64,000 nucleotides of DNA from a virus: the IMG/VR virus record IMGVR_UViG_3300032252_000001, positions 1-64,000 of that record. One strand, given 5' to 3'. Positions 1-64,000 of this stretch are shown here, in pieces (the first letter of the stretch is position 1; every line of letters starts with the position of its first letter). A program made the translations under genes and the position numbers. A model generated the notes under the pieces. That model saw only the letters and a program-made list of their open reading frames with translations, was not told the DNA's origin and made no database searches.

Positions 1-1093
1 CAAATGCCACGAGGTTACCGGTGCGGTAGCCCTCGATGGTGTAGTTCGGGCCTGTGCCACTGATTGCTGTGATCACACCTTTCTGCGCGGGGTCTGCTAC
101 CAGCTGGAAAAGGTCGCCTACTGCTGGGGTCCATGCGCCTGTCTCAGCGTCCGTGGTCACCTGCAAGTAGCCAGTGGTGTTGTTGATGTCCGGGCTTGAT
201 GCCAGCGGGAGTGCCGAGAAGCCACCACCTGCGACGTTCAGTCGGAAGTTGTCGTACAGCGAGGTGTAGCGTCGAGCAAAGACCTCAAGGTCAGAGTCGG
301 CAATACCAGTGGTTGCCGATATCGATGCCGCCTGCAAGTGCGTCCTGATCAGTACCGAGATGATGCCCAGAGACACGTTCGGATCAGTTGCCCAGAACTG
401 GAAGTTGCCTTCCCAGTCCGTGAGCTTGAAGCGGTCCTGATAGACGTAGACCTCAGTGGCTGTCGGTACGCTACCGATAGCCTGAATGGCCGTGTAGCGG
501 GTGTTGCCGATCAGGGCGTTGCTGGAGCTGGATGCTGACATGGTGCCGCCCGTGACAGCCAGCGTGCCCGTGCCATCGAACACGTCGCCCGTGGTCGGAG
601 TCGAGTCATCCGGCCTGATCCACACTACCGTGGTCGTGCCATCTGGCAGCGTCTCGTAATCCAGCAGCGTGCCGGTATCACCCGTGTCGCCCTGCGTGAT
701 CAGCCTGCCGATGTCGCCAGCAACCGGGGCTGTGCCGCCTGTCCACTCGACGCAAACAACACCGTTACCTACTGAGTCAGGCGATGCCGTGTACGACCAG
801 TCAGCGGTCCATGTGCCTTCTTTCAGCCACTCTGTCGAGGACCGAGGCATGAAGTATTTGTTCTCCAGCGTGAAGGCGTTCGGCGTTACCGGCAGTGCCG
901 GGTTCCTGAAGCCCATGGCCGTGAACTCGTCGGCTGCATCAGCGATAGCTGAGTACAGGGCCAAGGACGAATAGATGGTTGCGCTTGCGCCAGCAGCCCT
1001 ACGCACCATGCGCATACCAGTGGTCGCCGTACCAACCGTCTCGTCCTCAAATAGTATTTCCCAATCACCATTGAGAATTGCGAGGGTAGACAT
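1..1093 (-). CDS. Virion structural/fibre-like protein, C-terminus beyond window
   Basis: An ORF of 364 codons runs leftward from ATG at 1093 with no stop before base 1, so the C-terminus lies outside the window. A GGAG ribosome binding site sits about 8 nt before the ATG, 12 nt after the stop of the upstream fibre-like gene, so the two are probably co-translated. The protein starts MSTLAILNGDW and is rich in Thr, Gly, Ala and Asp with short beta-strand-like stretches, the composition of phage appendage proteins. No enzymatic motif is recognised. A role in the adsorption apparatus is inferred from composition and from the neighbouring gene. Confidence 0.75.
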   Translation of the reverse strand, partial: MSTLAILNGDWEILFEDETVGTATTGMRMVRRAAGASATIYSSLALYSAIADAADEFTAMGFRNPALPVTPNAFTLENKYFMPRSSTEWLKEGTWTADWSYTASPDSVGNGVVCVEWTGGTAPVAGDIGRLITQGDTGDTGTLLDYETLPDGTTTVVWIRPDDSTPTTGDVFDGTGTLAVTGGTMSASSSSNALIGNTRYTAIQAIGSVPTATEVYVYQDRFKLTDWEGNFQFWATDPNVSLGIISVLIRTHLQAASISATTGIADSDLEVFARRYTSLYDNFRLNVAGGGFSALPLASSPDINNTTGYLQVTTDAETGAWTPAVGDLFQLVADPAQKGVITAISGTGPNYTIEGYRTGNLVAF

Positions 1094-1105
1094 TATTGAT
1101 CTCCG

Positions 1106-3193
1106 TTAGAACGTAGAAATTGTGTCCACGGCCTGCGTGAGCGTGGCGGTGAGACCAGAAGATGTAATCGTGCGCTGTAACACGCCCTGTGGTGGTATTG
1201 GGAGATAGCGCGTCACGTCGAGTGACGACCATCTGCCGAGTGCTTGGTTTGGCGTTCCACCAACGGCGCTAACCCTTGCACGTAAATAATAGTACGGCCC
1301 CTGCGAGTTCTCCGTACTTGTAGCCCAGTCTGTCGGCTGTGTCCATGTTACCTTGTTGAGACCGCTGTTCTGGAAGCTGTTTGTTCCGTCTGTTACTGCT
1401 GACAGCGCAGTCCATGCGCCATTCCAGTACTCCCACGTGATCGTCTGACCCGTGTCGGTGCTGGCGCTGGAGACATTGATCTTGAGACCCGCTGGCTCTT
1501 CCGGGTGACCCCAGTAGTAAGCATCGCCTGTGGCCGGTGTGGTCGGCGTGAGCGTCATGTCATCGGTCGTGCCGCTGTTGGCTGCGGTAGTCTCATCTGT
1601 CTGCACACCACCGTCATCCGCGATGGCTGCGGTAGGTAAGCCTTGGTTTCGTGCGGTAATCAGCGTATCCAGACCACTGGGGTTAAACGCTGCCTCGTAG
1701 TTGAAGCCTGTGTCTTCCAGTGCGCCTGTGCTGTCAGCCAGCCCTTGCAGGATCACGTCACCAGCTGTGATCGTGCCTACTGTTTCGTTAGCCAAGACAC
1801 TGATCGCTGTGCCCTCGGCCACGCCATCCACTCTGACCGTCACCGCATTGTTGATCGTGGTTGATGCACCTGCGCCATTTCGCACTGACGGCGTGTCGCC
1901 ACCGTTCTGCACGTTGATGGTTACTGCGCCGCCTGAGTTGTTGTACACGGCAGCATCAGTGCCTGTGCCAGTGTAGCCAGCTGAGAAGGTGAAGTTGTCG
2001 AAGTCATAGGTGCCGGTTGCCGTGATGATGATGGCATGGCCCGTACCGTCCGAGTTGAAGATGACGTTGACGAGGTTGTTGCTGTCGCCTGCCGTATCCA
2101 GCAGCATCGCCCCATCAGCATTGAATGCGCCATTGAACGTCCAGTCTGTGCCGTTGCAGCCGTTCGGCGCTACCTGATCGCAGTTGTTGAACGTCACGAC
2201 ATCGTGTGTCTTATTTACGTCTTGAGCTGGGAACGTGATGGCACCAACGCCATCCAGCGTCACGTTGTCCCAGTCAATGGCATCGACGTTAGCATCACCG
2301 ACCGTGAACTCAGCCCTTGTCCCGGTGTTCACGATAACGAGGTTGGTCCACGTGATGTCTATCGTGTCAGTAGCATTACCTACAATGCGCATCGGGAAAT
2401 GCGTTGCGCCTACTGCTCGGCCACCCGCGTTGTCACCGACCCAGAACCACTGCTCATCTGTCGCTGTGAAGTACACGTCAGCGTTGGCTGTCGGCTCACC
2501 CCACTCTGTTGGTGCAAAGAACGAAAACTGCGACCCCAGTGGGTTCGATACCAAACCCCAACCAGCGGTTACGTCATCGCCCTGCACATCGGCCATGGTT
2601 TCTGGTGTGCCTACTGTGCCGCCATTGATGCGCAGTCCATAGCTGCCGTTCGCATGGTAGGTCATGCGGTCCAGAGCGAGGTTGGCGACGTTGCCCTGTG
2701 CCTTAGCGTTATGGAACGTGCCGATGCCGAACCCAGTGATCGCCGTCTGGTCAAGGTTGGCTTCACTGCCTGCATAGACGGCGAAGTTGGTGCCCGGTGC
2801 CGCAACAATCTCAGAGACATCGAGCTTGTAGACGTTGAAGAACGGACCAACACTGATGCCCTGAGCGTTACTGCCACCGACCGAGTACCCAATCCTGTCC
2901 GTGCCATCATCCAGCAGAATCTGCACACCACGGTTGGCGAACGTCTGAGGCAGTGAGTCTTTGAGCAGCACGTAAGCCGTGACATCGCTCATGTTGATGT
3001 TGAGCGCCGTGCCTGCCGAGTTGGTCGTGGTGTACAGCTCGTCGTCGTTGTTCGAGTGCTGCGCCTTTACTGCTTGCGTGCCCTCGTAGAATTGACCGGC
3101 GAGCGCATCGTCGCCAAGACCCGAACCAGAGGTCGAAAACGTGACTGTGTTGTCTTCGCAGTCGTTGATCTCTGTTCGTAGGTCTACGCTCAT
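1106..3193 (-). CDS. Large beta-rich tail appendage protein
   Basis: This 695-residue protein is rich in Thr, Asn, Gly and Asp with very few Lys. Its repeated N-D-(V/I)-(T/I) and DNVTLDG/DFDNFTF-like strands suggest a right-handed parallel beta-helix between about residues 200 and 450. The C-terminal third (about 545-680) looks like a separate beta-sandwich, with a W-E-Y-W-N-G-A-W segment. There is no signal peptide. The start overlaps the stop of the preceding gene (ATGA). I infer a tail fibre or spike component; no polysaccharide lyase catalytic site is recognised. Confidence 0.7.
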   Translation of the reverse strand: MSVDLRTEINDCEDNTVTFSTSGSGLGDDALAGQFYEGTQAVKAQHSNNDDELYTTTNSAGTALNINMSDVTAYVLLKDSLPQTFANRGVQILLDDGTDRIGYSVGGSNAQGISVGPFFNVYKLDVSEIVAAPGTNFAVYAGSEANLDQTAITGFGIGTFHNAKAQGNVANLALDRMTYHANGSYGLRINGGTVGTPETMADVQGDDVTAGWGLVSNPLGSQFSFFAPTEWGEPTANADVYFTATDEQWFWVGDNAGGRAVGATHFPMRIVGNATDTIDITWTNLVIVNTGTRAEFTVGDANVDAIDWDNVTLDGVGAITFPAQDVNKTHDVVTFNNCDQVAPNGCNGTDWTFNGAFNADGAMLLDTAGDSNNLVNVIFNSDGTGHAIIITATGTYDFDNFTFSAGYTGTGTDAAVYNNSGGAVTINVQNGGDTPSVRNGAGASTTINNAVTVRVDGVAEGTAISVLANETVGTITAGDVILQGLADSTGALEDTGFNYEAAFNPSGLDTLITARNQGLPTAAIADDGGVQTDETTAANSGTTDDMTLTPTTPATGDAYYWGHPEEPAGLKINVSSASTDTGQTITWEYWNGAWTALSAVTDGTNSFQNSGLNKVTWTQPTDWATSTENSQGPYYYLRARVSAVGGTPNQALGRWSSLDVTRYLPIPPQGVLQRTITSSGLTATLTQAVDTISTF

Positions 3194-3606
3194 TGCCCGT
3201 ACCAGTAACTCAGTGCGATGGCTGCTGCATTGATGCCGTAAATGTCAGTGCTGCCCGGTGTTGCTATATGGTAGGTCTCTGCTGGTCTGGCCAGCGCCAT
3301 GTTGCCACTCTCGGTGTTGCCGAGGATCAGCGCGATGTCACAGTCGCGTGGGATGTCAGCTATGTTGTTGTGCCCGGTCGGCTCAAGGAATACGCGCGTG
3401 CAGTCAGCAGGGAGTACGGCCATCGCCTGCTTGATGCTGTCAGCCTGATCGAACGTGTAGCCGTCACGAACATGACTCGATGGCGTGAAGATGAAGCGCA
3501 TGTCAGCTGGCTGGTTGGTGAACGCACCTCTCAGCTGTCGCCACATACGCCACTCCAGCTCCCACGACATCTGGCTGGTCTCCCACGGTGCGATGATCGT
3601 GATCAC
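3190..3606 (-). CDS. Small protein with faint SPOUT methyltransferase-like C-terminus
   Basis: A 138-residue protein beginning at a GTG. Its C-terminal half reads ALILGNTESGN, then HIATPGSTDIYGINAAAIAL. This has the order of SpoU/TrmH motifs 2 and 3 (a G-N-x-E-x-G loop, then an I-x-x-P segment ending in an N-A-A-x-A-L helix). The N-terminus reads like an alpha/beta sheet. The catalytic Arg of motif 1 is not obvious, so methylation activity is doubtful. It lies between fibre-like genes and overlaps the next start by 4 nt. It could instead be an ordinary structural protein. Confidence 0.6.
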   Translation of the reverse strand: MITIIAPWETSQMSWELEWRMWRQLRGAFTNQPADMRFIFTPSSHVRDGYTFDQADSIKQAMAVLPADCTRVFLEPTGHNNIADIPRDCDIALILGNTESGNMALARPAETYHIATPGSTDIYGINAAAIALSYWYGQ

Positions 3607-3621
3607 TTCTTGTTGCTGCCC

Positions 3622-3822
3622 TTATGGTGTTGGTTCTGAGTCAACCTGCCCAGCCCAAACATCAAACCCAGAGCCAAGCCGAGTGCGTACCTCAGCCTCG
3701 GTGTCGTAATGCTCATTGATGGCGGTCACCACGTTGTCTATTGTGAACTTACCCCTGACGAGATAGCCCTGCCCAGCATCCAACGCTTCTACCTCGACCT
3801 TAAAATCATTGCCGTTTGCCAT
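3622..3822 (-). CDS. Hypothetical small acidic protein
   Basis: A 66-residue protein starting MANGNDFKVEVEALDAG, with an AGGAA ribosome binding site about 7 nt before the ATG. It is acidic and predicted to be soluble, with no membrane segment. It sits between the SPOUT-like gene and the collagen-like gene, with 10-15 nt gaps, as part of the leftward operon. I do not recognise the family. A small structural or chaperone-like role is possible from context only. Confidence 0.6.
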   Translation of the reverse strand: MANGNDFKVEVEALDAGQGYLVRGKFTIDNVVTAINEHYDTEAEVRTRLGSGFDVWAGQVDSEPTP

Positions 3823-3831
3823 GTGCTGTTC

Positions 3832-4434
3832 CTACGAGTAAATGAGGCTGAGACGCTGGTCCCAACGGTTGTCAAATGAGTCATCGCCATCAGCATACAG
3901 AATCTCGATGTCACCATCGCTTTGCAGGGTCAATCGCTGCACCCTCCACGCTGATGTCGATTCTGTTGTGCCGGGTAGCGCCTCGCCCTTATATGTCACC
4001 TCTGGTGATGCGGTGGGGTCTACCGTGTCCGTGCGTAATGTCAGTGCCACTTCGCTCAAGTTCCCCTGTAAATTCCAGACCCCAGCCACCTTCGTGTAGA
4101 TGTCGCTGCTGTCCGTGTCAATGTACTGGTCGCCATCGCTGCCAAGACCAGCGCCGGGAGCGCCAACGCCCACAAGGATGCTGTTGCCATCAGCACCATT
4201 AGCACCGGGAGCGCCAGCTGCACCAGCAGGACCAGATGGACCGGTGTCGCCTGTGTCTCCCTTCGGGCCTCGTGGTGGGGTGTCTGAGATAAGGCCAGCC
4301 GCATAGCCCTCTTCGTATGCAGTCCAGCTCTTGCCAACGACAGAATCATTGTAGGGATTGCCGTTGCCACGCCCGAACAAGGCATCGTTGAAGCCTGCCT
4401 CGAACGCGATTCTTGATTGTCCCGAATATGCCAT
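3832..4434 (-). CDS. Short collagen-like virion protein
   Basis: A 200-residue protein. The ATG at 4434 is preceded by GGGGAG and is preferred to an upstream GTG at 4461. Residues 1-55 form a small N-terminal domain, then about ten Gly-X-Y triplets follow (GPKGDTGDTGPSGPAGAAG...). The C-terminal region contains GDQYIDTDSSDIYTKVAGVW, a domain type often found after collagen segments in phage fibres. Such proteins trimerise through the triple helix. The gene has its own upstream promoter and operator pair (4517-4557), so it may be controlled separately from the rest of the operon. Confidence 0.75.
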   Translation of the reverse strand: MAYSGQSRIAFEAGFNDALFGRGNGNPYNDSVVGKSWTAYEEGYAAGLISDTPPRGPKGDTGDTGPSGPAGAAGAPGANGADGNSILVGVGAPGAGLGSDGDQYIDTDSSDIYTKVAGVWNLQGNLSEVALTLRTDTVDPTASPEVTYKGEALPGTTESTSAWRVQRLTLQSDGDIEILYADGDDSFDNRWDQRLSLIYS

Positions 4435-4452
4435 GACTCCCCAATACACACA

Positions 4453-4471
4453 GGGCTGCACGTAGCAGCCC
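4453..4471 (-). other. Small hairpin in 5' leader of collagen-like gene
   Basis: GGGCTGC-ACGTA-GCAGCCC forms a perfect 7-bp stem with a 5-nt loop between the promoter at 4517-4544 and the ATG at 4434. No T-run follows on the minus strand, so it is not a convincing terminator. It would sit in the leader RNA, about 18 nt before the start codon. Confidence 0.4.
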
Positions 4472-4516
4472 CTGATCTTGAGTCGCCACCCATTGGTAGG
4501 GACTTTTCAGGTGCAG

Positions 4517-4557
4517 TTTATATCACTGACAGGTGAAATGTCACCACTCAGTGCCAT
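4517..4557 (-). promoter_or_regulatory. Promoter with tandem operator pair
   Basis: Read leftward, GTGACA (4539-4544) and TATAAA (4517-4522) are separated by 16 nt and form a plausible sigma70 promoter for the collagen-like gene. Two 17-bp dyad-like sequences, 4541-4557 (TCACCAC-TCA-GTGCCAT) and 4520-4536 (ATATCAC-TGA-CAGGTGA), repeat at 21 bp and overlap the -35 and -10. They match the operator family seen at the early promoters, although the second has a poor right half-site. Confidence 0.55.
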
Positions 4558-4820
4558 GTCATCAAGCCTTCCTGAATACGTGCTACGTCGTCTTCAGTGA
4601 GACCAAGGGGTGGCTCAAGGACATTGTAGTGTCGTACCTCGAAGTGAGTACCATGGTTCGTGATCACCAACATGTCACCCTGCTCTGGTAGCAGCTCGTA
4701 CACATTCACCGTCCCGGTTTTCTCATTGATGATGCCCATGGGCGGCATGATGTCCCAGCTTTCAGGGTCAAGCAACTCGCTCCAGCGTACTATTCCCCCC
4801 ATCTTCCCCCCGTATTTCAT
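4548..4820 (-). CDS. Hypothetical protein
   Basis: A 90-residue protein. A GTG-ATG pair directly follows the TGA of the upstream coiled-coil gene, so translation is probably coupled. The sequence starts MKYGGKMGGIVRW and has a central strand-rich part (TVNVYELLPEQGDMLVITNH). There is no membrane segment and no recognised motif. An operator-like pair overlaps the start codon (4817-4854), hinting at independent regulation. The family is unknown to me. Confidence 0.55.
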   Translation of the reverse strand: MKYGGKMGGIVRWSELLDPESWDIMPPMGIINEKTGTVNVYELLPEQGDMLVITNHGTHFEVRHYNVLEPPLGLTEDDVARIQEGLMTWH

Positions 4821-4854
4821 CACTCAGTGTGAACCTTTTATCGCTTCCTGTAAT
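4817..4854. promoter_or_regulatory. Operator-like tandem dyads at a gene junction
   Basis: TCATCAC-TCA-GTGTGAA at 4817-4833 is a close match to the operator consensus. A weaker copy, TTATCGC-TTC-CTGTAAT, lies exactly 21 bp away at 4838-4854. The pair overlaps the stop of the coiled-coil gene and the start of the next gene. A GATAAA hexamer on the minus strand could be a -10, but no convincing -35 is visible. Confidence 0.4.
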
Positions 4855-5501
4855 TGCTGGACAGATTTGGGTGGTATATGACTGTCCTCCTGCTCTGTGG
4901 CCGCCATCACCTTCAGTGCGGCTCTGGCATAGTTGCCTATGCGGTAGTCAAAGGCCACCATTTCGTTAAGGATTTCTGCAAATTTCCACACCTTGACGTT
5001 TATCGGCAGGGGATTGTCAGCGTCAATGTTCTGCCGCATCCATTCCAGCACTGCATAGTCATCGTTAGCGTCTGTGAATGGGTCGAAGTCTGTCTCCTGC
5101 TCTGTGGCTGCAAGTAGTTCCATTGCCACATCTACATGAGCGTCAATGAACGGCTGTTTTTGCGGATAGCAGCATTCCGGTATGTGCGGCTGTAGGTTCA
5201 TTAACTCGTCATGTGCCGCCTTAACCACACCCTCAAGCGCCTCGACTCTGGCACACTTTTCAGAATACCTGTCACGCATTTCTTGACCCCAACCATTGGT
5301 TACGTCCATGGCTTCGTGCAGGCGCTCGATCTCAGCTTGATGTGCTTTGCGAAGCCCATCTGCTAAATCAAAGGCTTCAGTCAGGCGCTCGTTCACGGCC
5401 AACAGAGCATTGTACTTATCGCATACCTGCTCAATGCTTAGCCCCTGTTCCATCCTATCCATTACCTTGTCGCCTGTCTCTTTGCTCCACGGGTCACCCA
5501 T
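4824..5501 (-). CDS. Coiled-coil accessory protein (Ead/Ea22-like)
   Basis: A 225-residue acidic protein. Residues about 20-100 are strongly heptad-like (ALLAVNERLTEAFDLADGL and after). An acidic region follows, with LAATEQE and MAATEQE phrases encoded by copies of a 22-bp DNA repeat. The overall design (helical N-terminus, modular C-terminus next to a similar paralogue) resembles the Ead/Ea22 accessory proteins of lambdoid phages. That is a resemblance, not a firm assignment. The start is an ATG after GGGAG, overlapping the upstream stop. Confidence 0.6.
   Translation of the reverse strand: MGDPWSKETGDKVMDRMEQGLSIEQVCDKYNALLAVNERLTEAFDLADGLRKAHQAEIERLHEAMDVTNGWGQEMRDRYSEKCARVEALEGVVKAAHDELMNLQPHIPECCYPQKQPFIDAHVDVAMELLAATEQETDFDPFTDANDDYAVLEWMRQNIDADNPLPINVKVWKFAEILNEMVAFDYRIGNYARAALKVMAATEQEDSHIPPKSVQQLQEAIKGSH
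4883..4904 (-). repeat. 22-bp dispersed repeat, copy 1
   Basis: This is the most divergent of three copies of a sequence reading (minus strand) GCAGCCACAGAGCAGGAGAC. It encodes the A-A-T-E-Q-E phrase near the C-terminus of the coiled-coil gene. The other copies are at 5090-5111 and 5504-5526. Confidence 0.6.
5090..5111 (-). repeat. 22-bp dispersed repeat, copy 2
   Basis: Identical to copy 3 except for one missing C. It is internal to the coiled-coil gene and again encodes A-A-T-E-Q-E, as if a former gene end had been read into or fused to the following module. Confidence 0.6.
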
Positions 5502-6030
5502 CACTGTCTCCCTGCTCTGTGGCTGCTACGATTCCACCTCCCTTGCATCGCGGACACATAATACCCTCAACCATGCCGCCACTTGATGCACTACAAACTG
5601 GTGTAAGCAAACCGATGTCTGCCTCAAGCACCTCGACTCTGGCTTGCAGGCGTTCGATAGTTTCCTGCTGTGTGATACCCACGTTTCGTAATGTCCTATT
5701 TTCAGCAGCCAGTTCCGCTATGCGCTTCTCCCCATCGGCTACTAGGTCTACCAGCTCTCTCAGGTGCAGGATGGCAGGCTTCAGAGCCTTGGCGATCATG
5801 TGCCGTCCCATGTGTGCGCTGGCTCTGGTGATCAGGTTGCGCTTCTCCAGTGTGTCGTAGTCACCGATGCTGTCTTCTATGGGTATCTTGAAGCCTTCAA
5901 GGGGTGTGAATACGTCTTCAGGGTAAGCATCACACCAGCCGATCAGTCTGTTCAGTTCCTCATCGAAGTCGGTCTCGTCCTCGCTGAAGTCCATAATCTC
6001 TGCTGCAAGGTGCTTAGGGATTTGTATCAT
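5494..6030 (-). CDS. Coiled-coil accessory protein with CxxC motif
   Basis: A 178-residue protein. Its first 60 residues are acidic, followed by a long helix (about 80-140, ELVDLVADGEKRIAELAAEN). The C-terminus carries CPRCKGGG and ends AATEQGDSDG. Only one CxxC is obvious, so half of a zinc site or a chaperone-type CxxCxGxG motif is possible. It is the apparent paralogue of the next gene downstream, and both end in A-A-T-E-Q. Its stop overlaps the next start. The function is unknown; Ea22-like accessory genes are a reasonable comparison. Confidence 0.6.
   Translation of the reverse strand: MIQIPKHLAAEIMDFSEDETDFDEELNRLIGWCDAYPEDVFTPLEGFKIPIEDSIGDYDTLEKRNLITRASAHMGRHMIAKALKPAILHLRELVDLVADGEKRIAELAAENRTLRNVGITQQETIERLQARVEVLEADIGLLTPVCSASSGGMVEGIMCPRCKGGGIVAATEQGDSDG
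5504..5526 (-). repeat. 22-bp dispersed repeat, copy 3
   Basis: This copy covers the last codons of the 5494-6030 gene and the ribosome binding site (GGGAG) and start of the next gene. A repeat spanning a gene junction could serve as a recombination point for module exchange. Confidence 0.6.
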
Positions 6031-6584
6031 GTGCCTATCTTCCTCTTCAGTCTCAGCTGCATGGCAAAGCCAAGGCCCGGTACTGGGCTACCCAGCTTCC
6101 AGCCAATCCAGAACTCGCTGTACTTGCCGTCACCGTTAAGCCACACCCTGCGATAGCCGCACTTCCAGTCCTTCCTGACATAGCGGTAGGCAGAGTCCTG
6201 ACCTGTCAGTGCCAGTATGTTGCCTGCTTCCATTGGCACGTCTATAGACCAGTTAGTCTCCAGCCTGTCCAAGTCTCTCCACGTATTCACGTCAGTAAAT
6301 ACAAAGCGGAAATTGTTGAATGGGTTGCGCACGGCAAACCACCAGAAGCGCGGCCAATAGCGGATGAACCACGGATGCTCTCGCTTCAGCCACCATTCCG
6401 GGCATCCTTCTTCATCGTTGCCCCACACCCACAGGAAATCAGGCCAGTGTTTACTGTGATCTCCGGGCACCACGGTCATGTGCTGGGTCGCCAAGGCTAT
6501 GGGCACCATGATCAGGCCAAGCAGAACCCCGGCGATCTTGATCAGCACCATGGGGATGAGCAGCAATATGGCGATGACGTTCAT
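6027..6584 (-). CDS. Tryptophan-rich membrane-associated phage protein
   Basis: A 185-residue protein. The ATG at 6584 overlaps the upstream stop (ATGA) and is preferred to the longer form at 6620. Residues 1-35 form a strongly hydrophobic segment (MNVIAILLLIPMVLIKIAGV), probably one or two membrane helices. The rest is a cytoplasmic or periplasmic domain rich in Trp, Arg and Tyr (WPRFWWFAVRNPFNNFRF). A C-terminal part reads like a beta-sandwich with GWKLGSPVPG. Proteins of this shape are common in phage accessory regions, but their function is not established. Confidence 0.6.
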   Translation of the reverse strand: MNVIAILLLIPMVLIKIAGVLLGLIMVPIALATQHMTVVPGDHSKHWPDFLWVWGNDEEGCPEWWLKREHPWFIRYWPRFWWFAVRNPFNNFRFVFTDVNTWRDLDRLETNWSIDVPMEAGNILALTGQDSAYRYVRKDWKCGYRRVWLNGDGKYSEFWIGWKLGSPVPGLGFAMQLRLKRKIGT

Positions 6585-6763
6585 TCCTCGTTTACCGTGG
6601 TCACGTCGTACCAGTCCCACTTGCCATCCGTGTAGCTGTACTCCCAGCGTTGCAGGATGCGCTTGACGCTCGGGTGGCCGGGGTCACTACGGTCATGGCG
6701 CTGTACGAAGCGCAGGTCGCCACCGCTCGCACCATAGTTGCCGTAGTCTGGATTACTTGCCAC
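6581..6763 (-). CDS. Hypothetical 60-residue protein
   Basis: Starts at GTG 6763 with GAGGAA about 8 nt upstream and overlaps the stop of the 44-residue gene before it. Its TGA overlaps the next ATG, which supports this frame over the competing ORF on the same strand. The product is hydrophilic with many aromatic residues (WEYSYTDGKWDWYDV). The family is not recognised. Confidence 0.5.
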   Translation of the reverse strand: MASNPDYGNYGASGGDLRFVQRHDRSDPGHPSVKRILQRWEYSYTDGKWDWYDVTTVNEE

Positions 6764-6887
6764 TTGGTGCTTCCTCTTCCATGATCTGCCACTGGAGCGC
6801 CCAGTAACTGTCCCCTAGTTTCTTCTTTGCACTGCGCTTGCCGCCAAGGGTCTTGATCAGCATTGCAACTGCTTCTGATAGTGCCAT
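6753..6887 (-). CDS. Small basic protein, 44 residues
   Basis: A short ORF starts at ATG 6887 with GGGAG 7 nt upstream. It encodes MALSEAVAMLIKTLGGKRSA and then a Lys-rich and Trp-containing tail ending APSGK. It overlaps the next gene's GTG by 11 nt. A predicted amphipathic helix at the N-terminus is the only structural feature. Good translation signals are the main evidence that it is real. Confidence 0.5.
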   Translation of the reverse strand: MALSEAVAMLIKTLGGKRSAKKKLGDSYWALQWQIMEEEAPSGK

Positions 6888-6900
6888 CGTTTTCTCCCGT

Positions 6901-7086
6901 TCATAGGTCCCATTCCATGTATGCGGCTACCGCTGCCTCGTCAGGGTCTGCGCCCTTGCTTCTGGCTGTGGCGTAGGTTGCGCACCATTCAACTTGTAAG
7001 CCAAACCTCTCGACTACTGGATCAGACAGCGCATCCCTGACTTTCGCCATGTCCTGCTCGTCAACGCCATAGCCGCCAGATGGCAT
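6901..7086 (-). CDS. Hypothetical 61-residue acidic helical protein
   Basis: Encodes MPSGGYGVDEQDMAKVRDAL followed by a helical region ending AAVAAYMEWDL. The start lies 3 nt after the upstream stop with only a weak ribosome binding site, so it depends on translational coupling. The composition is soluble. I do not recognise it. Confidence 0.5.
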   Translation of the reverse strand: MPSGGYGVDEQDMAKVRDALSDPVVERFGLQVEWCATYATARSKGADPDEAAVAAYMEWDL

Positions 7087-7089
7087 GTG

Positions 7090-7404
7090 TTACACGTCTT
7101 CGATTACAACGGCAAAGTCGCCACGGCCAACCGGTGCGCCAAGCACCTGACCTGTCGCGAACATCGGCGCTGAGCGTCGGCCATCCGTATCAATGTGAAC
7201 CAGCTCGAACTCATAGGCTCCCACGGCAATGCCGTCCACGATGAACTGCGTCTCGGTCGGCGGGATGCCCACAGCCGGTGACCAGTTGTTGCCGCCATCG
7301 GCTGATGTTCTGATCTCACTGCCCAGCAGCTCGGTTGCTGCGTCGAACGGTGTGCCGCCATCACGTTCTACCGGTTGACTCCATGATGCTATCGCTCGTG
7401 CCAT
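7090..7404 (-). CDS. Fibronectin type III-like small protein
   Basis: A 104-residue beta-rich protein. The spacing of Trp (WSQPVERDGGTP), a central FIVDGIAVGAYEFELVHID and a DGRRSAPMFATGQV end fits a single Fn3/Ig-like domain with the typical Y-x-F/Y-x-V-x-x-x-D-x-x-G-x-x-S pattern near the end. A GGAG site lies 8 nt from the ATG. There is no signal peptide in this gene, unlike its upstream neighbour. Such domains decorate virions or bind cell-surface glycans weakly; which applies here is unknown. Confidence 0.6.
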   Translation of the reverse strand: MARAIASWSQPVERDGGTPFDAATELLGSEIRTSADGGNNWSPAVGIPPTETQFIVDGIAVGAYEFELVHIDTDGRRSAPMFATGQVLGAPVGRGDFAVVIEDV

Positions 7405-7504
7405 CGTCTATCTCCACTCTAAAGTTTCTGGCCACTGGTGGCCCTTTGTCATCGCAGAACCAGCCGAATCGTCGGCATAGCCAGCGCCTTATTGCTACCC
7501 ACAT
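7361..7504 (-). CDS. Small cationic overlapping ORF, 47 residues
   Basis: Starts at ATG 7504, overlapping the upstream stop codon by 10 nt, and ends 44 nt inside the Fn3-like gene. It encodes MWVAIRRWLCRRFGWFCDDK at the N-terminus, which would form a cationic amphipathic segment. Its position fills the 90-nt gap between two genes. The ribosome binding site is weak, so it may not be expressed. Confidence 0.35.
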   Translation of the reverse strand: MWVAIRRWLCRRFGWFCDDKGPPVARNFRVEIDDGTSDSIMESTGRT

Positions 7505-8064
7505 TCCGCTACCAGCATTACTGGTCTGGCTGTTGACCCATCTAGCCACGTGTAGCTGCCTTGCGGTACTCGGTAATACCCGTTCGCACTCTGCGTCACG
7601 TCACATTGGGTGTCAGCATCCATGGTAGCCATGGGGATCATCCACCAGCCGGTACTGATCATGACCGGCTGATACGCGGTGCTTCCTGCCAGTGCCTTGA
7701 ACTCTGTCACCGTCTTCACGACATTGGTGGTCGTGCGAGACTCTACTGGGTCCAAGTTCTCATCCAGCACGTAAGCGGTAGCGACGTAGGTGTACTCTCC
7801 CGGCAGCTTGCCGGTCAACGTCACAGAGGTGAGTGCAGGATCGCTGGTCTCAGCTACCAGCTCATAGACACGAATGCCCTTGAGGTCTGGTAGTGGACCA
7901 GCGTTGGTGCATTGCTCCTGCTCAACCGGGTTCGTCCAGCTAAGCGTTACCTCTCCCGCATGGACCAGCGACGCTCCCCATGCCAGCCACATCACCACGC
8001 AGAACGTCAGGGCTATGAACAGATAGCGTATCTTCCTGTTGAAGTTCTTCAACCCGTTCTCCAT
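7495..8064 (-). CDS. Secreted Fn3-like protein with signal peptide
   Basis: A 189-residue protein. From the preferred ATG at 8064 the N-terminus has a basic start, a hydrophobic core (YLFIALTFCVVMWLAWGA) and a likely VHA/GE cleavage site. The mature part begins VTLSWTNPVEQE, a fibronectin III-like opening, and has YTYVATAYVLDE further on. It would be exported to the periplasm or remain anchored. The 5' end overlaps the preceding gene by 125 nt in another frame, an unusually long overlap. Function is unknown; surface or superinfection-related roles are only speculation. Confidence 0.6.
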   Translation of the reverse strand: MENGLKNFNRKIRYLFIALTFCVVMWLAWGASLVHAGEVTLSWTNPVEQEQCTNAGPLPDLKGIRVYELVAETSDPALTSVTLTGKLPGEYTYVATAYVLDENLDPVESRTTTNVVKTVTEFKALAGSTAYQPVMISTGWWMIPMATMDADTQCDVTQSANGYYRVPQGSYTWLDGSTARPVMLVAECG

Positions 8065-8326
8065 ATTTGCGCACCATTCGCTCGACCTCTTTGTTGTCAC
8101 GAGCGATCATCACGCAGTCGTCACGCTTCAGTGCGTGTTGTTCCCATTCCTTCCCGCGTATCTTCATGTACGCAATCAGGCTGCGTCTGGCTGCGTCCCT
8201 CACTACCGTCTTACGGTGATGCTGGAGCTTCCATTTCTCCATCCCATGGAGCTTCTGCTCTTCCTTGCGAATCGTCCTCGCTTCGTCTGCGAGGTTCTTG
8301 ATCTTGATTTTCAGTTCTACTGACAT
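7940..8326 (-). CDS. Charged helical protein overlapping the secreted gene
   Basis: A 128-residue protein from ATG 8326 with a good GGAGAG site 6-7 nt upstream. Residues 1-95 are highly charged and helical (MSVELKIKIKNLADEARTIR, then RDAARRSLIAYMKIRGKEW). The last 33 residues lie in the region shared with the next gene and look non-structured. It may be a DNA-associated or structural accessory protein; the family is unknown. Confidence 0.55.
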   Translation of the reverse strand: MSVELKIKIKNLADEARTIRKEEQKLHGMEKWKLQHHRKTVVRDAARRSLIAYMKIRGKEWEQHALKRDDCVMIARDNKEVERMVRKYGERVEELQQEDTLSVHSPDVLRGDVAGMGSVAGPCGRGNA

Positions 8327-8456
8327 GTGTTTCTCTCCAAAATAAATACGTATGAAGTGAGTGAACGATTGCCGGGTCAGGCAACCGCTCCACATGTCTA
8401 CGGGGGTCCTCTACATTCACCAGAACCTGTTCATCGTCTGTCCTTTCCTTTGTTGT

Positions 8457-8534
8457 TGGAGTCGCTGCCCGGACTCGAACCGGGACCGCTGGGATTGAAA
8501 GCCCACCGCTCTACGCTATTTGAGCTACAGCGAC
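8457..8534 (-). tRNA. tRNA-like gene with encoded CCA and abnormal anticodon arm
   Basis: Read leftward, GTCGCTG pairs with CAGCGAC (7-bp acceptor), GCTC with GAGC (D stem) and CCCGG with CCGGG around TTCGAGT (T arm). U73 and an encoded CCA follow. In the anticodon arm, GTGGG-CTTTCAA-TCCCA gives a 7-nt loop and anticodon UUC (Glu) but only three of five stem pairs. TGGG/CCCA pairs well only if the loop is eight nucleotides (CTTTCAAT). The D loop lacks the usual GG. It could be a degenerate tRNA-Glu, a frame-altering tRNA or a decayed remnant. TTGTTGTT-like sequence flanks both ends. Confidence 0.75.
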
Positions 8535-8541
8535 TTGTTGT

Positions 8542-8721
8542 TCACTTGTCTCGGCAGTGCTTGTTACGCTTCATTCCACCATGGCCAGCAGGACCACCCT
8601 TGTCCACGCCCTTGATGGTGCCCTTGTTCTTCGAGGCATAGAAGACGCGCTCACCGGCCTTGTCGCCGTACTCGCTTTTCATGGCCCCCATGATTTTCTT
8701 GCCCTTCTTTGTCATCGGCAT
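8542..8721 (-). CDS. Small basic phage protein (KSEYGxKAGExVFYASKNKG type)
   Basis: A 59-residue ORF from ATG 8721 with AGGAGA 5 nt upstream. It contains MKSEYGDKAGERVFYASKNK, followed by GTIKGVDKGG. This Lys/Gly-rich motif recurs in small conserved proteins of many podoviruses, but I know of no established function. It lies between the tRNA and a small membrane protein in the late operon. The strong ribosome binding site and family-like motif make it a confident gene despite its size. Confidence 0.7.
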   Translation of the reverse strand: MPMTKKGKKIMGAMKSEYGDKAGERVFYASKNKGTIKGVDKGGPAGHGGMKRNKHCRDK

Positions 8722-8730
8722 AACATTCTC

Positions 8731-9030
8731 CTATTGAGCCAGAGCCTGCACCGCAGTACGCAGGTCCTTGATGTCATCGCGGTTCAGGTTGGTTGTGGTC
8801 TCGATCCGAATCAGCGTGTTGTTGATTGCCACCAGTGCCTCGGCCTGTGACATGCCTGAGTCGGTCTCCATCTCTGCGGCGATGACCTCCTTGGCAATGG
8901 CCTCGATCTGATCACGGGCCAGCGCATCACTGCCCTGACTCCACACGCCAGTGGCCCAGCCAACCATTCCGGTGACCACCACTGCGATAAACGTCGAGAC
9001 TGCGGTTGCAATCATCGCCCTCTTGTCCAT
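8731..9030 (-). CDS. Single-TM small membrane protein with helical tail
   Basis: A 99-residue protein. Residues 5-32 form one membrane helix (MIATAVSTFIAVVVTGMVGW), followed by an acidic helix (RDQIEAIAKEVIAAEMETDS) and a short coiled coil (ETTTNLNRDDIKDLRTAVQA). Its architecture is close to the single-TM gene of the lysis cassette at 24442-24705. It might be a second holin-like or antiholin-like protein, although it lies far from the endolysin. The start overlaps the upstream stop. Confidence 0.55.
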   Translation of the reverse strand: MDKRAMIATAVSTFIAVVVTGMVGWATGVWSQGSDALARDQIEAIAKEVIAAEMETDSGMSQAEALVAINNTLIRIETTTNLNRDDIKDLRTAVQALAQ

Positions 9031-9986
9031 TAGCTGCCCTCTTTGTCTTTGCTCAGTGCCTTGAGTGCGGCAGCTCGGCGTGCGGCATCAGCTTCCTCCT
9101 TCTCTTTTTGCTCGGCCCGGAGTCTGGCCGCTTCCCGCTTTAGTCGCTCAAGTTCTGCCTGCTTGTCTTCGTGATCAGCTTTGAGGGACTCAATCAGGGT
9201 CTGCTGTTGTGCGTATCGGTATTCTTGCTGCTCGGCAAGGTCTTCCAGCTCTTCCTTGGAGACCTGAGCCACCACCATCTCGTTGTACTCTTCCTGCGTA
9301 ACATACACGCCATCTTGCTCCATGGGCGGCGGCGGTGCGGCAGCTGGTGCAAGGTGGGCAAGATCGATCTTCATGGGCCTGTCATCACCGAACTCGAAAC
9401 CGAAGCTCGCACGTGCCGCTGTCTCACCACCTGAATGACCCATGGCGAACGTGAGGCCAGCATTGTTGTCTCTGTTGAACATGTACGCATAACCAAAGCC
9501 GATGGCTGTCTTGCCCTCGATTGTGGCCATGTTCAGGTGCAGGCGTGAGTTCTGGTACTGCGGCAGGTGAGTCTCCATCGCTGCCTGTGCAGCCGCAGCC
9601 TCGCGCATGTCTTCGCGCCAATTACGGATGGTCTGGAACTCAGTGCGCGTCTCAGTGATCCACTCAGTGGGAACTTCACCCGGCTCTCCCTGTGGACCTT
9701 GCGGACCCATAGGTCCCGGTGGCCCCTGTGGTCCCGGTGGTCCAGCTGGACCCGGTGGGCCTTCAGGTCCGGGTGGGCCAGCTGGTCCCGGTGGGCCTTC
9801 AGGTCCGGGTGGGCCAGCTGGTCCCGGTGGACCTTCATCACCCGGATAGGTGCAACCTACCTCTTGGAATCTTGGGTGATTACAGTCTTCCCAGTCCGTT
9901 CCATAGGCCAGCTGAATACACGCCAGCCAAAACATCGCGACGAGAAGCAGCCCTACAGCAACCGTTCTTGCTTGCCTTCGTACCAC
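9030..9986 (-). CDS. Collagen-like exported protein with YadA-like segment and coiled coil
   Basis: A 318-residue protein. GTG at 9986 has AGGGGA 7 nt upstream and avoids most of the overlap with the previous gene; a longer form from 10070 is possible. It has a signal or anchor helix ([19 protein letters not shown]), two Cys, 17 Gly-Pro-X triplets (about 52-103), a helix, then [12 protein letters not shown]...[11 protein letters not shown]...FGFEFG (about 158-200), which resembles one YadA membrane-anchor strand set. A proline patch, APAAAPPPP, and a long charged coiled coil ending in [10 protein letters not shown] follow. A trimeric surface or periplasmic stalk is plausible. Confidence 0.65.
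9736..9833. repeat. 36-bp tandem repeat coding Gly-Pro-X triplets
   Basis: About 2.7 copies of a 36-bp unit (9736-9771, 9772-9807, 9808-9833) with a few substitutions encode the core of the collagen-like segment. Each unit gives four in-frame Gly-X-Y triplets, so slippage or recombination would change collagen length by twelve residues without a frameshift. Confidence 0.8.
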
Positions 9987-10150
9987 AGCAATCCCCTTAT
10001 TTTTTCTCGTGTCAAAAACCCCTGCCTCCACAGCTGGCGTAATGCTTTCTGCGCCGTGCTGTATGCGCACGAGTACCTACTGCTCGCTCCCCGAATCGAC
10101 AACTTTGTACCGGGAGTCAAGTCCTGCATAATCTGATCCGATCTCGCCAT
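9953..10150 (-). CDS. Small winged-helix DNA-binding protein
   Basis: A 65-residue ORF whose sequence [20 protein letters not shown] continues into [20 protein letters not shown]. This follows the GntR-type pattern: PG-x-KL before the first helix, an S-T-x-x-x-A-L recognition helix, then L-x-x-x-G-x-L and a wing. It would be about the minimal size of a winged HTH with no effector domain. It overlaps the preceding gene by 74 nt and the collagen-like gene by 34 nt. Its location right after the terminase small subunit group suggests a late or accessory regulator. Confidence 0.55.
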
Positions 10151-10382
10151 CTGTCCAGCCGCCTATATTCGACTGCGGCAACTCAACGTACTGATGAAAA
10201 TCTTTGAGTGCCAGAGTCACGAAACGACGCTCTCCACTTTCCAGCTCAATCTTTATCCAAATCAGCTGAGAATTTGGCACCGCGCCTCTTGGAAACACCA
10301 ACTCAGAGGATACCACCTGAGTAGGTAAAAAGCGTTCATTTTTACATACGTGATCCAAGTTTATTTCATAGCCGCGCTTCAT
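10077..10382 (-). CDS. Hypothetical protein downstream of terminase small subunit
   Basis: A 101-residue protein starting MKRGYEINLDHVCKNERFLP, with a beta-rich centre (LIWIKIELESGERRFVTLAL). Its ATG overlaps the upstream TGA by 4 nt. It is soluble with no known motif. It belongs to the tightly overlapping group that starts with the terminase small subunit. Confidence 0.6.
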   Translation of the reverse strand: MKRGYEINLDHVCKNERFLPTQVVSSELVFPRGAVPNSQLIWIKIELESGERRFVTLALKDFHQYVELPQSNIGGWTDGEIGSDYAGLDSRYKVVDSGSEQ

Positions 10383-10636
10383 CGGTCTGGCACTACCAGC
10401 CCCGTTCCTTTCTCGCCCATGATCTCCTGAATCTCTGCTTCAGCAAACGTGCCACGCAACATCGACAAGAACTTGAACACCGTGAACTGGGCCTCGCTCA
10501 GCTGCTCTATATCTTCGGGTAGTTCCTCGCCCTCATCGAGATTGAAGTCTGCGCCAAACTCAAGACCAATTTCACCCTCTGGTGCTGGAATGTCTTTGAC
10601 CATCAGGTAGCACACCCTGTCTTTGCTCTCGCTCAC
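10379..10636 (-). CDS. Acidic small protein overlapping terminase small subunit
   Basis: An 85-residue, very acidic protein (GEELPEDIEQLSEAQFTVFK) with overlapping ATGA junctions on both sides. It is predicted to be helical in the centre. The family is not recognised; an accessory role beside the packaging gene is inferred from coupling only. Confidence 0.6.
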   Translation of the reverse strand: MSESKDRVCYLMVKDIPAPEGEIGLEFGADFNLDEGEELPEDIEQLSEAQFTVFKFLSMLRGTFAEAEIQEIMGEKGTGLVVPDR

Positions 10637-11247
10637 TTCTTTACCTCTTTGTAGTTGCCTTCAATCGCAGCTGGCTTTGTCATGATTCCGACGAAAGACT
10701 TCTTCAGCTCTGCCAGCTGTTCTGGTGATGCGTTTTTGAATGGGTTGGTGTGCCCACTGACCAGTTTAAGTTTGTCGTCAAAGATACCGAAATGCCTTCC
10801 CATCTGTTGCAGTGCGTTGGCCTTGTCAGACAAGACGTAAGTATATTCCTGTCGCTCGAACTCAACCAGTTCGCCGTCAATTGTGTGCCTGTGATTTCTA
10901 AACGTCGTGTTCACCTTCTCGACCACGGCTCGTTGCTCTGGTGTCAACTCTTCAGGTGACTTGTACATCCATGCGCCGGGAATCTGTGGGTCCGGCTTCA
11001 GAAAGCTCACCCGGTCCACAAAGGCGATCTTGGAGTACTCGTTGACAACATCGGTAGCCGACTTGTCTGCCACCTCGTTTAGTCTGGCCCGGATGCGCTT
11101 GATCTCCGCAACAATCTCTGGGTTCTCCAATAGCTTGTTGCTTTTTCCTTTGGCGTATTTCGCTGTATAGCCAGCACTGAGACAGGCGGCATGTGCGGTC
11201 TCGCCCTTGGCATAGAAGCGGCAGAACTCTCGTTGTCTTGGGGTCAT
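10633..11247 (-). CDS. Terminase small subunit
   Basis: A 204-residue protein whose N-terminus MTPRQREFCRFYAKGETAHA continues with ACLSAGYTAKYAKGKSNKLL and ENPEIVAEIKRIR. This is the classic helix-turn-helix opening of Terminase_2-type small subunits, which recognise the packaging site and recruit the large ATPase. The central part is helical, and the Lys-rich C-terminus could contact the large subunit. It is the first gene of the leftward unit, next to a regulatory region. The large subunit is not in the window and probably lies to the right of 64000, immediately before the portal gene. Confidence 0.85.
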   Translation of the reverse strand: MTPRQREFCRFYAKGETAHAACLSAGYTAKYAKGKSNKLLENPEIVAEIKRIRARLNEVADKSATDVVNEYSKIAFVDRVSFLKPDPQIPGAWMYKSPEELTPEQRAVVEKVNTTFRNHRHTIDGELVEFERQEYTYVLSDKANALQQMGRHFGIFDDKLKLVSGHTNPFKNASPEQLAELKKSFVGIMTKPAAIEGNYKEVKK

Positions 11248-11283
11248 CTCAGAAGTCTACCATTCACAGGGACAGATATGTAT

Positions 11284-11346
11284 TTACCACTCATTGATAC
11301 TTTTTTCACAGTAGGTGTTGACTACTGATTCCATCGGAACTATAGT
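11284..11346 (+). promoter_or_regulatory. Early promoter with tandem operator pair
   Basis: TTGACT (11318-11323), a 17-nt spacer and TATAGT (11341-11346) form a near-consensus sigma70 promoter reading into the early genes. Dyad TTCACAG-TAG-GTGTTGA (11305-11321) overlaps the -35. A second, weaker copy, TTACCAC-TCA-TTGATAC, lies 21 bp upstream (11284-11300). The region is also directly upstream of the divergent terminase small subunit, for which no clear promoter was found. Confidence 0.8.
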
Positions 11347-11372
11347 AGGGCCATCGAAAAGAGGAAGAGGAA

Positions 11373-11693
11373 ATGAGGTTAATCGTACTTTACAACATGG
11401 AAAGAACCCGCTTTGGTCGCTGGTTCATGGAAGGATACCCGGCAAAGTTTCATGCCCTTCCTTTCGTCGGACTGATGACCTTCACCGGGCCAAAAGAAAG
11501 GCGCTGTGACTCTCTCGTCAAGCACGAGCTGATTCACTACTACCAAGCTCAGCGCGAAGGCTGGCTGATGTGGAACATCCACTACTACCGCGAACTCTGG
11601 ACTGTCGGCTACATGAATGTCAGTTACGAGATCGAAGCCTACGCAAAGATGTACGAACCGCTCACGGAGGGTGAGCGCAGCTTAATAGGATGA
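11373..11693 (+). CDS. Small HExxH zincin-like early protein
   Basis: A 106-residue protein, first gene after the early promoter, with a GAGGAAGAGGAA leader before ATG. It contains KHELIHYYQAQREGW and later SYEIEAYAKM. HExxH followed by a distal conserved E is the arrangement of gluzincin-type metallopeptidases, and many small phage and bacterial proteins share this H-E-x-x-H-x-x-Q...Y-E-x-E-A pattern. It is short for a protease and has no signal peptide, so an early host-protein cleaving role is only a hypothesis. The stop overlaps the next start. Confidence 0.65.
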   Translation: MRLIVLYNMERTRFGRWFMEGYPAKFHALPFVGLMTFTGPKERRCDSLVKHELIHYYQAQREGWLMWNIHYYRELWTVGYMNVSYEIEAYAKMYEPLTEGERSLIG

Positions 11694-12523
11694 GAACAAT
11701 GTATAGCTACAGAGATGAAGAAAAGATTGAAGTTGGTGTAGAGGTTTACCTTTTCTACCCCGGTGGTATGGGCAAACGTGGCCGGTATGAAGGGCCACTG
11801 AAGATCACCAAAACCACGAAGACGCAGTTCACCGCTGGTGGCGAGCGCTTCATAAAGAGTAACGGTCGCAAGGTTGGAAGCCCATACGGACGTTTCTCAC
11901 CAAGTGTTCAGATCGCAACAGCAGAGGTGAAACGAGAGGTTACCGAGTTTCGTGCTGAGACCATGCGCCTGAAAGATGCCGCTCGACTGGAAGCCGATTC
12001 GGCAGAGAGACAGAGCCGCGAGAAGTACGGCGCGACAGCTATCACCAATGAAGCCATTCAGGATGCGTGCCTGAAACCGCTACGCTCCCTCGCTGAATGT
12101 GGTGAGAAAGAGATGAGCAGCCTGCTCGACGCTTTCAAAGACGTGAGCATCGAGAACGATAACTTCTGGAGAGTAGAGGACGCTATCGAGCGCGAGAACC
12201 GCAACAACAGCTTCGCGTACGGCAAGGTAATTCGTGACCAAGCGATAACCCTGCACCAGAGCCTTGTTGACCTGATCCTTGAGTTCGAGGCTGGCACGCG
12301 CTACGAGGTTGATGGTGTTGAGATTAAAACGGCTGAAGAGCTGGTGAACAAGAAGCTCAGGCGCGTCCTGAGCGAACAGTATCGCAGGTTCTTTGGCTAC
12401 ACGTTCAGCAACAGCGACATCAGCACGGCTGACCAGAGGTTCATCACTACGCTGCGCGAGATACTGGGCGACAGCGAGTACGACGGCCAGCTGAAGCGCA
12501 TCAAGACAGAAGAGGTGGCGTGA
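11690..12523 (+). CDS. Hypothetical early protein
   Basis: A 277-residue protein starting at the ATGA junction at 11690; a second ATG at 11699 has a better GGA spacing. Residues 1-75 are basic and beta-rich (EVYLFYPGGMGKRGRYEGPL). A long helical region follows (about 85-200), then a region ending YSEYDGQ-like near the C-terminus. There are no nucleotide-binding or nuclease motifs. It sits in the early operon between the HELIH protein and several tiny genes. The family is unknown. Confidence 0.6.
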   Translation: MRTMYSYRDEEKIEVGVEVYLFYPGGMGKRGRYEGPLKITKTTKTQFTAGGERFIKSNGRKVGSPYGRFSPSVQIATAEVKREVTEFRAETMRLKDAARLEADSAERQSREKYGATAITNEAIQDACLKPLRSLAECGEKEMSSLLDAFKDVSIENDNFWRVEDAIERENRNNSFAYGKVIRDQAITLHQSLVDLILEFEAGTRYEVDGVEIKTAEELVNKKLRRVLSEQYRRFFGYTFSNSDISTADQRFITTLREILGDSEYDGQLKRIKTEEVA

Positions 12524-12753
12524 TGAGTCAACAAACGGAACTGGGGCTTTACACCGACGCTGATACTGAAACTATCCGGTTTGAGCTGAATGGATGTAAG
12601 TACCAAATTAAACGCGACACGTCGCGTCAGCCCCTGATGCCGCAGTGGTACGTGCAGCGCATGTCCGATCTGCGAACAACTAAACGCTACTACTCGTGGC
12701 CAGACGGAGCGTTCTCCGCAGTGTTCTGGGGCCGGTGTGGCTGGGAAGACTAA
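12523..12753 (+). CDS. Hypothetical small early protein
   Basis: A 76-residue protein; ATG 12523 overlaps the previous TGA, with AGAGGTGG upstream. It is aromatic-rich (PQWYVQRMSDLRTTKRYYSW) and ends in a Trp/Cys-containing tail. It is probably a soluble single domain. The family is not recognised. Confidence 0.55.
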   Translation: MSQQTELGLYTDADTETIRFELNGCKYQIKRDTSRQPLMPQWYVQRMSDLRTTKRYYSWPDGAFSAVFWGRCGWED

Positions 12754-12767
12754 ACGAGGAAACGATC

Positions 12768-12956
12768 ATGATGACAAAAGAGACGGTGCTGTCCGGGGCT
12801 AACCACCCCGGCACAGAGTTGGAGATTCTTGAAACTCCAGCTGGAGCCTTTTATCTCGGCTTCCGTGATGAGGACGGACTGCCATATTCGCGGGAGTCTG
12901 TTTACTTTGGTGACCGGGCTTCAGCGTTTCAGGTTTTAGAGTACATGAGGTCATGA
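12768..12956 (+). CDS. Hypothetical small early protein
   Basis: A 62-residue protein starting at the ATG-ATG pair behind GAGGAAACGATC. It encodes a beta-rich sequence (AGAFYLGFRDEDGLPYSRES) and ends with a helix. Its TGA overlaps an ATG, but the better start of the next gene is 48 nt further on. The family is unknown. Confidence 0.55.
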   Translation: MMTKETVLSGANHPGTELEILETPAGAFYLGFRDEDGLPYSRESVYFGDRASAFQVLEYMRS

Positions 12957-12985
12957 AAATCATGTTCACTAAAATCATGTTCACT
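12956..12985 (+). repeat. 15-bp perfect tandem duplication
   Basis: Two adjacent copies of AAAATCATGTTCACT separate two early genes. If translation began at 12953 this would add a duplicated K-I-M-F-T block. The GAGG site before ATG 13001 argues that it is leader sequence instead. Confidence 0.7.
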
Positions 12986-13000
12986 AAAGAGGATTTAACC

Positions 13001-13213
13001 ATGAACAGCAAATATAAAATTGTACTGCTTCCTATCGAGGTTCCCGAGGGGCCGTACTGCTGGAAGGGCGACACGCCCTGCGAGTACTTCGATAACTACG
13101 GTGGCCATGGCCGCTGCACGATACCGGGAATGTATGTGCGTGAAGAATCGAAAGGGTCTTGGAACATTCTCAAAGACCCGAAATGTGCATCAGCAGAAGG
13201 AAAACAGTTATGA
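13001..13213 (+). CDS. Small cysteine-containing early protein
   Basis: A 70-residue protein from ATG 13001, behind GAGGATTTAACC. Four Cys (GPYCWKGDTPCEYFDNYGGH, then GRCTI and PKCAS) could form a zinc site or disulphides. It overlaps the next gene by 4 nt (ATGA). The family is unknown. Confidence 0.6.
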   Translation: MNSKYKIVLLPIEVPEGPYCWKGDTPCEYFDNYGGHGRCTIPGMYVREESKGSWNILKDPKCASAEGKQL

Positions 13214-13488
13214 GTCACAAAGAGAAAATCGCTGAGGGTCGTGACAACAGTCAGCGCTTGCATCGAACCATGACCAGTTATGGTCTGAGCAGGCGCTGGG
13301 TTGCCAAAGCGCTCAAGGTGCGTCTGTCAACGGTAACGCGATGGTTACAGCCAGAGAACAGCCCTTCTTATCGAGCAATGTCTGACTCGTATTTGAAGCT
13401 GCTGGAGTATGCGATCAACGACCCCGAGAACGGTCAGCTGTACCGCAACCCACCCGATCCAGAGGGGGAGCTACCACCACGACCTTAA
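13210..13488 (+). CDS. Helix-turn-helix regulator
   Basis: A 92-residue protein starting at ATG 13210 (AGAAGGA site, ATGA overlap). Residues about 22-45 read YGLSRRWVAKALKVRLSTVT followed by RWLQPENS, a clear HTH with a WVAKALKV positioning helix and STVTRWL recognition helix. A helical tail follows. The stop codon is immediately followed by an operator pair (13485-13522), so the protein may regulate the next promoter. It is one of the candidates for binding the 17-bp dyads. Confidence 0.65.
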   Translation: MSHKEKIAEGRDNSQRLHRTMTSYGLSRRWVAKALKVRLSTVTRWLQPENSPSYRAMSDSYLKLLEYAINDPENGQLYRNPPDPEGELPPRP

Positions 13489-13547
13489 CAGTAAGTGTGA
13501 ATTTTTTATCATTAGGTGTTGACTTCCTTTGGAACATCACCGATACT
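13485..13547 (+). promoter_or_regulatory. Early promoter with tandem operator pair
   Basis: TTGACT (13519-13524), 17 nt, GATACT (13542-13547). Dyads TTAACAG-TAA-GTGTGAA (13485-13501) and TTATCAT-TAG-GTGTTGA (13506-13522) repeat at 21 bp; the second merges with the -35. The promoter drives the DUF932-like gene. Confidence 0.8.
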
Positions 13548-13595
13548 TAACGAACTGAACCGCTGGGCTGTCTGGCGGTAATTTGGAGAAAAACA

Positions 13596-14714
13596 ATGAA
13601 ACGTGGAATGACACTCGAAAGCCTTCTCACCACCGTGGTCGAGCAACGCAAGACGAAGCGTGACTTCGTAGCCAATACCAAGGAATCCATTGCCATGGTT
13701 GACGCTGCCGACATGCCCAATCAGGTTGCTATAGTGCTGCGCAAGGAAGGTTCAGCTGAGTTGGAACGGTTCTCAATTACTGAGAACTGCCACCGTCAAA
13801 TCGCTGGTCGGCTTCAGATTCCTTGGAAGTATTACGACCGACTGCTGGCCGATCACCGTGACTTGGTGATCTCTCAGGTCAACGCCCTGTTTGAGCGTGA
13901 ACCCCAAACACGCTTGCTGCGCACTCTGGATGGCAAGGCTCGCGCCTTCCTGTCTGACCGCTACAAGGTGCTGGACAACGATCAGGTTCTGGAGCAGGTT
14001 TTGCCGCCGATAGTCCATGGCGACATCCAGTCCCAGCTGCTGTCCTCGAACATCACTGAGAACAAGATGTTCATGAAGGTCTTGTTCACTGACGACTCGC
14101 TGGCACAAGAGATCGGTACAACTCGTAATGGCACCCCTGACATCGTACGTCCGGGTGCTATCGTTGAGAACTCCGAGACTGGCCTTGGATCAATGACGAC
14201 GAAGGGTTTCTTCTACCGCGACTTTTGCCTTAACGGCTGCGTATTCGGTATGACGGAAATCTTCAGCACGAAGCGCATTCACCTCGGTGGTAAGTTGGTT
14301 GCCAACGGTGAGTTCGAGGTTTTCTCGGACGAGACCAAGCGTAAGCAAAACGAGCTGATCATCGCTGAGGTCACTGACACCATGACCGCGCTGACAAACC
14401 CTGAGAACGTCCAGAAGATGGGCGATGCCTTGCGAGCCACCAAAGAGGGCACACAGGTGAAGAACGCCTTCGCTGCCGTCGATCAGCTGGCCAAGGAAGT
14501 TCCGGTTCGTGACTCTGAGAAAGAGTCGATCATCGAGAACCTGTTGTCTGATGGCGACATGACTCGTTGGGGCATGTTGAACGCTGTCACCAAGGTTGCC
14601 AACACGGATGCCGTCGATTACGAACGCGCCTGCGAGTTGGAGAACATCGGTGGCCAGCTGCTGGACATGCAGATGAGCCAGTGGAACCGCATAGCCGTCG
14701 CAGAAGCGGCATAA
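13596..14714 (+). CDS. DUF932-family protein
   Basis: A 372-residue protein behind a GGAGAAAAACA site. It shows the DUF932 / phage-plasmid TIGR03299-type pattern: Gln/His-containing N-terminal region (about 70-90, IAGRLQIPWKYYDRLLA), then RAFLSDRYKVLDNDQVLEQV near residue 128, and a Gly-rich beta domain including GFFYRDFCLNGCVFGMTEIF. Family members occur in phages and plasmids near recombination and anti-defence genes, but the biochemical role is not established. It has its own promoter and is followed by a terminator, so it could be transcribed at high level alone. Confidence 0.75.
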   Translation: MKRGMTLESLLTTVVEQRKTKRDFVANTKESIAMVDAADMPNQVAIVLRKEGSAELERFSITENCHRQIAGRLQIPWKYYDRLLADHRDLVISQVNALFEREPQTRLLRTLDGKARAFLSDRYKVLDNDQVLEQVLPPIVHGDIQSQLLSSNITENKMFMKVLFTDDSLAQEIGTTRNGTPDIVRPGAIVENSETGLGSMTTKGFFYRDFCLNGCVFGMTEIFSTKRIHLGGKLVANGEFEVFSDETKRKQNELIIAEVTDTMTALTNPENVQKMGDALRATKEGTQVKNAFAAVDQLAKEVPVRDSEKESIIENLLSDGDMTRWGMLNAVTKVANTDAVDYERACELENIGGQLLDMQMSQWNRIAVAEAA

Positions 14715-14735
14715 CCTAACGGGGTGCCTAGAGTT

Positions 14736-14784
14736 GGCTTAAATGAGGCTCTGTGACAAAGCTGCAACCTCAGCCCTTTTTTTT
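14736..14784 (+). terminator. Rho-independent terminator/attenuator after DUF932 gene
   Basis: TGAGG (14744-14748) pairs with CCTCA (14768-14772), extended by GGC/GCC with a bulge, and is directly followed by eight T residues (14777-14784). The next gene starts 16 nt later with its own ribosome binding site, so partial read-through probably controls it. Confidence 0.7.
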
Positions 14785-14799
14785 AACTGGAGAAAAACA

Positions 14800-15342
14800 A
14801 TGTCAAAAGACCCACATCAATACGCAGCAAAGCTACTTGATCGGCTCATAAACCTTGATCAACAGGTCCATGGAGCCTTCTACGAGATGGGGCAGATTCT
14901 CTCTGCCATCGCTCACGGCAAGCTGCACGATATCCTTGGCTACGAATCGACAGGTCATCTGATTGACGAAGAGCTGTCGTTCTCGAAGTCTCAGGGCTAC
15001 CGATACCTGCATACCTTCAGGCACTTCAAGCGGCTCGGATATAACAAGACAGAGGCGCTGGACCTGATCAACGATTTCAGCTTCACGCACATGGCGAAGT
15101 ATCTGCCCACCGCTGACCAGAAGGTTGGCAAACGGGCTATCAGCAACGCCATCGCGAAGCAGATCGAGCAGGGCAGGCAGATCAACTTCCAGCTGAAGCA
15201 GAAGGACCTTGAGCTGCTGAAGAGGGTTCTAATCTCTCTGGGTGCAGAAGACCGTGAAGGCAGGCTAATGAACAGCTCCGAGGCGCTAATGGCGCTTGCT
15301 CGGGAGTTCGACCGCAGGCCAAAACTGAAAGCTGTAAGCTGA
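14800..15342 (+). CDS. DUF3102-like helical protein
   Basis: A 180-residue protein from ATG 14800, behind TGGAGAAAAACA. The arrangement AFYEMGQILSAIAHGKLHDI, then E-L-S-F-S-K-S-Q-G-Y-R-Y-L resembles DUF3102/ParB-adjacent helical proteins, in which a G-x-x-L-x-x-x-(K) helix precedes an S-x-x-x-A-x-R-Y DNA-binding-like helix. A Lys-rich helical tail follows (QLKQKDLELLKRVLISLGAE). It is probably DNA-associated; similarity is moderate. It is separated from the DUF932 gene by a strong terminator. Confidence 0.5.
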   Translation: MSKDPHQYAAKLLDRLINLDQQVHGAFYEMGQILSAIAHGKLHDILGYESTGHLIDEELSFSKSQGYRYLHTFRHFKRLGYNKTEALDLINDFSFTHMAKYLPTADQKVGKRAISNAIAKQIEQGRQINFQLKQKDLELLKRVLISLGAEDREGRLMNSSEALMALAREFDRRPKLKAVS

Positions 15343-15370
15343 AAAAAGGGGGGCAGCGTTTGCTGCCCCC
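15341..15370 (-). terminator. Terminator between convergent operons
   Basis: GGGGGCAGC (15349-15357) and GCTGCCCCC (15362-15370) form a 9-bp stem with a GTTT loop. Read leftward the stem is followed by TTTTTT, the canonical form, so it ends the helicase operon. Read rightward it may also slow transcription after the DUF3102-like gene. Confidence 0.85.
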
Positions 15371-15423
15371 TAATCAGTAGGTTTTGAAGAATAACAATGA
15401 ATGGCATTGGCCAGACCCACTGA

Positions 15424-15795
15424 CTATCTCACAATCTCCACCCGGACACCATACTCTGCTTCAACCATGGCTCGCCTGAGCCGGGAAGCGTTAGTATCCA
15501 TCCCCTTCACGTCCTCAACGTGCTTCTTGCCTCTATCATCAATGAACTCGAAGTCAGCCTTGTAGCTGGCCCTGCGACCGTTCGGATAGCGCTCAGATCG
15601 AATCAGGACATCCCTGCCACCACACTTCAGCCAGAACTTTGGCTGTAGTTTCAGGTCACTGATCTTGCCGCCCTTCTCCAGCGCTTTCAGCTCGCAATAG
15701 CGTTCGTATTCTCTTATTGAGTCGAAGGTGTGTCCGTCGAACTTGACCTTTTTGTTGTAGTACTTGGCTGGCTTTTTCTGTGCTGCTCTTCCCAC
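15424..15795 (-). CDS. DUF1064-type PD-(D/E)XK nuclease-like protein
   Basis: A 123-residue protein; I chose GTG 15795 (GGAGG about 7 nt upstream) over the ATG at 15858, which extends far into the previous gene. It has VKFDGHTFDSIREYERYCEL, basic strands, then YKADFEFIDDRGKKHVEDVK and GMDT-x-x-SRLRR. E-x(n)-D-F...H-V-E-D-V-K is the PD-(D/E)XK core of DUF1064/phage resolvase-like nucleases (D of ADFEF; E and K of VEDVK). Its likely role is cleavage of branched DNA before packaging or during recombination. It is the last gene of the helicase operon. Confidence 0.7.
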   Translation of the reverse strand: MGRAAQKKPAKYYNKKVKFDGHTFDSIREYERYCELKALEKGGKISDLKLQPKFWLKCGGRDVLIRSERYPNGRRASYKADFEFIDDRGKKHVEDVKGMDTNASRLRRAMVEAEYGVRVEIVR

Positions 15796-16103
15796 CTCAC
15801 TGCCTCCGCAAAAATGTTGTATGGCAGCTGGTTGTTCACCCAGATGAGGTGGTCCCATTGCCTGCCGAAATCCTTTTCCCAGCTCTCAACCCCATACCCG
15901 GAATCGATGCCAGAGTTTCCAGTATGGTACACGGCATTGAGTGGTATCTGTAGGAACGGGTTCTGTTTCTGCCCTACACCTACGTGCCAGCCCATGTCTT
16001 TCATGGACCCACCGTGGCAATGGTGCAGCGTGACAAACGGGCTGCGCGAGACGGCACACCGCAGCTGTCTCAAATACTTCTCGTGCTTACTAACCGACAC
16101 CAT
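15714..16103 (-). CDS. HNH/YbcO-DUF968-like recombination endonuclease
   Basis: A 129-residue protein from ATG 16103, overlapping the previous stop by 14 nt. The core reads VTLHHCHGGSMKDMGWHVGV then IPLNAVYHTGNSGIDSGYGV and SWEKDFGRQW. H-H-C-H-G-G-S followed by P-L-x-x-x-Y-H-T-G is the pattern of small phage HNH recombination nucleases of the YbcO/DUF968 type, with His and Cys forming the metal site. The tail is Ser/Thr-rich and overlaps the DUF1064-like gene. Together with that gene it suggests a resolvase/junction-processing pair. Confidence 0.65.
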   Translation of the reverse strand: MVSVSKHEKYLRQLRCAVSRSPFVTLHHCHGGSMKDMGWHVGVGQKQNPFLQIPLNAVYHTGNSGIDSGYGVESWEKDFGRQWDHLIWVNNQLPYNIFAEAVRWEEQHRKSQPSTTTKRSSSTDTPSTQ

Positions 16104-16533
16104 CCATCTTAACTCGCACGAACTCCCCAATCGGAATATGGTAGCACTGCTCGATGTCTTTTTTGTCGTTTCGGTCACGCCTTCCACCTTCAGCGACCCA
16201 CCAGTTTGCGGTTGACCCCTCGTCCAGTTGTCGCCACCAGACTCCATCACCCTCCCACCGAACGATAAGAAACACCGGCAACGGGTGCCAACGCTCTATC
16301 AGGCCATCTACCTTAGCTTTGCTAATCATGTAGGTTGTGTAATCGCTCCTGCTGCACGTCCTGCACTTGATCTCACCAATCGCCACACGCTCGCCACTGC
16401 GCCAGAACGATACATCTGGTGAGTAATCATCTATCTCCTTCACCTTCTTGTACGTGCAGTTCATATTCAAACAAAAGATTTTTGCCACACCGTCCTCATT
16501 AGTGCGGTCGCCTTTTGTCTCATACCTTGGCAT
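16090..16533 (-). CDS. PD-(D/E)XK-like nuclease
   Basis: A 147-residue protein. SPDVSFWRSGERVAIGEIKC has the PD-(x)n-(D/E)-x-K active-site arrangement (P-D, then G-E-I-K about 13 residues later), followed by CRTCSRSDYTTY, which with an earlier Cys pair (FCLNMNC) might bind metal. The C-terminus has paired Trp (GVWWRQLDE, NWWVAEGG). Likely a DNA endonuclease of the restriction-like fold. The start abuts the stop of the upstream gene, and its own stop overlaps the HNH gene. Confidence 0.6.
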   Translation of the reverse strand: MPRYETKGDRTNEDGVAKIFCLNMNCTYKKVKEIDDYSPDVSFWRSGERVAIGEIKCRTCSRSDYTTYMISKAKVDGLIERWHPLPVFLIVRWEGDGVWWRQLDEGSTANWWVAEGGRRDRNDKKDIEQCYHIPIGEFVRVKMDGVG

Positions 16534-17198
16534 CAGTATTCACCCTGCCACATCAGGAACGGTCGCCTGACCTCGTTGTGAAAGCGCTCTGCCAGCCTCT
16601 CATCTTTGTCCAGCTCAGACCGAGACTGGATGTCCAGATAACAATACAGCCACAGCCTTGCCGTGTCTTCGTCGTAGTCGCCGGGAGCCTGTGGGTTGAT
16701 CTCCCCAAGGTAACACCAGAACCCCTCGTTCTTACACAGCATCGCGGCGGCGTAGCTGGGGCGCTCTGAGGGCCGCGTACTCTGCTTCTCGACCCGATCC
16801 CTCACCTTCTGATCAATAATCTCTTCGTCGTCGTCCAGCTCCACCAGAGAGATGATCAGAGGCTGTTTACGACCGATGCCATCGAACGGATGGCCCAGCA
16901 GGTCACCACATAGCCAGAACTTCGCTGTGTGGCCGTTGGTCTGGCTGTCATTCCACCCGGCCAGCATCACCTCGTCTTCGTACAGCAGGTGCATGAGCGC
17001 GTCCTTCGCGTACGTCTGGCACACCATCATAAAGCGTGTCCCGGCTCTGCCCTTACGGCGCTTCGTGAACGCATGGAACGGGTTGCGCCTGTCCTCTGCG
17101 TCCTTGTCCATGGGCAGCTTGAAGGTCACGGTGCTGCCGTTCTCGTCGTTCCAGTCTGCTCTGGCCATGGTGACCTTGCCTGTCCATGCAATGCTCAC
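16533..17198 (-). CDS. Hypothetical protein of helicase operon
   Basis: A 221-residue protein starting MSIAWTGKVTMARADWNDEN. It has a basic patch (KRRKGRAGTRFMMVCQTY), a beta-rich centre (MLAGWNDSQTNGHTAKFWLC) and an acidic helical part (about 120-135). A C-terminal acidic helix contains DKDERLAERFHNEV. No catalytic signature is recognised. Its place between a small helical gene and the nuclease genes suggests a DNA-metabolism accessory role such as single-strand or junction binding. Confidence 0.6.
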   Translation of the reverse strand: MSIAWTGKVTMARADWNDENGSTVTFKLPMDKDAEDRRNPFHAFTKRRKGRAGTRFMMVCQTYAKDALMHLLYEDEVMLAGWNDSQTNGHTAKFWLCGDLLGHPFDGIGRKQPLIISLVELDDDEEIIDQKVRDRVEKQSTRPSERPSYAAAMLCKNEGFWCYLGEINPQAPGDYDEDTARLWLYCYLDIQSRSELDKDERLAERFHNEVRRPFLMWQGEY

Positions 17199-17461
17199 TG
17201 CTTCAGCTCCTTCAGTGCTTTCTTGTCGCTCTTTTTAATCCACAAGCGCACAATATCCTTCGCTATTCTGTAGTCCTTCATTTCGCGCACGTGATCGCCA
17301 AGCGAGCCTTCGTCTTCGTACATCCCTTCACCCATCCATGGGTCCCAGTCGTCACCATCACGTCCATTACAGACAACCAGCAGAATTGCCAGACGGTCAG
17401 CCAGCATCCTGATCCTAGTGTCAGCTACCAGCTGCACTCTGTCCTGTGTTTCGTTTTTCAT
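17195..17461 (-). CDS. Hypothetical helical protein
   Basis: An 88-residue protein from ATG 17461, preceded by GGAGAAG, overlapping the helicase 3' end by 41 nt. It is mostly helical (TRIRMLADRLAILLVVCNGR) with an acidic middle and a Lys-rich C-terminus (IKKSDKKALKELKQ). The stop overlaps the next start. The family is unknown. Confidence 0.55.
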   Translation of the reverse strand: MKNETQDRVQLVADTRIRMLADRLAILLVVCNGRDGDDWDPWMGEGMYEDEGSLGDHVREMKDYRIAKDIVRLWIKKSDKKALKELKQ

Positions 17462-18971
17462 TGTTAATCTTCTCCATTTTTTTTGCATACGCTATGTTGC
17501 GATGCCTGATGTATGCCTTCACCTCACCGTTCGGCTCCGAGGCTGGCATATCTTTATAGTAGTTCGGCCACACTTTGAATTTTGATTTGAATGTGTGCGC
17601 AACCCAACCTTCCTTCTTTCCGTTTAGCTCCGCGTATCCCTTCAGCATCGAGAACCAGTGCCGCTTCTCGTCCGTTGTCCAAACCTTCTTCTTTGCTGTT
17701 TTGCGTTTCTCTGCCCTGACCTCCATCAAGTCGCCTGAGCGAGACTCCACGTACTTGCCGTACTTCTCTGGGGTGTGCCCACAATGAGGACATACCAGTT
17801 GTCCGGTATAAACCGTCGCGCACTTCACGCATGTGATAGGCTTTCTTTCATCGAAGTCTTTTTGTCGGTCTGCTTTCGACGTGTGTAACGCCTTGCCCTC
17901 TTCGAGAACCCAGTCATGCTCATCTTGGATGAAGCCGTGTTCGTAGACGTTACCGCTATGGTCGAGGATGAAGCAGTCTTTCTTGTTGTCGGCTACTCGC
18001 AGGGTACGGCCACCCATCTGGAGATACAGGCCAAGATTCTTCGTAGGCCGCGCCAGAATATTACAGCTCAAACTCGGCTCATCGAAGCCCTCGGTAAAGA
18101 CCGCATAATTGCAGACAACCTGTATATTGCCTACCTTCAGGTCGGCTATGATTTGCTTTCGATCTTCCAGCGACGTGTCTCCATCTACGTGCGCTGCTTT
18201 AGCCCCTGCCTTGGCGAACTCGTCGCGCAAGTGAATCGAATGTTTGACCCCAGAGGCAAATACTATAGTTGGCCTGTCATGAGCAAGCCGATGCCAGTGT
18301 TCAACGATACCACCGACCAATGAGCGCTTATCCATTGCGCGTTCGAGTTCCCTTGGGTCGTAGTCTCCACCCTTCACTTTCACGCCAGTCAGGTCGGTTA
18401 TGTTTGGCGCAAACGTGACCGGCTCGCAGAGGTAGTCATGCTCGATCATCCAAGCAATGCTCGGCCCCTTAACCATGTAATCGTACACGTGACCCAGACC
18501 TTTGCCGTCTCCACGGATGGGTGTAGCCGTCAATCCAATGACGACATCTTCACCGTAGTGGTTGATCAGAGTGATGTAAGTCGGTGCAAGACTGCGGTGA
18601 GCCTCATCAACGATAATTATGTCCGAGTTGGGAAGGGGCAGCTTTTCCGTTGTGATACATCTGGCACGGATAGTGTCGATACTGGCCACCTGACAATCCG
18701 CTGCGCCGTATGGGTATTCACCGGCCATAAGAATGCCGTGGTCAACACCGAAATTAACCAGCTTGTCGGCACACTGGTAGATAAGCTCGCGGCGATGGGC
18801 GAGAAACATCGAACGACGCATCTTCTCCGCAGCAAGTTTTACGATCTGAGCTGCGATGACTGTCTTGCCACCCCCGGTCGGAACCACCACGAGTATCTTG
18901 CGATACCCCATGCCGATGGCTGACCTCACCTGATTGATGATGTCCCACTGCCAGTCCCATGGTGTGATCAT
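17421..18971 (-). CDS. SF2 DEAH helicase with zinc ribbon
   Basis: A 516-residue protein. Motif I is PTGGGKT (31-37), motif II DEAH (122-125), motif III TATP (148-151), and motif VI is the QMGGRTLR segment. After the helicase core, CVKCATVYTGQLVCPHCGHT forms a four-Cys zinc ribbon, followed by a basic helical tail. It belongs to the DEAD/DEAH family of phage helicases similar to RecG-like/UvsW-like and YprA-type unwinding ATPases. It probably remodels forks or recombination intermediates, acting with the exonuclease/annealing module and the nearby nucleases. It overlaps the upstream gene by 4 nt. Confidence 0.85.
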   Translation of the reverse strand: MITPWDWQWDIINQVRSAIGMGYRKILVVVPTGGGKTVIAAQIVKLAAEKMRRSMFLAHRRELIYQCADKLVNFGVDHGILMAGEYPYGAADCQVASIDTIRARCITTEKLPLPNSDIIIVDEAHRSLAPTYITLINHYGEDVVIGLTATPIRGDGKGLGHVYDYMVKGPSIAWMIEHDYLCEPVTFAPNITDLTGVKVKGGDYDPRELERAMDKRSLVGGIVEHWHRLAHDRPTIVFASGVKHSIHLRDEFAKAGAKAAHVDGDTSLEDRKQIIADLKVGNIQVVCNYAVFTEGFDEPSLSCNILARPTKNLGLYLQMGGRTLRVADNKKDCFILDHSGNVYEHGFIQDEHDWVLEEGKALHTSKADRQKDFDERKPITCVKCATVYTGQLVCPHCGHTPEKYGKYVESRSGDLMEVRAEKRKTAKKKVWTTDEKRHWFSMLKGYAELNGKKEGWVAHTFKSKFKVWPNYYKDMPASEPNGEVKAYIRHRNIAYAKKMEKINNEKRNTGQSAAGS

Positions 18972-19261
18972 TTCAGAAAGCCTTGTTCGCGCTGACGGCG
19001 AATCTTCTCTTGCATGTAGGCTTTCTTTCCGGCTGGTGTGCGCCGGTATTTATTCACGCTGCGCACGAAAGACCGGTATCCCTTCATCTCGACCAGACCC
19101 CTCTTGACCAGACGGCGAGCGGTGCCGCTGTGATGGCTCGCATCCCACGCACCGAAGTCCATTGGCTTTAGCCACTCAGTATCTGAGAGCTGCCATAGTA
19201 CCTCGAACTGATTGTCTGTTAGTTGCTGCAAGCGTATCTCCCGCGCACGTGGCCTTCCCAC
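18968..19261 (-). CDS. Winged-helix-like DNA-binding protein
   Basis: A 97-residue basic protein; only TTG (19276) or GTG (19261) starts are available before an in-frame stop. I prefer GTG. The middle reads FEVLWQLSDTEWLKPMDFGA then GTARRLVKRGLVEMKGY, a winged-helix pattern with R-L-V-x-R-G-L-V before the wing. The C-terminus is Lys/Arg-rich (AYMQEKIRRQREQGFLK). It lies upstream of and overlaps the helicase. It probably binds DNA, as a regulator or a helicase loader; evidence is from sequence pattern only. Confidence 0.55.
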   Translation of the reverse strand: MGRPRAREIRLQQLTDNQFEVLWQLSDTEWLKPMDFGAWDASHHSGTARRLVKRGLVEMKGYRSFVRSVNKYRRTPAGKKAYMQEKIRRQREQGFLK

Positions 19262-19394
19262 CCCAGCGTGGCGCAAAGCGACGACTTACGGTTTAGGTCT
19301 CCCACCTGTTCTCCCCACCGTATGGTCGTGGTCACCGGACGCGAGTTCAGGATGTGAGTTGCGGTCACGCCTGCATCCAACACCGACTGGTGGA

Positions 19395-19472
19395 GATGCT
19401 TGACTTGTTTAGACAGGGCAGTGTGGTAGGATTGCCTTGTCTGATGTTTCGCCGGTCAAGCATCAACATCAG
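19395..19472. other. Structured non-coding region with nested and alternative stems
   Basis: The 243-bp gap between 19276 and 19520 holds no convincing gene. GATGCTTGAC (19395-19404) pairs perfectly with GTCAAGCATC (19455-19464), enclosing a 9-bp stem GACAGGGCA/TGCCTTGTC (19412-19420 with 19433-19441, one G-T pair). CTGATGTT/AACATCAG (19441-19448 with 19465-19472) is a mutually exclusive 8-bp stem. Such switching structure suits a small RNA, an attenuator, an origin or a protein-binding site. No promoter is clear. Confidence 0.5.
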
Positions 19473-19476
19473 ATTT

Positions 19477-19509
19477 GAAGCCCCACTTGCGTCTCTGCGG
19501 TGGGGCTTC
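19477..19509. terminator. Hairpin downstream of XRE-like repressor gene
   Basis: GAAGCCCCAC (19477-19486) and GTGGGGCTTC (19500-19509) form a perfect 10-bp stem with a 13-nt loop. Rightward it is followed by GTTATTTATA and leftward by AAATCTG, so T-runs are poor on both sides. It is probably the end of the 19520 transcript or the 3' end of an RNA made from the structured region. Confidence 0.55.
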
Positions 19510-19519
19510 GTTATTTATA

Positions 19520-19774
19520 CTACTTGTCGAATATCTCTTCAACCGTCATTGGGTAATCATTGCGCTTTGCGTACTCGACTATCTTCAGCGCAGCTGGCCC
19601 ACGCGGCTTCGACTTCCCTTCGGTCTCCCAAACCCTGAGCGTGTCCACGTTCACACCCAATAGCTCAGCAAACTCGTGCCTGTCCATCCGTAACTCTTCA
19701 CGAAAACGACGTATTGTGTTGGGGTGCGGTGGCTTTGCGTCTGGTCGTAAACTCGGGCCGTAGGGGTCTGCCAT
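19520..19774 (-). CDS. XRE-family HTH repressor candidate
   Basis: An 84-residue protein; ATG 19774 follows an AAGAGAG site. Residues about 20-60 read TIRRFREELRMDRHEFAELL then GVNVDTLRVWETEGK, the HTH_3/XRE pattern with W-E-x-G-K ending. The length and single HTH resemble Cro-like repressors and antitoxin-type regulators. It is divergent from the recombination operon across an operator pair (19800-19837), so it is the best-placed candidate to bind the dyads. No toxin partner is adjacent. Confidence 0.75.
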   Translation of the reverse strand: MADPYGPSLRPDAKPPHPNTIRRFREELRMDRHEFAELLGVNVDTLRVWETEGKSKPRGPAALKIVEYAKRNDYPMTVEEIFDK

Positions 19775-19799
19775 CACAGTTGCTCTCTCTTATTTCTGT

Positions 19800-19861
19800 T
19801 TATCGGTGAGGGATGAAACTTTACCACTGAGTGTTGACTTTTACCAGCTCTCAGGCATACT
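19800..19861 (+). promoter_or_regulatory. Divergent control region with tandem operator pair
   Basis: TTGACT (19834-19839) and CATACT (19856-19861, 16-nt spacer) form the rightward promoter for the recombination module. Dyads TTATCGG-TGA-GGGATGA (19800-19816) and TTACCAC-TGA-GTGTTGA (19821-19837) repeat at 21 bp and overlap the -35. Leftward, TGGTAA and GATAAA 16 nt apart could serve the XRE gene, so a bound protein could control both directions. Confidence 0.75.
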
Positions 19862-19911
19862 ACTCTGACGAACCGTACTGGCTGTCAGTACGCAATAATC
19901 AGGAGAGAACT

Positions 19912-20859
19912 ATGGCACTCACGCCAGAGCAGCTTGAACAGCGACGATCAGGTATTGGTGGGTCAGATGCAGCCACCGTGCTGGGACTCAACCCATTCAC
20001 CACGGCCTACGAGCTTTACCTTGACAAGATTGGTGAAGCGCCACCCGAAGACGAAGATTTTTTGAAAGAGTCTCGCTACTGGGGCAGCGTTCTCGAAGAG
20101 CCAGTATGCAATCGTTACGCTGAAGAGTTCGACTACAAGATTCAGCGAGCCAACCAACTCATCCGCTCCAAAGAACACCCATTCATGATAGCCAACATCG
20201 ACCGAAAGGTCGTTGGCCTGAAGCAATTGCGCATAGGGTTTGAAGCTAAAACCGCAGCTCGTCCTGATGGCTGGGGCGAGTCAGGCAGCGCAGAAATACC
20301 ACCGTATATCATGCTCCAGTGTCAGCACTATCTGGCTGTCACCGGCTACGACTTCTGGGACTTGGCGGTGTTGATTGGCAATAGGGATTTCCGTACTTAC
20401 AGGATTGCCCCGATTCATGACATGATCGATGAGCTGGTCGCAGCTGAGCAAGAATTCTGGGACCGCGTTGAAAACCGTGTCGCTCCAGAACCTCAGTGGC
20501 AATCAGCAGCAACGACACGCCTGATAAAGAACCTCTACCCCGGCACCAACGGTCAGGTAGTAGAGCTACCTACTGTTGCGCAAACATATCAGGACGTACT
20601 GAAAGATGCTCAAGAACAAGCGAAACTATTCAACGGTGTTATCGACGGCTGCAAGAACCGCATCGCTATGCTCATGGGAGAAGCCGCAGTCGGAATCCTC
20701 CCAGATGGATCGGCCTACACCCGCAAAGAACAAAAGCGTAAGGCTTTCGAGGTTCCAGAGACCACCTTCATTGCTACCAGACACACCACAAAGCTCCCAG
20801 TGGCTGCGACCAAAGCAATCGAAGAAGGGACCTTAATCAAGATCGAGAACAACTCGTGA
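19912..20859 (+). CDS. YqaJ-type viral recombinase (lambda exonuclease-like)
   Basis: A 315-residue protein; ATG 19912 has AGGAGAG upstream. The N-terminus RRSGIGGSDAATVLGLNPFT is the YqaJ signature. FEAKTA (E-x-K of the PD-(D/E)XK site) and YIMLQCQHYLAVTGYDFWDL follow. It is a 5'-3' double-strand exonuclease that leaves 3' single strands for the RecT-like annealase downstream. The C-terminal 90 residues are helical and not needed for the fold in smaller homologues. It is the first gene of a tightly overlapping operon. Confidence 0.85.
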   Translation: MALTPEQLEQRRSGIGGSDAATVLGLNPFTTAYELYLDKIGEAPPEDEDFLKESRYWGSVLEEPVCNRYAEEFDYKIQRANQLIRSKEHPFMIANIDRKVVGLKQLRIGFEAKTAARPDGWGESGSAEIPPYIMLQCQHYLAVTGYDFWDLAVLIGNRDFRTYRIAPIHDMIDELVAAEQEFWDRVENRVAPEPQWQSAATTRLIKNLYPGTNGQVVELPTVAQTYQDVLKDAQEQAKLFNGVIDGCKNRIAMLMGEAAVGILPDGSAYTRKEQKRKAFEVPETTFIATRHTTKLPVAATKAIEEGTLIKIENNS

Positions 20860-21152
20860 GCAGGTTCCCGGTAACGATTAACGACGACGGCACGGTGCAG
20901 TGGCACGGCGTTGATACCGGCAAGACCAAGGTGCTGGCTATGAGTTCAGACCCAAAGCTGATCGCCCTGCATATAGCTGGGCACAGCTTCTGGTCCGGGC
21001 GATGCCAGCATTACGCAAACGCGGAGATCGTGGTGCATAAGTATGAAGATGGGCCAAACCCTCGCAAGATATTTTTAGTTGAGCTGTTCGGCGTAATGAG
21101 CTGGCCAGCACGAGGCGACAAGTGGACACCAAAGCATGGAGAAGAACTATGA
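20856..21152 (+). CDS. Hypothetical protein between exonuclease and RecT
   Basis: A 98-residue protein starting at GTG 20856 inside the stop of the exonuclease gene. It has ALHIAGHSFWSGRCQHYANA and a C-terminus ending KWTPKHGEEL. It is beta-rich with several His and Cys but no known motif. Coupled translation with exonuclease and RecT suggests a recombination accessory. The family is not recognised. Confidence 0.55.
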   Translation: MSRFPVTINDDGTVQWHGVDTGKTKVLAMSSDPKLIALHIAGHSFWSGRCQHYANAEIVVHKYEDGPNPRKIFLVELFGVMSWPARGDKWTPKHGEEL

Positions 21153-21280
21153 ATGCTACACAAAGAATCGAAGACATCACCAAGCGTATCGCAGCAACCA
21201 GTGACCTGAAGAAACTGGAGCGCCTGTGCGGAGAACTCAAGGCCGCATGTCATCAGCTTGAAGGTGAGATAAAGAAATGA
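21149..21280 (+). CDS. Small helical protein, 43 residues
   Basis: A short ORF tied at both ends by ATGA overlaps. It encodes MNATQRIEDITKRIAATSDL, then KKLERLCGELKAACHQLEGE, one or two amphipathic helices likely to form a coiled coil. The length and coupling suggest a small partner of the recombination proteins. Confidence 0.55.
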   Translation: MNATQRIEDITKRIAATSDLKKLERLCGELKAACHQLEGEIKK

Positions 21281-22254
21281 CTACCAACAAAACATGTAAG
21301 GCGAAAGCCAGCGCAACCGGCAAGCAGTGCAAGCGCAAGCCCGTTAAAGAGGGCTACTGCAAACAGCACTATGAACAGCTGCATCCGCAGACTAAAGAGC
21401 AGACGATTGTTGAGGCGGCGGCTGAGGCGGCGGCTGATGATTCCACAGAGAACTATCCGCTCGACACGACCGAGGCCACCAGCGGTGGTGACGTGTATCA
21501 GGTTGACCTGACTGCACACTCACCGGAGTTCCAGAAGTTCGAGATCGCCAAGCGCATCGCACACACGCTGGCCAACTCAAACCTCGTACCCGATGCCTAC
21601 CGTGGTCGAGCCAACGATTGTTTCGTAGCGATCAATATGGGTGCAGAGATCGGCCTTGAGCCGTTCTCAGCTATCCAGAGCATCGCTGTGATTGACGGAA
21701 AGCCCTGCCTGTATGGCGACGGTATGATTGGTGTTGTTCGCGCATCCCCCCTATGCGAATGGATCAAAGAGACGCTCTCCGATGATGGTAAAACTGCAAC
21801 GTGTGAGACCAAGCGCAAAGGCGAACCTCACACCGTGACGGCGACGTACTCTATGTCCGACGCGATGCAGGCAGGCATTGATTCCAAGTTCAACTGGAAG
21901 AAACACCCGAAGCGGATGCTACAGATGCGAGCGCGGTCGTACTGCTTACGTGACGCATATCCCGATCTGCTGAAGGGTCTGGGTGTCGTGGAAGAGATGG
22001 TGGACCACGAGGATACACCGCCACCAGTGAACAACTACGAGCTGCCTACGCCCCCACCACAAGCGCTGCCAGAAGGCGGCAAGGAAGAGCAGGTCACGCT
22101 GGCCATGGTAGAACGTGCAATGCACCAGTCCGACTCTATGGAAGAACTGCTGAAGGCTGCTGAGATGGCTAAGCAGCTTGGCCAGATGGATCAGGGCACG
22201 GCTCGCATCACCTACTCGAAGATGCGCAAGGTACTGCTTGAGGATGCGTCATGA
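21277..22254 (+). CDS. RecT-family annealing recombinase with N-terminal zinc-finger-like motif
   Basis: A 325-residue protein. Residues 7-32 read CKAKASATGKQCKRKPVKEG then YCKQHYEQL, a C-x(n)-C-x(n)-C-x(n)-H knuckle found in other phage proteins. A Thr/Asp-rich linker leads to the RecT core (about 85-235): DAYRGRANDCFVAINMGAEI, AVIDGKPCLYGDGMIGVVRA and MLQMRARSYCLRDAYPDLLK. RecT promotes annealing of single strands after exonuclease digestion. A C-terminal proline-rich linker and helical domain follow. The fused zinc knuckle is atypical of lambda-like RecT and may target DNA. Confidence 0.85.
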   Translation: MTTNKTCKAKASATGKQCKRKPVKEGYCKQHYEQLHPQTKEQTIVEAAAEAAADDSTENYPLDTTEATSGGDVYQVDLTAHSPEFQKFEIAKRIAHTLANSNLVPDAYRGRANDCFVAINMGAEIGLEPFSAIQSIAVIDGKPCLYGDGMIGVVRASPLCEWIKETLSDDGKTATCETKRKGEPHTVTATYSMSDAMQAGIDSKFNWKKHPKRMLQMRARSYCLRDAYPDLLKGLGVVEEMVDHEDTPPPVNNYELPTPPPQALPEGGKEEQVTLAMVERAMHQSDSMEELLKAAEMAKQLGQMDQGTARITYSKMRKVLLEDAS

Positions 22255-22499
22255 CTGGGAACTTTGAAGTACTCACAGATGAGCAAATGAGAATCTTCAA
22301 ATCATGCAGTGACGAAATCACTCGGCTGCGCAAGCTGGTACTCATGGGCAAGCGCGTTGTCGATGACTTCCTGCCAAACATTGGCAACTGCGCCCTGCAA
22401 AACTATGGCGAGCTGAATGAGTTCATGATCCTCGCTGGTCAGGAAGAGGAAAAGACAACGGAGATTGGACATGAAGGTCCGACTAAAACGAAAGATTAA
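22251..22499 (+). CDS. Hypothetical protein downstream of RecT
   Basis: An 82-residue acidic protein, overlapping RecT by 4 nt. It starts MTGNFEVLTDEQMRIFKSCS and is helical with Glu/Lys-rich end. It overlaps the next gene by 29 nt. No motif is recognised; it is probably a recombination or SSB-associated accessory. Confidence 0.5.
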   Translation: MTGNFEVLTDEQMRIFKSCSDEITRLRKLVLMGKRVVDDFLPNIGNCALQNYGELNEFMILAGQEEEKTTEIGHEGPTKTKD

Positions 22500-22632
22500 G
22501 TGCTTCTTTGGGCTTCATGCCCCGGACACGATCTACACGCAGGGCGACCACCTTGTGCAACGGTGCCTGTACTGCGACAAGATCGTGGTCCGGGTTGAAA
22601 ATAAACAACGAAAGATTCGGAGAATCCAGTAA
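22471..22632 (+). CDS. Small basic zinc-ribbon-like protein
   Basis: A 53-residue protein with a GGAGATTGGAC site. It is Lys/Arg-rich with C11, C32 and C35 (KCFFGLHAPDTIY, RCLYCDKIVV), the pattern of DUF1660-like small phage zinc proteins (one Cys/His pair, then CxxC). It overlaps the upstream gene and ends at TAATG with ssb. It may bind nucleic acid. Confidence 0.6.
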   Translation: MKVRLKRKIKCFFGLHAPDTIYTQGDHLVQRCLYCDKIVVRVENKQRKIRRIQ

Positions 22633-23048
22633 TGAGAGGCATCAACAAAGTTATTCTGATTGGCAATCTGGGCCAAGACCCAGACATGAAATACATGCCA
22701 GACGGCACAGCGCTCTGCACGTTTTCTGTAGCGTGTAATGAGAGCTGGAAAGACAAATCTACCGGGGAGATGAAAGAGCGAACCGAGTGGGTGAACGTCG
22801 ATGTCTGGGGTAATAACGCTGAAGCCTGCGGCAAGTTTCTTAGCAAGGGCAAGTCATGCTATGTCGAAGGCAGCTTGCGCACGGACAAGTGGCAGGACAA
22901 AGAAGGCAACGACCGTTACACGACCAAGGTAAAAGCCAACACCGTCATGTTCCTTGGTGGCGGGAAAGGTCAGGGTCAAGAGCCAAACCAGCCGACACCC
23001 AAGAGGGACGAGCCTCAGCCAGACTTTGACGACGACATTCCATTCTAG
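22632..23048 (+). CDS. ssb: Single-stranded DNA-binding protein
   Basis: A 138-residue protein. MRGINKVILIGNLGQDPDMK is the SSB N-terminus. ERTEWVNVDVWGNNAEACGK and YVEGSLRTDKWQDKEGNDRY follow the OB-fold pattern, and the acidic tail DDDIPF is the canonical protein-interaction tip. It coats single-stranded DNA and recruits recombination and replication proteins, here probably the exonuclease, RecT-like protein and helicase. It is the last strongly conserved gene before the operator at 23052. Confidence 0.95.
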   Translation: MRGINKVILIGNLGQDPDMKYMPDGTALCTFSVACNESWKDKSTGEMKERTEWVNVDVWGNNAEACGKFLSKGKSCYVEGSLRTDKWQDKEGNDRYTTKVKANTVMFLGGGKGQGQEPNQPTPKRDEPQPDFDDDIPF

Positions 23049-23051
23049 GGC

Positions 23052-23103
23052 ATCACACCGGGTGATAATAAATTACCACTCAGTGTGAAAAGTGTGTTAT
23101 AAT
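23052..23103 (+). promoter_or_regulatory. Promoter with tandem operator pair
   Basis: TATAAT (23098-23103) is a perfect -10. ACCACT, 17 nt upstream (23075-23080), is the only candidate -35 and lies inside dyad TTACCAC-TCA-GTGTGAA (23073-23089). Dyad ATCACAC-CGG-GTGATAA (23052-23068) is 21 bp upstream. A bound protein could substitute for the weak -35 as an activator or block it as a repressor. Confidence 0.7.
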
Positions 23104-23140
23104 GTCTTCATCCCAAAGGGATTTTTTCTTGGAGAAGACA

Positions 23141-23413
23141 ATGGAATTTCAGCTAAAATCATACAAAACAGAGCATGGCATCAAGACCGTTTTGGTTGGA
23201 GAACCGGGACGTAAGCTGCTACCGATATTGATGATGGACAACGGGCTGGTGCTGAGGAAGGTGCCAAAGACAGAAGAGCGCTACTTGTCTGAAGTTGTCG
23301 AAGACAAGAAGCGCCGCAGCCTAATGCCAGTCCTTAATCAGTTTGCCTCATACGGCAAGCGCAATGGATCGAGCAAAGCCGCGAAACAATTCATCAGGCA
23401 GTGCCGGTCATAA
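23141..23413 (+). CDS. Hypothetical early protein
   Basis: A 90-residue protein from ATG 23141 (GGAGAAGACA site), just downstream of the TATAAT promoter. The sequence is basic (MEFQLKSYKTEHGIKTVLVG, then a Lys/Arg-rich helix, SEVVEDKKRRSLMPVLNQFA). It could be nucleic-acid binding. The family is not recognised. Confidence 0.6.
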   Translation: MEFQLKSYKTEHGIKTVLVGEPGRKLLPILMMDNGLVLRKVPKTEERYLSEVVEDKKRRSLMPVLNQFASYGKRNGSSKAAKQFIRQCRS

Positions 23414-23435
23414 CAATAGCCAACAAAGGTGCTGT

Positions 23436-23615
23436 ATGGCTGACTTCATTCACATGAGCAATATCATTCAGGGCGAAGTGATCCGCATCAGGGAGCGCCG
23501 CCCTCTTGACCAGCAATACGACGATCTGAGCGCTCTTGAGTCTTTCCTGAGAGATCAGGCACAAGCTGTACTGCTGGAAAAGATCAGGGTCAAAGACCTC
23601 ACACGAGATACCTGA
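23436..23615 (+). CDS. Hypothetical small protein
   Basis: A 59-residue protein from ATG 23436 behind AAAGGTG. It starts MADFIHMSNIIQGEVIRIRE and is charged and helical. It ends directly at the next operator pair. The family is unknown. Confidence 0.5.
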   Translation: MADFIHMSNIIQGEVIRIRERRPLDQQYDDLSALESFLRDQAQAVLLEKIRVKDLTRDT

Positions 23616-23653
23616 TCACTTGACACTGGTAAAACTTTCACACACAGTGTGAA
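23616..23653 (+). promoter_or_regulatory. Operator-like pair with perfect dyad
   Basis: TTCACAC-ACA-GTGTGAA (23637-23653) has perfectly complementary 7-bp arms, the best dyad in the set. The partner 21 bp upstream (23616-23632) is poor. TTGACA (23620-23625) is a consensus -35, but no -10 stands at 16-18 nt. It lies just before the last rightward gene. Confidence 0.55.
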
Positions 23654-23654
23654 T

Positions 23655-23840
23655 ATGAACACGCGGTATGTGAAAACTTTAGCTGCAACTGAGAAGGTCG
23701 TGCATGTCGCGTACCGGTGCGGGTGTGTGTGTACGTTTCACGTGGAACGAAATCACATGCCACGAACACAGTGCGCTACTCATGGGGATGGTCAAGCCAG
23801 CTTCACTGAGGAATATCAGCGTCGGCCTGTGGCTGCGTAA
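23655..23840 (+). CDS. Small cysteine-rich protein, 61 residues
   Basis: Starts at ATG 23655 immediately after the perfect dyad. RCGCVCTFHVERNHMPRTQC and ATH give a C-x-C-x-C...H...C-x-x-H cluster that could bind zinc. Its 3' end overlaps the convergent spanin gene by 38 nt. No ribosome binding site is visible because the operator occupies the leader, so expression is uncertain. Confidence 0.4.
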   Translation: MNTRYVKTLAATEKVVHVAYRCGCVCTFHVERNHMPRTQCATHGDGQASFTEEYQRRPVAA

Positions 23841-24141
23841 GTTCTTTTGACTTCGCCCTATCAGCGTTCGCAGTATCCAAGCTGTCGAACAGGGCGAAAA
23901 CCAAGTCAAACACGTCATCCACGGTAAATTGATCTGGCAATGCGGGTGGGTATGGAAGGGGGTTTGTCAGTGTTTCAGGGAGAGGCTTAGTCACCTCAAC
24001 CTGCTCAACTACCGTCTGTGTCTTCGTTATTACTCTCACCTCTGGACCGCTGCCGCAGCTGGTCAGCAGTATTAGGACAGAAACGGTGGACATCCAGAGC
24101 AGCAAGCTCAGCGCAGTCCTGATTATCAGCTTGTTCATCAT
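23803..24141 (-). CDS. Rz1-like outer-membrane spanin lipoprotein
   Basis: A 112-residue protein starting MMNK at 24141, inside the Rz-like reading frame. The signal has a basic start, a hydrophobic core and lipobox LLTSC with Cys29 as the lipidated residue. The mature part has a proline-rich stretch (PLPETLTNPLPYPPALP), typical of o-spanins. It links to the i-spanin across the periplasm to fuse inner and outer membranes in the last step of lysis. The overlap with Rz in another frame is the classic arrangement. It implies a Gram-negative host. Confidence 0.85.
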   Translation of the reverse strand: MMNKLIIRTALSLLLWMSTVSVLILLTSCGSGPEVRVITKTQTVVEQVEVTKPLPETLTNPLPYPPALPDQFTVDDVFDLVFALFDSLDTANADRAKSKELTQPQADADIPQ

Positions 24142-24445
24142 CTCGTATTTCCCGTAGTCGGTCAGCCTCTGCACGTGCCCTCAGCAGCTCCTGCTCACGC
24201 TCAGTCAGGATTCTCTCACGCTCTGCGGCATCCGCTCGCCTTTCTTCTACCATCGTCGCTATGCGGCTCTCAAGAGCTGTGATGGTGTCTGCGTTGGAGC
24301 TATTGGCATCGACACACTCCAGCGTCTCAGATGCCTGCCTCTCCAGCTTAACCTCAAGCTCTCCGTTGCGCTCCAGCGCCCCCTTGAGCATCAGGCCCAG
24401 CACGGCGATGATTGCTGCACCGCCACCAAGGATATATGGATTCAT
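24005..24445 (-). CDS. Rz-like inner-membrane spanin
   Basis: A 146-residue protein. Residues 3-24 form one N-terminal membrane helix (YILGGGAAIIAVLGLMLKGA), followed by a long periplasmic coiled coil (about 25-115, e.g. ERERILTEREQELLRARAEA) and a Cys-containing C-terminus. This is the i-spanin design. Its gene contains the Rz1 start in a different frame, and its ATG overlaps the upstream stop. It works after holin and endolysin have acted. Confidence 0.85.
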   Translation of the reverse strand: MNPYILGGGAAIIAVLGLMLKGALERNGELEVKLERQASETLECVDANSSNADTITALESRIATMVEERRADAAERERILTEREQELLRARAEADRLREIRDDEQADNQDCAELAALDVHRFCPNTADQLRQRSRGESNNEDTDGS

Positions 24446-24705
24446 TCGTCGTGTAACTCCAGCTGCTTTCTCAGTGCGGCCAGCTCGCGCTCAACCGCCG
24501 ACAAACGACTGTCGATATTCGACAGCTTCAATCGATCTGCCTGACGAGTCTGGCGCATAAAGCTGATCTCAGCTTTCAGCTCAGCAATAGCAACAGCCGT
24601 CTGCTGCGTAGTGCTGCCAACCCAGACCAATAATGCGGTCACAAGCAAGGCCAGCACAGTTTGCGTGTGGCGCTCCCATGTTACCTTGTCCCTACCATCT
24701 GTCAC
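24442..24705 (-). CDS. Putative holin, one membrane helix
   Basis: An 87-residue protein with one TM (about 16-36, TVLALLVTALLVWVGSTTQQ), a basic N-terminus and a long charged coiled-coil tail with hydrophobic heptads (ELKAEISFMRQTRQADRLKL). Small single-TM proteins in this place between endolysin and Rz are often class III holins or their regulators. Overlaps of 4 nt on both sides put it firmly in the lysis operon. Confidence 0.65.
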   Translation of the reverse strand: MTDGRDKVTWERHTQTVLALLVTALLVWVGSTTQQTAVAIAELKAEISFMRQTRQADRLKLSNIDSRLSAVERELAALRKQLELHDE

Positions 24706-24992
24706 TTACCACCGTCCTTGTCAGGCTGCCCCCAGTAGCTCTCGACCAGCTCTTTCAGAACCTTCGTTAATATACCAAGGATGATCGCCGGGAATCCTGC
24801 AATCGCCCCTGCTGCGACTGAGCCAACAATTGGGTCCTGCGGCAGCACATTCCAATCAAACGCAATGAACCACGTCACTACGAACTTCCACGCATAAATG
24901 AAGAACGTGAAATACGTCACCAGAACAATACGCGGCACCACGCGGTACGCATTGATCATCTCCGCGTAGAAGCGACAGCGCTGCTCGTTCAT
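24702..24992 (-). CDS. Putative holin, two membrane helices
   Basis: A 96-residue protein with two hydrophobic segments (about 18-42, VPRIVLVTYFTFFIYAWKFV; and 55-75, VGSVAAGAIAGFPAIILGIL) separated by a short loop, and a charged C-terminus ending KDGGK. The topology is that of a class II holin, which forms holes that release the endolysin or depolarise the membrane. It overlaps endolysin and the next gene by 4 nt each. Which of the two small membrane genes is the effector holin cannot be decided from sequence. Confidence 0.7.
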   Translation of the reverse strand: MNEQRCRFYAEMINAYRVVPRIVLVTYFTFFIYAWKFVVTWFIAFDWNVLPQDPIVGSVAAGAIAGFPAIILGILTKVLKELVESYWGQPDKDGGK

Positions 24993-25426
24993 TGAAACGG
25001 CCCCTTGTACTCGAAGTGGGGCAGGTCATCGAAGTTCTGGTCATCGAGGATGATCTGGTCCTCATCCCAGTTACCGCCCCAGCGGATGTCGAAGCCAAGC
25101 GTGCGACCGATACCGATCACCAGCCCAGCCATGTAGATGAAACGCTTCGCGTCGTTCCAGTCAATCGGGTAAGGCGCTACGTCTACCGCAGTGGATAGCC
25201 AGTCTTCCATCTCGTTACCAGCACGATCATGCGGTGGGTTGTGCTTCGACTCACCCGGCCCGACCTTCGTCTTGCCCTGCCGTAGCAGCTCAGCCTGACG
25301 CTCCCATGAGCGGCGACCTTCGAGGATCGAGATATCGAACTCCTTGACCACGATCTCCATGACCTTCACCAGCTCAGGACATACAGTGTCCAGCTGCGCT
25401 CGTGAGTCTGTTCCAAATGACGGCAT
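24989..25426 (-). CDS. Endolysin, M15-type peptidase
   Basis: A 145-residue protein. S60-K-H62, A-V-D82-V-A-P and DLPHFEY (H137) match the SxHxxGxAxD...H zinc site of M15 D-Ala-D-Ala / L-Ala-D-Glu endopeptidases, with a longer insertion than usual between the His and Asp (about 19 residues). The C-terminal GFDIRWGGNWD...LPHFEY is typical of phage M15 endolysins. It cleaves peptidoglycan peptide cross-links. No signal peptide is present, so it needs a holin. The ATG overlaps the stop of the giant gene (TAATG). Confidence 0.85.
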   Translation of the reverse strand: MPSFGTDSRAQLDTVCPELVKVMEIVVKEFDISILEGRRSWERQAELLRQGKTKVGPGESKHNPPHDRAGNEMEDWLSTAVDVAPYPIDWNDAKRFIYMAGLVIGIGRTLGFDIRWGGNWDEDQIILDDQNFDDLPHFEYKGPFQ

Positions 25427-28400
25427 TAGGCTTGCTCCCTCGGTTTATAGTTTGCTGCCTTGGATAAACGATCCAGTTGAGCCGGTGACAGATTATTCAC
25501 GCCAGCCAACAGCTCGCTCGTCTGCGGTGCCCTTACGCGCAGCTCTTCATTAGCCTCTGGCGATGTCGAGTTGTAGTTATCAATCAACGTATCGATATTG
25601 TTCGATTGAGGCTTGTCGTCTTTGTTCGCGGCTGGCCTGTTCTCATAGGCTTCCTTAAATATCTCGTTCTTGTCCAGCTGCAACTCGTCAAGCTCTTTGC
25701 GCTTTTGCTTCCGATTCTTATCGGGGTCCATGCGAACTTCTCTAATCTCCTTGTTGATGCCAGAGATTTCACGCTTGTAAGACTCAAGCTCTTTTGCACG
25801 ATCAACGTAATCGCCGTAGTACTCTTCCAATTCATCAAACCGTGGATCATCTTCACCACGTTTTGCCTTGTTCATCGAGCCAAGAATCTCAACAGCGGTA
25901 TTCGCCTCGCGATAGAACTCTTCCTCGTAGCGGGTACGTCGCGGCCTGTCACCACGGTAGATGCGGCCCAGTACCGGAAGATCGGATAAATCCCAATCAG
26001 GCGCAACCGGATAGTCCATAAGGTGGCGCATACCAACGTCTGAGATATTCAAAAGCATCCGTCCTATCGTTCCGGTGTAGCCGTTCCACGCATGTTCCAG
26101 CTGCTTCGGTGACTTGATGTCTCCGTACCACTTGGTATTAACGCCCTCGGGGAAGAGTGCAGACAGCGCCCGCATCGTTTCACTGGTGTAGACCGAATGA
26201 CGATCTTCCGGCAGCATGTTCCGTTCATACGGAGACTCGATGCTGCGCTTGCGGAAGAAGTCGTAGTTCGCTGCGATCTCTATTGCAGGCTTTGCAATCT
26301 GAGGTATTGGGTTCATGTTGAATGTCTCCAACATCATGTGCCCAAGCCTGCGCATCAGGAACTTGCCAGCGTCTGTCTCATCGCTATAGATCGCTTCCAT
26401 GATCCGCTCTGGCAGCGTATTGAAGATGGCACCCACCTCGAATCCCTTCGGCAAACGGAAGTGCTGATCGCCTATCCACCAGTGGAAGTATGCGTCTTTG
26501 TCCCAGTCTTCCAGCTCATCGTAACGCGGGTCGTCGCGGTAACGCAGCCACAGCGCTATACCTGCGACACCAATCAACATACCCTTCGCAAAGAATGCTT
26601 TGGGGTTCTCCGCAGCACCTCGACCAAGCCTGTGCAGGCCCTGCAATCGAGCGCCCATAAACGGTACTGTCTGAATCAACAGCTGGATTGCTGCCGAATC
26701 ACCGCTCATCGAAAAGTCCATGATGTCTTTGGCTTCGTAAAGCGCTTCCAAGTCTGACTTGCCAGCAGCCTTCGCTGCCTGATAAATAGCAATGCGGTTA
26801 GCGTTCTCTGTTGCAGACCCAAGCCGCTTCCATGCGTTGAGCATCTTGCGCGGCGTATTCAAAAGCGTCTTCTGGAAACCCGCATCTTTCATCTTCGACT
26901 GGATGTACTTATGCGTTGACTTCGGGTCGCCCTGATTGATCAGGCCAGACTCAAATGCTGCGCCAGACGCAACCATTGCCTTGTACGTGTCACCCTCAGT
27001 AATTGCTTCCTTGAACCCTTTCACACCACTCACCATCGGGACGAAATGGTCTCGGCTCAGAACGTACGCTGACATGGAGTCACGAATGTAGTTCGCCAGC
27101 ATGAAGCCGGGATCGAGGGTAATGGATGCCGTCAAGAAACGCTTGCTGAAGCGAGCTGGTTTCATTATGGGGTTTAGCCAAGCCCCGAAGGCTTCCATAT
27201 TGACAGCAGCCAACGACCTAAATAGCAGCTCATCTTCTGTGCGGTAATACTCTTTCTTGCCGTCACGGAGTATCGAGATAACGCCAGCACCCACATCCGG
27301 CACCGCCGAGAACATGGTTTGCAAACCAAGCTGAACCTGTTCCTCAAGGTCGTCCAGATTCATCTCGTTTCGAGCCAGCACCCTCCTGATGTCTTCCATA
27401 TCGACAGGTGGCTGATTGATCTTCTCTTGCCGCATCAGGCCAGTCGGCACCAGCGTATCAACCACATTCCTTGCGGCGTTGTTCTTTATCGACGCATCCA
27501 TCAAGTTGGTAGCATTTATAAAAATGTTATGAACCAAGTCGCCAACATTCTGGGTGCCACCCTTGAGGTGCTTAGCAGCAGGCGAGTTCTGGTTTGCAAC
27601 ACCGTTTGTTTTTGCGAGCGGCCCCACAAGACGGTCATCAGCGATACGATAAAACGGAATGTAGTCGGCCTCTTCCCATAGCGGTCGTGTTTCTGGGTTG
27701 ATAACGCCAGCTTCTTCTGCGAAGTCCAACATCTTTTTGTTGAAGTCAGCATAGTCTTCAGCAACCTGTTGGAACGATGGGAAGTCATCGCCAAACTTTA
27801 TTAGCTCTTTAATATCAGCGGGAGTGAAGTTGCGCTCACGCCCAGCATTGATCAGCCGTTTGATGGCTGTGTTCACATTAACTGGAAGGCCGTTCGCAGG
27901 TTCACGTTCCTCTGCAATCTGTGCTTCGGTTTTTCGTAACGAGTCCTTGGCAAGCTGGTCCTCGAAAGCCTCTTCGGCCTGCATCTTCGAGAGGCCCTCG
28001 GACTTCATTCGGCTTTTAACCCATTCTTTTCTTGTGTTCCATGAGGCACCAACCAGAGACTCTTCTGTCTCAGCAAACTGATCCACCTTGGTGGCATCAG
28101 CCAACAGGTTGAATAGACGCTCATTAGCATCAGCGCCCGGATAGTCACCAGCAGCACGATCCAAGATCGCCTTGTCATTTGCCCCAAGTTTCTCGTAGCC
28201 CTCCATCAAAAGACGCTTTGCTCGAACACCGGCCATGTACCCGGCCCAGTAGTCAACATGATCAGCAACAGGCTCAAGAATCTTCAGTAGACCACGGCCC
28301 TCATTAGTAACGACACCGTTACTCCACACCGGATGACCGTACTCAAACACCCCTTTCATAATGGCATCGAGACCGGTGGTCAGCCGCATCAGCTTGTAGC

Positions 28401-31400
28401 CTTCGCTTGACGAGCCTGTCATATTCAGCGCATACAGAACTCCGTAGAATCTATCGAAGATGCTAATGTTCATGCTGGCTTTCCATGTTCTGCGCCAGTC
28501 ATTGAACCTATCCAAGAGACTTGGCTCTTTCGCGCCGATCTTCGACAGTGCGCTCTTCAGCTGCTTGTTGCTATTGACCTGATACTTGACACCAAGGAAG
28601 GGGTTTTGTGGGCGAGAGTGGGCCTTGCGAATCTCGTCATTAAGCGTGATTTGCATTACCTTGACACGGCCATCGGTATCGGTTGACTGCGCTTCGAGCC
28701 AAGATCGAAGGTGAGTCTCTGCTCTCTCGCGACTTGAAAACACCGTTGGTATGACAACACCGTTGTCTGAGTTCACAATGAACCCATAGTTTTCACCAGT
28801 GATCTCATCTATCTTGATGTTTGGGTATTGATCGGTAACGGTCGCTGGAACGGTGTACGTTATCCTGCCACCACCGGCATACATGACATCAAGCTCTTTT
28901 GTCTTTGTGACCTTTGCCCAGCCCTCTTCTATTTTTAGGCCAAACCGTTTCAGGTAACCATTCATTCGCGCCGGAAGCACCATGTCATAGTTGGCCCTGC
29001 CGCCCTCGTAGCTTGGGCGAGCAAAGGTGTGCTGGTAATGGCTTGGAGAGGCATGGTCATATCTATACGCTGGGCTTCCTGCGTAATAGGTCTTGTTAAA
29101 CTGGATTGGCCCACCAACGTCCTCTGCGGTAACGGTGCCGCTTGGCGTTGATTCACCCCCCAGCGTTTTATCACCGTCGTATATTTTTTGCCTGACCTTG
29201 TTTGCCTCTTCCTCACTGGCGGCTATCTCAAGGATATTCCCTTCCGTGTCATGAACCAGCCAGCTTTCAAGTAGCTGCTGCTGGTTGCCAGACCACTTGG
29301 TCTTGGAGATGAGTAGCGTTTTATTGCTTGCGGCCTGACCCGAGGTGCGCAGCTTGGTTGCTATAGCCTCAGCTACATCGCGGCCAACCTGTCGCGCCAA
29401 AGAGGGAGAAAAGTAACCCTCATTCTCATTCTCGATTACATCTGGCATGTTGCGATCAGGGTTGAGTGGCAGCAACCTGTCTTCAGTTATATCAATCCAA
29501 AGTGGGTCTTGAAACGTGTCGGCCTTCATAATTATGATGTCGCGCTTTTGGCCACGAATACTTTTTTGAACCAGCTCAAACTTCGCTTCATTGGCTGAGT
29601 GAACAAAGTACGCAGAGTTTGATGCGGTACGTCCATACCCACCGCGAGAGCCTGACTCAGAACCCGGTGCCAAATGAATACGCGCATAACCGTTCCGAAC
29701 GGCCTCTGTGATTGCCCACAGCATCTGTGCTGTGCGCCACTGCTCGTTTTTCTCTATCAGGTGCTGTTTCTGATAACCGCTTCGTTTATGTGAGTCAATG
29801 ATGCGCAGGAAGGCGGCTTCCATGTCGTCAAACTCACCGGACTGCATGATCGCATCAATGCCATCAAGCGCAGCATCGAACTTCTTGGAATCTTCGGCAA
29901 CGCCTCTTTTCTTTCTTTCTTCCAGCTCGTCCAGCTCTTTTTGAATCTCCTTACTCGCATCACGTGTAATTCCAAAGCTGCGATTATCTGGGAAGACCTC
30001 ACCAGCGGCTGAGTCAACATCATAATGACTGCCATAGTAATCATAGAGGTAAGCACCAAAGCCGGTGGTCATCCTCGACCAGCTAAAAACATACAGAGCT
30101 TGTCCGTAGTCGCCAGTATCTTCATCAAGAACCTCGTACCAACGCCACCTTGAGCCAAGTTTTTCTTTCACTATTGCCATTGGGCGATAGTCATTCGGCA
30201 GACCATCGCTGCCGAAATTTATTGGAACCCTGAAAGTAAAGACTCCGGGTGATGAGTCATTCCACGATTCGGCATAGCGCTCATACCACTGCGGTGTTGG
30301 TGTGTCTTCGCTACCACCTTCCTCTTCGTATGATCGCTTTTCAGCAGGCGTAGAGTTTGCCCATATATCAGCCCAGTCACGCTTCACATATTCTGCAAAG
30401 CTCTCAACCCCGTACTTCTCCATAACAGCCAGAGATTCCGCAACAGATAAGCCATTGGCTCGTTCATCATTCTTATGCTGGAACGGCTCATTCGGGTCGT
30501 CGGATACACGAAGATGCGCTGCCTGTATATTTAGTTCGTTACGCCAAACTGACATCCGGTCGCGCTCATAACTGAAGCGCTGACTAAGCTGCTCTCTTTT
30601 CTGGACAATCTTGTTTTCGACCTCCTGCAAGTTTGACTCAGTGGTCTTGGCCCTCATGAGCTTTTTCAGCTCTGGCAAGAAGTCAGCCTCGAACGCCTCC
30701 AGCATTTCATCTGTGCCATAACCCATAACCGACGCTTCGCCAGTGCCGCTTGCATACTCGACACGTGCCGAGAACTGCCTTGCCCATGGGTTAGCTGCAA
30801 AAAGTTTTATCTGATTCCAGATCATCGACGGTTCGATGGCTCGGCCCAAGCTATCAGTCAGGCGACTAGCTATATCATTGACATCAAGTCTAACTGTTTT
30901 TACTTTTTGCTTGGAGATTTCATCAAACCTCTCATTGACCCTTCTCTCGATCTCAAGAGGGTCAAGGCCAGCAAAGTTTTTCAGGAATGTTGAAAGGCTG
31001 CGCTTTGCCAAATCAGGCATGAACGGAATGCGATGACCGGGCATATTGTTTGAATCAGGACCGCCCAGCTCATTCGAGGTATGAAGTCGGTTCTTTGAAA
31101 TCACACCATTTTGGTACGCATCATAAATGTTGTAGCCGCCAGTCCTGAGCTTTTCAATATTCTGTTTGAAATCCGTTCTGTTTGACCAGTTCAAAACCTG
31201 ATCAGCGCGAGATCGGCCAGCCGTCAGAAGCCTGCCAAGAATATTATTCATTGCTCGATTGTCATTCCACTCGAACATTCTGGCATCGCCAATGAACCCC
31301 ATTTTCAGTGGAGATGCCTGAGCAACACGATCCCTCCTTAAGTCATCTTGGTCCTGCTGTGGCTGCTCATTATATGAGGCATAATTCAAAAGACCGTCGT

Positions 31401-34400
31401 CAAGCTCACCTCGCGCCACACCGAGAGCCGTCTCGAAATCATCAACAAAAGGGAACACCGTATTGTCCCGGTCATACAGATCAGCAACAAACAGTTGCTT
31501 GGCAAGCTCTATGTCTTCATCTTTTAGAAACTCGCCCTTCTCTGGACCGAGAACATCATCAAGAAATTCCTGAAACTCATCGTCGTCAATGCGATCCATG
31601 GCAAGCTGAAACTCATCAAGGAAAGCACGATCAAGCTCAGATAAATATTCGTTGAGGTAGCTATTAAACATAGCCTGCAAAGCCCTGCCATCCTCGCTGG
31701 CCTGCTTAGCGGCTTCTACCTCTTGTTCTCTGGAAGCGTATCTCTTTGCTCCCCGTTGTGCGTGATCAGCCTGAGACTCATGCCAATGTAATGCTCGCCC
31801 CTGCTTGTCTGGGTTTGGCGCGGTCGGTGCGTTCGTATCAGCATCGTAGTTTTCTGCATATCTGACATGACCCCAGACACCAGCGTTTCCCTCATAACCA
31901 AAGGAATCGCTTTCGGCTCGATATCTGGCGTAATCAAAGTGATCAGTGGTGACCCCATTGGCCGGTGTCTGCCAGAATACTGCGCCCCTGTAAGTGTGAG
32001 GGACATTGTAAAGCGGCATCAAAGATGGGTAATAATTTCTTGTCTCGTAATCGGTCTCTGCCGTGATCCACCTATCAAGGTTCTCGTCATAACCAATGTC
32101 TACACCTTGCTCGCGGTCTTTATCCATTTCAGCCCTGATCGCCCTAGCCTGAGCTACTGGAAGATCGGAGTAGTCATTAAATTGCCCCGGTGGCGGTGAG
32201 CCGTATAGTCTCTGGTAGTGAATCCCCCAGTCGAGCGGCACCCGTAATGGTGCGCTTACTGAGACTTCATATACTGGCGTTTCAATGCGAGAGGCAAGCC
32301 AATCTTTTGGCAGCTGGACCTTCGTCACATCAATGGGCGCATTCTGGATATCGAGAAGTCTGTTGCGAGCCTTCTCACGTGTCGCCGGATCAGCAGATGC
32401 CAAATCTGATAGCGCCTTACCATAGGATTCGGTCAAGGGGTGATTCTCACCCAGTATCAAATTCAGCGTGGTAAGCACTGGGTTTTGCTGACTCAAAGCG
32501 TACCGACCCATGTGAGGAACAAAATCTCCGACATTCAGATTGTTGTTCTGCATCATAAGTTTTACATCAAGCTGCTCTTCGGTGTAGTTCAGCTCTGACA
32601 TTGCCATTGTGTCGTTCGCTTCATTAAGCGACTTCATGAACTCGACAAGAGACGCGGCCTCTTTCTCGGTCATCTGTACACCGGGCTGCTTTAGTTCAGC
32701 TACGCGCTTCGCATTGATGCCAAGGCGCTCTGCAAGTCTCTCATCATTTGCTATGGCAGATGCCATGTCGCCAAAGCGACTTGGCCAGAGCCGTTCCATG
32801 AAGCCTGCCGCCTCCAGCTCCATTTCTGATATTGAACCACGAGAGGTTGCAGTTGGTAGCGCGGCCCTTGCCGCATCCAAAAAGCCTTGGATGCTCGCCA
32901 CCTCTGGGAACACAGGAATGCGATCCTGATTAAATGCCTCTCCGTACTGGCGCTCACCAGCCTCGATCTTCGCTTTCTTGGAGCGAATCAGGTTCTCTTT
33001 TCTCTGCACCTCTTTCTTGGCTTGAGAGATAACAGACTGCACCTTGCCAGCAAGACCTCGCTCTTCTTCGCTCATGTTTCCAGTAGCGGCCTCGAACAGA
33101 GCCTTCGGGTTATTCTCTCGCTTGAACATACCCATGGCTTTTTTCAGATCGCCACCAGTAACGCCCTCAGCTTCAAGCCTTGCTTGTTCTTCAGCTTCAA
33201 GTCGCTTTGACTCATCCTTGAAATCACCGGGAGTCAGAGGTCTCCAGCCTTCAGGCATTGCCTTACCAGTAACCTGCTCATAGGCTTCCGCTAAGGTCGG
33301 CACAGGCGGTGCAGGCTGAAGGTCTTCCTCAGTCAGACGCTCTTCTGCCTCACGCTCTCTGGTGCCGTTCAGCAAAACGTCATGGATAGGCTTTCTGAAT
33401 ATCTCCATGTCGCGCATGTACAGGTTGTGGTTCTGACCTTGGAAGTCTTTGAACTGCCACTTCGAGTGACCTTTAACAATGGCATCATGAGATCGAGCAA
33501 TAATATTCAGAAGGTCCTTATCATTCAGGAACCCTGACCGAGAGCGAATAACAACACCCGGCTTTCGTTGTTTGCCTTTCTTGTATTTACCTTTTCGGGT
33601 GCCTGATGTGCCAACGTAAACAAGACCCTTTTGGTCACCGTTTCCGTAAAGCTCTTTGCGAGCCTTGTCACGGTAATATTTCGATGGGGAGTTGTACATC
33701 CTTCTGCGAGCTGCACGTATCTGAGCGGCCCTGATCTTTCGATCAAACTTGCCCCAGCCCATTTGGATAAGCTGCTCTTTGAACCATGTGATAAAGCGAC
33801 GAACAACACTTTGCTGTTCAAGCGTCATGCCCTTCATCTCTGGCTTGCTGAGCAGTTCCCCAGCGGTCCACGCCATGACCTCTTCACCAAGCAGGGCTTT
33901 GTTGGCCCGGTTCAGGTCCTCTCCCTTGTTGATGTCGGTGCGGTAGTTATATCCAAGCGACCGCAGCGCATCGACAACCTCTGGGAACGCATCAACCATT
34001 TCATGCGTCAACTTGATGTACGTCTCGTAGTCTTGTGTTAAACCACGAATACCAAAGTGCCCAACGGTCTCGTGCATTACCGTGTCTGCAACAACTGTCT
34101 GCACATGGTCCTTGGTTAGCTTCTCATCTTCAGCGGCCTCTTCGTTACCAAGATTGTCGTACCACTTATTCTCGCCACTGTGCTTGAATCGGCCCAGATA
34201 AAAATCTGGCATTGGCTTTTCAGTACGCTCTGGCGCAGCAGGCATCTCAAGCTCTTCGCGCCCCAACAGATTCTTTAACCATCTCTCGTTTTGCAGCAGT
34301 TCATACGCCTGACTAGCGGCCCTTTCCCATGACTCATCGGACATATTGTCAGGACGCAACACCCCCTTGTAAGATGCCAAGTCGCCGCCCTCACGCAGCA

Positions 34401-37400
34401 GCCTCTTGACTGTTATCGAATCGTTAAGAGGTCCTTCCCCACGCTCCTGCGCTAAGGCAATCAAGCCTTCCGTACCGGTATTGGCAAACACCTCATAAAG
34501 ATCAGCAAACACCTGCTCTTCGCTAACACCCTTCATCGGGACGTACGCAGCGCCAAGGGCTGAGGCCGCAGCTTTAATGAACTCCCTGCGGCTCATCTTT
34601 GGCATAGCCGCTTCTACGGCTGGTATTGTTTTCTTGTCTTCGGGTATCGTCAGCTTGACTGCGCCAGTGGTTGTGTTGCCACCGTACTGCGCCGTCCTTT
34701 CACGAAGCGCTTCGACAATTGCGCCGATCTCCTTATCGCCATCCGCTACTTCAGTTCCAGTAAGCGACAACAGACCGGTCCTGCTGAAGACCAGCGTTGA
34801 GCCAGCCTCTGTCGTGGCTGTATAGCTGCCATCGCTTAGAGACTGGATTTGCCCAGTGATACTGAACGCTTTGCCCTTGTTTTGGTGAGCGTATGCGCCA
34901 CCGGGCCGGATTGTGATTTGAGCCTTCTTGGATTTTGGTGTGACCTTCTTTGGCTTAGCAGAAGGAATAACCTTGTTAGCCTCTGGATCAAATACCAACA
35001 CGCTACCGTCTTTAAGTTCGACGGTAATTGAATTGATCTCGTCATCCTTCTTTGGCTTAGCTTTCGTTTCAGCCGTCTCTTGTGGCTTCTCCCAGCGTTT
35101 CTGCCGCTCTTGAATTAAGGCTGACTGGAAAAGACGAAGCTCTGTTTCCAGATTGTTTTGCTTCTCAAAGTTCAGCACCAGCTCTTTGTTGACCGGATGC
35201 TCTCTGTTCTCTCGCTTCTCAGGCTTCATCTTTTTGCGCTGTTTGAGAAGGGCCTCTTCGCGCCTGATGAGCTTGTTAAGTTTTTGTCTGGTTTTTATAG
35301 CCTGTGTTTCTAATCGCTTTTCGACCCCGCCCTTCGAGAACGAACCGTAAGGTCTGCGAGACTCCCACGGAGCAGGTTTCTTTGTGAACGCAGTAACCCG
35401 ACCAGTCTGAATCTTTCCGTTTTCATCAATGACCTCGACCGTATCGCCTTCCCTGATGCGATACTTCAATGAGTTCCAGCTGACCGTTTTCATGCCGTAC
35501 TTCAGGCCGCGCTTCGCCTCTGCAATAATTGCATCAGCAAACAAGAAAACACCGTGTGACGGATCGTCCATTGAGAAAATGCCACGAACGTACTGCGCAC
35601 CAAATGGCAGCGACAGCATTTCATCGAACTGATTTGGCGAAATTTGTTCGAGCTGCGTGTAGTCGTTTACCAATGTAATTGGTGGGTTGCCCTTGTTCGT
35701 TGACGGCAAAAACCCCTCGACCGTCTCTTCGACCCAGCCCATGTGTTCCTCGTCAACTTCAGGTTGTTTCCCGAACAGCTGACTCTGGTAATACATGTCA
35801 CCAGAAAGGACATACTGATCCCAATCTTCCTCGACATACGTGCCGGTTGATTTATTTAGCTGGTCATCATTGAACTTGTCGAAGTCTTTACTCATCGCGA
35901 AAAGAGGCATCTGCGGTGAGTCTTCGGCCTGTGTAACCCGAAGCGACGGCGGGGTAGCGCCTGCAACACGAGAATCCGCACGTTCACCAGAGGTTATGCG
36001 ACGATCTTTTTCTTCCTGAAGTGCTGCGTCAGCCGAATCAAAGTCAGCCCCATATCCAACAGACACCTGAACCTTGACGCTTTTTCCGGCCTCTTCGATA
36101 CGAGGCAGCTGATTGATTCTCGATACTGCCTTCTCAACAATTGACTGAAGTTTGTCTGCATCAGGGTGCGTGACAATGAACTCATCGCCACCATACCTGT
36201 AGGCTTCCGCACCGCCGCCCATTGAGTTGATCTCATTGGCAATCTGCCGAAGCATTTGTGTGCCAGCACTATGACTGAGGTTATCGTTGATCCACTTCAG
36301 AGCGTCTGCATCAAGGACCGCTACCGGCTTACCTTCGTTTTTATCTTGATTCCACTTGCGTTTGTTCCAGAGGTTGGTGTCTGGATCACGCATAACCTGC
36401 TCTTCAAACTCCTGCTCTGTCAGATGCTGATACGCCTCGCGTAACTTCTTATCTTCGCGGCGCTCACCACCTGAGTAGCCGGATTCAATCTTGTTCCTCA
36501 TGTCCACAGCCTGAGCGGCAAGCTCTTCTCTTGCTCGAACTCCACGCTGCGTTAGCATGAACGTATCGCCACGCTGGTTCCATGTGCCGTAGCCAGCCTT
36601 CGCTAGTTCCTCATACGCTGCCTCATCAAGAATCTCGCCCTTCTGCACAGCAGACATTTCATCAACTAAGCGCAGGTTCTCATCAATCAAACCAACTTCT
36701 CTTTCAACCTGCTTTCTTGCCTCTTCCCTCTCTGCCTGCGCTCTCTTCTCTTCAAGCAGCTGGCGCTTGGCGAGCTGTCTGCTCTTGCGCCGCTTGGCAA
36801 TCATCGCAGCATCTTTCTTGTAGCCCTCTACTCTTTTGTCGTGTTCGAGCAGGGCTTCAGGGCTTGCTCCATTCTTTTCCATCAGGCTGCGAACTCGTTT
36901 GCGCACTGACAGGAAGGCGTTGGCTTCTTTCTCTTGAAGGCGCTCCAGCTCGATCATTGCTGTCACCTGATCCTGTGGTGAAGCGTCCTTTGCAAACTTG
37001 GTGTTCGGACCTTTCTTGTTCTGATACTTCCAGCGCTCATTAGCAGCATTAACCCACGGCTGTGAGTCACGAATGAGCGCGTCATATTCTTTGGCAACGC
37101 CAGCGCCCTTGTCGCTTTGTATACCACCAATTGCGCCGTACGGCCCTGACACGAACGCTGCTGCTGCCATCGCCTCAGCAACACCCTCGAACGGGCCAAC
37201 CTCTGGATCAACCTTCATCACTTTGAGGTTGCTTGCGATCTGCTCGACGCTTTCCTGACCCATCTCCTGAGCAATCTCGCCAATAGCATTCTTGCCCATA
37301 CGCGCCAGTATGCTGTCCTTCGCTGCCTGACGAGCGCCAGACCGACCTACTGTCTGACCATAGACCGCGCCCATTGGTGTGCCGAGTAGCGCACCAGATA

Positions 37401-38658
37401 TGACCATAGCCATCTCAGCCGCTGAATTGGCATAGCTATAACCGATGAGCTGCTTGGCCTCTTCCGGCATCAAGCCAGCTGCTACAAAGTTCTGATAGTC
37501 CTCGTTCTGGTCCCACTTATCCTGCGTCATTTGGTCGCTTTCAAGACGGCTCTGCGTTTCATTGAAAACCGCATCACGAATAAGAACCATCTCAGTCGCA
37601 CCACCGGCAGCTGCACCGCCGACTCGTGCGCCTACCTTCTGTAGCTTTTGAATCTCTTCCATGGTGGAGAGTGGTCCACCAAACTTCCGAACCGAGTAGC
37701 CAGCACCGACCTTACCGCCAATTCTTGAGGAAACAATCATTCCACCGATCATTGGTGCCTGCTCGATGGTGGCATTAAAGATACCCCTGATACCCTTAGT
37801 CTTATCATCAAACGGTGAGAACCACGTCAGCGGGTTCCACGTCGCCTCTGGGTCGAGGAACGGCAGCTCATCTTCTGCTCGCGCAGCGTCGCTGTATTCC
37901 TTACGAAGATCAGCCAGCGACTGGGCCATCTCGTTTGCGGCATCTTCAGCAGCTGCATCATCTTCGTACATGATCGGGCGTACAACAGCTTCATAGATAC
38001 CTTGCGTGTTTGGTATGAAGCCAGCACCGACTGGGGATACACCCTGTGATTTTAGCGAACCGCCAATCAGCTCGTCGGCCATAGGGAATGCGGCCTGACC
38101 GGTTGGCTCGTTTTCATCGCCCTCTTGATAGCCCATCATTTCTCGGAGCTTCTTGCTCCAGACGGTTCGCGGGAGCCACTGCCCCTCTTCTTTGTACGTT
38201 CCGTAGAAGTCTTGCGCAGCACGGTCAAACTCGCGCCACTCCATCTTACCGACCTTCTTTCCAGCCAGAGACTCAATACCCGCTATGTCGGGTTCCGGCA
38301 GCTGAGCAACAACCTTGTCGAGCGTCATATCACGCAACGATTTTTCGGACTCGCTGCGAATAACAGGGCCTTGCACAAACTGACGACCACCAATCTTGGC
38401 AGCAGTCCACGCATCCCCTAATGCGCCCTTGTTCTGCTGAACAGCAGGCAGCGTTTTGCCCTGAGCCTCTGCCATGATCTCTTCAAAGGATCGAGTCTCT
38501 TGCCTGCGATCACTATGCGTCGTCTCAGCAATAGCTGGCACCTCATCTGGAAGATCAGGCTCAGGATCAATTTGCTGTTTGACAGCAGCCTCTTTGCCCT
38601 TCTGGGCAGCTTCGGCCTCTGCCATGATCTCTTCAAATGTGCGGGTCTTTTCTGCCAT
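25426..38658 (-). CDS. Giant polyvalent internal virion protein, 4410 residues
   Basis: One uninterrupted frame of 13.2 kb, larger than the approximately 3500-residue N4 virion RNA polymerase. Order: two TR(T/S)FEEIMAEA motifs 50 residues apart (7-15, 57-65); Gly/Ala-rich hydrophobic segments (about 300-520); a charged helical region; a GGDEF domain (about 758-890, YGGDEF at 822-827); mixed domains; SRREFIK (1356-1362) before a hydrophobic run; zincin HETVGH (1529-1534); LHWHESQADHAQRG (about 2290) and NGYARIHLAPG (about 2990), resembling the E-x-QSDW-type polyvalent domain; and a C-terminal large-polyvalent (LPD38-like) region near 3840 (SITLDPGFMLANYIRDSMSA). Probably ejected with the DNA. 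The start overlaps nothing; the upstream gene ends 7 nt away. Confidence 0.8.
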   Translation of the reverse strand: MAEKTRTFEEIMAEAEAAQKGKEAAVKQQIDPEPDLPDEVPAIAETTHSDRRQETRSFEEIMAEAQGKTLPAVQQNKGALGDAWTAAKIGGRQFVQGPVIRSESEKSLRDMTLDKVVAQLPEPDIAGIESLAGKKVGKMEWREFDRAAQDFYGTYKEEGQWLPRTVWSKKLREMMGYQEGDENEPTGQAAFPMADELIGGSLKSQGVSPVGAGFIPNTQGIYEAVVRPIMYEDDAAAEDAANEMAQSLADLRKEYSDAARAEDELPFLDPEATWNPLTWFSPFDDKTKGIRGIFNATIEQAPMIGGMIVSSRIGGKVGAGYSVRKFGGPLSTMEEIQKLQKVGARVGGAAAGGATEMVLIRDAVFNETQSRLESDQMTQDKWDQNEDYQNFVAAGLMPEEAKQLIGYSYANSAAEMAMVISGALLGTPMGAVYGQTVGRSGARQAAKDSILARMGKNAIGEIAQEMGQESVEQIASNLKVMKVDPEVGPFEGVAEAMAAAAFVSGPYGAIGGIQSDKGAGVAKEYDALIRDSQPWVNAANERWKYQNKKGPNTKFAKDASPQDQVTAMIELERLQEKEANAFLSVRKRVRSLMEKNGASPEALLEHDKRVEGYKKDAAMIAKRRKSRQLAKRQLLEEKRAQAEREEARKQVEREVGLIDENLRLVDEMSAVQKGEILDEAAYEELAKAGYGTWNQRGDTFMLTQRGVRAREELAAQAVDMRNKIESGYSGGERREDKKLREAYQHLTEQEFEEQVMRDPDTNLWNKRKWNQDKNEGKPVAVLDADALKWINDNLSHSAGTQMLRQIANEINSMGGGAEAYRYGGDEFIVTHPDADKLQSIVEKAVSRINQLPRIEEAGKSVKVQVSVGYGADFDSADAALQEEKDRRITSGERADSRVAGATPPSLRVTQAEDSPQMPLFAMSKDFDKFNDDQLNKSTGTYVEEDWDQYVLSGDMYYQSQLFGKQPEVDEEHMGWVEETVEGFLPSTNKGNPPITLVNDYTQLEQISPNQFDEMLSLPFGAQYVRGIFSMDDPSHGVFLFADAIIAEAKRGLKYGMKTVSWNSLKYRIREGDTVEVIDENGKIQTGRVTAFTKKPAPWESRRPYGSFSKGGVEKRLETQAIKTRQKLNKLIRREEALLKQRKKMKPEKRENREHPVNKELVLNFEKQNNLETELRLFQSALIQERQKRWEKPQETAETKAKPKKDDEINSITVELKDGSVLVFDPEANKVIPSAKPKKVTPKSKKAQITIRPGGAYAHQNKGKAFSITGQIQSLSDGSYTATTEAGSTLVFSRTGLLSLTGTEVADGDKEIGAIVEALRERTAQYGGNTTTGAVKLTIPEDKKTIPAVEAAMPKMSRREFIKAAASALGAAYVPMKGVSEEQVFADLYEVFANTGTEGLIALAQERGEGPLNDSITVKRLLREGGDLASYKGVLRPDNMSDESWERAASQAYELLQNERWLKNLLGREELEMPAAPERTEKPMPDFYLGRFKHSGENKWYDNLGNEEAAEDEKLTKDHVQTVVADTVMHETVGHFGIRGLTQDYETYIKLTHEMVDAFPEVVDALRSLGYNYRTDINKGEDLNRANKALLGEEVMAWTAGELLSKPEMKGMTLEQQSVVRRFITWFKEQLIQMGWGKFDRKIRAAQIRAARRRMYNSPSKYYRDKARKELYGNGDQKGLVYVGTSGTRKGKYKKGKQRKPGVVIRSRSGFLNDKDLLNIIARSHDAIVKGHSKWQFKDFQGQNHNLYMRDMEIFRKPIHDVLLNGTREREAEERLTEEDLQPAPPVPTLAEAYEQVTGKAMPEGWRPLTPGDFKDESKRLEAEEQARLEAEGVTGGDLKKAMGMFKRENNPKALFEAATGNMSEEERGLAGKVQSVISQAKKEVQRKENLIRSKKAKIEAGERQYGEAFNQDRIPVFPEVASIQGFLDAARAALPTATSRGSISEMELEAAGFMERLWPSRFGDMASAIANDERLAERLGINAKRVAELKQPGVQMTEKEAASLVEFMKSLNEANDTMAMSELNYTEEQLDVKLMMQNNNLNVGDFVPHMGRYALSQQNPVLTTLNLILGENHPLTESYGKALSDLASADPATREKARNRLLDIQNAPIDVTKVQLPKDWLASRIETPVYEVSVSAPLRVPLDWGIHYQRLYGSPPPGQFNDYSDLPVAQARAIRAEMDKDREQGVDIGYDENLDRWITAETDYETRNYYPSLMPLYNVPHTYRGAVFWQTPANGVTTDHFDYARYRAESDSFGYEGNAGVWGHVRYAENYDADTNAPTAPNPDKQGRALHWHESQADHAQRGAKRYASREQEVEAAKQASEDGRALQAMFNSYLNEYLSELDRAFLDEFQLAMDRIDDDEFQEFLDDVLGPEKGEFLKDEDIELAKQLFVADLYDRDNTVFPFVDDFETALGVARGELDDGLLNYASYNEQPQQDQDDLRRDRVAQASPLKMGFIGDARMFEWNDNRAMNNILGRLLTAGRSRADQVLNWSNRTDFKQNIEKLRTGGYNIYDAYQNGVISKNRLHTSNELGGPDSNNMPGHRIPFMPDLAKRSLSTFLKNFAGLDPLEIERRVNERFDEISKQKVKTVRLDVNDIASRLTDSLGRAIEPSMIWNQIKLFAANPWARQFSARVEYASGTGEASVMGYGTDEMLEAFEADFLPELKKLMRAKTTESNLQEVENKIVQKREQLSQRFSYERDRMSVWRNELNIQAAHLRVSDDPNEPFQHKNDERANGLSVAESLAVMEKYGVESFAEYVKRDWADIWANSTPAEKRSYEEEGGSEDTPTPQWYERYAESWNDSSPGVFTFRVPINFGSDGLPNDYRPMAIVKEKLGSRWRWYEVLDEDTGDYGQALYVFSWSRMTTGFGAYLYDYYGSHYDVDSAAGEVFPDNRSFGITRDASKEIQKELDELEERKKRGVAEDSKKFDAALDGIDAIMQSGEFDDMEAAFLRIIDSHKRSGYQKQHLIEKNEQWRTAQMLWAITEAVRNGYARIHLAPGSESGSRGGYGRTASNSAYFVHSANEAKFELVQKSIRGQKRDIIIMKADTFQDPLWIDITEDRLLPLNPDRNMPDVIENENEGYFSPSLARQVGRDVAEAIATKLRTSGQAASNKTLLISKTKWSGNQQQLLESWLVHDTEGNILEIAASEEEANKVRQKIYDGDKTLGGESTPSGTVTAEDVGGPIQFNKTYYAGSPAYRYDHASPSHYQHTFARPSYEGGRANYDMVLPARMNGYLKRFGLKIEEGWAKVTKTKELDVMYAGGGRITYTVPATVTDQYPNIKIDEITGENYGFIVNSDNGVVIPTVFSSRERAETHLRSWLEAQSTDTDGRVKVMQITLNDEIRKAHSRPQNPFLGVKYQVNSNKQLKSALSKIGAKEPSLLDRFNDWRRTWKASMNISIFDRFYGVLYALNMTGSSSEGYKLMRLTTGLDAIMKGVFEYGHPVWSNGVVTNEGRGLLKILEPVADHVDYWAGYMAGVRAKRLLMEGYEKLGANDKAILDRAAGDYPGADANERLFNLLADATKVDQFAETEESLVGASWNTRKEWVKSRMKSEGLSKMQAEEAFEDQLAKDSLRKTEAQIAEEREPANGLPVNVNTAIKRLINAGRERNFTPADIKELIKFGDDFPSFQQVAEDYADFNKKMLDFAEEAGVINPETRPLWEEADYIPFYRIADDRLVGPLAKTNGVANQNSPAAKHLKGGTQNVGDLVHNIFINATNLMDASIKNNAARNVVDTLVPTGLMRQEKINQPPVDMEDIRRVLARNEMNLDDLEEQVQLGLQTMFSAVPDVGAGVISILRDGKKEYYRTEDELLFRSLAAVNMEAFGAWLNPIMKPARFSKRFLTASITLDPGFMLANYIRDSMSAYVLSRDHFVPMVSGVKGFKEAITEGDTYKAMVASGAAFESGLINQGDPKSTHKYIQSKMKDAGFQKTLLNTPRKMLNAWKRLGSATENANRIAIYQAAKAAGKSDLEALYEAKDIMDFSMSGDSAAIQLLIQTVPFMGARLQGLHRLGRGAAENPKAFFAKGMLIGVAGIALWLRYRDDPRYDELEDWDKDAYFHWWIGDQHFRLPKGFEVGAIFNTLPERIMEAIYSDETDAGKFLMRRLGHMMLETFNMNPIPQIAKPAIEIAANYDFFRKRSIESPYERNMLPEDRHSVYTSETMRALSALFPEGVNTKWYGDIKSPKQLEHAWNGYTGTIGRMLLNISDVGMRHLMDYPVAPDWDLSDLPVLGRIYRGDRPRRTRYEEEFYREANTAVEILGSMNKAKRGEDDPRFDELEEYYGDYVDRAKELESYKREISGINKEIREVRMDPDKNRKQKRKELDELQLDKNEIFKEAYENRPAANKDDKPQSNNIDTLIDNYNSTSPEANEELRVRAPQTSELLAGVNNLSPAQLDRLSKAANYKPREQA

Positions 38659-38664
38659 TAGATG

Positions 38665-39999
38665 TTACTCAGGGTTAGCGAAGAGGGCTGTATATTCATT
38701 CCATTCTTGTTCGGTTGGCTCCCTGCCAAGCTGCTCTTTAAGCTGCTCTCTTGTGTACATTGTTGGCCCAGAGTTAGCGCCACCACCTTGGCCACCGCCA
38801 CTCAGCGCACCGGCACCTATATCGTCAGCACCAATACCAAGAACAGATAGAGACTCATTGAAGAACTTCTCTCTAAGATTTGGAATGTCTGCTCTCCTGA
38901 CTTCCCGCTTCGTATAGGTCTTACCACCAACGGTGATTGTTGCGTTTTCGTCACGCTCGAATGCCTGCCACGCAGAGAAGGCCATCTCTCTCGCACGTTG
39001 CGGGTCTTGCCCAAGAATAACGAATCGCTTGGCCTTTTCTGGTGAGTATCCCATAGCAATCAGTTGATCAATGCGCCACTTATCCACAGGCGGTCTACCT
39101 GTCAATGCGGCTGGCTTCGCTGGAGTACCATCAGGATTCAAAACAGGTGTATCGTAACTCTGCGTTTCAGGGTTCCACTTCATGATCCCTTGGTCAGTGC
39201 TAATCGTATCCGCACCTCGCTTACCAGCTGTCTCTGCTTTGGTGATTGATTCAAGGTCACGTCGTGCGCCTTCCTCAGCCATCGTCTGCTGCTTCATCTT
39301 GCGCTCGTAATCCTGATCTTTACGCTGCTGAACTCCCTGCAAGGCACCCATGCCTGCTGCACCCAGCGCCCCCATGTCACCCATAGTCTCACCAGCCATC
39401 ATGGCACGAAGACCAAAGTCCATAAGCACCATGCCCATGTCCTCTTTCGGAATGACGTTAAAGATGTTCTTCCAGCGATCCTTCAGCTTGGTGTGATACT
39501 TCTTGTCAATTACACCTTCTTTGTACAGCTGCTCAGCGCGAGCCAGCCGTTGATCTCGAAGCTGCTCCAACGCTTTCCGTGGGTCAGCACCCTGCGCTGC
39601 CAGCGCCTCATTGAGCTTCATCTTTTTATCGACAACACCCAGCTGCGCCAAGTCAGGGTCACCCTGCGGCAACGCACCACCAGCCGTACCGTTTGCCGTG
39701 TGCTTGATAGACTTTTCGATCTCTTCCTCGACGTTCTCTGGAATTTTGCTATCTGGCGTTCCCCTATCTTTCGTATAGTCAGGCATCTGACCACCAGCAG
39801 TCTGACCACCAGCAGTAGGCTCAGGGGCAACATTACCCCCACCAGCACCCTGTGCATCGCCAGCCGGTGCCGCAGGGGTTGTGCGAGCATTTATGGTTGG
39901 ATCGACGCTGCCGGATGGTGATGGGGGTAAATTCTGCTCATCGTCTTTGTATTGCGCCAGCGCTCCACCGGCCCTGTTGATTGCGTCAAGTACGCTCAT
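38665..39999 (-). CDS. Internal virion protein, Ala/Gly-rich
   Basis: A 444-residue protein. The N-terminal 100 residues are low-complexity and Pro/Gly-rich (GDAQGAGGGNVAPEPTAGGQ), followed by helical segments and a Gly/Ala/Met-rich stretch (MGDMGALGAAGMGALQGVQQ, about 205-225) that could insert in membranes. The C-terminus is again Gly-rich and then acidic. This composition and its position next to the giant protein fit ejection proteins like T7 gp14/gp15. No enzymatic motif is recognised. Confidence 0.65.
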   Translation of the reverse strand: MSVLDAINRAGGALAQYKDDEQNLPPSPSGSVDPTINARTTPAAPAGDAQGAGGGNVAPEPTAGGQTAGGQMPDYTKDRGTPDSKIPENVEEEIEKSIKHTANGTAGGALPQGDPDLAQLGVVDKKMKLNEALAAQGADPRKALEQLRDQRLARAEQLYKEGVIDKKYHTKLKDRWKNIFNVIPKEDMGMVLMDFGLRAMMAGETMGDMGALGAAGMGALQGVQQRKDQDYERKMKQQTMAEEGARRDLESITKAETAGKRGADTISTDQGIMKWNPETQSYDTPVLNPDGTPAKPAALTGRPPVDKWRIDQLIAMGYSPEKAKRFVILGQDPQRAREMAFSAWQAFERDENATITVGGKTYTKREVRRADIPNLREKFFNESLSVLGIGADDIGAGALSGGGQGGGANSGPTMYTREQLKEQLGREPTEQEWNEYTALFANPE

Positions 40000-40011
40000 T
40001 TTGTTCTCCTG

Positions 40012-40989
40012 TTAGCCCCCGCCGGGGGTGCTGCCCTGCGTGAAGAAGTCCGGTACGCCACTAGCGAAGTTACCAACAGCGCTGCCACCCATCGCGCCAC
40101 CAGCCCCACCAGCAGCTGCTTTAGCAACACCACCAACAGCCAACGATGTACCGCCAGTAAAGAACGCACCTACCATGGTTGCCGCAAGACCCAAAGCCTG
40201 AGCAACCTCACCGCCACTCTGTTTGCTGGTGGTTTCTTTAGACGTTTGGTAGGAACCTTTGGTGCCCTCAAGCGCAGCAATAAGACCGCTGAGGTTACGC
40301 ATATCCCAATCACGCTCTTCAACAAACTGCTGGTAGTCGAAGTCACGCATAGCTTGCTGAATATTGCGGTCAGTTGCGCCAGTCGTCATCAAGGTAGCAA
40401 TATCCAGCCTGCTGGCATTGCTGACTGTATCCCCGAGGCTTCTGAAGCGATCAGCCGCCTGCATGTCTCTGGCTCGCTCGTCACCCCAGATATTCACGGC
40501 ACTTTCGTATGCCATGGCATACCCCTTGCCGTACAGGTCCTGAACTGACTGAAGGGTCTTCTCGCGATTCTCAGAGCGCATGAGAGCCGCCCTGCTGCCA
40601 CCAAAGGCATCCATTGACGCTGACCTTGAGTCAAGCCGGTTCGCCTCTCGCTGGCCTTCCTCTCGTATCTCGCGAGCCGCTGGGTCTAAAGCACCCTTGA
40701 TGTACGGGTTCATGTACTGCGACATGTCGGCATCAGCGAACTGCTGAGTGCCACGCTGGATCATTGCTTCAGACTGATTGAAGTACGGCTGGCCGATGCC
40801 CACATTATCGCGAGCCATCTCCATACCCATTCGCTCATTTTCGGAAAGGCCAGCAACACGGTCACCCGTATAGGCTTCATATTTCTGACTGCCTATCTTT
40901 TGGCCAAGCCTGTTGGCCTGTTTAGCTGAATCTTGAATCCAGCTAGGCGGCTTGTACGTCTCCGTTGTCTTGCTTTTCTTGCTGCCCAT
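40012..40989 (-). CDS. Internal virion/ejection protein with Gly/Ala-rich C-terminus
   Basis: A 325-residue protein; ATG 40989 has AAGGAG upstream and is preferred to the longer form at 41028. The first 250 residues are helical and Gln/Arg/Asp-rich (MGSKKSKTTETYKPPSWIQD at the start). The last 60 are membrane-like (ALGLAATMVGAFFTGGTSLA, then AAAGGAGGAMGGSAVG). It resembles gp14-like channel-forming ejection proteins and is encoded with the two other internal proteins. It overlaps the GNAT gene by 47 nt. Confidence 0.65.
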   Translation of the reverse strand: MGSKKSKTTETYKPPSWIQDSAKQANRLGQKIGSQKYEAYTGDRVAGLSENERMGMEMARDNVGIGQPYFNQSEAMIQRGTQQFADADMSQYMNPYIKGALDPAAREIREEGQREANRLDSRSASMDAFGGSRAALMRSENREKTLQSVQDLYGKGYAMAYESAVNIWGDERARDMQAADRFRSLGDTVSNASRLDIATLMTTGATDRNIQQAMRDFDYQQFVEERDWDMRNLSGLIAALEGTKGSYQTSKETTSKQSGGEVAQALGLAATMVGAFFTGGTSLAVGGVAKAAAGGAGGAMGGSAVGNFASGVPDFFTQGSTPGGG

Positions 40990-41449
40990 CCTGCTCACTC
41001 CTTCTGGTCCTGATAAAGTCACCACCAATGTAGTGGTAACCCTCCATCTGGAATAAACGGTCTTTCAAGAAAACGTCTTTGTCACCAGCCGACACACCAG
41101 CAAGAATTGGTGCATCGTGTGAGTCAGCGAATGCGTGACATCCCTTGATAAGCGCATCGAATGCCCCACCCTTGCGGAATTTCTTCTGCACGAACAGCCA
41201 TTCCAGATACATGAATTGCTCTGGCGACCACGGAAAATTGTAGTTGGTCAATGCTAGTGTTCCCACTATCCGACCGGACACATCAGCTACTATGACGTAG
41301 CCTTCTGTCAGGGTGCGGGTGACCCACTTCAAACCCATGTGCTGATCGACGGATGGGTAAACGCCTGATTCGTCGTGTGCTGCGGTGAGAAGCCGCACCA
41401 GATTCGACGTGTCCAAGGGCTTAGCCTGTCTGATCTTAATAGTCGTCAT
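40943..41449 (-). CDS. GNAT-family acetyltransferase
   Basis: A 168-residue protein. IRQAKPLDTSNLVRLLTAAH opens the fold. YVIVADVSGRIVGTLALTNY and FMYLEWLFVQKKFRKGGAFD follow; the last is the acetyl-CoA loop (V-x-x-x-x-R-x-G-G/A). A third motif ends F-L-K-D-R-L-F-Q-M-E-G-Y-H-Y-I. It probably transfers acetyl or similar groups to a protein amine. Located in the structural operon beside internal proteins, it may modify virion proteins. The last 47 nt overlap the next gene. The tail is Gln/Asp-rich. Confidence 0.75.
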   Translation of the reverse strand: MTTIKIRQAKPLDTSNLVRLLTAAHDESGVYPSVDQHMGLKWVTRTLTEGYVIVADVSGRIVGTLALTNYNFPWSPEQFMYLEWLFVQKKFRKGGAFDALIKGCHAFADSHDAPILAGVSAGDKDVFLKDRLFQMEGYHYIGGDFIRTRRSEQDGQQEKQDNGDVQAA

Positions 41450-41450
41450 T

Positions 41451-41576
41451 TTACCCCTTCTTTGTAAAATTTTGCCACAGATTGATAATCCAGACCCGCA
41501 GCCGGTCTTCGATTTCAGGTGGAGTCAGGGCAACAATTAGCCCTCCAGCCACCATTCCAAGCACAAAAGTCAGCAT
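41451..41576 (-). CDS. Single-TM small protein, 41 residues
   Basis: ATG 41576 follows AGGGGAAGATC. It encodes MLTFVLGMVAGGLIVALTPP and an amphipathic Lys-ended tail. One N-terminal membrane helix with a Gly-zipper look. Its TAA is one nucleotide from the GNAT start codon, so the two are coupled. Function is unknown. Confidence 0.6.
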   Translation of the reverse strand: MLTFVLGMVAGGLIVALTPPEIEDRLRVWIINLWQNFTKKG

Positions 41577-41585
41577 GATCTTCCC

Positions 41586-41756
41586 CTATTTCCGATGCGT
41601 CTCGCCACCAGTGCCGCCACTACCACCGCCGCCACCGCTGCCTTTCGGCTTGCGATTGCTCTTGACGAATCGGCTGACGATAAAAATAACGAAGACAGCC
41701 ACAGCGCCAACCGCGACCCACTCTCCAGTACCCATGTTTGCGATCATTTCACTCAT
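41586..41756 (-). CDS. Single-TM small protein with Gly-rich tail, 56 residues
   Basis: ATG 41756 follows AGGAGAAGAAT. Residues about 14-30 form a membrane helix (VAVGAVAVFVIFIVSRFVKS), then a basic patch and a Gly-rich tail (SGGGGGSGGTGGETHRK). Two small membrane proteins in a row beside the internal virion genes could assist ejection or membrane association. Function is unknown. Confidence 0.6.
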   Translation of the reverse strand: MSEMIANMGTGEWVAVGAVAVFVIFIVSRFVKSNRKPKGSGGGGGSGGTGGETHRK

Positions 41757-41765
41757 ATTCTTCTC

Positions 41766-42269
41766 CTATGGTTCCCGCTCAGATTGCGCTCTGGACTCGC
41801 CAGAGAGCGTGAGGTGGTCCATGCGGATTGCTGGTGGACCACTCGTAATCAACGCCATGCGCGTACCCGCATGAACCGGCTTCACGCCATGCCATGTGAC
41901 AGCATCCATCAGGACGGTAAGCCCCGGCACTGGGTTAATGAACTCGTAAGGATCATCCTCGCTGGTCCCACCAATGCCGAACTCGCCACCTGAATCAGCT
42001 ACCGACAGGTAGGTCACCGCTGTCGTTGCCTCAGGGTGCCAGTTGACGGACTCGACGTGCGCGTGCGGATAGCCTCGAACCCAGCCGTTAAGAACTGAAC
42101 TTTCAGGCGTTATCACGCCAACCCAGTAACGGACCGCTCCACGGCAGTTCTCTGGCATCAGCCCTCTGACCCATGAGCGATACGGCTCTGGTGGGGCTTC
42201 ATCATTGCACCTGTTCACCGCCCATTTTGTGAGCTTGTGCAGGTCGCCTTCGTATGTGTATGTCTCCAT
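41766..42269 (-). CDS. 2-oxoglutarate/Fe(II) oxygenase-like protein
   Basis: A 167-residue protein. A double-stranded beta-helix pattern is visible: PHAHVESVNW (H71, E73), ADSGGEFGIGG, then PVPGLTVLMDAVTWHGVKPV with H127, and GTRMAL with R137. H-x-E...H plus distal R is the iron and 2-oxoglutarate site of prolyl-hydroxylase-like phage enzymes. It probably hydroxylates a protein. Its direct neighbour upstream is a Hint-domain tail protein; a structural protein is the natural substrate, but this is inference. The start is at the upstream stop. Confidence 0.7.
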   Translation of the reverse strand: METYTYEGDLHKLTKWAVNRCNDEAPPEPYRSWVRGLMPENCRGAVRYWVGVITPESSVLNGWVRGYPHAHVESVNWHPEATTAVTYLSVADSGGEFGIGGTSEDDPYEFINPVPGLTVLMDAVTWHGVKPVHAGTRMALITSGPPAIRMDHLTLSGESRAQSEREP

Positions 42270-43132
42270 CAGTACACCAGCACCCCATTTGCAAAGAACC
42301 TTGAGTTCTCAAACGTGTACACCGTGTCTGGGTATTCTATCTGCTCAATGCTTTCGACCTTGACGAGAGCGCTGTTTATCGTCACAACCGGATCACCAAT
42401 CTCAAGAACCTTAGCCATGCCAAGGTCTTTGTATTCGATAACAGGGCTGATAGCTGCGTAACCCTTACCTTCTACATAGATTGGGTGATCGTCAGACATC
42501 CTCAAAATGCGATCATCGGAGAACCGTACTTCATACATGGCGCGGCGCTCACGAGTAAGCACTTCTGTTACAGGCTCAATGCCATTCTCAACCCGAATTA
42601 GGTCACCTTCCATGATATTGCCAATAGCCATTTGCTTACCATCAGCCATTGTAATGAGCGTATCGGGCGTGAAACAGCAGAGAGGACAGGGACCGCCACC
42701 ACCAGTGTACTCAGCGGTCCACGTGGCAGAGCTTGTGGTATCGAGTGTGTTGCCGCCCGACGCTGCGTCGTAGAACGTGAAGTAACTGTTGTTGGTTCTG
42801 AAGTCCAGCACGGTCGTCGCCGTGAAGTAGAAGTTCTGAATGGCATTAAGCTGATAGCGGGTGCCTGCGGTCTTACCTACGAAGGAGGTGCCAGAATTCA
42901 GGGTGTAAGCCACCCAGACCTCGGAAGAACTGCCTGAAGTAAGCCATGTGTTGACAGCTGATCCTACCCCACCACCAGCAGTGTATTCGTACTCTGCACC
43001 GTTGGTGTGGAACCGTATGCCAACGTAGACTGGGGATGTTCCTGCCGAGTTGTAGTCGCCGTTAGCAAGTGCCGACACTGTTGGACCCCCATCTTTGGCT
43101 GCTGACCCATGCGCGAATGCACTAACACTCAT
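42269..43132 (-). CDS. Tail protein with C-terminal Hint (intein-like) domain
   Basis: A 287-residue protein. Residues 1-145 are a beta-rich virion domain. C-x-x-C-C (149-153) introduces the Hint core: C153-F-T-P-D-T-L-I, then GDLIRVENGIEPV, then MSDDHPIYV with H216 (TxxH-type), ending VYTFENSRFFANGVLVY. Normal inteins end HN before a nucleophile; here the C-terminus stops at LVY with no HN and no extein. N-terminal thioester cleavage or attachment at C153 is possible, but splicing is not. The start overlaps the next gene's stop. Confidence 0.85.
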   Translation of the reverse strand: MSVSAFAHGSAAKDGGPTVSALANGDYNSAGTSPVYVGIRFHTNGAEYEYTAGGGVGSAVNTWLTSGSSSEVWVAYTLNSGTSFVGKTAGTRYQLNAIQNFYFTATTVLDFRTNNSYFTFYDAASGGNTLDTTSSATWTAEYTGGGGPCPLCCFTPDTLITMADGKQMAIGNIMEGDLIRVENGIEPVTEVLTRERRAMYEVRFSDDRILRMSDDHPIYVEGKGYAAISPVIEYKDLGMAKVLEIGDPVVTINSALVKVESIEQIEYPDTVYTFENSRFFANGVLVY

Positions 43133-45804
43133 GAGATACCACTTCCCCAGATATAGTACACGGTCGAGCTTGAGCGCAGAATCGTTGCCACGCCTCCGGT
43201 TGTCAGCGTCCGATTAGTTGATGCCCCACCAACCAATGACCCAGTTCCACTCAACCAGTACAGGGTACGAGAGTTGGTTGAGGCATTGATCGTGATGGCA
43301 TTCGACCCACCATTGATCACTGTGGAAACTGCGTCATCTTGAAACTGTGTTGTGACTGACGGTAAGTACAAGATCAAGGCAGAGCTGCTTGTCTTTACAA
43401 GCGCAGAACCACAATGCTCATCGTTAAGAGTCTGGTTAGACGAGAAGGCTATAACCTTCAGATCGTTGAACCCGACATCCCGAATAGAGCCTTGGTTGTC
43501 GTACAGGTAGGCTCCTGACGTAACGCCTGCGGCTTCATGCTGCTGAGTCCCAAACTCAAGACCGTTGTTGTGATACAGGCCAACACCAGCATTCGCCGTA
43601 GCGAGTAGTGCAGTGTCTGCTCCAGCAGTAACACTCAGCTCAAGGTTGGTGTCGGCGCGAAGCTCGGTGGTCGAGTCAGGGTCAGCTGTTAGGATCGTGC
43701 GAACCGTGCCACCAGCATCCTCTGCTTCTATAGCAATGACTGCACCATGACTCAAGCTACGCCAGTACGGTCCACCAGTATCCCAGCCAAAACGAGCAAC
43801 TAATGATCCTACTGAGGACGTGTAAATGTCGAGATTGGTAGACGTGCCGCCGCCATCTATGCGGATACCGCCAGTGATATCCTGAGCATTTGCCAAAATG
43901 CCAGTGTGCGTGTGTCCGGGGTTAGCACCACTGGTTACGTTTGCACCTGTGACAGTCGTAGCAGCCATCGTGCCAGTGACAGTAACGCCTGTTGTGGATG
44001 TTTGCAGTTTTGTGTTTACACCGTGAAGCCCAGCGTAGTTGAGTGCAACAGGCCCAACTACGTTACTGACGTAGACCGCACCACGACTACCCAAAACTCC
44101 GTACCCACCAAAGTAGGCATCGTCTGTTCCCGGTGTGGTGTTGGGGCCAAGACCAGTAGCCTCGAAGTTGTCGGCAGTCATGTCCCCGGTGGCAGTGGCG
44201 TTACCAGTGACATCTATACCAGCAGAGAAATCTGTGTTGTATGGGAAAACGACACCCGTAATAGTATCGTTGCCAGCGTTTGTGTTGATAGTGAGCGCAT
44301 GAGCGCCAGTGTTGTTCAGTCGCAGAGAGAACGCGCCACCATCCGCGCCCCACCACCATACAGGTGTTCCAGTGACTCCAGTTTCCTCAAACTTCCAGAA
44401 AGGTGCCGCAGACGATATTTCAGCCTGAGTACCACCGAACGTCAATGCGCCAGTGCCTTCCAGTGCTGAAGTCCCTGTCCAGACAGCGATCTGATCGTTA
44501 GCCCCTGTGCCAGTTACTGTGCCAGTGTTCGATGTCAGCGTAGATACGTCTTTGCCATCAACAAGCCCGGTGGTAACGATGTTCATCGCACCGAGTTGCA
44601 GGTTGGTGTACCCAGTGATGTCGATGTCAACTGCGCCAGTGCCAGTGATATTCAGGTCATTTGCATCGTGGTCGATAGTAACGTAACTGGTGTCCAGCGA
44701 GTCTCTTATTCTTAGCGCCACACCATCACGAATATCAAATAACGAAGTTGTGCTATTACCACTAAACTCGACAACGTGTGTGTTCGCCGCCGCACCACCA
44801 CCAGATTCGGTATCCGTGTTCTCGATAGTGAAGCGCATTGTCGCGGCAGCTTCATCGTTCTGGTAATACATATCGTAAGCAGCATCGCCCACACCAAAAC
44901 GGACTTCTTCATTTGTAACGCCAGTTCGACTGACTCGCAAAGGCGAAGCATTTGAGTTTGTGTCAATGTTGACTTGACCATCAAAACGCCAAGCACCAGT
45001 AATAGTCTCGGTTGCATTCTTCTTTACAGAGTTTGTATCAATGTCATCCAATGTAATGGTACGGGTGCTTACAACCCCGTTCGCATCAGTGACATGTCCC
45101 AGCGTGTCTGTTGTAACATTGATATCAATGTCAGACACAACAGTGGCACCGGTAAGAGGACCGGTATCTACAGTAAAATCGTCACCGGGATGAGAGGGGT
45201 GTGAGTAAGTGCCAGTGGGAGTTGTGTAAGTACCAGCCGCGTTGAGGAACGAGGTGGCTGATCCAGCAGCCGTTAGAGCAACGGCGTTGAAATCTGTAGC
45301 CGTTACGTTGTCAAAATCAGCATCAACCGTACCGGCGTTGATCGCCGTCAGGCCGGTGATGTTCATATCGACCGTACCACCAAGACCAGCCAAGTTGATG
45401 TCAGTGTCATTGTGCAGCATTGAGAAGTAGGCCGTGCCACCAGAGCCGTATATCCGAACGATGCCGCCAGTGGTGCCAGTGGCGTAGATCGTCTTAACGT
45501 CGAGTCTGCCCTCACCCATGTCGATGTTTCTGTCGTTGGTGTCGAGCGTGGTGCCATCAAATGTCAGGTTGGCAGAGCCTTCGATGCTGTCAGCCGTAGC
45601 CGCGCCTACCGCGATCTGGTTGTCGGTTATCGAACCGCCGATGGTGCCAGCGCCGATCTCAAAGACCGTACCACCGGAGTCTTTCGAGAAGAGCTTTCGA
45701 TCAGCTGGGTTAGTGTTGATCGCAAGCTCGCCCTCTGACAGCTCGCCAGCGGCAGGGACATTGCTCGCAGTGTTACTGCGCTTCAGTATGAACGTGTTGG
45801 CCAC
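43129..45804 (-). CDS. Long tail fibre-like protein
   Basis: An 891-residue protein. The N-terminus MANTFILKRSNTASNVPAAG, GELAINTNP, LFSKDSGGTV is a virion-attachment module shared with the next fibre gene. Low-complexity Thr/Asn/Gly-rich repeats follow with many short beta-strands. No endosialidase or chaperone catalytic triad is recognised. It is probably a homotrimeric fibre. The stop overlaps the Hint gene, and an upstream gap of 9 nt separates it from the paralogue. Confidence 0.75.
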   Translation of the reverse strand: MANTFILKRSNTASNVPAAGELSEGELAINTNPADRKLFSKDSGGTVFEIGAGTIGGSITDNQIAVGAATADSIEGSANLTFDGTTLDTNDRNIDMGEGRLDVKTIYATGTTGGIVRIYGSGGTAYFSMLHNDTDINLAGLGGTVDMNITGLTAINAGTVDADFDNVTATDFNAVALTAAGSATSFLNAAGTYTTPTGTYSHPSHPGDDFTVDTGPLTGATVVSDIDINVTTDTLGHVTDANGVVSTRTITLDDIDTNSVKKNATETITGAWRFDGQVNIDTNSNASPLRVSRTGVTNEEVRFGVGDAAYDMYYQNDEAAATMRFTIENTDTESGGGAAANTHVVEFSGNSTTSLFDIRDGVALRIRDSLDTSYVTIDHDANDLNITGTGAVDIDITGYTNLQLGAMNIVTTGLVDGKDVSTLTSNTGTVTGTGANDQIAVWTGTSALEGTGALTFGGTQAEISSAAPFWKFEETGVTGTPVWWWGADGGAFSLRLNNTGAHALTINTNAGNDTITGVVFPYNTDFSAGIDVTGNATATGDMTADNFEATGLGPNTTPGTDDAYFGGYGVLGSRGAVYVSNVVGPVALNYAGLHGVNTKLQTSTTGVTVTGTMAATTVTGANVTSGANPGHTHTGILANAQDITGGIRIDGGGTSTNLDIYTSSVGSLVARFGWDTGGPYWRSLSHGAVIAIEAEDAGGTVRTILTADPDSTTELRADTNLELSVTAGADTALLATANAGVGLYHNNGLEFGTQQHEAAGVTSGAYLYDNQGSIRDVGFNDLKVIAFSSNQTLNDEHCGSALVKTSSSALILYLPSVTTQFQDDAVSTVINGGSNAITINASTNSRTLYWLSGTGSLVGGASTNRTLTTGGVATILRSSSTVYYIWGSGIS

Positions 45805-45813
45805 AGGCTCTCC

Positions 45814-47826
45814 TTAGAACGTGCCACCATCGAAGGTCGTGTTGTGCAACTTCAGCGGAGTGACAATGCGCAGGTCGTCAGTCGCGTTGTCGGTCTCAGT
45901 CTGCGTTGCCAGCTCAGCATAACCTGCTGCGGACTCAGATGCTTGGCCAATGTTGTTCTGCACGATGGTCCACTGGCTGACGTTATTCAGTACACCGTCA
46001 GCTTCAGCGATCAGGACATCACCGACTTCCAGTACCGCTGAACCCGTGGTCCAGTTGTACGTGCCTGCGACCGTGACCGTGTAGGTATCACCCTTTGCGG
46101 AAGTGATCGAGTCGAGATCAGGGTTACCTGCGCCTGCGCTCGCAGTCGGGTCGAAGCCACCCTTGTAGACAAGACCACCAGTGACTGCCGCGTCAACATA
46201 CGCCTTGACAGACTGCTGCGTAGGCACATGAATATCAGAGTCAGACGACAGGGTGTCTTCATCTAGTACCCAGTTCCAGCCAGTAAAGCCAGCCGGTGGC
46301 GTATCGTTTTCGCTGACGTATTCGGCTGTCGTATTGTCGAACAGGCCAACATTGAACGAACTGATTAGCGCCTTACTCGACGTGCCTGCGTCATCAAACG
46401 CCAGCCAGTCAGCGCCAGTCGCTGTGGTCACTCCCAGCTCATCAAGGGCCAGAGACAACGTGATGTTGCCGCTGGAGCCAGCATCAGCACCATCGATACC
46501 CGTGCCGGTGGTGATCGTCTGGTTCGCTTCCCAGCCGAGGTTGTTATTCATCGTGCCGAGGTCGATCTCACTCGCGGCCTTGCGGCTCTCAGTGGTGCCG
46601 TCCTGCAAAATGAACTCGGTGCCAGCTGCAATCGCAGTGGTCTTGTCGGTGAGTTCGCTGAAGTCGAAGTCCAGCACAACAGCTGAGGATGTGCCGCTAT
46701 TGACCAGACCAGTGCCAGCCGTGACCGAGGTCACTGTGCCAGCCGTACCCTGACTGAACCACTGCACCTCTATCGACAGGCGATCAGCTGCTGTTGGAAC
46801 AGTGCCAGCGAATAGCGGATTGACAGGCACAGTCCAGTAGCCGGTGTTATCGACTACCGTGTCATCCACCTGAGCAATCATGTAGTCGGCAGGATCATCG
46901 ATGCTCTTGATGACAATGATGTCGTTGACGGCAAGGTTGCTGAGAATCCAAGCAAAGTCGTTGCCGTTCTCTTCCACGTCATCGATATACAGATTGGTAA
47001 CACTGGCTGGAGTCGCATTGTTATAGCGAATCTCACCCGGACCCGGATCACCTGCTGTTATGGTTGAGTTGAATGCGAAGGTCGCAATCGTACCGAACAG
47101 GTCATTGTCGAAATGACGCAGCTCGATTTCGCTGGCTGCTTTGCGACTTTCAGTCGCGCCATCCTGAAGAATCAGCTCAGTAGTGCCGCTGATTGCTCCA
47201 GTCATGTCCGTCAGCTCAGAGAAGTCCAGCGCAATGTCTGGGTCCGCTGCCGTACCATTGTTAATGATGCCAACGCCAGCCGTAAGACTGTCTACCTTTA
47301 CCAAGTCATCATTGAAGATCGACAGGGCAATGGAGCTGGCGACCTGTTTCTTCGGCGCATCATCAGTTGCGTCGTTGAAGACGAACTGGTCAGCAGCTAC
47401 AGGTGCTACGTTGGTGAGTTCGACAGGAGCGAAGTCGATAGTAATGTTACCGGTCGATCCGGCATCGGCACCGTCAATACCAAGACCGGTGGTAATGGTC
47501 TGGTTAGCTTCCCAGCCGCTATCGTTATTGAATATGCTCAGCGGCGTGGCGCTAAATAGCACGCGCTTGCCTTGGCTGTCAGAGACATCCTCAAAGACCA
47601 TGTAGTCAGCGGTGACAGGAGTGGCACCTGCAAGGCCAGCAGTCGGTTCAGCCGGTGAACCATTAAGGTTGCGAATGAGCTTGAATACGGTCGGACCAGT
47701 CGTGCCGACCCATAGCTCATTGAGACCACTGGGAGAGCCTACCTCCGAGTTAGCGAGTTCACCTTGCAAGAGCGAAGTCGGCTCATTTGTTGAAGCGGAT
47801 CGTTTGATCCTGATTGTGTTCGCCAT
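45814..47826 (-). CDS. Tail fibre-like protein with internal repeats
   Basis: A 670-residue protein starting MANTIRIKRSASTNEPTSLL, then QGELANSEVG, homologous at the N-terminus to the 891-residue fibre. Internal near-repeats of roughly 90 residues contain NQTITTGxGIDGADAGSxGN, ILQDGxTESRKAASEI and DxAPKKQVASS-like strings at least twice. The C-terminus has VPTQQSVKAYVDAAVTGGLV and ends TPLKLHNTTFDGGTF, typical of marine phage fibres. It probably pairs with the neighbouring fibre on one adsorption apparatus. Confidence 0.75.
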   Translation of the reverse strand: MANTIRIKRSASTNEPTSLLQGELANSEVGSPSGLNELWVGTTGPTVFKLIRNLNGSPAEPTAGLAGATPVTADYMVFEDVSDSQGKRVLFSATPLSIFNNDSGWEANQTITTGLGIDGADAGSTGNITIDFAPVELTNVAPVAADQFVFNDATDDAPKKQVASSIALSIFNDDLVKVDSLTAGVGIINNGTAADPDIALDFSELTDMTGAISGTTELILQDGATESRKAASEIELRHFDNDLFGTIATFAFNSTITAGDPGPGEIRYNNATPASVTNLYIDDVEENGNDFAWILSNLAVNDIIVIKSIDDPADYMIAQVDDTVVDNTGYWTVPVNPLFAGTVPTAADRLSIEVQWFSQGTAGTVTSVTAGTGLVNSGTSSAVVLDFDFSELTDKTTAIAAGTEFILQDGTTESRKAASEIDLGTMNNNLGWEANQTITTGTGIDGADAGSSGNITLSLALDELGVTTATGADWLAFDDAGTSSKALISSFNVGLFDNTTAEYVSENDTPPAGFTGWNWVLDEDTLSSDSDIHVPTQQSVKAYVDAAVTGGLVYKGGFDPTASAGAGNPDLDSITSAKGDTYTVTVAGTYNWTTGSAVLEVGDVLIAEADGVLNNVSQWTIVQNNIGQASESAAGYAELATQTETDNATDDLRIVTPLKLHNTTFDGGTF

Positions 47827-47841
47827 AGTAGGTTCCTACCT

Positions 47842-49701
47842 CTAAAAATTTCCTGCGTCTGTAATCACGCTAACATTAAGTTTTTTCAGGTCACCAACCG
47901 AATCGTCATGAACAGCAAGATCATCAGCAGGGTCGCATTCTGTACCAATGTCTATTCGATTTGTAATCGAGGTCACATCCATAGTCAAAGACTGCCCACC
48001 TGTTACCTCTCCAAGATGTGTTGTTGGATCAACACCATTGATGTCTACGTTGGTGCTAGTGACATTGAAGTCATTGGCAACAACATCAACGATAGTGCCG
48101 TCGATCTTGGTAGAGTAACCCGGATCGCCAACAATTAGGGCTTCGTACTCTGCCTCATACGCAGGGTTCGAGGCGTTCTTTGTGTACTCAGCAATAACCG
48201 GATAACCAGATGGCACGCTTTGCGTCGTGTAGTAGACGTAAATGCTATTGCCATCGCCTGAGATGTGCATCGCGTTCCACCATGAAGACAAACCGGTGTC
48301 ACCCAAAACAGACCTGCTGCCACCTGTGTTCCATGTAATCGTTGACACATCAAATGCGGTGCCAAATGTGCCCATCCACAGAAGCGAATTCTGGGAGACA
48401 ATAATTGTCAGACCGTCCTCAGAAATCTGAATATCATCGATATATCCAGCTGGTGCGTTCGGTGCTGCTGATACTCCGGTCAGCCACTGAAGGCTGTGGA
48501 ACGCATACGTGGAAAGATCGTATGGAGTTGACAGCGTGTGCATGACGATAGCGTCGTCACTACCGCTTCGCTCACTCGACGTGGCAAAGTACGTGCCATC
48601 TGCTGACATCCACCCAGACTTGTTCACGGCATTCGGATACCCAAGGTTAGCGCCGCTAACAGACGATGTAGCGCCAGCCGGAGTGCCGTTGATGATATAC
48701 GGAGACGGCGTAGCGTACATGTAAAAGGTTTGAGCAGTAGAGGCATAGGTAAAATACTTGTTGCCGCTATCTGCCCACTTGATGCAAGTCCATGGGTTAG
48801 TGATGGAGTGTGCTGTTCCATCCTGAGTGCCATTCTCAAAGTCGAATGGTGAGTCAAGAGTGAATGACTGTATTTCGTCAGTTCCGGTATAGCACCCGAT
48901 GAAGTGCAAACCATCAGGGGAAACATCAAAGCGCTGCCAAAAAGCCGTGTTCGACTGATGTATTCCAGTAGCTACCATGTTGGCGCGAGTCGCAACGATG
49001 GCGTTATAAGACCAATCGGTATTGATGTCAGCGCCCCAATCAGTAGCAATGCCTGTGCCGCCAGCGGCGACCGTCAGCATCTCTACCGGCGTGAACGATA
49101 AGTCATACCAGTTGATGCCTATATCGTTTCCAAGCTGTATGTGTGAGCTTGGAATCCACTGGAAATCAGGTCCGGTCGGTCGCCACTCAGTACCGTTATT
49201 ATTGAAAAGCAGGTCATGCTGAGTTTGCGCGGCAATATTCGTGTCAGTCAGATCGAACAGCGTTGTGCTACCGCTACTGGGTGGATCGCCAGCTACCCAG
49301 CGTAGCGTTGCAGCATTCCATAGCAGTGATTGACCATCGGTCGGAAAAGCGTTGACATCAGTGAGATCATTGAGATTGGATACGCCAGAGCCGCCACCTC
49401 CAATTACACTTACCTCAAATGCCGTGCCATTCCAGATAAGGCCATCACCAATAGCCGGTGTACCGGTAACGTCATCGAGGCCAAAAATGCTCGTATTGAG
49501 ATCGGTTATTTCGCTCGATACATGGGTGTGACCTATCTGTGAATAGCGAAGGTCCAGCTCATTGGTGTCGTAGCTGTATAGGTCAAATTCAGCCTGCTCC
49601 AGAGCTTGGAAACGTAACTCCAGCGCAGAGACAAGCTGCCGCATCTCTGCGGCAGAAAACATCTCTTGACGAAATGATGGGAATACAACCTTCTGGATCA
49701 T
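47842..49701 (-). CDS. Tail fibre-like protein with beta-propeller-like repeats
   Basis: A 619-residue protein. A helical N-terminus (MRQLVSALELRFQALEQAEF) and a GHTHVSSEITDLN motif, seen in many fibres, precede a region with repeated S-x-D-G blades: VSPDGLHFIGCYTG, MSADGTYFATSS, ISEDGLTIIVSQN, ISGDGNSIYVYYT. This suggests a 5-7 bladed propeller (about 240-540). The C-terminus is beta-rich. Such a domain could bind a receptor glycan. The stop overlaps nothing; the start overlaps the tail hub stop by 4 nt. Confidence 0.7.
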   Translation of the reverse strand: MIQKVVFPSFRQEMFSAAEMRQLVSALELRFQALEQAEFDLYSYDTNELDLRYSQIGHTHVSSEITDLNTSIFGLDDVTGTPAIGDGLIWNGTAFEVSVIGGGGSGVSNLNDLTDVNAFPTDGQSLLWNAATLRWVAGDPPSSGSTTLFDLTDTNIAAQTQHDLLFNNNGTEWRPTGPDFQWIPSSHIQLGNDIGINWYDLSFTPVEMLTVAAGGTGIATDWGADINTDWSYNAIVATRANMVATGIHQSNTAFWQRFDVSPDGLHFIGCYTGTDEIQSFTLDSPFDFENGTQDGTAHSITNPWTCIKWADSGNKYFTYASTAQTFYMYATPSPYIINGTPAGATSSVSGANLGYPNAVNKSGWMSADGTYFATSSERSGSDDAIVMHTLSTPYDLSTYAFHSLQWLTGVSAAPNAPAGYIDDIQISEDGLTIIVSQNSLLWMGTFGTAFDVSTITWNTGGSRSVLGDTGLSSWWNAMHISGDGNSIYVYYTTQSVPSGYPVIAEYTKNASNPAYEAEYEALIVGDPGYSTKIDGTIVDVVANDFNVTSTNVDINGVDPTTHLGEVTGGQSLTMDVTSITNRIDIGTECDPADDLAVHDDSVGDLKKLNVSVITDAGNF

Positions 49702-52700
49702 CCTCTTCTACCGTGCGCTCCAGCTCTTCCTCGCCATGTCCCAAAGCGCCACTTGTCACCTGTGTCGTTTGATTCCACTCGAATCGCGACCTGTCTGGCG
49801 CGAATGCGTGTGCTGATCTTACGTGTGCCGTTGGCAACAGGATATGGACCCTTGACAGTCTGCGTGGTTGCTTGTGGGTACTTACGACCTTTTAGGTAAA
49901 CATCTACATCACCCTCAAGCCTCAAAAAGTCCGGTATCAGCTGGTCAATGTGCATCAGCTCTTCACCAGCATTTGGTATCTCCATGTCGAACGATTCGAC
50001 ATACGATTGCATGGCGGCACCATCGTCATCAGCCCCAGTCTCATGCTGATAAAGGTAGCCATCCGTGCCTGCTGCGTAAGGCTTCTCAAGAAGCGGAGAC
50101 CGATCAGCCCATGCTGTTCGAGTCAGGTTGCCAGTTGCCCACGAACCCTCTTCGTAGTTGTATAGCACGTAGCGATTAACCTCTACCGGGCTGATGTCAA
50201 AGTCGGCGGCAGTCAGCACACCGACCGGACCTGCCGCAAAGTTGTAAAAGCGATAAAGATCGTTATTCACTCCCGGTGCTTGATGCAGCCCTGCCGTACC
50301 AGAAGCGAACTGGACTTGCTCGGTTGCGTCTAAATTGAACTGGAACGCCTGCACACCATCCACGTAGGCAGTCAGCGTTGGCGCATCGTACTGCACCGTC
50401 AGTACATACTTCTGTCCCGTTACCATGGCAGAGCCGGTCAGGGTGGTGAAGTCCAGCGTGTTGCTACCCTGATTTGTTGGCGCTGCAACGCCAGCCGATG
50501 TTTTCTTCCAGATTTCCACTCGGTTGTCGTTATAGTTCAGCTCGAACATCAGTTGCTGACAATCGTCTGCGTCCGTCTCGCCCGTGCCAGTCAGGTCTGT
50601 TCTCAGGAAACATAGCCCCGCCCTACCAACGCTTGGTGGGTTAGATGGGTTCACATCAATCTCAACGGCATACTCACTCTCAGTGGGCGAGAGGATTGGC
50701 TCGTCGTTGATCAGGAAGTAGTCATGCTCGTAGTTGTTGTCGGCAGAGGCAACGCACTCGGTGAAGCCACCTGATTCAAAAGCGTACGTATACCCAATGT
50801 CGCCCGGACCACCACCTCCACCAGTCAGCTCGTATGGGTCATCGATGGTGACCGTGCTGGCAGTGCCATAGCGACCAGTGGTCGAATTAGTGATACGCAC
50901 ATGATCAACAGTAGCGTCCGTGCCAAACAGACCAGCAGAGCCGCCGAACCTTATTTCTCGCGTAACTCCGGTCGGGTCTTTGGCTGTCAGGCTGGTTGTC
51001 GTGTCGATCAAAGAAACTGTGCCAGCTTGAGGACCGAACCAGACACGCTCGACACCATTGCCAGCGCCAGCTGTGTAGTCACCCTCAACGATGACAACGT
51101 AATTGACACCTTGAGTGAGCGTGACCACCGGAGTCAGGCCACCTGAATTGGTGAATCCAGCGCGAAGCCGGTACAGCCCACCTGAGTAATACACACCCAT
51201 ATTAAGCAACTGGAAGTCAGAGTCACCGACTTGCATGACGTACTTCGTGCCAAAGGTGTGCAGCGTATCCAGACGAAAGATGATCTCGTAGGTCAGGAAA
51301 CGACCAGTGCCGTCCCAGTCAGGAACGTCAGCAAGTTGAATCGGGAACTCAATGTATTCAGTTGCTGCCGCTGATCCCAAGTCACCCGAAGAGGTATTCA
51401 AGATCGGAGATGTGGTGCTGATCTGAGTAGCGCCATTGAAGGTCGCCGCCGCTGCATAGCTGGACTCTTCCGTGTACGTGGTCGAGCCATTACTGCCCTC
51501 GAAGTCGGCTTGAAAAAGCACATCGTCATACAGGCTCACCGGCAAGGTGGATGAGTTGGCCAGTTCGTAGCCCGGTGGCAACCCCAGTGAAAAGTCGGTC
51601 TGCACCCATGCGTCAGTGTCGTAACTCGGATAGAACCACCACACCTCGTTGAACTCACGGTTCAGGCCACCGTATACCTTATCGCGCTGCTGCGGGTTGA
51701 GGTTGCTGTAAACAAGGTTCCTGACATCGCACGGCAACACCTTGACGATACCGTCATAGATGTAAAAGTCAGACTCGGCCATGAATAGCACACGATGATC
51801 GATTGGCACTGCGGCATTGGGACCAAGGATCGATACATTCTCGCCCACAATGTTAAGGCCGAACACGTCAAATCCACCGACGAACGGAAGGGTGTGAACC
51901 GAAACGTCGGTGAAGATGACGGTCTCCAGTCGTGACCTTACGCCAGCGACTATCTTGGAGCCTGAATACAGGCGCAAGTCGCCTGCGGTGTTGGTGCTGG
52001 TTGGCACCCAATCGTTAAGGTCTTCAGTGGATGACCAGCGAATCAGCAACGGGTCTTCCGCATTATTGAAATAATCGTAGGCACCCAACGCAATGATATG
52101 TCGATCACGCTGCGAGACGATCATGTACTCGTTGATGGGTGGAGCATCACCACCGAGGGCAGTGGCGCGATTGGATGTGCCACCTGAACGATCCCACCAG
52201 TAAATAGCTCCACCGCGTGGGCAGGCTAGCAGGTCCTCTCCCCATGTATCCAGAGACCACGTACGAATGCCAACAACAAAGTTGGACCCGGTTCGAGCGG
52301 TGCCGTATGCCTCTGCGCCGTACGGCCCGGAACCGTAGCCTGTCGCCGTTATGGCGCTGCCTTCGCCGGGACTGATCTGATATTCGGCCAGCACAGACAA
52401 GCCGCCACCACCACTGCCATCTGCATTTGCTGTCTGATCATCCACCAGTTGGTAGGTATCGTTGGTCAGAACTGCCTGAACCTGATACTCACCATCAATG
52501 AGGATGCCGTTTATGGCGATAGCGCCCGAGAAGGTCACGTAGTCGCCGGTCTGCGCCCCATGGGCTACATCGGTGACTGTGACGATGTTGGACCCGTTTG
52601 TCGTGGCAAACGGCGCAGCGAGCGTTACAGTGCGTCTCAGTGGGGTGATATCAAAGAGTTCATTGTCTTGCCACAAGTACAGCTTGGTATCTGTGGCGAC

Positions 52701-52922
52701 CGCCGACCACATCTTGCCATCCAGCGAGGTCCAGTCTCTCAAGCGACGAGCTGTACCCACAAACTGTGGCTCGATCTTGACCCAACCACCGATCTTCTCG
52801 GCAAGCCCCTTGCGAAAGCGCACCTTATCCATGGTGTACCAGCGCCCTTGAGCGCCACGCTCGGACTGCTCAGTGTACTGGCCAGCACCAATCGGAAGGT
52901 CGAATATCTGCTTTTGCGTCAT
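49698..52922 (-). CDS. Large tail hub/accessory protein (P22 gp10-like) with ConA-like insertion
   Basis: A 1074-residue protein. The N-terminus QIFDLPIGAGQYTEQSERGA, then WYTMDKVRFRKGLAEKIGGW, followed by repeated WTSLDG and YLWQDNELFDITP, is the pattern of P22 gp10-like tail hub proteins (472 residues in P22). NEVWWFYPSYD near residue 420 is a hub hallmark. An inserted laminin G / concanavalin-like pair (about 460-850, e.g. YVVIVEGDYTAGAGNGVERVW) more than doubles its length. The C-terminus returns to the hub. It probably joins head completion proteins and fibres. Confidence 0.75.
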   Translation of the reverse strand: MTQKQIFDLPIGAGQYTEQSERGAQGRWYTMDKVRFRKGLAEKIGGWVKIEPQFVGTARRLRDWTSLDGKMWSAVATDTKLYLWQDNELFDITPLRRTVTLAAPFATTNGSNIVTVTDVAHGAQTGDYVTFSGAIAINGILIDGEYQVQAVLTNDTYQLVDDQTANADGSGGGGLSVLAEYQISPGEGSAITATGYGSGPYGAEAYGTARTGSNFVVGIRTWSLDTWGEDLLACPRGGAIYWWDRSGGTSNRATALGGDAPPINEYMIVSQRDRHIIALGAYDYFNNAEDPLLIRWSSTEDLNDWVPTSTNTAGDLRLYSGSKIVAGVRSRLETVIFTDVSVHTLPFVGGFDVFGLNIVGENVSILGPNAAVPIDHRVLFMAESDFYIYDGIVKVLPCDVRNLVYSNLNPQQRDKVYGGLNREFNEVWWFYPSYDTDAWVQTDFSLGLPPGYELANSSTLPVSLYDDVLFQADFEGSNGSTTYTEESSYAAAATFNGATQISTTSPILNTSSGDLGSAAATEYIEFPIQLADVPDWDGTGRFLTYEIIFRLDTLHTFGTKYVMQVGDSDFQLLNMGVYYSGGLYRLRAGFTNSGGLTPVVTLTQGVNYVVIVEGDYTAGAGNGVERVWFGPQAGTVSLIDTTTSLTAKDPTGVTREIRFGGSAGLFGTDATVDHVRITNSTTGRYGTASTVTIDDPYELTGGGGGPGDIGYTYAFESGGFTECVASADNNYEHDYFLINDEPILSPTESEYAVEIDVNPSNPPSVGRAGLCFLRTDLTGTGETDADDCQQLMFELNYNDNRVEIWKKTSAGVAAPTNQGSNTLDFTTLTGSAMVTGQKYVLTVQYDAPTLTAYVDGVQAFQFNLDATEQVQFASGTAGLHQAPGVNNDLYRFYNFAAGPVGVLTAADFDISPVEVNRYVLYNYEEGSWATGNLTRTAWADRSPLLEKPYAAGTDGYLYQHETGADDDGAAMQSYVESFDMEIPNAGEELMHIDQLIPDFLRLEGDVDVYLKGRKYPQATTQTVKGPYPVANGTRKISTRIRARQVAIRVESNDTGDKWRFGTWRGRAGAHGRRG

Positions 52923-54139
52923 TACGACAAGTCCTCATGGCTGACCTTAGCGTAAAACGATTGCATGACTTCATCCGAGGTGCTAGTGGTTCCAACTATG
53001 TCTGCACGTCGAATCTCGAATAGCGCAGCTTTCGTTTGGTTCAGCACGCTCCAGTACCATTGCCTGAGCGTGCTGATGTCAACCCATGTTCCCGGCACAG
53101 CTGCCTGAGTTGCAAAAGACCCATCGACATCGCCAGACAGGCCGCGCACCCGCACTTCATAATTTGACCCGGTGCCTTCACCATTGGTCAGGTAGTAAAC
53201 AGTGCTTGGTGACGTTGACTTGGTTGAGTTGATTTCTAATGTTGCGCCGGTTGATTGAAATGATATACCGATATTCCCAGCGGTTGCTGAGCTACCATCA
53301 AACGAGAAGAAGTTTGGAAGAACTAGCTTAGGTCTATTGAACTCACCAAGGATTCTGCCAGCTGCACGCAGCGCTGTTTCGCTGGCCACTCCGCTAAGGG
53401 TCGCAGCAGACACGCCATTGTAAGCATCACCAGCGTCACCGCCATTGCCACCGTAGTAGAAATACGACCCAAGAGAGCCGAATGAAGCTATGTTGGATGA
53501 GCGGCCTGTCTTGCCGCCCAATCCCCATGTGCCACCACCACCACCAGCGCCGTCAACAATAGAGGTGCCACCACCAGCACCACCAGCACCAGCCGTTGAG
53601 ATTGTGCCAGCTGTGCCAGCTACAGGTGCAGGCACACCAAGATATGGACCAACAGTGCCGCCAGCGCCGCCATTGAAGCCCTGACCGCCGCCACCGCCGC
53701 CACCAGCGTCACCACCAGTGCCGGTATCGGTGTATGCGCCACCACCACCGCCGCCGCCGCCACCAAACAGGTAGCCGTCATCAACATTGATGCTGACAGG
53801 GTAGGTGCCGAAATTCTTGATCCCTGCGGAGCCAGATGAGCCACTCCCACCTGCCTCACCAGTCGCGCCAAAGTCAGCGCCACCGATGCCGCCATTGCCG
53901 CCAACACCAAGGATTCGGCCACCGTTAATAGCGATGAAGGAAAAGGTTGAGCCGATAGCAAAGCTGTTACTGATAATGATCTCGCCAGCATTGGCGGCAT
54001 CAACAGTCAAGACAACTGCTTTTACGCCAGCAGGCGAACCAAGGTAGGTGTAGAGATCACCGATATAAGTGTCAGAGGTGATCGTCTCTACGATGTCGGC
54101 TCCAGAGCCGGAAATGAGCGGCGATGGGATTCTCCACAT
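52922..54139 (-). CDS. Glycine-rich adhesin-like tail protein
   Basis: A 405-residue protein. Residues about 75-215 are runs of Gly with Ala, Ser and Asn (GGNGGIGGADFGATGEAGGS, then GGGGGGGGGAY and AGGGGGGGQG), the polyglycine-II-helix type known from S16 gp38-like receptor-binding tips. A beta-rich C-terminal domain (about 270-400) ends KVSHEDLS. It is probably the receptor-contacting adhesin or tip. It abuts the hub gene (4-nt overlap) and the next small fibre gene. Confidence 0.65.
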   Translation of the reverse strand: MWRIPSPLISGSGADIVETITSDTYIGDLYTYLGSPAGVKAVVLTVDAANAGEIIISNSFAIGSTFSFIAINGGRILGVGGNGGIGGADFGATGEAGGSGSSGSAGIKNFGTYPVSINVDDGYLFGGGGGGGGGAYTDTGTGGDAGGGGGGGQGFNGGAGGTVGPYLGVPAPVAGTAGTISTAGAGGAGGGTSIVDGAGGGGGTWGLGGKTGRSSNIASFGSLGSYFYYGGNGGDAGDAYNGVSAATLSGVASETALRAAGRILGEFNRPKLVLPNFFSFDGSSATAGNIGISFQSTGATLEINSTKSTSPSTVYYLTNGEGTGSNYEVRVRGLSGDVDGSFATQAAVPGTWVDISTLRQWYWSVLNQTKAALFEIRRADIVGTTSTSDEVMQSFYAKVSHEDLS

Positions 54140-54996
54140 TACACATCAGCCACGTTTTTTAGTTGCGAAACAACCCATCTTGACCCAGAGAACGGCGCTG
54201 CCAGACCGGTGACATACTCGAATGCGAGATAGTCAACCTGACCTGCTGTCGTTGAAAGCGTTGGTGCTGTGCCACCAGCAGCAGCAAACGTCGATGAGGC
54301 AAAGCCAATCGAGTGCGGACCGCCACCGCCCTGCTGAACAGCGAGCGTGAACTGCTGTCCATTGGTTGCATTGGTGGGAGCGGCAATCGTGAAGGTCTCA
54401 GTGGTCAACAAGTAGAACGCATTACCCAGCGCACAGTTGATCGTCAATGTGCCAGCGCTTGTCGTTGACGCTACTCGCTGCGTCACCTGACCTGCGGTGA
54501 ACGTCTGCGCGAGTGCCTTCTGTGCAAAGTCCGCACCAGCAACACCAATCAGTTGCTCTGCGTTTGTTGCAAGCGTTGCGGTGCCAGCCGTTACTGCGGT
54601 TGCCGCAGACGCAGCCAGCACATTAGTGCCATCACAGAAGACCCACTGCGCTTCGCCAGTAGCAATCGTTGGCCCCGTTCCTGTTGCCGTCCTCACCTCG
54701 ATACTGTCATCGGATGTGTTTGACACCAGATAGGCTTTCGAGCGAGTGGGTACAACAACATCCGTGGGTGCTGCTGAAGTGCCGCCGATATTGAGGATCA
54801 TGGCACGAGCCTCGGATGTCGATCCATCAAGGTCGGTCAATGTGTACGTAGCTTCACCAACCAGCGTCACAGACGTTGTTGCAGCAACAGCATCTTCGAG
54901 CAGCTGCAATGCGCTGTCATTGAGAATGTCGCCCCACAAGTTCGCGTTCGTGTTGAACTCTTGAAGGGTCAGCCTGAGAAGTGGTGATGTTGCCAT
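54139..54996 (-). CDS. Fibre/tail beta-sandwich protein
   Basis: A 285-residue protein starting MATSPLLRLTLQEFNTNANL, then WGDILNDSALQLLEDAV, an N-terminal attachment helix typical of small phage tail fibres. The rest is Thr/Ala-rich, with repeated TLATNAEQLIG and TFTIAAPTNATNGQQFTLAV strands and a final F-S-G-S-R-W-V-V-S motif. It may connect the adhesin to the tail. It starts just 3 nt after the upstream stop. Confidence 0.65.
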   Translation of the reverse strand: MATSPLLRLTLQEFNTNANLWGDILNDSALQLLEDAVAATTSVTLVGEATYTLTDLDGSTSEARAMILNIGGTSAAPTDVVVPTRSKAYLVSNTSDDSIEVRTATGTGPTIATGEAQWVFCDGTNVLAASAATAVTAGTATLATNAEQLIGVAGADFAQKALAQTFTAGQVTQRVASTTSAGTLTINCALGNAFYLLTTETFTIAAPTNATNGQQFTLAVQQGGGGPHSIGFASSTFAAAGGTAPTLSTTAGQVDYLAFEYVTGLAAPFSGSRWVVSQLKNVADV

Positions 54997-54999
54997 GTC

Positions 55000-55674
55000 T
55001 TACCTCTGATTCGTTGGCACCGCTGGAACTTCCAACGGGGTTAGATTGTATCGTTCTTGCAGCAGAGTGTAGGTCTCCCTCTTCGCTAATGGCAAAGCCT
55101 CAACGTAGTCAGTTTTCCACAGCTCTACACGATCATCTGACTTCAAAAACTTCTCGCTTTCAGCAAGGCAGGCTTTGAACAAAATGTCATCCATGTGCAG
55201 AGACAACCAATTTGTAGTGTTGGTTACTGAATCCAGCGGCTCTAGCCTCGTGGTGCCACGTGTATTGACCGTGTAAATCGCATCAGGGATTGGTGCAAGC
55301 GCCCAGTTGTCCTGATCAATCTCCGCATAGTACTTTGGTATGCCGGTCGCTCCCGGCTGCTGGTAGTCTCGAACGAAGTCTGTTGAGCGAAGCTCCAGCC
55401 AATACCGCTGTGTTCCTGTACCCGGATCAAAGTCAAACCACAGCGACTGGAATGACACAACCTCTGTGTCTGCCACTGGCTTTGCCAGCAGCTCATTCGA
55501 TGCAACCGTGGGCGTTGCGCCTTCACTGGTAAAGATCGACAAGTCGAGATCACGCCAAAGCCGCATCTGACCGAGGTCAATAATCTCTGCAATACTGCCT
55601 TGAAACTCGCCGTCATCATCCTCAAGCCATGCCTGAAGGTTCGCCTCCAATTCTGCGTATGTTTTATTGCTCAT
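55000..55674 (-). CDS. Head-to-tail connector / tail adaptor protein
   Basis: A 224-residue helical protein (MSNKTYAELEANLQAWLEDD, then EIIDLGQMRLWRDLDLSIF). Its shape, an N-terminal helix bundle with strands and a C-terminal helix, matches gp4-like adaptors of podoviruses. It contacts the portal ring and the tail hub. Two genes upstream lies another gp4-like protein, so two successive rings are likely, as in P22-like tails. It is coupled to the next gene by an overlap of one base. Confidence 0.65.
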   Translation of the reverse strand: MSNKTYAELEANLQAWLEDDDGEFQGSIAEIIDLGQMRLWRDLDLSIFTSEGATPTVASNELLAKPVADTEVVSFQSLWFDFDPGTGTQRYWLELRSTDFVRDYQQPGATGIPKYYAEIDQDNWALAPIPDAIYTVNTRGTTRLEPLDSVTNTTNWLSLHMDDILFKACLAESEKFLKSDDRVELWKTDYVEALPLAKRETYTLLQERYNLTPLEVPAVPTNQR

Positions 55675-56168
55675 CAGTCAAATATCCAGACCTGTGCCCC
55701 AGCGTTGACCGTCCCTGTGAAGGGTGTCGTAATTGGGATCGTGAACGATGGCGAGTCAGCTGTGCTGCGGATACGCGAGACGAAGTGACCTGCTTGAAGA
55801 TTAACTGCCACCCACTGACCGATGATGTACGTTTGAGCATCTACCAGCACAAACTGCGTGTCACCCTCACTTGGTATGACAGCAAGCGTGGTCTTGAAGT
55901 CACCGCTTGGCCCTGATGGAACTGGCAGCGGCTGCTCAGCCTCTCCATAGTCAGCCTCGATGCTGATCTCCGGGGCAGGACGGTACAGCGCAACAGGATC
56001 GGTAACCGTAACCGGTATCTCCTGCGGATGCTTCGGCTCCCACCAGTCTGGATGCACCAGCAGACCTTCAATGTGGCCGTCCTCAACCAGATCGCGATAA
56101 CGCATTTTCTGCCCTGAACGCTGACACTCAGCAACCGCATGGCGACCCTTGGCGTATTGACTCGTCAT
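55674..56168 (-). CDS. Small structural protein of neck region
   Basis: A 164-residue protein. Residues 1-50 contain AVAECQRSGQKMRYRDLVED, then HPDWWEPKHPQEIP, the conserved C-x-R-x-x-x-x-x-x-x-x-L...W-x-x-x-H-P-Q-E pattern of phage proteins encoded next to head-completion genes, usually with more Cys. The second half is a beta-domain with QFVLVDAQTYIIGQWVAVNL. Probably a neck or decoration component. It overlaps the next gene by 4 nt. Confidence 0.6.
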   Translation of the reverse strand: MTSQYAKGRHAVAECQRSGQKMRYRDLVEDGHIEGLLVHPDWWEPKHPQEIPVTVTDPVALYRPAPEISIEADYGEAEQPLPVPSGPSGDFKTTLAVIPSEGDTQFVLVDAQTYIIGQWVAVNLQAGHFVSRIRSTADSPSFTIPITTPFTGTVNAGAQVWIFD

Positions 56169-56893
56169 CGGTATGACCTCGAACTGCCACGCCTGCGCCG
56201 CTGACCTGAGCCGGGAACAAGACGAACATCACCGCGCTCGCGCACCGCATTCTGAGCGTCACGGAACTTCAGCTGCGCCTTCTGGTACAGCGTTCCTTCC
56301 AACTCTGGTGGTGAGTATTTCTCAGCGATCCTGAACGCCAGCTCAGCAGCAAACGCATCCTGCATGTAGTAGTGGATGTCAGCCGTATCTGATGACGTGT
56401 CCGAGTCCTCGAACTTGCGTACCGCACTGAAGATAATCTGATCAGTGCTGTTCTCAGGAATGGTCCAGAAGTTCAGCGTGATGCCGTCTCGACCTTTATC
56501 GATGAAGACGCGATCAGGTCGGCCTTCCACGCTCTTGTCTGGGATGTTGAGGTATTCGTCCCGGCTCATCATTACCACCGGGGTGTCTACGCCATCGCGG
56601 CGCAACACAACATCAATGATGTCGATAATGTTCACGCCACCGACATCGAGATCGAAGTCTACGCCAGCCACATAGGTGCCCTGCGACTGAACCAGTGGCA
56701 TCGTGTCCGTACGAATACGGAAATCGTGATAGTCCTTAGTCGCCCAGTCTGCACAAAGGAAGCGCATGGAGCGACGCGCAGATAGAATATGCCGCGCCGT
56801 AATATGCGCGGGGTCTATCCTTGCACGCTCCATGGCCTCATCGACAAGCTCAGCGAGTTCGGGATTAAAGAGGTACGTCCCTGATGTCGTCAT
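56165..56893 (-). CDS. Head-completion adaptor (gp4-like)
   Basis: A 242-residue protein. The N-terminus is helical (LAELVDEAMERARIDPAHIT), followed by strand-rich EVDL regions (YVAGVDFDLDVGGVNIIDII), DKGRDGITLNFWTIPENSTD and a helical end rich in Arg (RQRRRGSSRSYR). This order resembles phage adaptor proteins that bind the portal after packaging. The basic tail may contact DNA or portal. The stop overlaps the next gene. Confidence 0.65.
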   Translation of the reverse strand: MTTSGTYLFNPELAELVDEAMERARIDPAHITARHILSARRSMRFLCADWATKDYHDFRIRTDTMPLVQSQGTYVAGVDFDLDVGGVNIIDIIDVVLRRDGVDTPVVMMSRDEYLNIPDKSVEGRPDRVFIDKGRDGITLNFWTIPENSTDQIIFSAVRKFEDSDTSSDTADIHYYMQDAFAAELAFRIAEKYSPPELEGTLYQKAQLKFRDAQNAVRERGDVRLVPGSGQRRRRGSSRSYR

Positions 56894-56897
56894 GAGC

Positions 56898-57266
56898 TTA
56901 TCCTTGCGTTATCGCATAGCGTACCGAACCAGTGCCTGCGGTGATGTTGATGCGGACAGCGAAGACCGGAGCATCAGTAAGAGCAGCTCTCGCGCTCACA
57001 GCCCCACTCGCAATCAAGTTTGTCCAAACGGCAGAAGCCGGATCAACGTATCTGCTGGAATCCCGAGGTTGACGTAAGTTCACTGCGGCCTGAGCAGCAG
57101 TGTCATACATTATATTCTCAAGGGTCGTGTCCACCGTAAAGGTGACCGTACCAACGGCAACAACCTGCACATCCGTGTCGCTTTGAAATGCTTCGACAGG
57201 AATATAAGTTGCGCCAACACCAGCGACCGTCTCACCAGTAAAGGGGCGTCTACGGGAATGTCCCAT
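56898..57266 (-). CDS. Small virion protein, possibly decoration or connector
   Basis: A 122-residue beta-rich protein starting MGHSRRRPFTGETVAGVGAT, with repeated V-x-x-V strands (VQVVAVGTVTFTVDTTLENI). The N-terminal Arg patch may bind nucleic acid or capsid. It lies between connector genes and a second small virion gene. The assignment as a structural protein is by composition and place. Confidence 0.55.
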   Translation of the reverse strand: MGHSRRRPFTGETVAGVGATYIPVEAFQSDTDVQVVAVGTVTFTVDTTLENIMYDTAAQAAVNLRQPRDSSRYVDPASAVWTNLIASGAVSARAALTDAPVFAVRINITAGTGSVRYAITQG

Positions 57267-57277
57267 GTCTCACCTCC

Positions 57278-57712
57278 TTAGCTGTTGATCTTGCCGTCAT
57301 CAGCAATGATGTAACTGACCAGTATGGTCGCGTTCAACGTACCAGCTACCAAGCCCACACCAGCTTCGATCTCGGTGTCAGCGGTCAACGCTACGCCAAG
57401 GTCTGCGCCTGTCTGAATTTCGGCTGGGGATGCTACGCCAGTGACCAGTTCATTGACGAGGCCAGCAGCGGTCCCACCAGCGAGCTGAACGTCCACTGTG
57501 TCTGTAGCGCCGCCCGAAATAGCAGCTACTGTTACGCCAAGCGGGATCGCCCCTGCTGGCAAATAAACGCCAGTACCTGCCATGGTCTGAGAGACCAAGA
57601 AAGTTGCACTAACGTATGTTTTGAATGTGCCGGGTGTGCCCTTGCCATTGCCGGAAGGGTTTGCCATGCCGCGTTGCCGAATGTATCCGGCGAATGTTGA
57701 TCTCTTGCCCAT
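57278..57712 (-). CDS. Small virion protein downstream of capsid terminator
   Basis: A 144-residue Thr/Ala/Gly-rich protein, MGKRSTFAGYIRQRGMANPS then beta-strands (TDTVDVQLAGGTAAGLVNEL). It is predicted to be a beta-barrel type head protein. It lies directly after the strong terminator that follows the major capsid gene, so it should be made in smaller amounts. Possibly a decoration or head-tail stoichiometric minor protein. Confidence 0.55.
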   Translation of the reverse strand: MGKRSTFAGYIRQRGMANPSGNGKGTPGTFKTYVSATFLVSQTMAGTGVYLPAGAIPLGVTVAAISGGATDTVDVQLAGGTAAGLVNELVTGVASPAEIQTGADLGVALTADTEIEAGVGLVAGTLNATILVSYIIADDGKINS

Positions 57713-57749
57713 CTGTCTGTCTCCAGTCTCTTGCGAGTCGTCAGGGTGT

Positions 57750-57780
57750 TAAAAGACGGTGGGGTCCGAAGACCCCACCT
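57750..57780 (-). terminator. Rho-independent terminator after major capsid gene
   Basis: Read leftward GGTGGGGTC-TTCG-GACCCCACC gives a perfect 9-bp stem with a UUCG tetraloop (stem arms 57771-57779 and 57758-57766), followed by GTCTTTTAA. It lies 11 nt after the stop of the major capsid gene and should raise capsid mRNA above the downstream tail genes by partial termination. Confidence 0.9.
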
Positions 57781-57790
57781 TCTCGTGCCG

Positions 57791-58705
57791 TTAGGCGTTG
57801 CCGCTTGAGCCGAATGCTCCACGATAGTCAGACCAGCCAAACGAGTAGCGTTCACGCGCCTTGTAGCGCATGTTGCCTGTCTCAAAGTCACCTTCGAGAC
57901 CACGTTGGATGTTCTTCCTGATCATGTGCTTCAGACCGTCCTGCTGATCCGTGATGATGTACCACGCATTGGCATCCGTGAGACGGTGGTTCTTATAGCA
58001 ACCACCCGGAAGCATCCCCATCTGCTTCATAGCGTTTACGTCATTGTCAGCCGTGCCGGGACGGTACGGGCTGGTCAACAGACGTTCGGCCACGAACATC
58101 AGATCGGGTGGAACGATCAGCTTCTGCGCACGTACTGCAATCGGAATGCTGCGCTCATCGACAAACTTGCTGATTGCGATGAAGGCTTCCTCAAGGGAAG
58201 TCTCCGACAAGTCAGCCTGCGTCGTGAACGTGTTCGACTGCGTACCACCGCCGAAGAGCGGATGAGCCGTGCTGAACAATGCAACTCCATCACCACCGGG
58301 GAAACCAGCGGAGAAGCCGTTATTCAGAACTGCTGCACCTTTAACTTCTTTGGTGTGCTGCATCGAGCGAGCCAGCGCCTTGGAGTACTTGCTGCCGATA
58401 GAGCCGTAGAGGTTGTCTTCCTCTGCCTCTTCCGTCAGTGAGAACGCCAGAGCAATCGTCTCGTGGACGTAACGCGAGACGAATGCCTCACCACCGCTGT
58501 CGTATGACACCGGAGCGCCCTCTGGCTTAACAGGCGCACCTGCCAGACCAGCGAGCAATACGTCTTCCTCGTATGCTTTGCTTGAGCTTTCGACTGCGAA
58601 AATAGGTCTCCATTCCTGCTCGTAACGCTTGTACTCCATTCCGAATACAGTGTTGAGACCTTCCTGTAGCTGCTTTCTAAAGCGAGCGCGATTCATGATA
58701 GCCAT
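57791..58705 (-). CDS. Major capsid protein (HK97-like)
   Basis: A 304-residue protein. N-terminal arm (RARFRKQLQEGLNTVFGMEY), then the capsid core, with the region HLF/HPLFGGGTQSNTFTTQADL (about 145-165) and PIAVRAQKLIVPPDLMFVAE, typical of phage coat proteins annotated as Mu F/E217-like. C-terminal GNMRYKARERYSFGWSDYRG is a known end motif (F-G-W-x-D-x-R-x-x-x). It is preceded by a decoration-like and a scaffold-like gene and followed by a terminator, the normal head gene order. Confidence 0.85.
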   Translation of the reverse strand: MAIMNRARFRKQLQEGLNTVFGMEYKRYEQEWRPIFAVESSSKAYEEDVLLAGLAGAPVKPEGAPVSYDSGGEAFVSRYVHETIALAFSLTEEAEEDNLYGSIGSKYSKALARSMQHTKEVKGAAVLNNGFSAGFPGGDGVALFSTAHPLFGGGTQSNTFTTQADLSETSLEEAFIAISKFVDERSIPIAVRAQKLIVPPDLMFVAERLLTSPYRPGTADNDVNAMKQMGMLPGGCYKNHRLTDANAWYIITDQQDGLKHMIRKNIQRGLEGDFETGNMRYKARERYSFGWSDYRGAFGSSGNA

Positions 58706-58718
58706 TATTTACGCTCCT

Positions 58719-59309
58719 TTAGCTGTTATCAGCGCGGTAAGGGGTTTCGGTCAGCTGTACGAGAACCCGTGGGTTGTCGGTGCTGATGTCAGCCGTGTAA
58801 ATGCCACCCGGTGCTTCAGCCAGACTCAGTACTTGCAACTGAGCAGGGCCAGCGCCAACGGTCGCGTTCAGCTGCATACCGGAGACACCCGTGGCTGCGT
58901 TACCTGCGACAGAAACGTCGAGGTCAGCGAAGCCACCGATCTCAGTATTAGCTAGAGCGCCATTGACTTGGATGGAGAAAACGATGTCCGGGTCGGTGTA
59001 CACAAACGCCTCGGCAGGCTGCGCTCCGCTTGTCACGGTGCCTCCTACCCACTGGTTCGACCATACAACATCACCGTTCGCTGCAACGTACTGGCACCCG
59101 GCGAAAACGCCAAGTAAACCGCCACCCGCAGCAGCAACGTCGATGTTGTTTCCATTTACTCCCGGCGTGGCATGAAGAATTATGCCGTCGCCTTGGAAGA
59201 TACTGGAAGCCTCACCAGAGTCGATTGTGTAGCCACCCGAATATCGCACGATGCCACCACGAAGGTGACGTACGGGAAGTAACCCGTTAGGTGCGTCGAG
59301 ATTTGCCAT
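58719..59309 (-). CDS. Capsid decoration-like protein
   Basis: A 196-residue beta-rich protein. MANLDAPNGLLPVRHLRGGI followed by RYSGGYTIDSGEASSIFQGD is a conserved opening of small head proteins encoded just upstream of major capsid genes. The rest contains GVFAGCQYVAANGDVVWSNQ and VSVAGNAATGVSGMQLNATV. It may form capsomer-decorating trimers. It is the direct upstream neighbour of the capsid gene. Confidence 0.7.
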   Translation of the reverse strand: MANLDAPNGLLPVRHLRGGIVRYSGGYTIDSGEASSIFQGDGIILHATPGVNGNNIDVAAAGGGLLGVFAGCQYVAANGDVVWSNQWVGGTVTSGAQPAEAFVYTDPDIVFSIQVNGALANTEIGGFADLDVSVAGNAATGVSGMQLNATVGAGPAQLQVLSLAEAPGGIYTADISTDNPRVLVQLTETPYRADNS

Positions 59310-59320
59310 TGAACATTACC

Positions 59321-59878
59321 TCAATCATCGTCAGCTACCCCGGCAGGTTGAACCCGCTGTGAAGGGTAGGACACCGATGTTTTATGGTTCTTCACAATCG
59401 GATGTCCAGCTATCTGGGATGACTCAAGGTCATGGTCAACGGATGCCATTTGCATGGCAGTGGCTTGCTCAATTGCGGCCCTGCGCTTCTCAAGAATCTC
59501 GGAGTCAATCTCCATCAAGATGAGATCATCCACCACGATCATCCCATTTTCCTTATCCGCAAAGTTGGCATAAATTCGCCACTCTTCAGGCAGCGTTTCA
59601 GGTTGGCGTGGTCGCCACCCTTCCCGCCACGTACGGTTCAGGTTTTTGGGATCAGCCGCACCTCGAACTGACTGCCTTACCCAACGCTGGGTTTTACCCT
59701 CTCGCGCTGGTGGGGCTTCCAGACTACTCGGTCGTAACCAAGCAGCCGGGTTTTCGACGTGGGTGGCATCGTACTCCGACATCTCGTCCACACGAGACTC
59801 GTGTCCATGGTCTACGCCATGGGAAGTAACAGCGGGTTTCGGTGCTACTTTTTTCTGGGTCGTTTTCTTGGCAGGCAT
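59321..59878 (-). CDS. Hypothetical protein of the scaffold/capsid block
   Basis: A 185-residue protein; basic N-terminus MPAKKTTQKKVAPKP, then a hydrophilic region with Trp (TQRWVRQSVRGAADPKNLNR, then WREGWRPRQPETLPEEWRIY). It is low in hydrophobic residues and probably helical or partly disordered. It lies between scaffold-like and decoration genes and overlaps the scaffold start by one base. A minor head or assembly role is inferred. Confidence 0.55.
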   Translation of the reverse strand: MPAKKTTQKKVAPKPAVTSHGVDHGHESRVDEMSEYDATHVENPAAWLRPSSLEAPPAREGKTQRWVRQSVRGAADPKNLNRTWREGWRPRQPETLPEEWRIYANFADKENGMIVVDDLILMEIDSEILEKRRAAIEQATAMQMASVDHDLESSQIAGHPIVKNHKTSVSYPSQRVQPAGVADDD

Positions 59879-60885
59879 TATCTTGCTCCCGTAGATTCAC
59901 GTTTGCTGCGAGCGTACTCTTTCAGAACTTCTGGATCGTTCGGATTGAGACCAAATCGCCGCATGTTTGCAAAATCACTCTCGCCAAGTTCAACCTTGCT
60001 CTTGCGCGACCGCTGGCGACCTGTTTCGGCTCCATCAACAGCTGCGACTGGTGACCTCGTAGGTCTGCGTCGTTGCCGTGACGAACCTTTGTCGGCATCG
60101 TCAAACAGGTTCGGTTCCTTTTCCTTGATACGCGCATCGAGTTCTTCAAAGTACTCGGGCGTGTTCGGATCAAAGCCGTCCTGTATCACTTCACGGTCGA
60201 TGCGATTGGCAAGGCGCGTCTGGCGTTCAAAGCCTCGCGCACCGTACCAATCAGAGCGTTCTTCCATCCATTTCTCAGCCAAAGACTGATCATTGGATTC
60301 GCCATCAACTTTACCACTGAATGGTTGAAGATTGCCACTCTCTGGTAAATTCTGAAGCTCTAGCTCAGACTGTATCTTCTCAGCCTTGAAATCGGTCAAC
60401 TCGGCAGTCAGTTTTACCTGATCCTTCGTGTTGCCCATCTCAACCGCTTGTTCAAGCGCTTGCAGAGTGCTTTCAATCTTTGCTTCAGCTTGTTCGACGT
60501 TCCTCTCCAAAGCCTCCTTGCTCAGATTGGACTGCCTGTCAGCGAGCTGTTGAGCCTGCGCCTTCCAGTAGTCTGCCTCCTGCTTCGCAGCCTTCTCGCT
60601 ACGAGTCGCACGTTGAATACGTGCGCGAACCTTTTTCGAGTAATCGTCATCCTCGCTGCCACTACTTGCGTCATCGTCGTCATCAGAACTGTCTGGGGCA
60701 GAGTCTGCGCCACGCAATCCTGAAAACTCGATGCCGTCGTCGTCTCCGTCATCATCGGTCACCACTTGATCAGCAGGAACACGATTGATGCCGTCGTCTT
60801 TCGTGGCAGCGTCCAAATCGACCGTTACGGGTTCATCTTCTGTCACTCCGTGCAGGTCCTCAAAAACAATATCATCGTTCGGCAT
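59878..60885 (-). CDS. Scaffolding-like protein
   Basis: A 335-residue, highly acidic protein. Asp-rich segments occur at about 40-80 (DDDGDDDGIEF, DSSDDDDDASSGSEDDD). A long coiled coil (about 85-185, e.g. KQEADYWKAQAQQLADRQSN) and a basic C-terminus follow. This is the composition of P22-like scaffolds that drive procapsid assembly and are recycled or removed. No protease motif is present in this gene. An operator-like tandem dyad sits inside its coding sequence (60311-60348). Confidence 0.75.
   Translation of the reverse strand: MPNDDIVFEDLHGVTEDEPVTVDLDAATKDDGINRVPADQVVTDDDGDDDGIEFSGLRGADSAPDSSDDDDDASSGSEDDDYSKKVRARIQRATRSEKAAKQEADYWKAQAQQLADRQSNLSKEALERNVEQAEAKIESTLQALEQAVEMGNTKDQVKLTAELTDFKAEKIQSELELQNLPESGNLQPFSGKVDGESNDQSLAEKWMEERSDWYGARGFERQTRLANRIDREVIQDGFDPNTPEYFEELDARIKEKEPNLFDDADKGSSRQRRRPTRSPVAAVDGAETGRQRSRKSKVELGESDFANMRRFGLNPNDPEVLKEYARSKRESTGAR
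60311..60348. promoter_or_regulatory. Intragenic operator-like tandem dyads
   Basis: TTACCAC-TGA-ATGGTTG (60311-60327) and TTGCCAC-TCT-CTGGTAA (60332-60348) occur within the scaffold gene, spaced by exactly 21 bp like the intergenic operators. The left half-sites match the consensus; right half-sites are imperfect. No promoter is obvious around them. Confidence 0.35.
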
Positions 60886-60897
60886 TATTCTACCCCT

Positions 60898-61296
60898 TTA
60901 CAAATATGATCGGAACTGTGCGGGATCACTGATCACACCCATGATGCCGTCGTCGTTCATGATCAAGAACTTGCTTCCGTTCTTCATTTTGATGCTCTGC
61001 CCACCATAGGTGCCGAACATGACCCAATCGCCAACCTTCGGCTTTGGCTCGATCTTCGACAGGTCTATGCCTGAGCGAGTAATCGCCTTGAAGCACTGGT
61101 CGCCCATGGCCACGATCTGACCGACGTAGGTCAGCAGCTCTTCGGACTCCAGCGCCTCATCAGCAATAGCAATCTTTGATTCGCCGTATGTTGCCTTTGG
61201 CCGGTAAGGCCGGATCAACACACGCCAGCCAACCGGTTGCAGTGGCACCTCTGCCTCTATCTCAACAGCTGGCTTTTCAAATGCAACTTCAGTCAT
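60898..61296 (-). CDS. GroES-like co-chaperonin
   Basis: A 132-residue protein. After a 20-residue acidic N-terminal extension, the Cpn10 pattern appears: PVGWRVLIRPYRPKATYGES (GroES starts ...P-L-x-D-R-V-I-V-K), then a mobile loop-like segment, TYVGQIVAMGDQCFK, and KVGDWVMFGTYGGQSIKMKN, NDDGIMGVI. Cellular GroES is about 97 residues. T4 gp31 and similar phage co-chaperonins replace GroES so that GroEL can fold large capsid proteins. The location next to scaffold and capsid genes fits that role here. Confidence 0.8.
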   Translation of the reverse strand: MTEVAFEKPAVEIEAEVPLQPVGWRVLIRPYRPKATYGESKIAIADEALESEELLTYVGQIVAMGDQCFKAITRSGIDLSKIEPKPKVGDWVMFGTYGGQSIKMKNGSKFLIMNDDGIMGVISDPAQFRSYL

Positions 61297-61538
61297 GAGT
61301 CACCGCCCGGTGGTGTCATCGGCGGCAGGTCCTGCTGTTCTTCTTGCTCTTCCAGTTGCCGCAGCATGTTGTCAGCAAGCTCGCCTGCTGCCTCCATACC
61401 GGAAATCCATCCGGTGATGCGCTTGTATTCTTCCATGTCCTTGACTTGGCCCTTACCCAGCTGAATTGCCTTGTTTGCTGTGCTTTGAACAATGAGACTA
61501 CGGAACTCTTTCACGAACTGTCTAAATGTTAGTTGCAT
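61293..61538 (-). CDS. Small helical acidic protein
   Basis: An 81-residue protein (MQLTFRQFVKEFRSLIVQST, then helical EYKRITGWISGMEAAGELAD, ending EQEEQQDLPPMTPPGGDS). Amphipathic helix with acidic tail. It resembles small connector-associated helices seen after portal genes. It overlaps both neighbours. The family is not firmly recognised. Confidence 0.6.
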   Translation of the reverse strand: MQLTFRQFVKEFRSLIVQSTANKAIQLGKGQVKDMEEYKRITGWISGMEAAGELADNMLRQLEEQEEQQDLPPMTPPGGDS

Positions 61539-61707
61539 TTTTCACTTTCCTTTTGGCTACGCCTGCTAGTTTATCGAGCAGTGCTTGGTATGACATGCCA
61601 GCCTCCGTTGCGGAACGGGCAAATTGGCGAGGGGATACACCACGAACTCCACGTTTACGTAAGAATTCGCGAGCTGCGCGAACGTCTGCTGGTTTGACGT
61701 TATCCAC
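61522..61707 (-). CDS. Small basic helical protein after portal
   Basis: A 61-residue protein from GTG 61707, 1 nt after the portal stop, with AAGG about 10 nt upstream; the longer frame from 61851 runs back inside the portal gene and is unlikely. It encodes VDNVKPADVRAAREFLRKRG and VSPRQFARSATEAGMSYQAL, HTH-like in helix spacing, and a basic tail. It may bind DNA or portal. The stop overlaps the next start. Confidence 0.5.
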   Translation of the reverse strand: MDNVKPADVRAAREFLRKRGVRGVSPRQFARSATEAGMSYQALLDKLAGVAKRKVKNATNI

Positions 61708-61708
61708 T

Positions 61709-63997
61709 CTATTGCGCCTTTTTCGGTTTCGCTGATGCTGCTTTCCTCTCTCGTGCGGCTTTGGCCTTCGCAAGCATGTCTTCACGCTCTTGCTTGGCTT
61801 TCGCGGCTCGTGCTTCACGCTCTTCCTTTGCCTTGGCAAGATAATCTTCACGATCCTCTTTACTCAATGCTGCAAGGTCTTGACGGTTGATCTCGGCCAG
61901 TGCCTTCTCATCCAGACGGTCAAGCTCTCTTGCGTGTTCCTCATCTCTTCGGCGCTGCTCTGCCTCGAACGCCTCAGCCTCTGGGTCTATACTCTCACCC
62001 GGCTCCATGATCGAGAACTCAGGCACCATGGCTGCGGCCTGCGCGATCTGCATCTCCATCTCTGGGTCCATCGGCTGCTCAGCGGTAAATGTTCCCGGTG
62101 GCGGCAGCTGATTGCCCAGTTGAGCGTTCATCTCGTTGAAGTACTTGAATGCAAAATGCTCGGCAAGGTGCGCCTGCATCAACGGTCCAATCTGCTCCAA
62201 TGCCTCTGGTGCCAGACCGTTGATGAAGTTGATGTGTACTTGTATATGCGCCTCATGGTCCTGCTCGATGAAAGCGTTGGCGCTCTGAGCCTGCATCAGC
62301 CTCATGTTTTCAGTCACCGGGTCAAGGCGCTGCGGATTATTTATCTGCAATACGCCTTCCGGGTCCGGTATGCGGATAGCTCGCAGGAAGCGCTTCTCGA
62401 CCTCCATCTGGTTGTAGAGCTGCGGTGCCTGCATGGCCCTCTCGACCAGAGCCTGCCCTTGAGCAATACGCTGCGTCGAGCTGAAGATGTTTGGATCACT
62501 GATGGGAATGACATCGACACGACCGTCATAGTCATTCCGCATTACCACGCCTTCAGCGTTCTCAACCTTGTATGGATACTGATCCGGCAGGAACTCATAG
62601 TTGAGTTCAGCACGGAGCTTAAACTCTTCCGCAGCAGCCATGTGCAATCGCCTATGGATAGCCGAGAAAGGTTTGCTGCCCTGCTCTATTAGCGCAATGG
62701 TTGTCCCTACCGGACCAGTGTTCTTTGCCTCACCAGTCAACACCTCTGTTGACGACGAGAATGACTTGCCAGCGTCCTTCAGTACCTCGAACAGCTTGGC
62801 AACCGCCATGGACGGCTCTTTGAAGGGTGGCGTGTAAAAGGCACGTGCCAGCTCGTCAGCCGACATATTGACCTCTTTGTAAACACCGGGGTCAATGTGC
62901 CTGTCGCCCGGTTTCAGTTTCGCATCGTTGGAGACAAAGCCACCCTGCATGTTAGCGAATGCAGCCGAGTCGAGCAGCGCCCTGATCGTTCCAGAGGTGG
63001 CCTCTGCCACGCTGCCGATCATGTGCAACAAGCCGAAGCCGTAGAAGCCAAGACCCGGCAGGTACTTATAGTGCGTGAACCACATACGCTTCAGGCACAG
63101 CTCATCGTCTTCCTTCCAGTTACGACGAATGGACAACACCTTGCGAGTGCTGCGCTCTACCGTGACGATGTACGGCAGTGGCGTATCGCGCCCGTAACTC
63201 TTACTGTCGCCGTTATCCAGCTCCAGATCGCAGTGGCATTCGTACAGCGTGTAGATGTCGTCATCGGTGTGAGTGTCAGGTGTGCGTGAGTCAGCCCTAT
63301 CCTCATGTTCACGCTCTCTATCTTCCATGCTGTCTGCCGAGTACGGCATCGACGGAAGTAGCTCCATTTCTTCGTAGAAGCCAGAGGCAAACAGTTTCTT
63401 CATCTCCGACTTGTTCTTGAACATGCGATGCGTATAGCGTGGTGACGATGCAAGGTCGGTGGCGATGTACGGCACAATGAAGTCTGTTGACTTGATGAAG
63501 CGTGACACCACCATCTCGTTGATGGGATCGAAGTAGGTCTTCTTGAATGCAGAGCCGCCCAGCGGAAGGTAGAACAGCATCGAATCCACGTTCCAGAAGT
63601 ATGAGCTGTCCTGATCAAGAATCTGATAGTTCATGTGATTCTTGACGCGCTCTGCCTGATCCTGCTTCTCCATAGTGAACTCGCCCACCACCTTGGTTTT
63701 TACTGGGCCTTCACTGGGGAATATTTCTTCGATTGCTCGTGACTGGAACTGCACCACGGCCTCACCAATCAACGGGAAGGTGACAGCCGATGCGCCCTCG
63801 AACGGAAGCTCTTCAAGTGGGATGTTGTTCAGGCCAAGCAGCTCCATGGCTTGATCCATGCGTTGCTCCCAGTCCTTCCGTGCCTCAAGGTCAACGTCCA
63901 CCCACTCGATGATGTCGTTGGCCAGCTTCGTCAGATCAGTGTTGTCTACGTCGTAAACGATATTCGCTGCGTGTTCGTCGCTATCATCCTGTGACAT
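61709..63997 (-). CDS. Portal protein (P22-like head-tail connector)
   Basis: A 762-residue protein beginning MSQDDSDEHAANIVYDVDNT, with a good fit to phage portal proteins of P22 length (725). Sequence features: YFWNVDSMLFYLPLGGSAFK, DIYTLYECHCDLELDN, LKRMWFTHYKYLPGLGFYGF, a GIADS-like aromatic and Gly-rich wing, and GVVMRNDYDGRVDVIPISDP. The last 100 residues form a long charged helix (EHARELDRLDEKALAEINRQ and beyond) that would make the barrel of the portal inside the head. It forms the dodecameric ring for DNA entry. Its ATG lies 3 nt from the window end; upstream, beyond 64000, terminase large subunit is expected. Confidence 0.85.
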   Translation of the reverse strand: MSQDDSDEHAANIVYDVDNTDLTKLANDIIEWVDVDLEARKDWEQRMDQAMELLGLNNIPLEELPFEGASAVTFPLIGEAVVQFQSRAIEEIFPSEGPVKTKVVGEFTMEKQDQAERVKNHMNYQILDQDSSYFWNVDSMLFYLPLGGSAFKKTYFDPINEMVVSRFIKSTDFIVPYIATDLASSPRYTHRMFKNKSEMKKLFASGFYEEMELLPSMPYSADSMEDREREHEDRADSRTPDTHTDDDIYTLYECHCDLELDNGDSKSYGRDTPLPYIVTVERSTRKVLSIRRNWKEDDELCLKRMWFTHYKYLPGLGFYGFGLLHMIGSVAEATSGTIRALLDSAAFANMQGGFVSNDAKLKPGDRHIDPGVYKEVNMSADELARAFYTPPFKEPSMAVAKLFEVLKDAGKSFSSSTEVLTGEAKNTGPVGTTIALIEQGSKPFSAIHRRLHMAAAEEFKLRAELNYEFLPDQYPYKVENAEGVVMRNDYDGRVDVIPISDPNIFSSTQRIAQGQALVERAMQAPQLYNQMEVEKRFLRAIRIPDPEGVLQINNPQRLDPVTENMRLMQAQSANAFIEQDHEAHIQVHINFINGLAPEALEQIGPLMQAHLAEHFAFKYFNEMNAQLGNQLPPPGTFTAEQPMDPEMEMQIAQAAAMVPEFSIMEPGESIDPEAEAFEAEQRRRDEEHARELDRLDEKALAEINRQDLAALSKEDREDYLAKAKEEREARAAKAKQEREDMLAKAKAARERKAASAKPKKAQ

Positions 63998-64000
63998 GCG

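Follow-up and report, generated by a model that had tools for sequence, protein, structure and literature searches.

Gene context of the record

The window considered here spans 64,000 bp, bases 1–64000 of a 69,458-bp IMG/VR virus record, whose last 5.5 kb were read too, so that the entire record was scanned. Divergent genes for an XRE-family protein and a YqaJ/RecE-like exonuclease, the latter followed by a gene for a RecT-like annealing protein, flank one of several paired 17-bp dyads dispersed over the record (Table 1); the exonuclease frame as listed opens with GTG 19831, which falls within the operator. The contig ends map about 170 bp apart in the relative G002, which indicates that the phage genome (~70 kb) is close to complete and circularly permuted, and makes an integrase hidden in the gap unlikely. 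In this genome and four relatives (G000–G004), a search for tyrosine and serine integrases, covering the phage integrase (PF00589) and resolvase (PF00239) families, gave no match, in agreement with a preliminary description of the DNA in which no integrase was visible; no ParA-type partition ATPase (PF13614) was found in the same five records. A near-DNA search against phage records gave no match. One MAG contig (L068), labelled Desulfuromonadales, carries the XRE gene and pairs; it may be a binned phage contig, and no host assignment is drawn from it.

Table 1. Operator pairs, candidate promoters and neighbouring genes, in window coordinates
Feature	Position	Strand	Remarks
Pair 4520/4541	4520..4557	-	dyad 1 ends in GTGACA -35, dyad 2 in TATAAA -10; spacer 16
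Candidate promoter GTGACA-16-TATAAA	4544	-	within pair 4520/4541
Pair 4817/4838	4817..4854	-	right member weak; overlaps start of gene 4548-4823(-)
Pair 11284/11305 with weak third dyad 11263	11263..11321		third dyad also at 21-bp pitch; divergent gap terS(-)/gene 11373(+)
Promoter-like TTGACT-17-TATAGT	11318..11346	+	-35 overlaps end of dyad 11305
Second HTH protein, 92 aa	13210-13488	+	unlikely operator-binding protein
Pair 13485/13506	13485..13522	+	before DUF932 gene; runs into TTGACT-17-GATACT
Candidate promoter TTGACT-17-GATACT	13519	+	continues from pair 13485/13506
XRE-family single-domain regulator, 85 aa	19520-19777	-	proposed operator-binding protein
Pair 19800/19821	19800..19837		19800 weak; between divergent XRE(-) and exonuclease(+)
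Candidate promoter TTGACT-16-CATACT	19834	+	continues from strong dyad 19821
YqaJ/RecE-like exonuclease	19912..20859	+	likely start ATG 19912 behind GGAGAG
RecT-like annealing protein	21277..22254	+	downstream of exonuclease, same direction
Pair 23052/23073	23052..23089	+	before extended -10 TGTTATAAT; downstream gene likely starts at 23141
Pair 23616/23637 with possible third dyad 23658	23616..23674	+	23616 weak; before gene 23655-23840
Intragenic pair 60311/60332	60311..60348	-	inside scaffold-like head gene 59878-60885(-)

Dyads paired at a fixed pitch

The operator family consists of 17-bp dyads with the consensus TTAcCACTnAGTGtTgA and CAC/GTG cores; several right members end in TGTTGA, the symmetry being broken exactly where the -35 box TTGACT starts. 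All dyads listed in the preliminary description are present, and at each of the seven places that it named (7/7) their starts are exactly 21 bp apart. Under leave-one-pair-out scoring, these seven pair positions rank 3rd to 9th of about 69,400 at the 21-bp pitch; among offsets from -70 to +70 tested around the strong dyads, -21 had a mean score of +6.6 and the next best offset one of -8.9. Such a fixed pitch suggests, and is compatible with, two dimers sitting cooperatively on adjacent dyads.

A first iterated matrix drifted, giving many weak coding matches, and was replaced by one built from relatives only and one built from the window only. The relatives-only matrix, which is not fully independent since homologous sites share ancestry, though the regions have diverged, recovered all seven pairs; it gave eight pair positions with a summed score of at least 16 in the 69,458-bp genome, six of them with at least 20, whereas 60 simulated genomes (order-3 Markov) contained none at 16 or above and reached 15.4 at the highest. 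A matrix scan of the kind proposed in the preliminary description thus places the 21-bp pairs well above simulated chance. Taken as single sites, some of the partners score poorly (rank 180 for 4838 and rank 245 for 23616, with 19800 and 11284 moderate), and some weak partners may be unoccupied.

The sites had been expected to cluster upstream of gene starts, and overall they do, in a region that is 83% coding, with gene starts partly chosen by the analyst: six of the seven pairs overlap coding sequence by 0–10 bp. The exception is the 4817 pair, which overlaps it over all 38 bp. The preliminary description had missed the pair 60311/60332 in a late gene, the weaker third sites 11263 and 23658, and the intragenic pair 11894/11915; the last is without counterpart in G002 and is not counted as an operator. 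The pair 41451/41472, upstream of gene 40943-41449, was left out despite recurring in three relatives, because it falls within the last part of a short coding frame (IINLWQNFTKKG*) and takes in a likely ribosome-binding site, the synonymous-codon p value being only 0.02. Single dyads within genes (65613, 13770, 2454, 63762, 54335, 58428) showed inconsistent constraint beyond coding need in relatives and are not taken as operators.

Promoters at the sites

At 11318, 13519 and 19834 the second dyad runs into a TTGACT promoter with 16–17-nt spacing, as had been claimed, and these three promoters are confirmed as sequence. The dyad at 23073 had been said to cover the only candidate -35; the sole good element there is the extended -10 TGTTATAAT, so that this dyad indeed covers the -35 region. 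Two layouts can be distinguished: in one, the second dyad continues into the -35; in the other, the -35 coincides with the end of the first dyad and the -10 with that of the second, the pair spanning the core promoter. This second layout is seen at 4520 in this genome and, in relatives, in a pair upstream of the exonuclease gene. Both layouts, as read from the sequence, would predict repression.

Conservation in relatives

Relatives were fetched with the exonuclease and XRE genes as queries, and three near-complete ones, G001 (73.6 kb), G002 (70.4 kb) and G003 (67.8 kb), were read whole. The window-only matrix found 8, 9 and 6 pair positions, respectively, with a summed score of at least 15, where the simulations averaged 0.13, 0.07 and 0.03, and the 21-bp pitch is therefore conserved beyond this genome, as the preliminary description had anticipated. 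Judged by gene order, the pairs at the terS promoter (11284/11305), between the XRE and exonuclease genes, and at gene 23655 (23616/23637) have counterparts in all three (3/3), and those at 4520 and 4817 in G002 and G003. The 4520/4541 pair faces gene 4056-4493(-), and its counterparts (G002 55541, G003 2372) are weaker; those of 4817/4838 lie at G002 55219 and G003 1502. The pair 13485/13506 is present in L019 and absent at the orthologous place in G001–G003, as is 23052/23073 from the orthologous place in these three genomes. Since some pairs recur and these two do not, the regulon is partly fixed and partly turning over.

In relatives, a structured tRNA-like RNA, with an acceptor-like stem, a D-like arm and a T-arm with a 7-nt loop, lies between an operator pair and the exonuclease gene. 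A covariance model from four of these RNAs found four others in the same place (E 1e-9 to 1e-4) and had no match in the window; two further sequences (L017, L067) resemble it by eye. Across eight sequences, 20 of 31 pairs have changes in both partners and pairing holds in 94% of cells, with no slid control above 49%, although the alignment had itself been fitted to the structure. Neither Rfam nor ARAGORN put a name to the RNA.

The intragenic pair

When codons were redrawn with the protein kept and the genome's own usage, the observed score at 60311 was reached with p of about 0.0002 in G000, 0.0008 in G003, 0.0002 in G002 and 0.002 in G001, the G000 value being biased, as the site was chosen there, and the positions in G001–G003 being fixed by homology. 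The pair at 60311 clearly ranks first of 29,738 aligned coding positions, with a mean of 13.0, to which the window's own choice adds, against -1.7 for the next. The pair score at the G001 counterpart is low (2.7), and this copy may be degenerate. These values argue that 60311/60332 is kept beyond coding need in relatives.

The XRE protein as candidate regulator

The XRE protein matches the HTH_3 domain (PF01381) with 25.4 bits, above the curated cut-off of 23, and is the sole HTH_3 match in each of the five genomes searched. Its AlphaFold2 model (mean pLDDT 79.5) has a predicted five-helix fold; Foldseek matches include CylR2, HigA2, SinR, P22 c2 and 434 Cro, with weak E-values (best 0.037), and a profile search returned Atu1735 and HigA antitoxins first. 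In nine aligned XRE copies, DTLRVWE is invariant in the predicted recognition helix. All aligned XRE loci (12/12) carry a strong site fused to the -35 (TTACCACTnAGTGTTGACT), about 45 bp from the XRE start codon, the strong dyad and TTGACT being nearly invariant; 21 bp before it lies a weaker left partner, which has a recurrent form of its own (TTATCAgGAAGGG). In this genome the corresponding dyad, 19821, is the top-scoring single site under the relatives' matrix. Six exonuclease loci (L087–L091 and L013; exonuclease identity 34–42%) have neither XRE nor pairs; these outgroups may simply infect other hosts, which leaves a host regulator a slight formal possibility. The pairs and the XRE gene are thus common to a group of related phages, which bears out the earlier view of a dedicated circuit in a phage with no visible integrase. 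The sites themselves, their pitch, their overlap with promoters, their conservation and their occurrence together with XRE are all read from sequence, and jointly they make the 85-aa XRE protein the most likely operator regulator and a repressor network of paired dyads probably the best explanation overall.

Three other explanations were weighed against this one. The preliminary description had placed both HTH proteins next to such sites; as regulator, XRE fits and the 13210-13488 protein does not. Operator binding by the latter, either by itself or competing with XRE in the manner of CI and Cro in lambda, would account for its gene directly adjoining the pair at 13485, for its weak matches to phage repressor profiles, and for L019 keeping both gene and pair; against it, no such protein was detected in G002, where there are nine pair positions, and in G001 and G003 the homologues lack adjoining dyads, which leaves this reading improbable. 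Slightly less probable still is a host transcription factor, with the phage exploiting host regulation, despite the presence of sites over many promoters and an inverted repeat resembling general bacterial operator designs: the XRE loci have the strong site at the XRE gene itself, the exonuclease loci without XRE are also without sites, and the TCACA/TGTGA arms of the dyad stand in reverse order to those of a CRP site.

Finally, conserved -35 and -10 elements and their spacing could by themselves give rise to apparent 21-bp dyads with no regulator involved, since the dyad ends often coincide with the -35 (TTGACT) or the -10 (TATAAT) and the pitch is near promoter spacing. However, the CAC-T-n-A-GTG core belongs to no sigma-70 promoter element, strong sites reach upstream of the -35, and the intragenic pair is under constraint, so that promoter architecture alone is the least credible of the three, and very improbable.

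Proposed mechanism

The arrangement is read here as a network of dispersed repressor sites lying over the -35 regions of divergent and early promoters, with a single regulator most likely switching promoters throughout the genome. The steps proposed are XRE binding, occupancy by dimers, cooperativity and repression. As a single HTH domain of the lambda-repressor/Cro fold, XRE would bind one 17-bp dyad as a dimer, and two dimers would sit two helical turns apart on the same DNA face; it has no visible oligomerisation domain, and cooperativity would therefore need direct dimer–dimer contact. In the gap between the XRE and exonuclease genes, the strong dyad lies over the exonuclease -35 and the pair also over the expected XRE promoter region, from which it is proposed that XRE would repress the recombination genes and itself. 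The pairs at terS, DUF932, 23141, 23655 and 4056-4823 would lower those promoters together, and the one inside the head gene at 60311 would either serve as a roadblock or silence an internal promoter. Control of the early and recombination operons, as first suggested, is too narrow a description, because the terminase-small-subunit promoter and a site in a late head gene carry pairs as well.

The network may serve some other form of lysogeny, or the timing of the lytic cycle. A more specific reading, put forward tentatively and thought rather unlikely as a whole, is that a lineage without lysogeny genes uses a single-domain lambda-like repressor as a genome-wide timer, with early promoters shut, autoregulation, a roadblock in the late head gene and, in relatives, control of the tRNA-like RNA.

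Comparison with known systems

The analysis maps a testable candidate regulon for an uncultured phage group, in which a single small protein would act at eight or more paired sites, with definite predictions as to the promoters under its control. A question that follows is why an operator network of the immunity type is retained by a phage in which neither integrase nor partition genes were found. With its uniform 21-bp pitch and one-domain regulator, this is a compact system for studying cooperative repression, and the conserved intragenic pair provides a test case for repressor roadblocks outside mycobacteriophages, in which repressor bound at L5-type intragenic stoperators halts elongation.

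The nearest known kinds are the immunity systems of lambda, P1 and L5. In lambda, 17-bp dyads with a CAC...GTG core form operators in two clusters, with a pitch of 20–24 bp. As at OL/OR, the sites of CI and Cro, the dyads here are grouped, 17 bp long and of the same core, and lie over the -35 of divergent promoters, with a regulator of the lambda-repressor fold beside them; one feature of the lambda switch, a repressor gene next to operators that overlap divergent promoters, is found at XRE(-)/exonuclease(+), where 19800/19821 lies over TTGACT. Unlike lambda, the phage has at least eight dispersed pairs, always at 21 bp, and whereas CI carries a C-terminal domain, the regulator here is 85 aa long without one, and no integrase was found; no CI-type repressor with a C-terminal oligomerisation/cleavage domain accompanied by a separate Cro was identified, the 85-aa single-domain protein being the only HTH_3 match per genome, though a more diverged second regulator may be encoded as well.

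The C1 repressor of P1 acts on 22 dispersed 17-bp sites, which are asymmetric, ATTGCTCTAATAAATTT (PMC8546580); one repressor with many dispersed 17-bp sites is the shared feature, while the sites here are palindromic and paired, and P1 is kept as a plasmid, whereas no ParA was found here. The cluster A mycobacteriophage L5 has many repressor sites spread over its genome, part of them inside transcribed genes or beyond their ends (PMC6550527), and these stoperators resemble the present sites in being genome-wide and in part intragenic (60311 here). However, L5-type sites are 13 bp long, asymmetric and bound by a two-domain monomer (PMC9283540), in contrast to the symmetric 17-bp dyad pairs and the single small HTH domain found here. 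The controller (C) proteins of restriction–modification systems share with XRE the small HTH protein and a strong and a weak dyad at its own promoter, as in C.Esp1396I, where two adjacent dimers occupy one 35-bp operator with a strong distal and a weak proximal dyad (PMC4041747); they control one restriction–modification system, in contrast to the many phage promoters here, and activation by XRE is not indicated. The present system differs from the known kinds in its single-domain regulator, its uniform pitch, the absence of the lysogeny genes searched for and its intragenic pair; it nonetheless belongs with the dispersed repressor networks known from P1 (PMC8546580) and L5 (PMC9283540, PMC6550527), and is built of lambda-like paired dyads.

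tRNA-Like RNAs and Other Features

In relatives of the virus, the gene for the YqaJ exonuclease is separated from a promoter covered by operators by a conserved RNA of predicted tRNA-like fold, which shows strong compensatory changes; neither Rfam nor ARAGORN gave it a name, and it is absent from the window. The RNA model also has a second, weak match (E 0.22) in the near-complete relative G002 at 50715-50801 (-), adjoining the operator pair at 50860, the operator of the terminase-small-subunit gene, and this match may be due to chance. One relative's locus, L068 (JAQYVZ010000060.1), is a 7.2-kb contig carrying XRE and two operator pairs and binned with a Desulfuromonadales MAG, which may hint at the host or may reflect mis-binning of a phage contig.

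Features in the window and in relatives' loci (L)
Feature	Position	Strand	Remarks
tRNA-like RNA	L005:9814-9977
tRNA-like RNA	L006:9860-9990
tRNA-like RNA	L009:7022-7141
tRNA-like RNA	L068:1647-1754	-
tRNA-like RNA	L008, L011, L012, L015
tRNA gene	window 8457-8534	-	8-nt anticodon loop CTTTCAAT
Single open frame	window 25426-38658	-	4,410 aa; 13 kb
Weak dyad pair	window 41451-41488		overlaps end of small frame

The weak dyad pair, found again in three relatives, also overlaps the likely ribosome-binding site of the gene at 40943-41449 (-). The giant open frame takes up one fifth of the genome and shares only 34-38% identity with its counterparts in relatives. ARAGORN reads the anticodon of the window tRNA gene as 'ttca'; its enlarged loop resembles that of frameshift-suppressor tRNAs or that of an aberrant tRNA-Glu.
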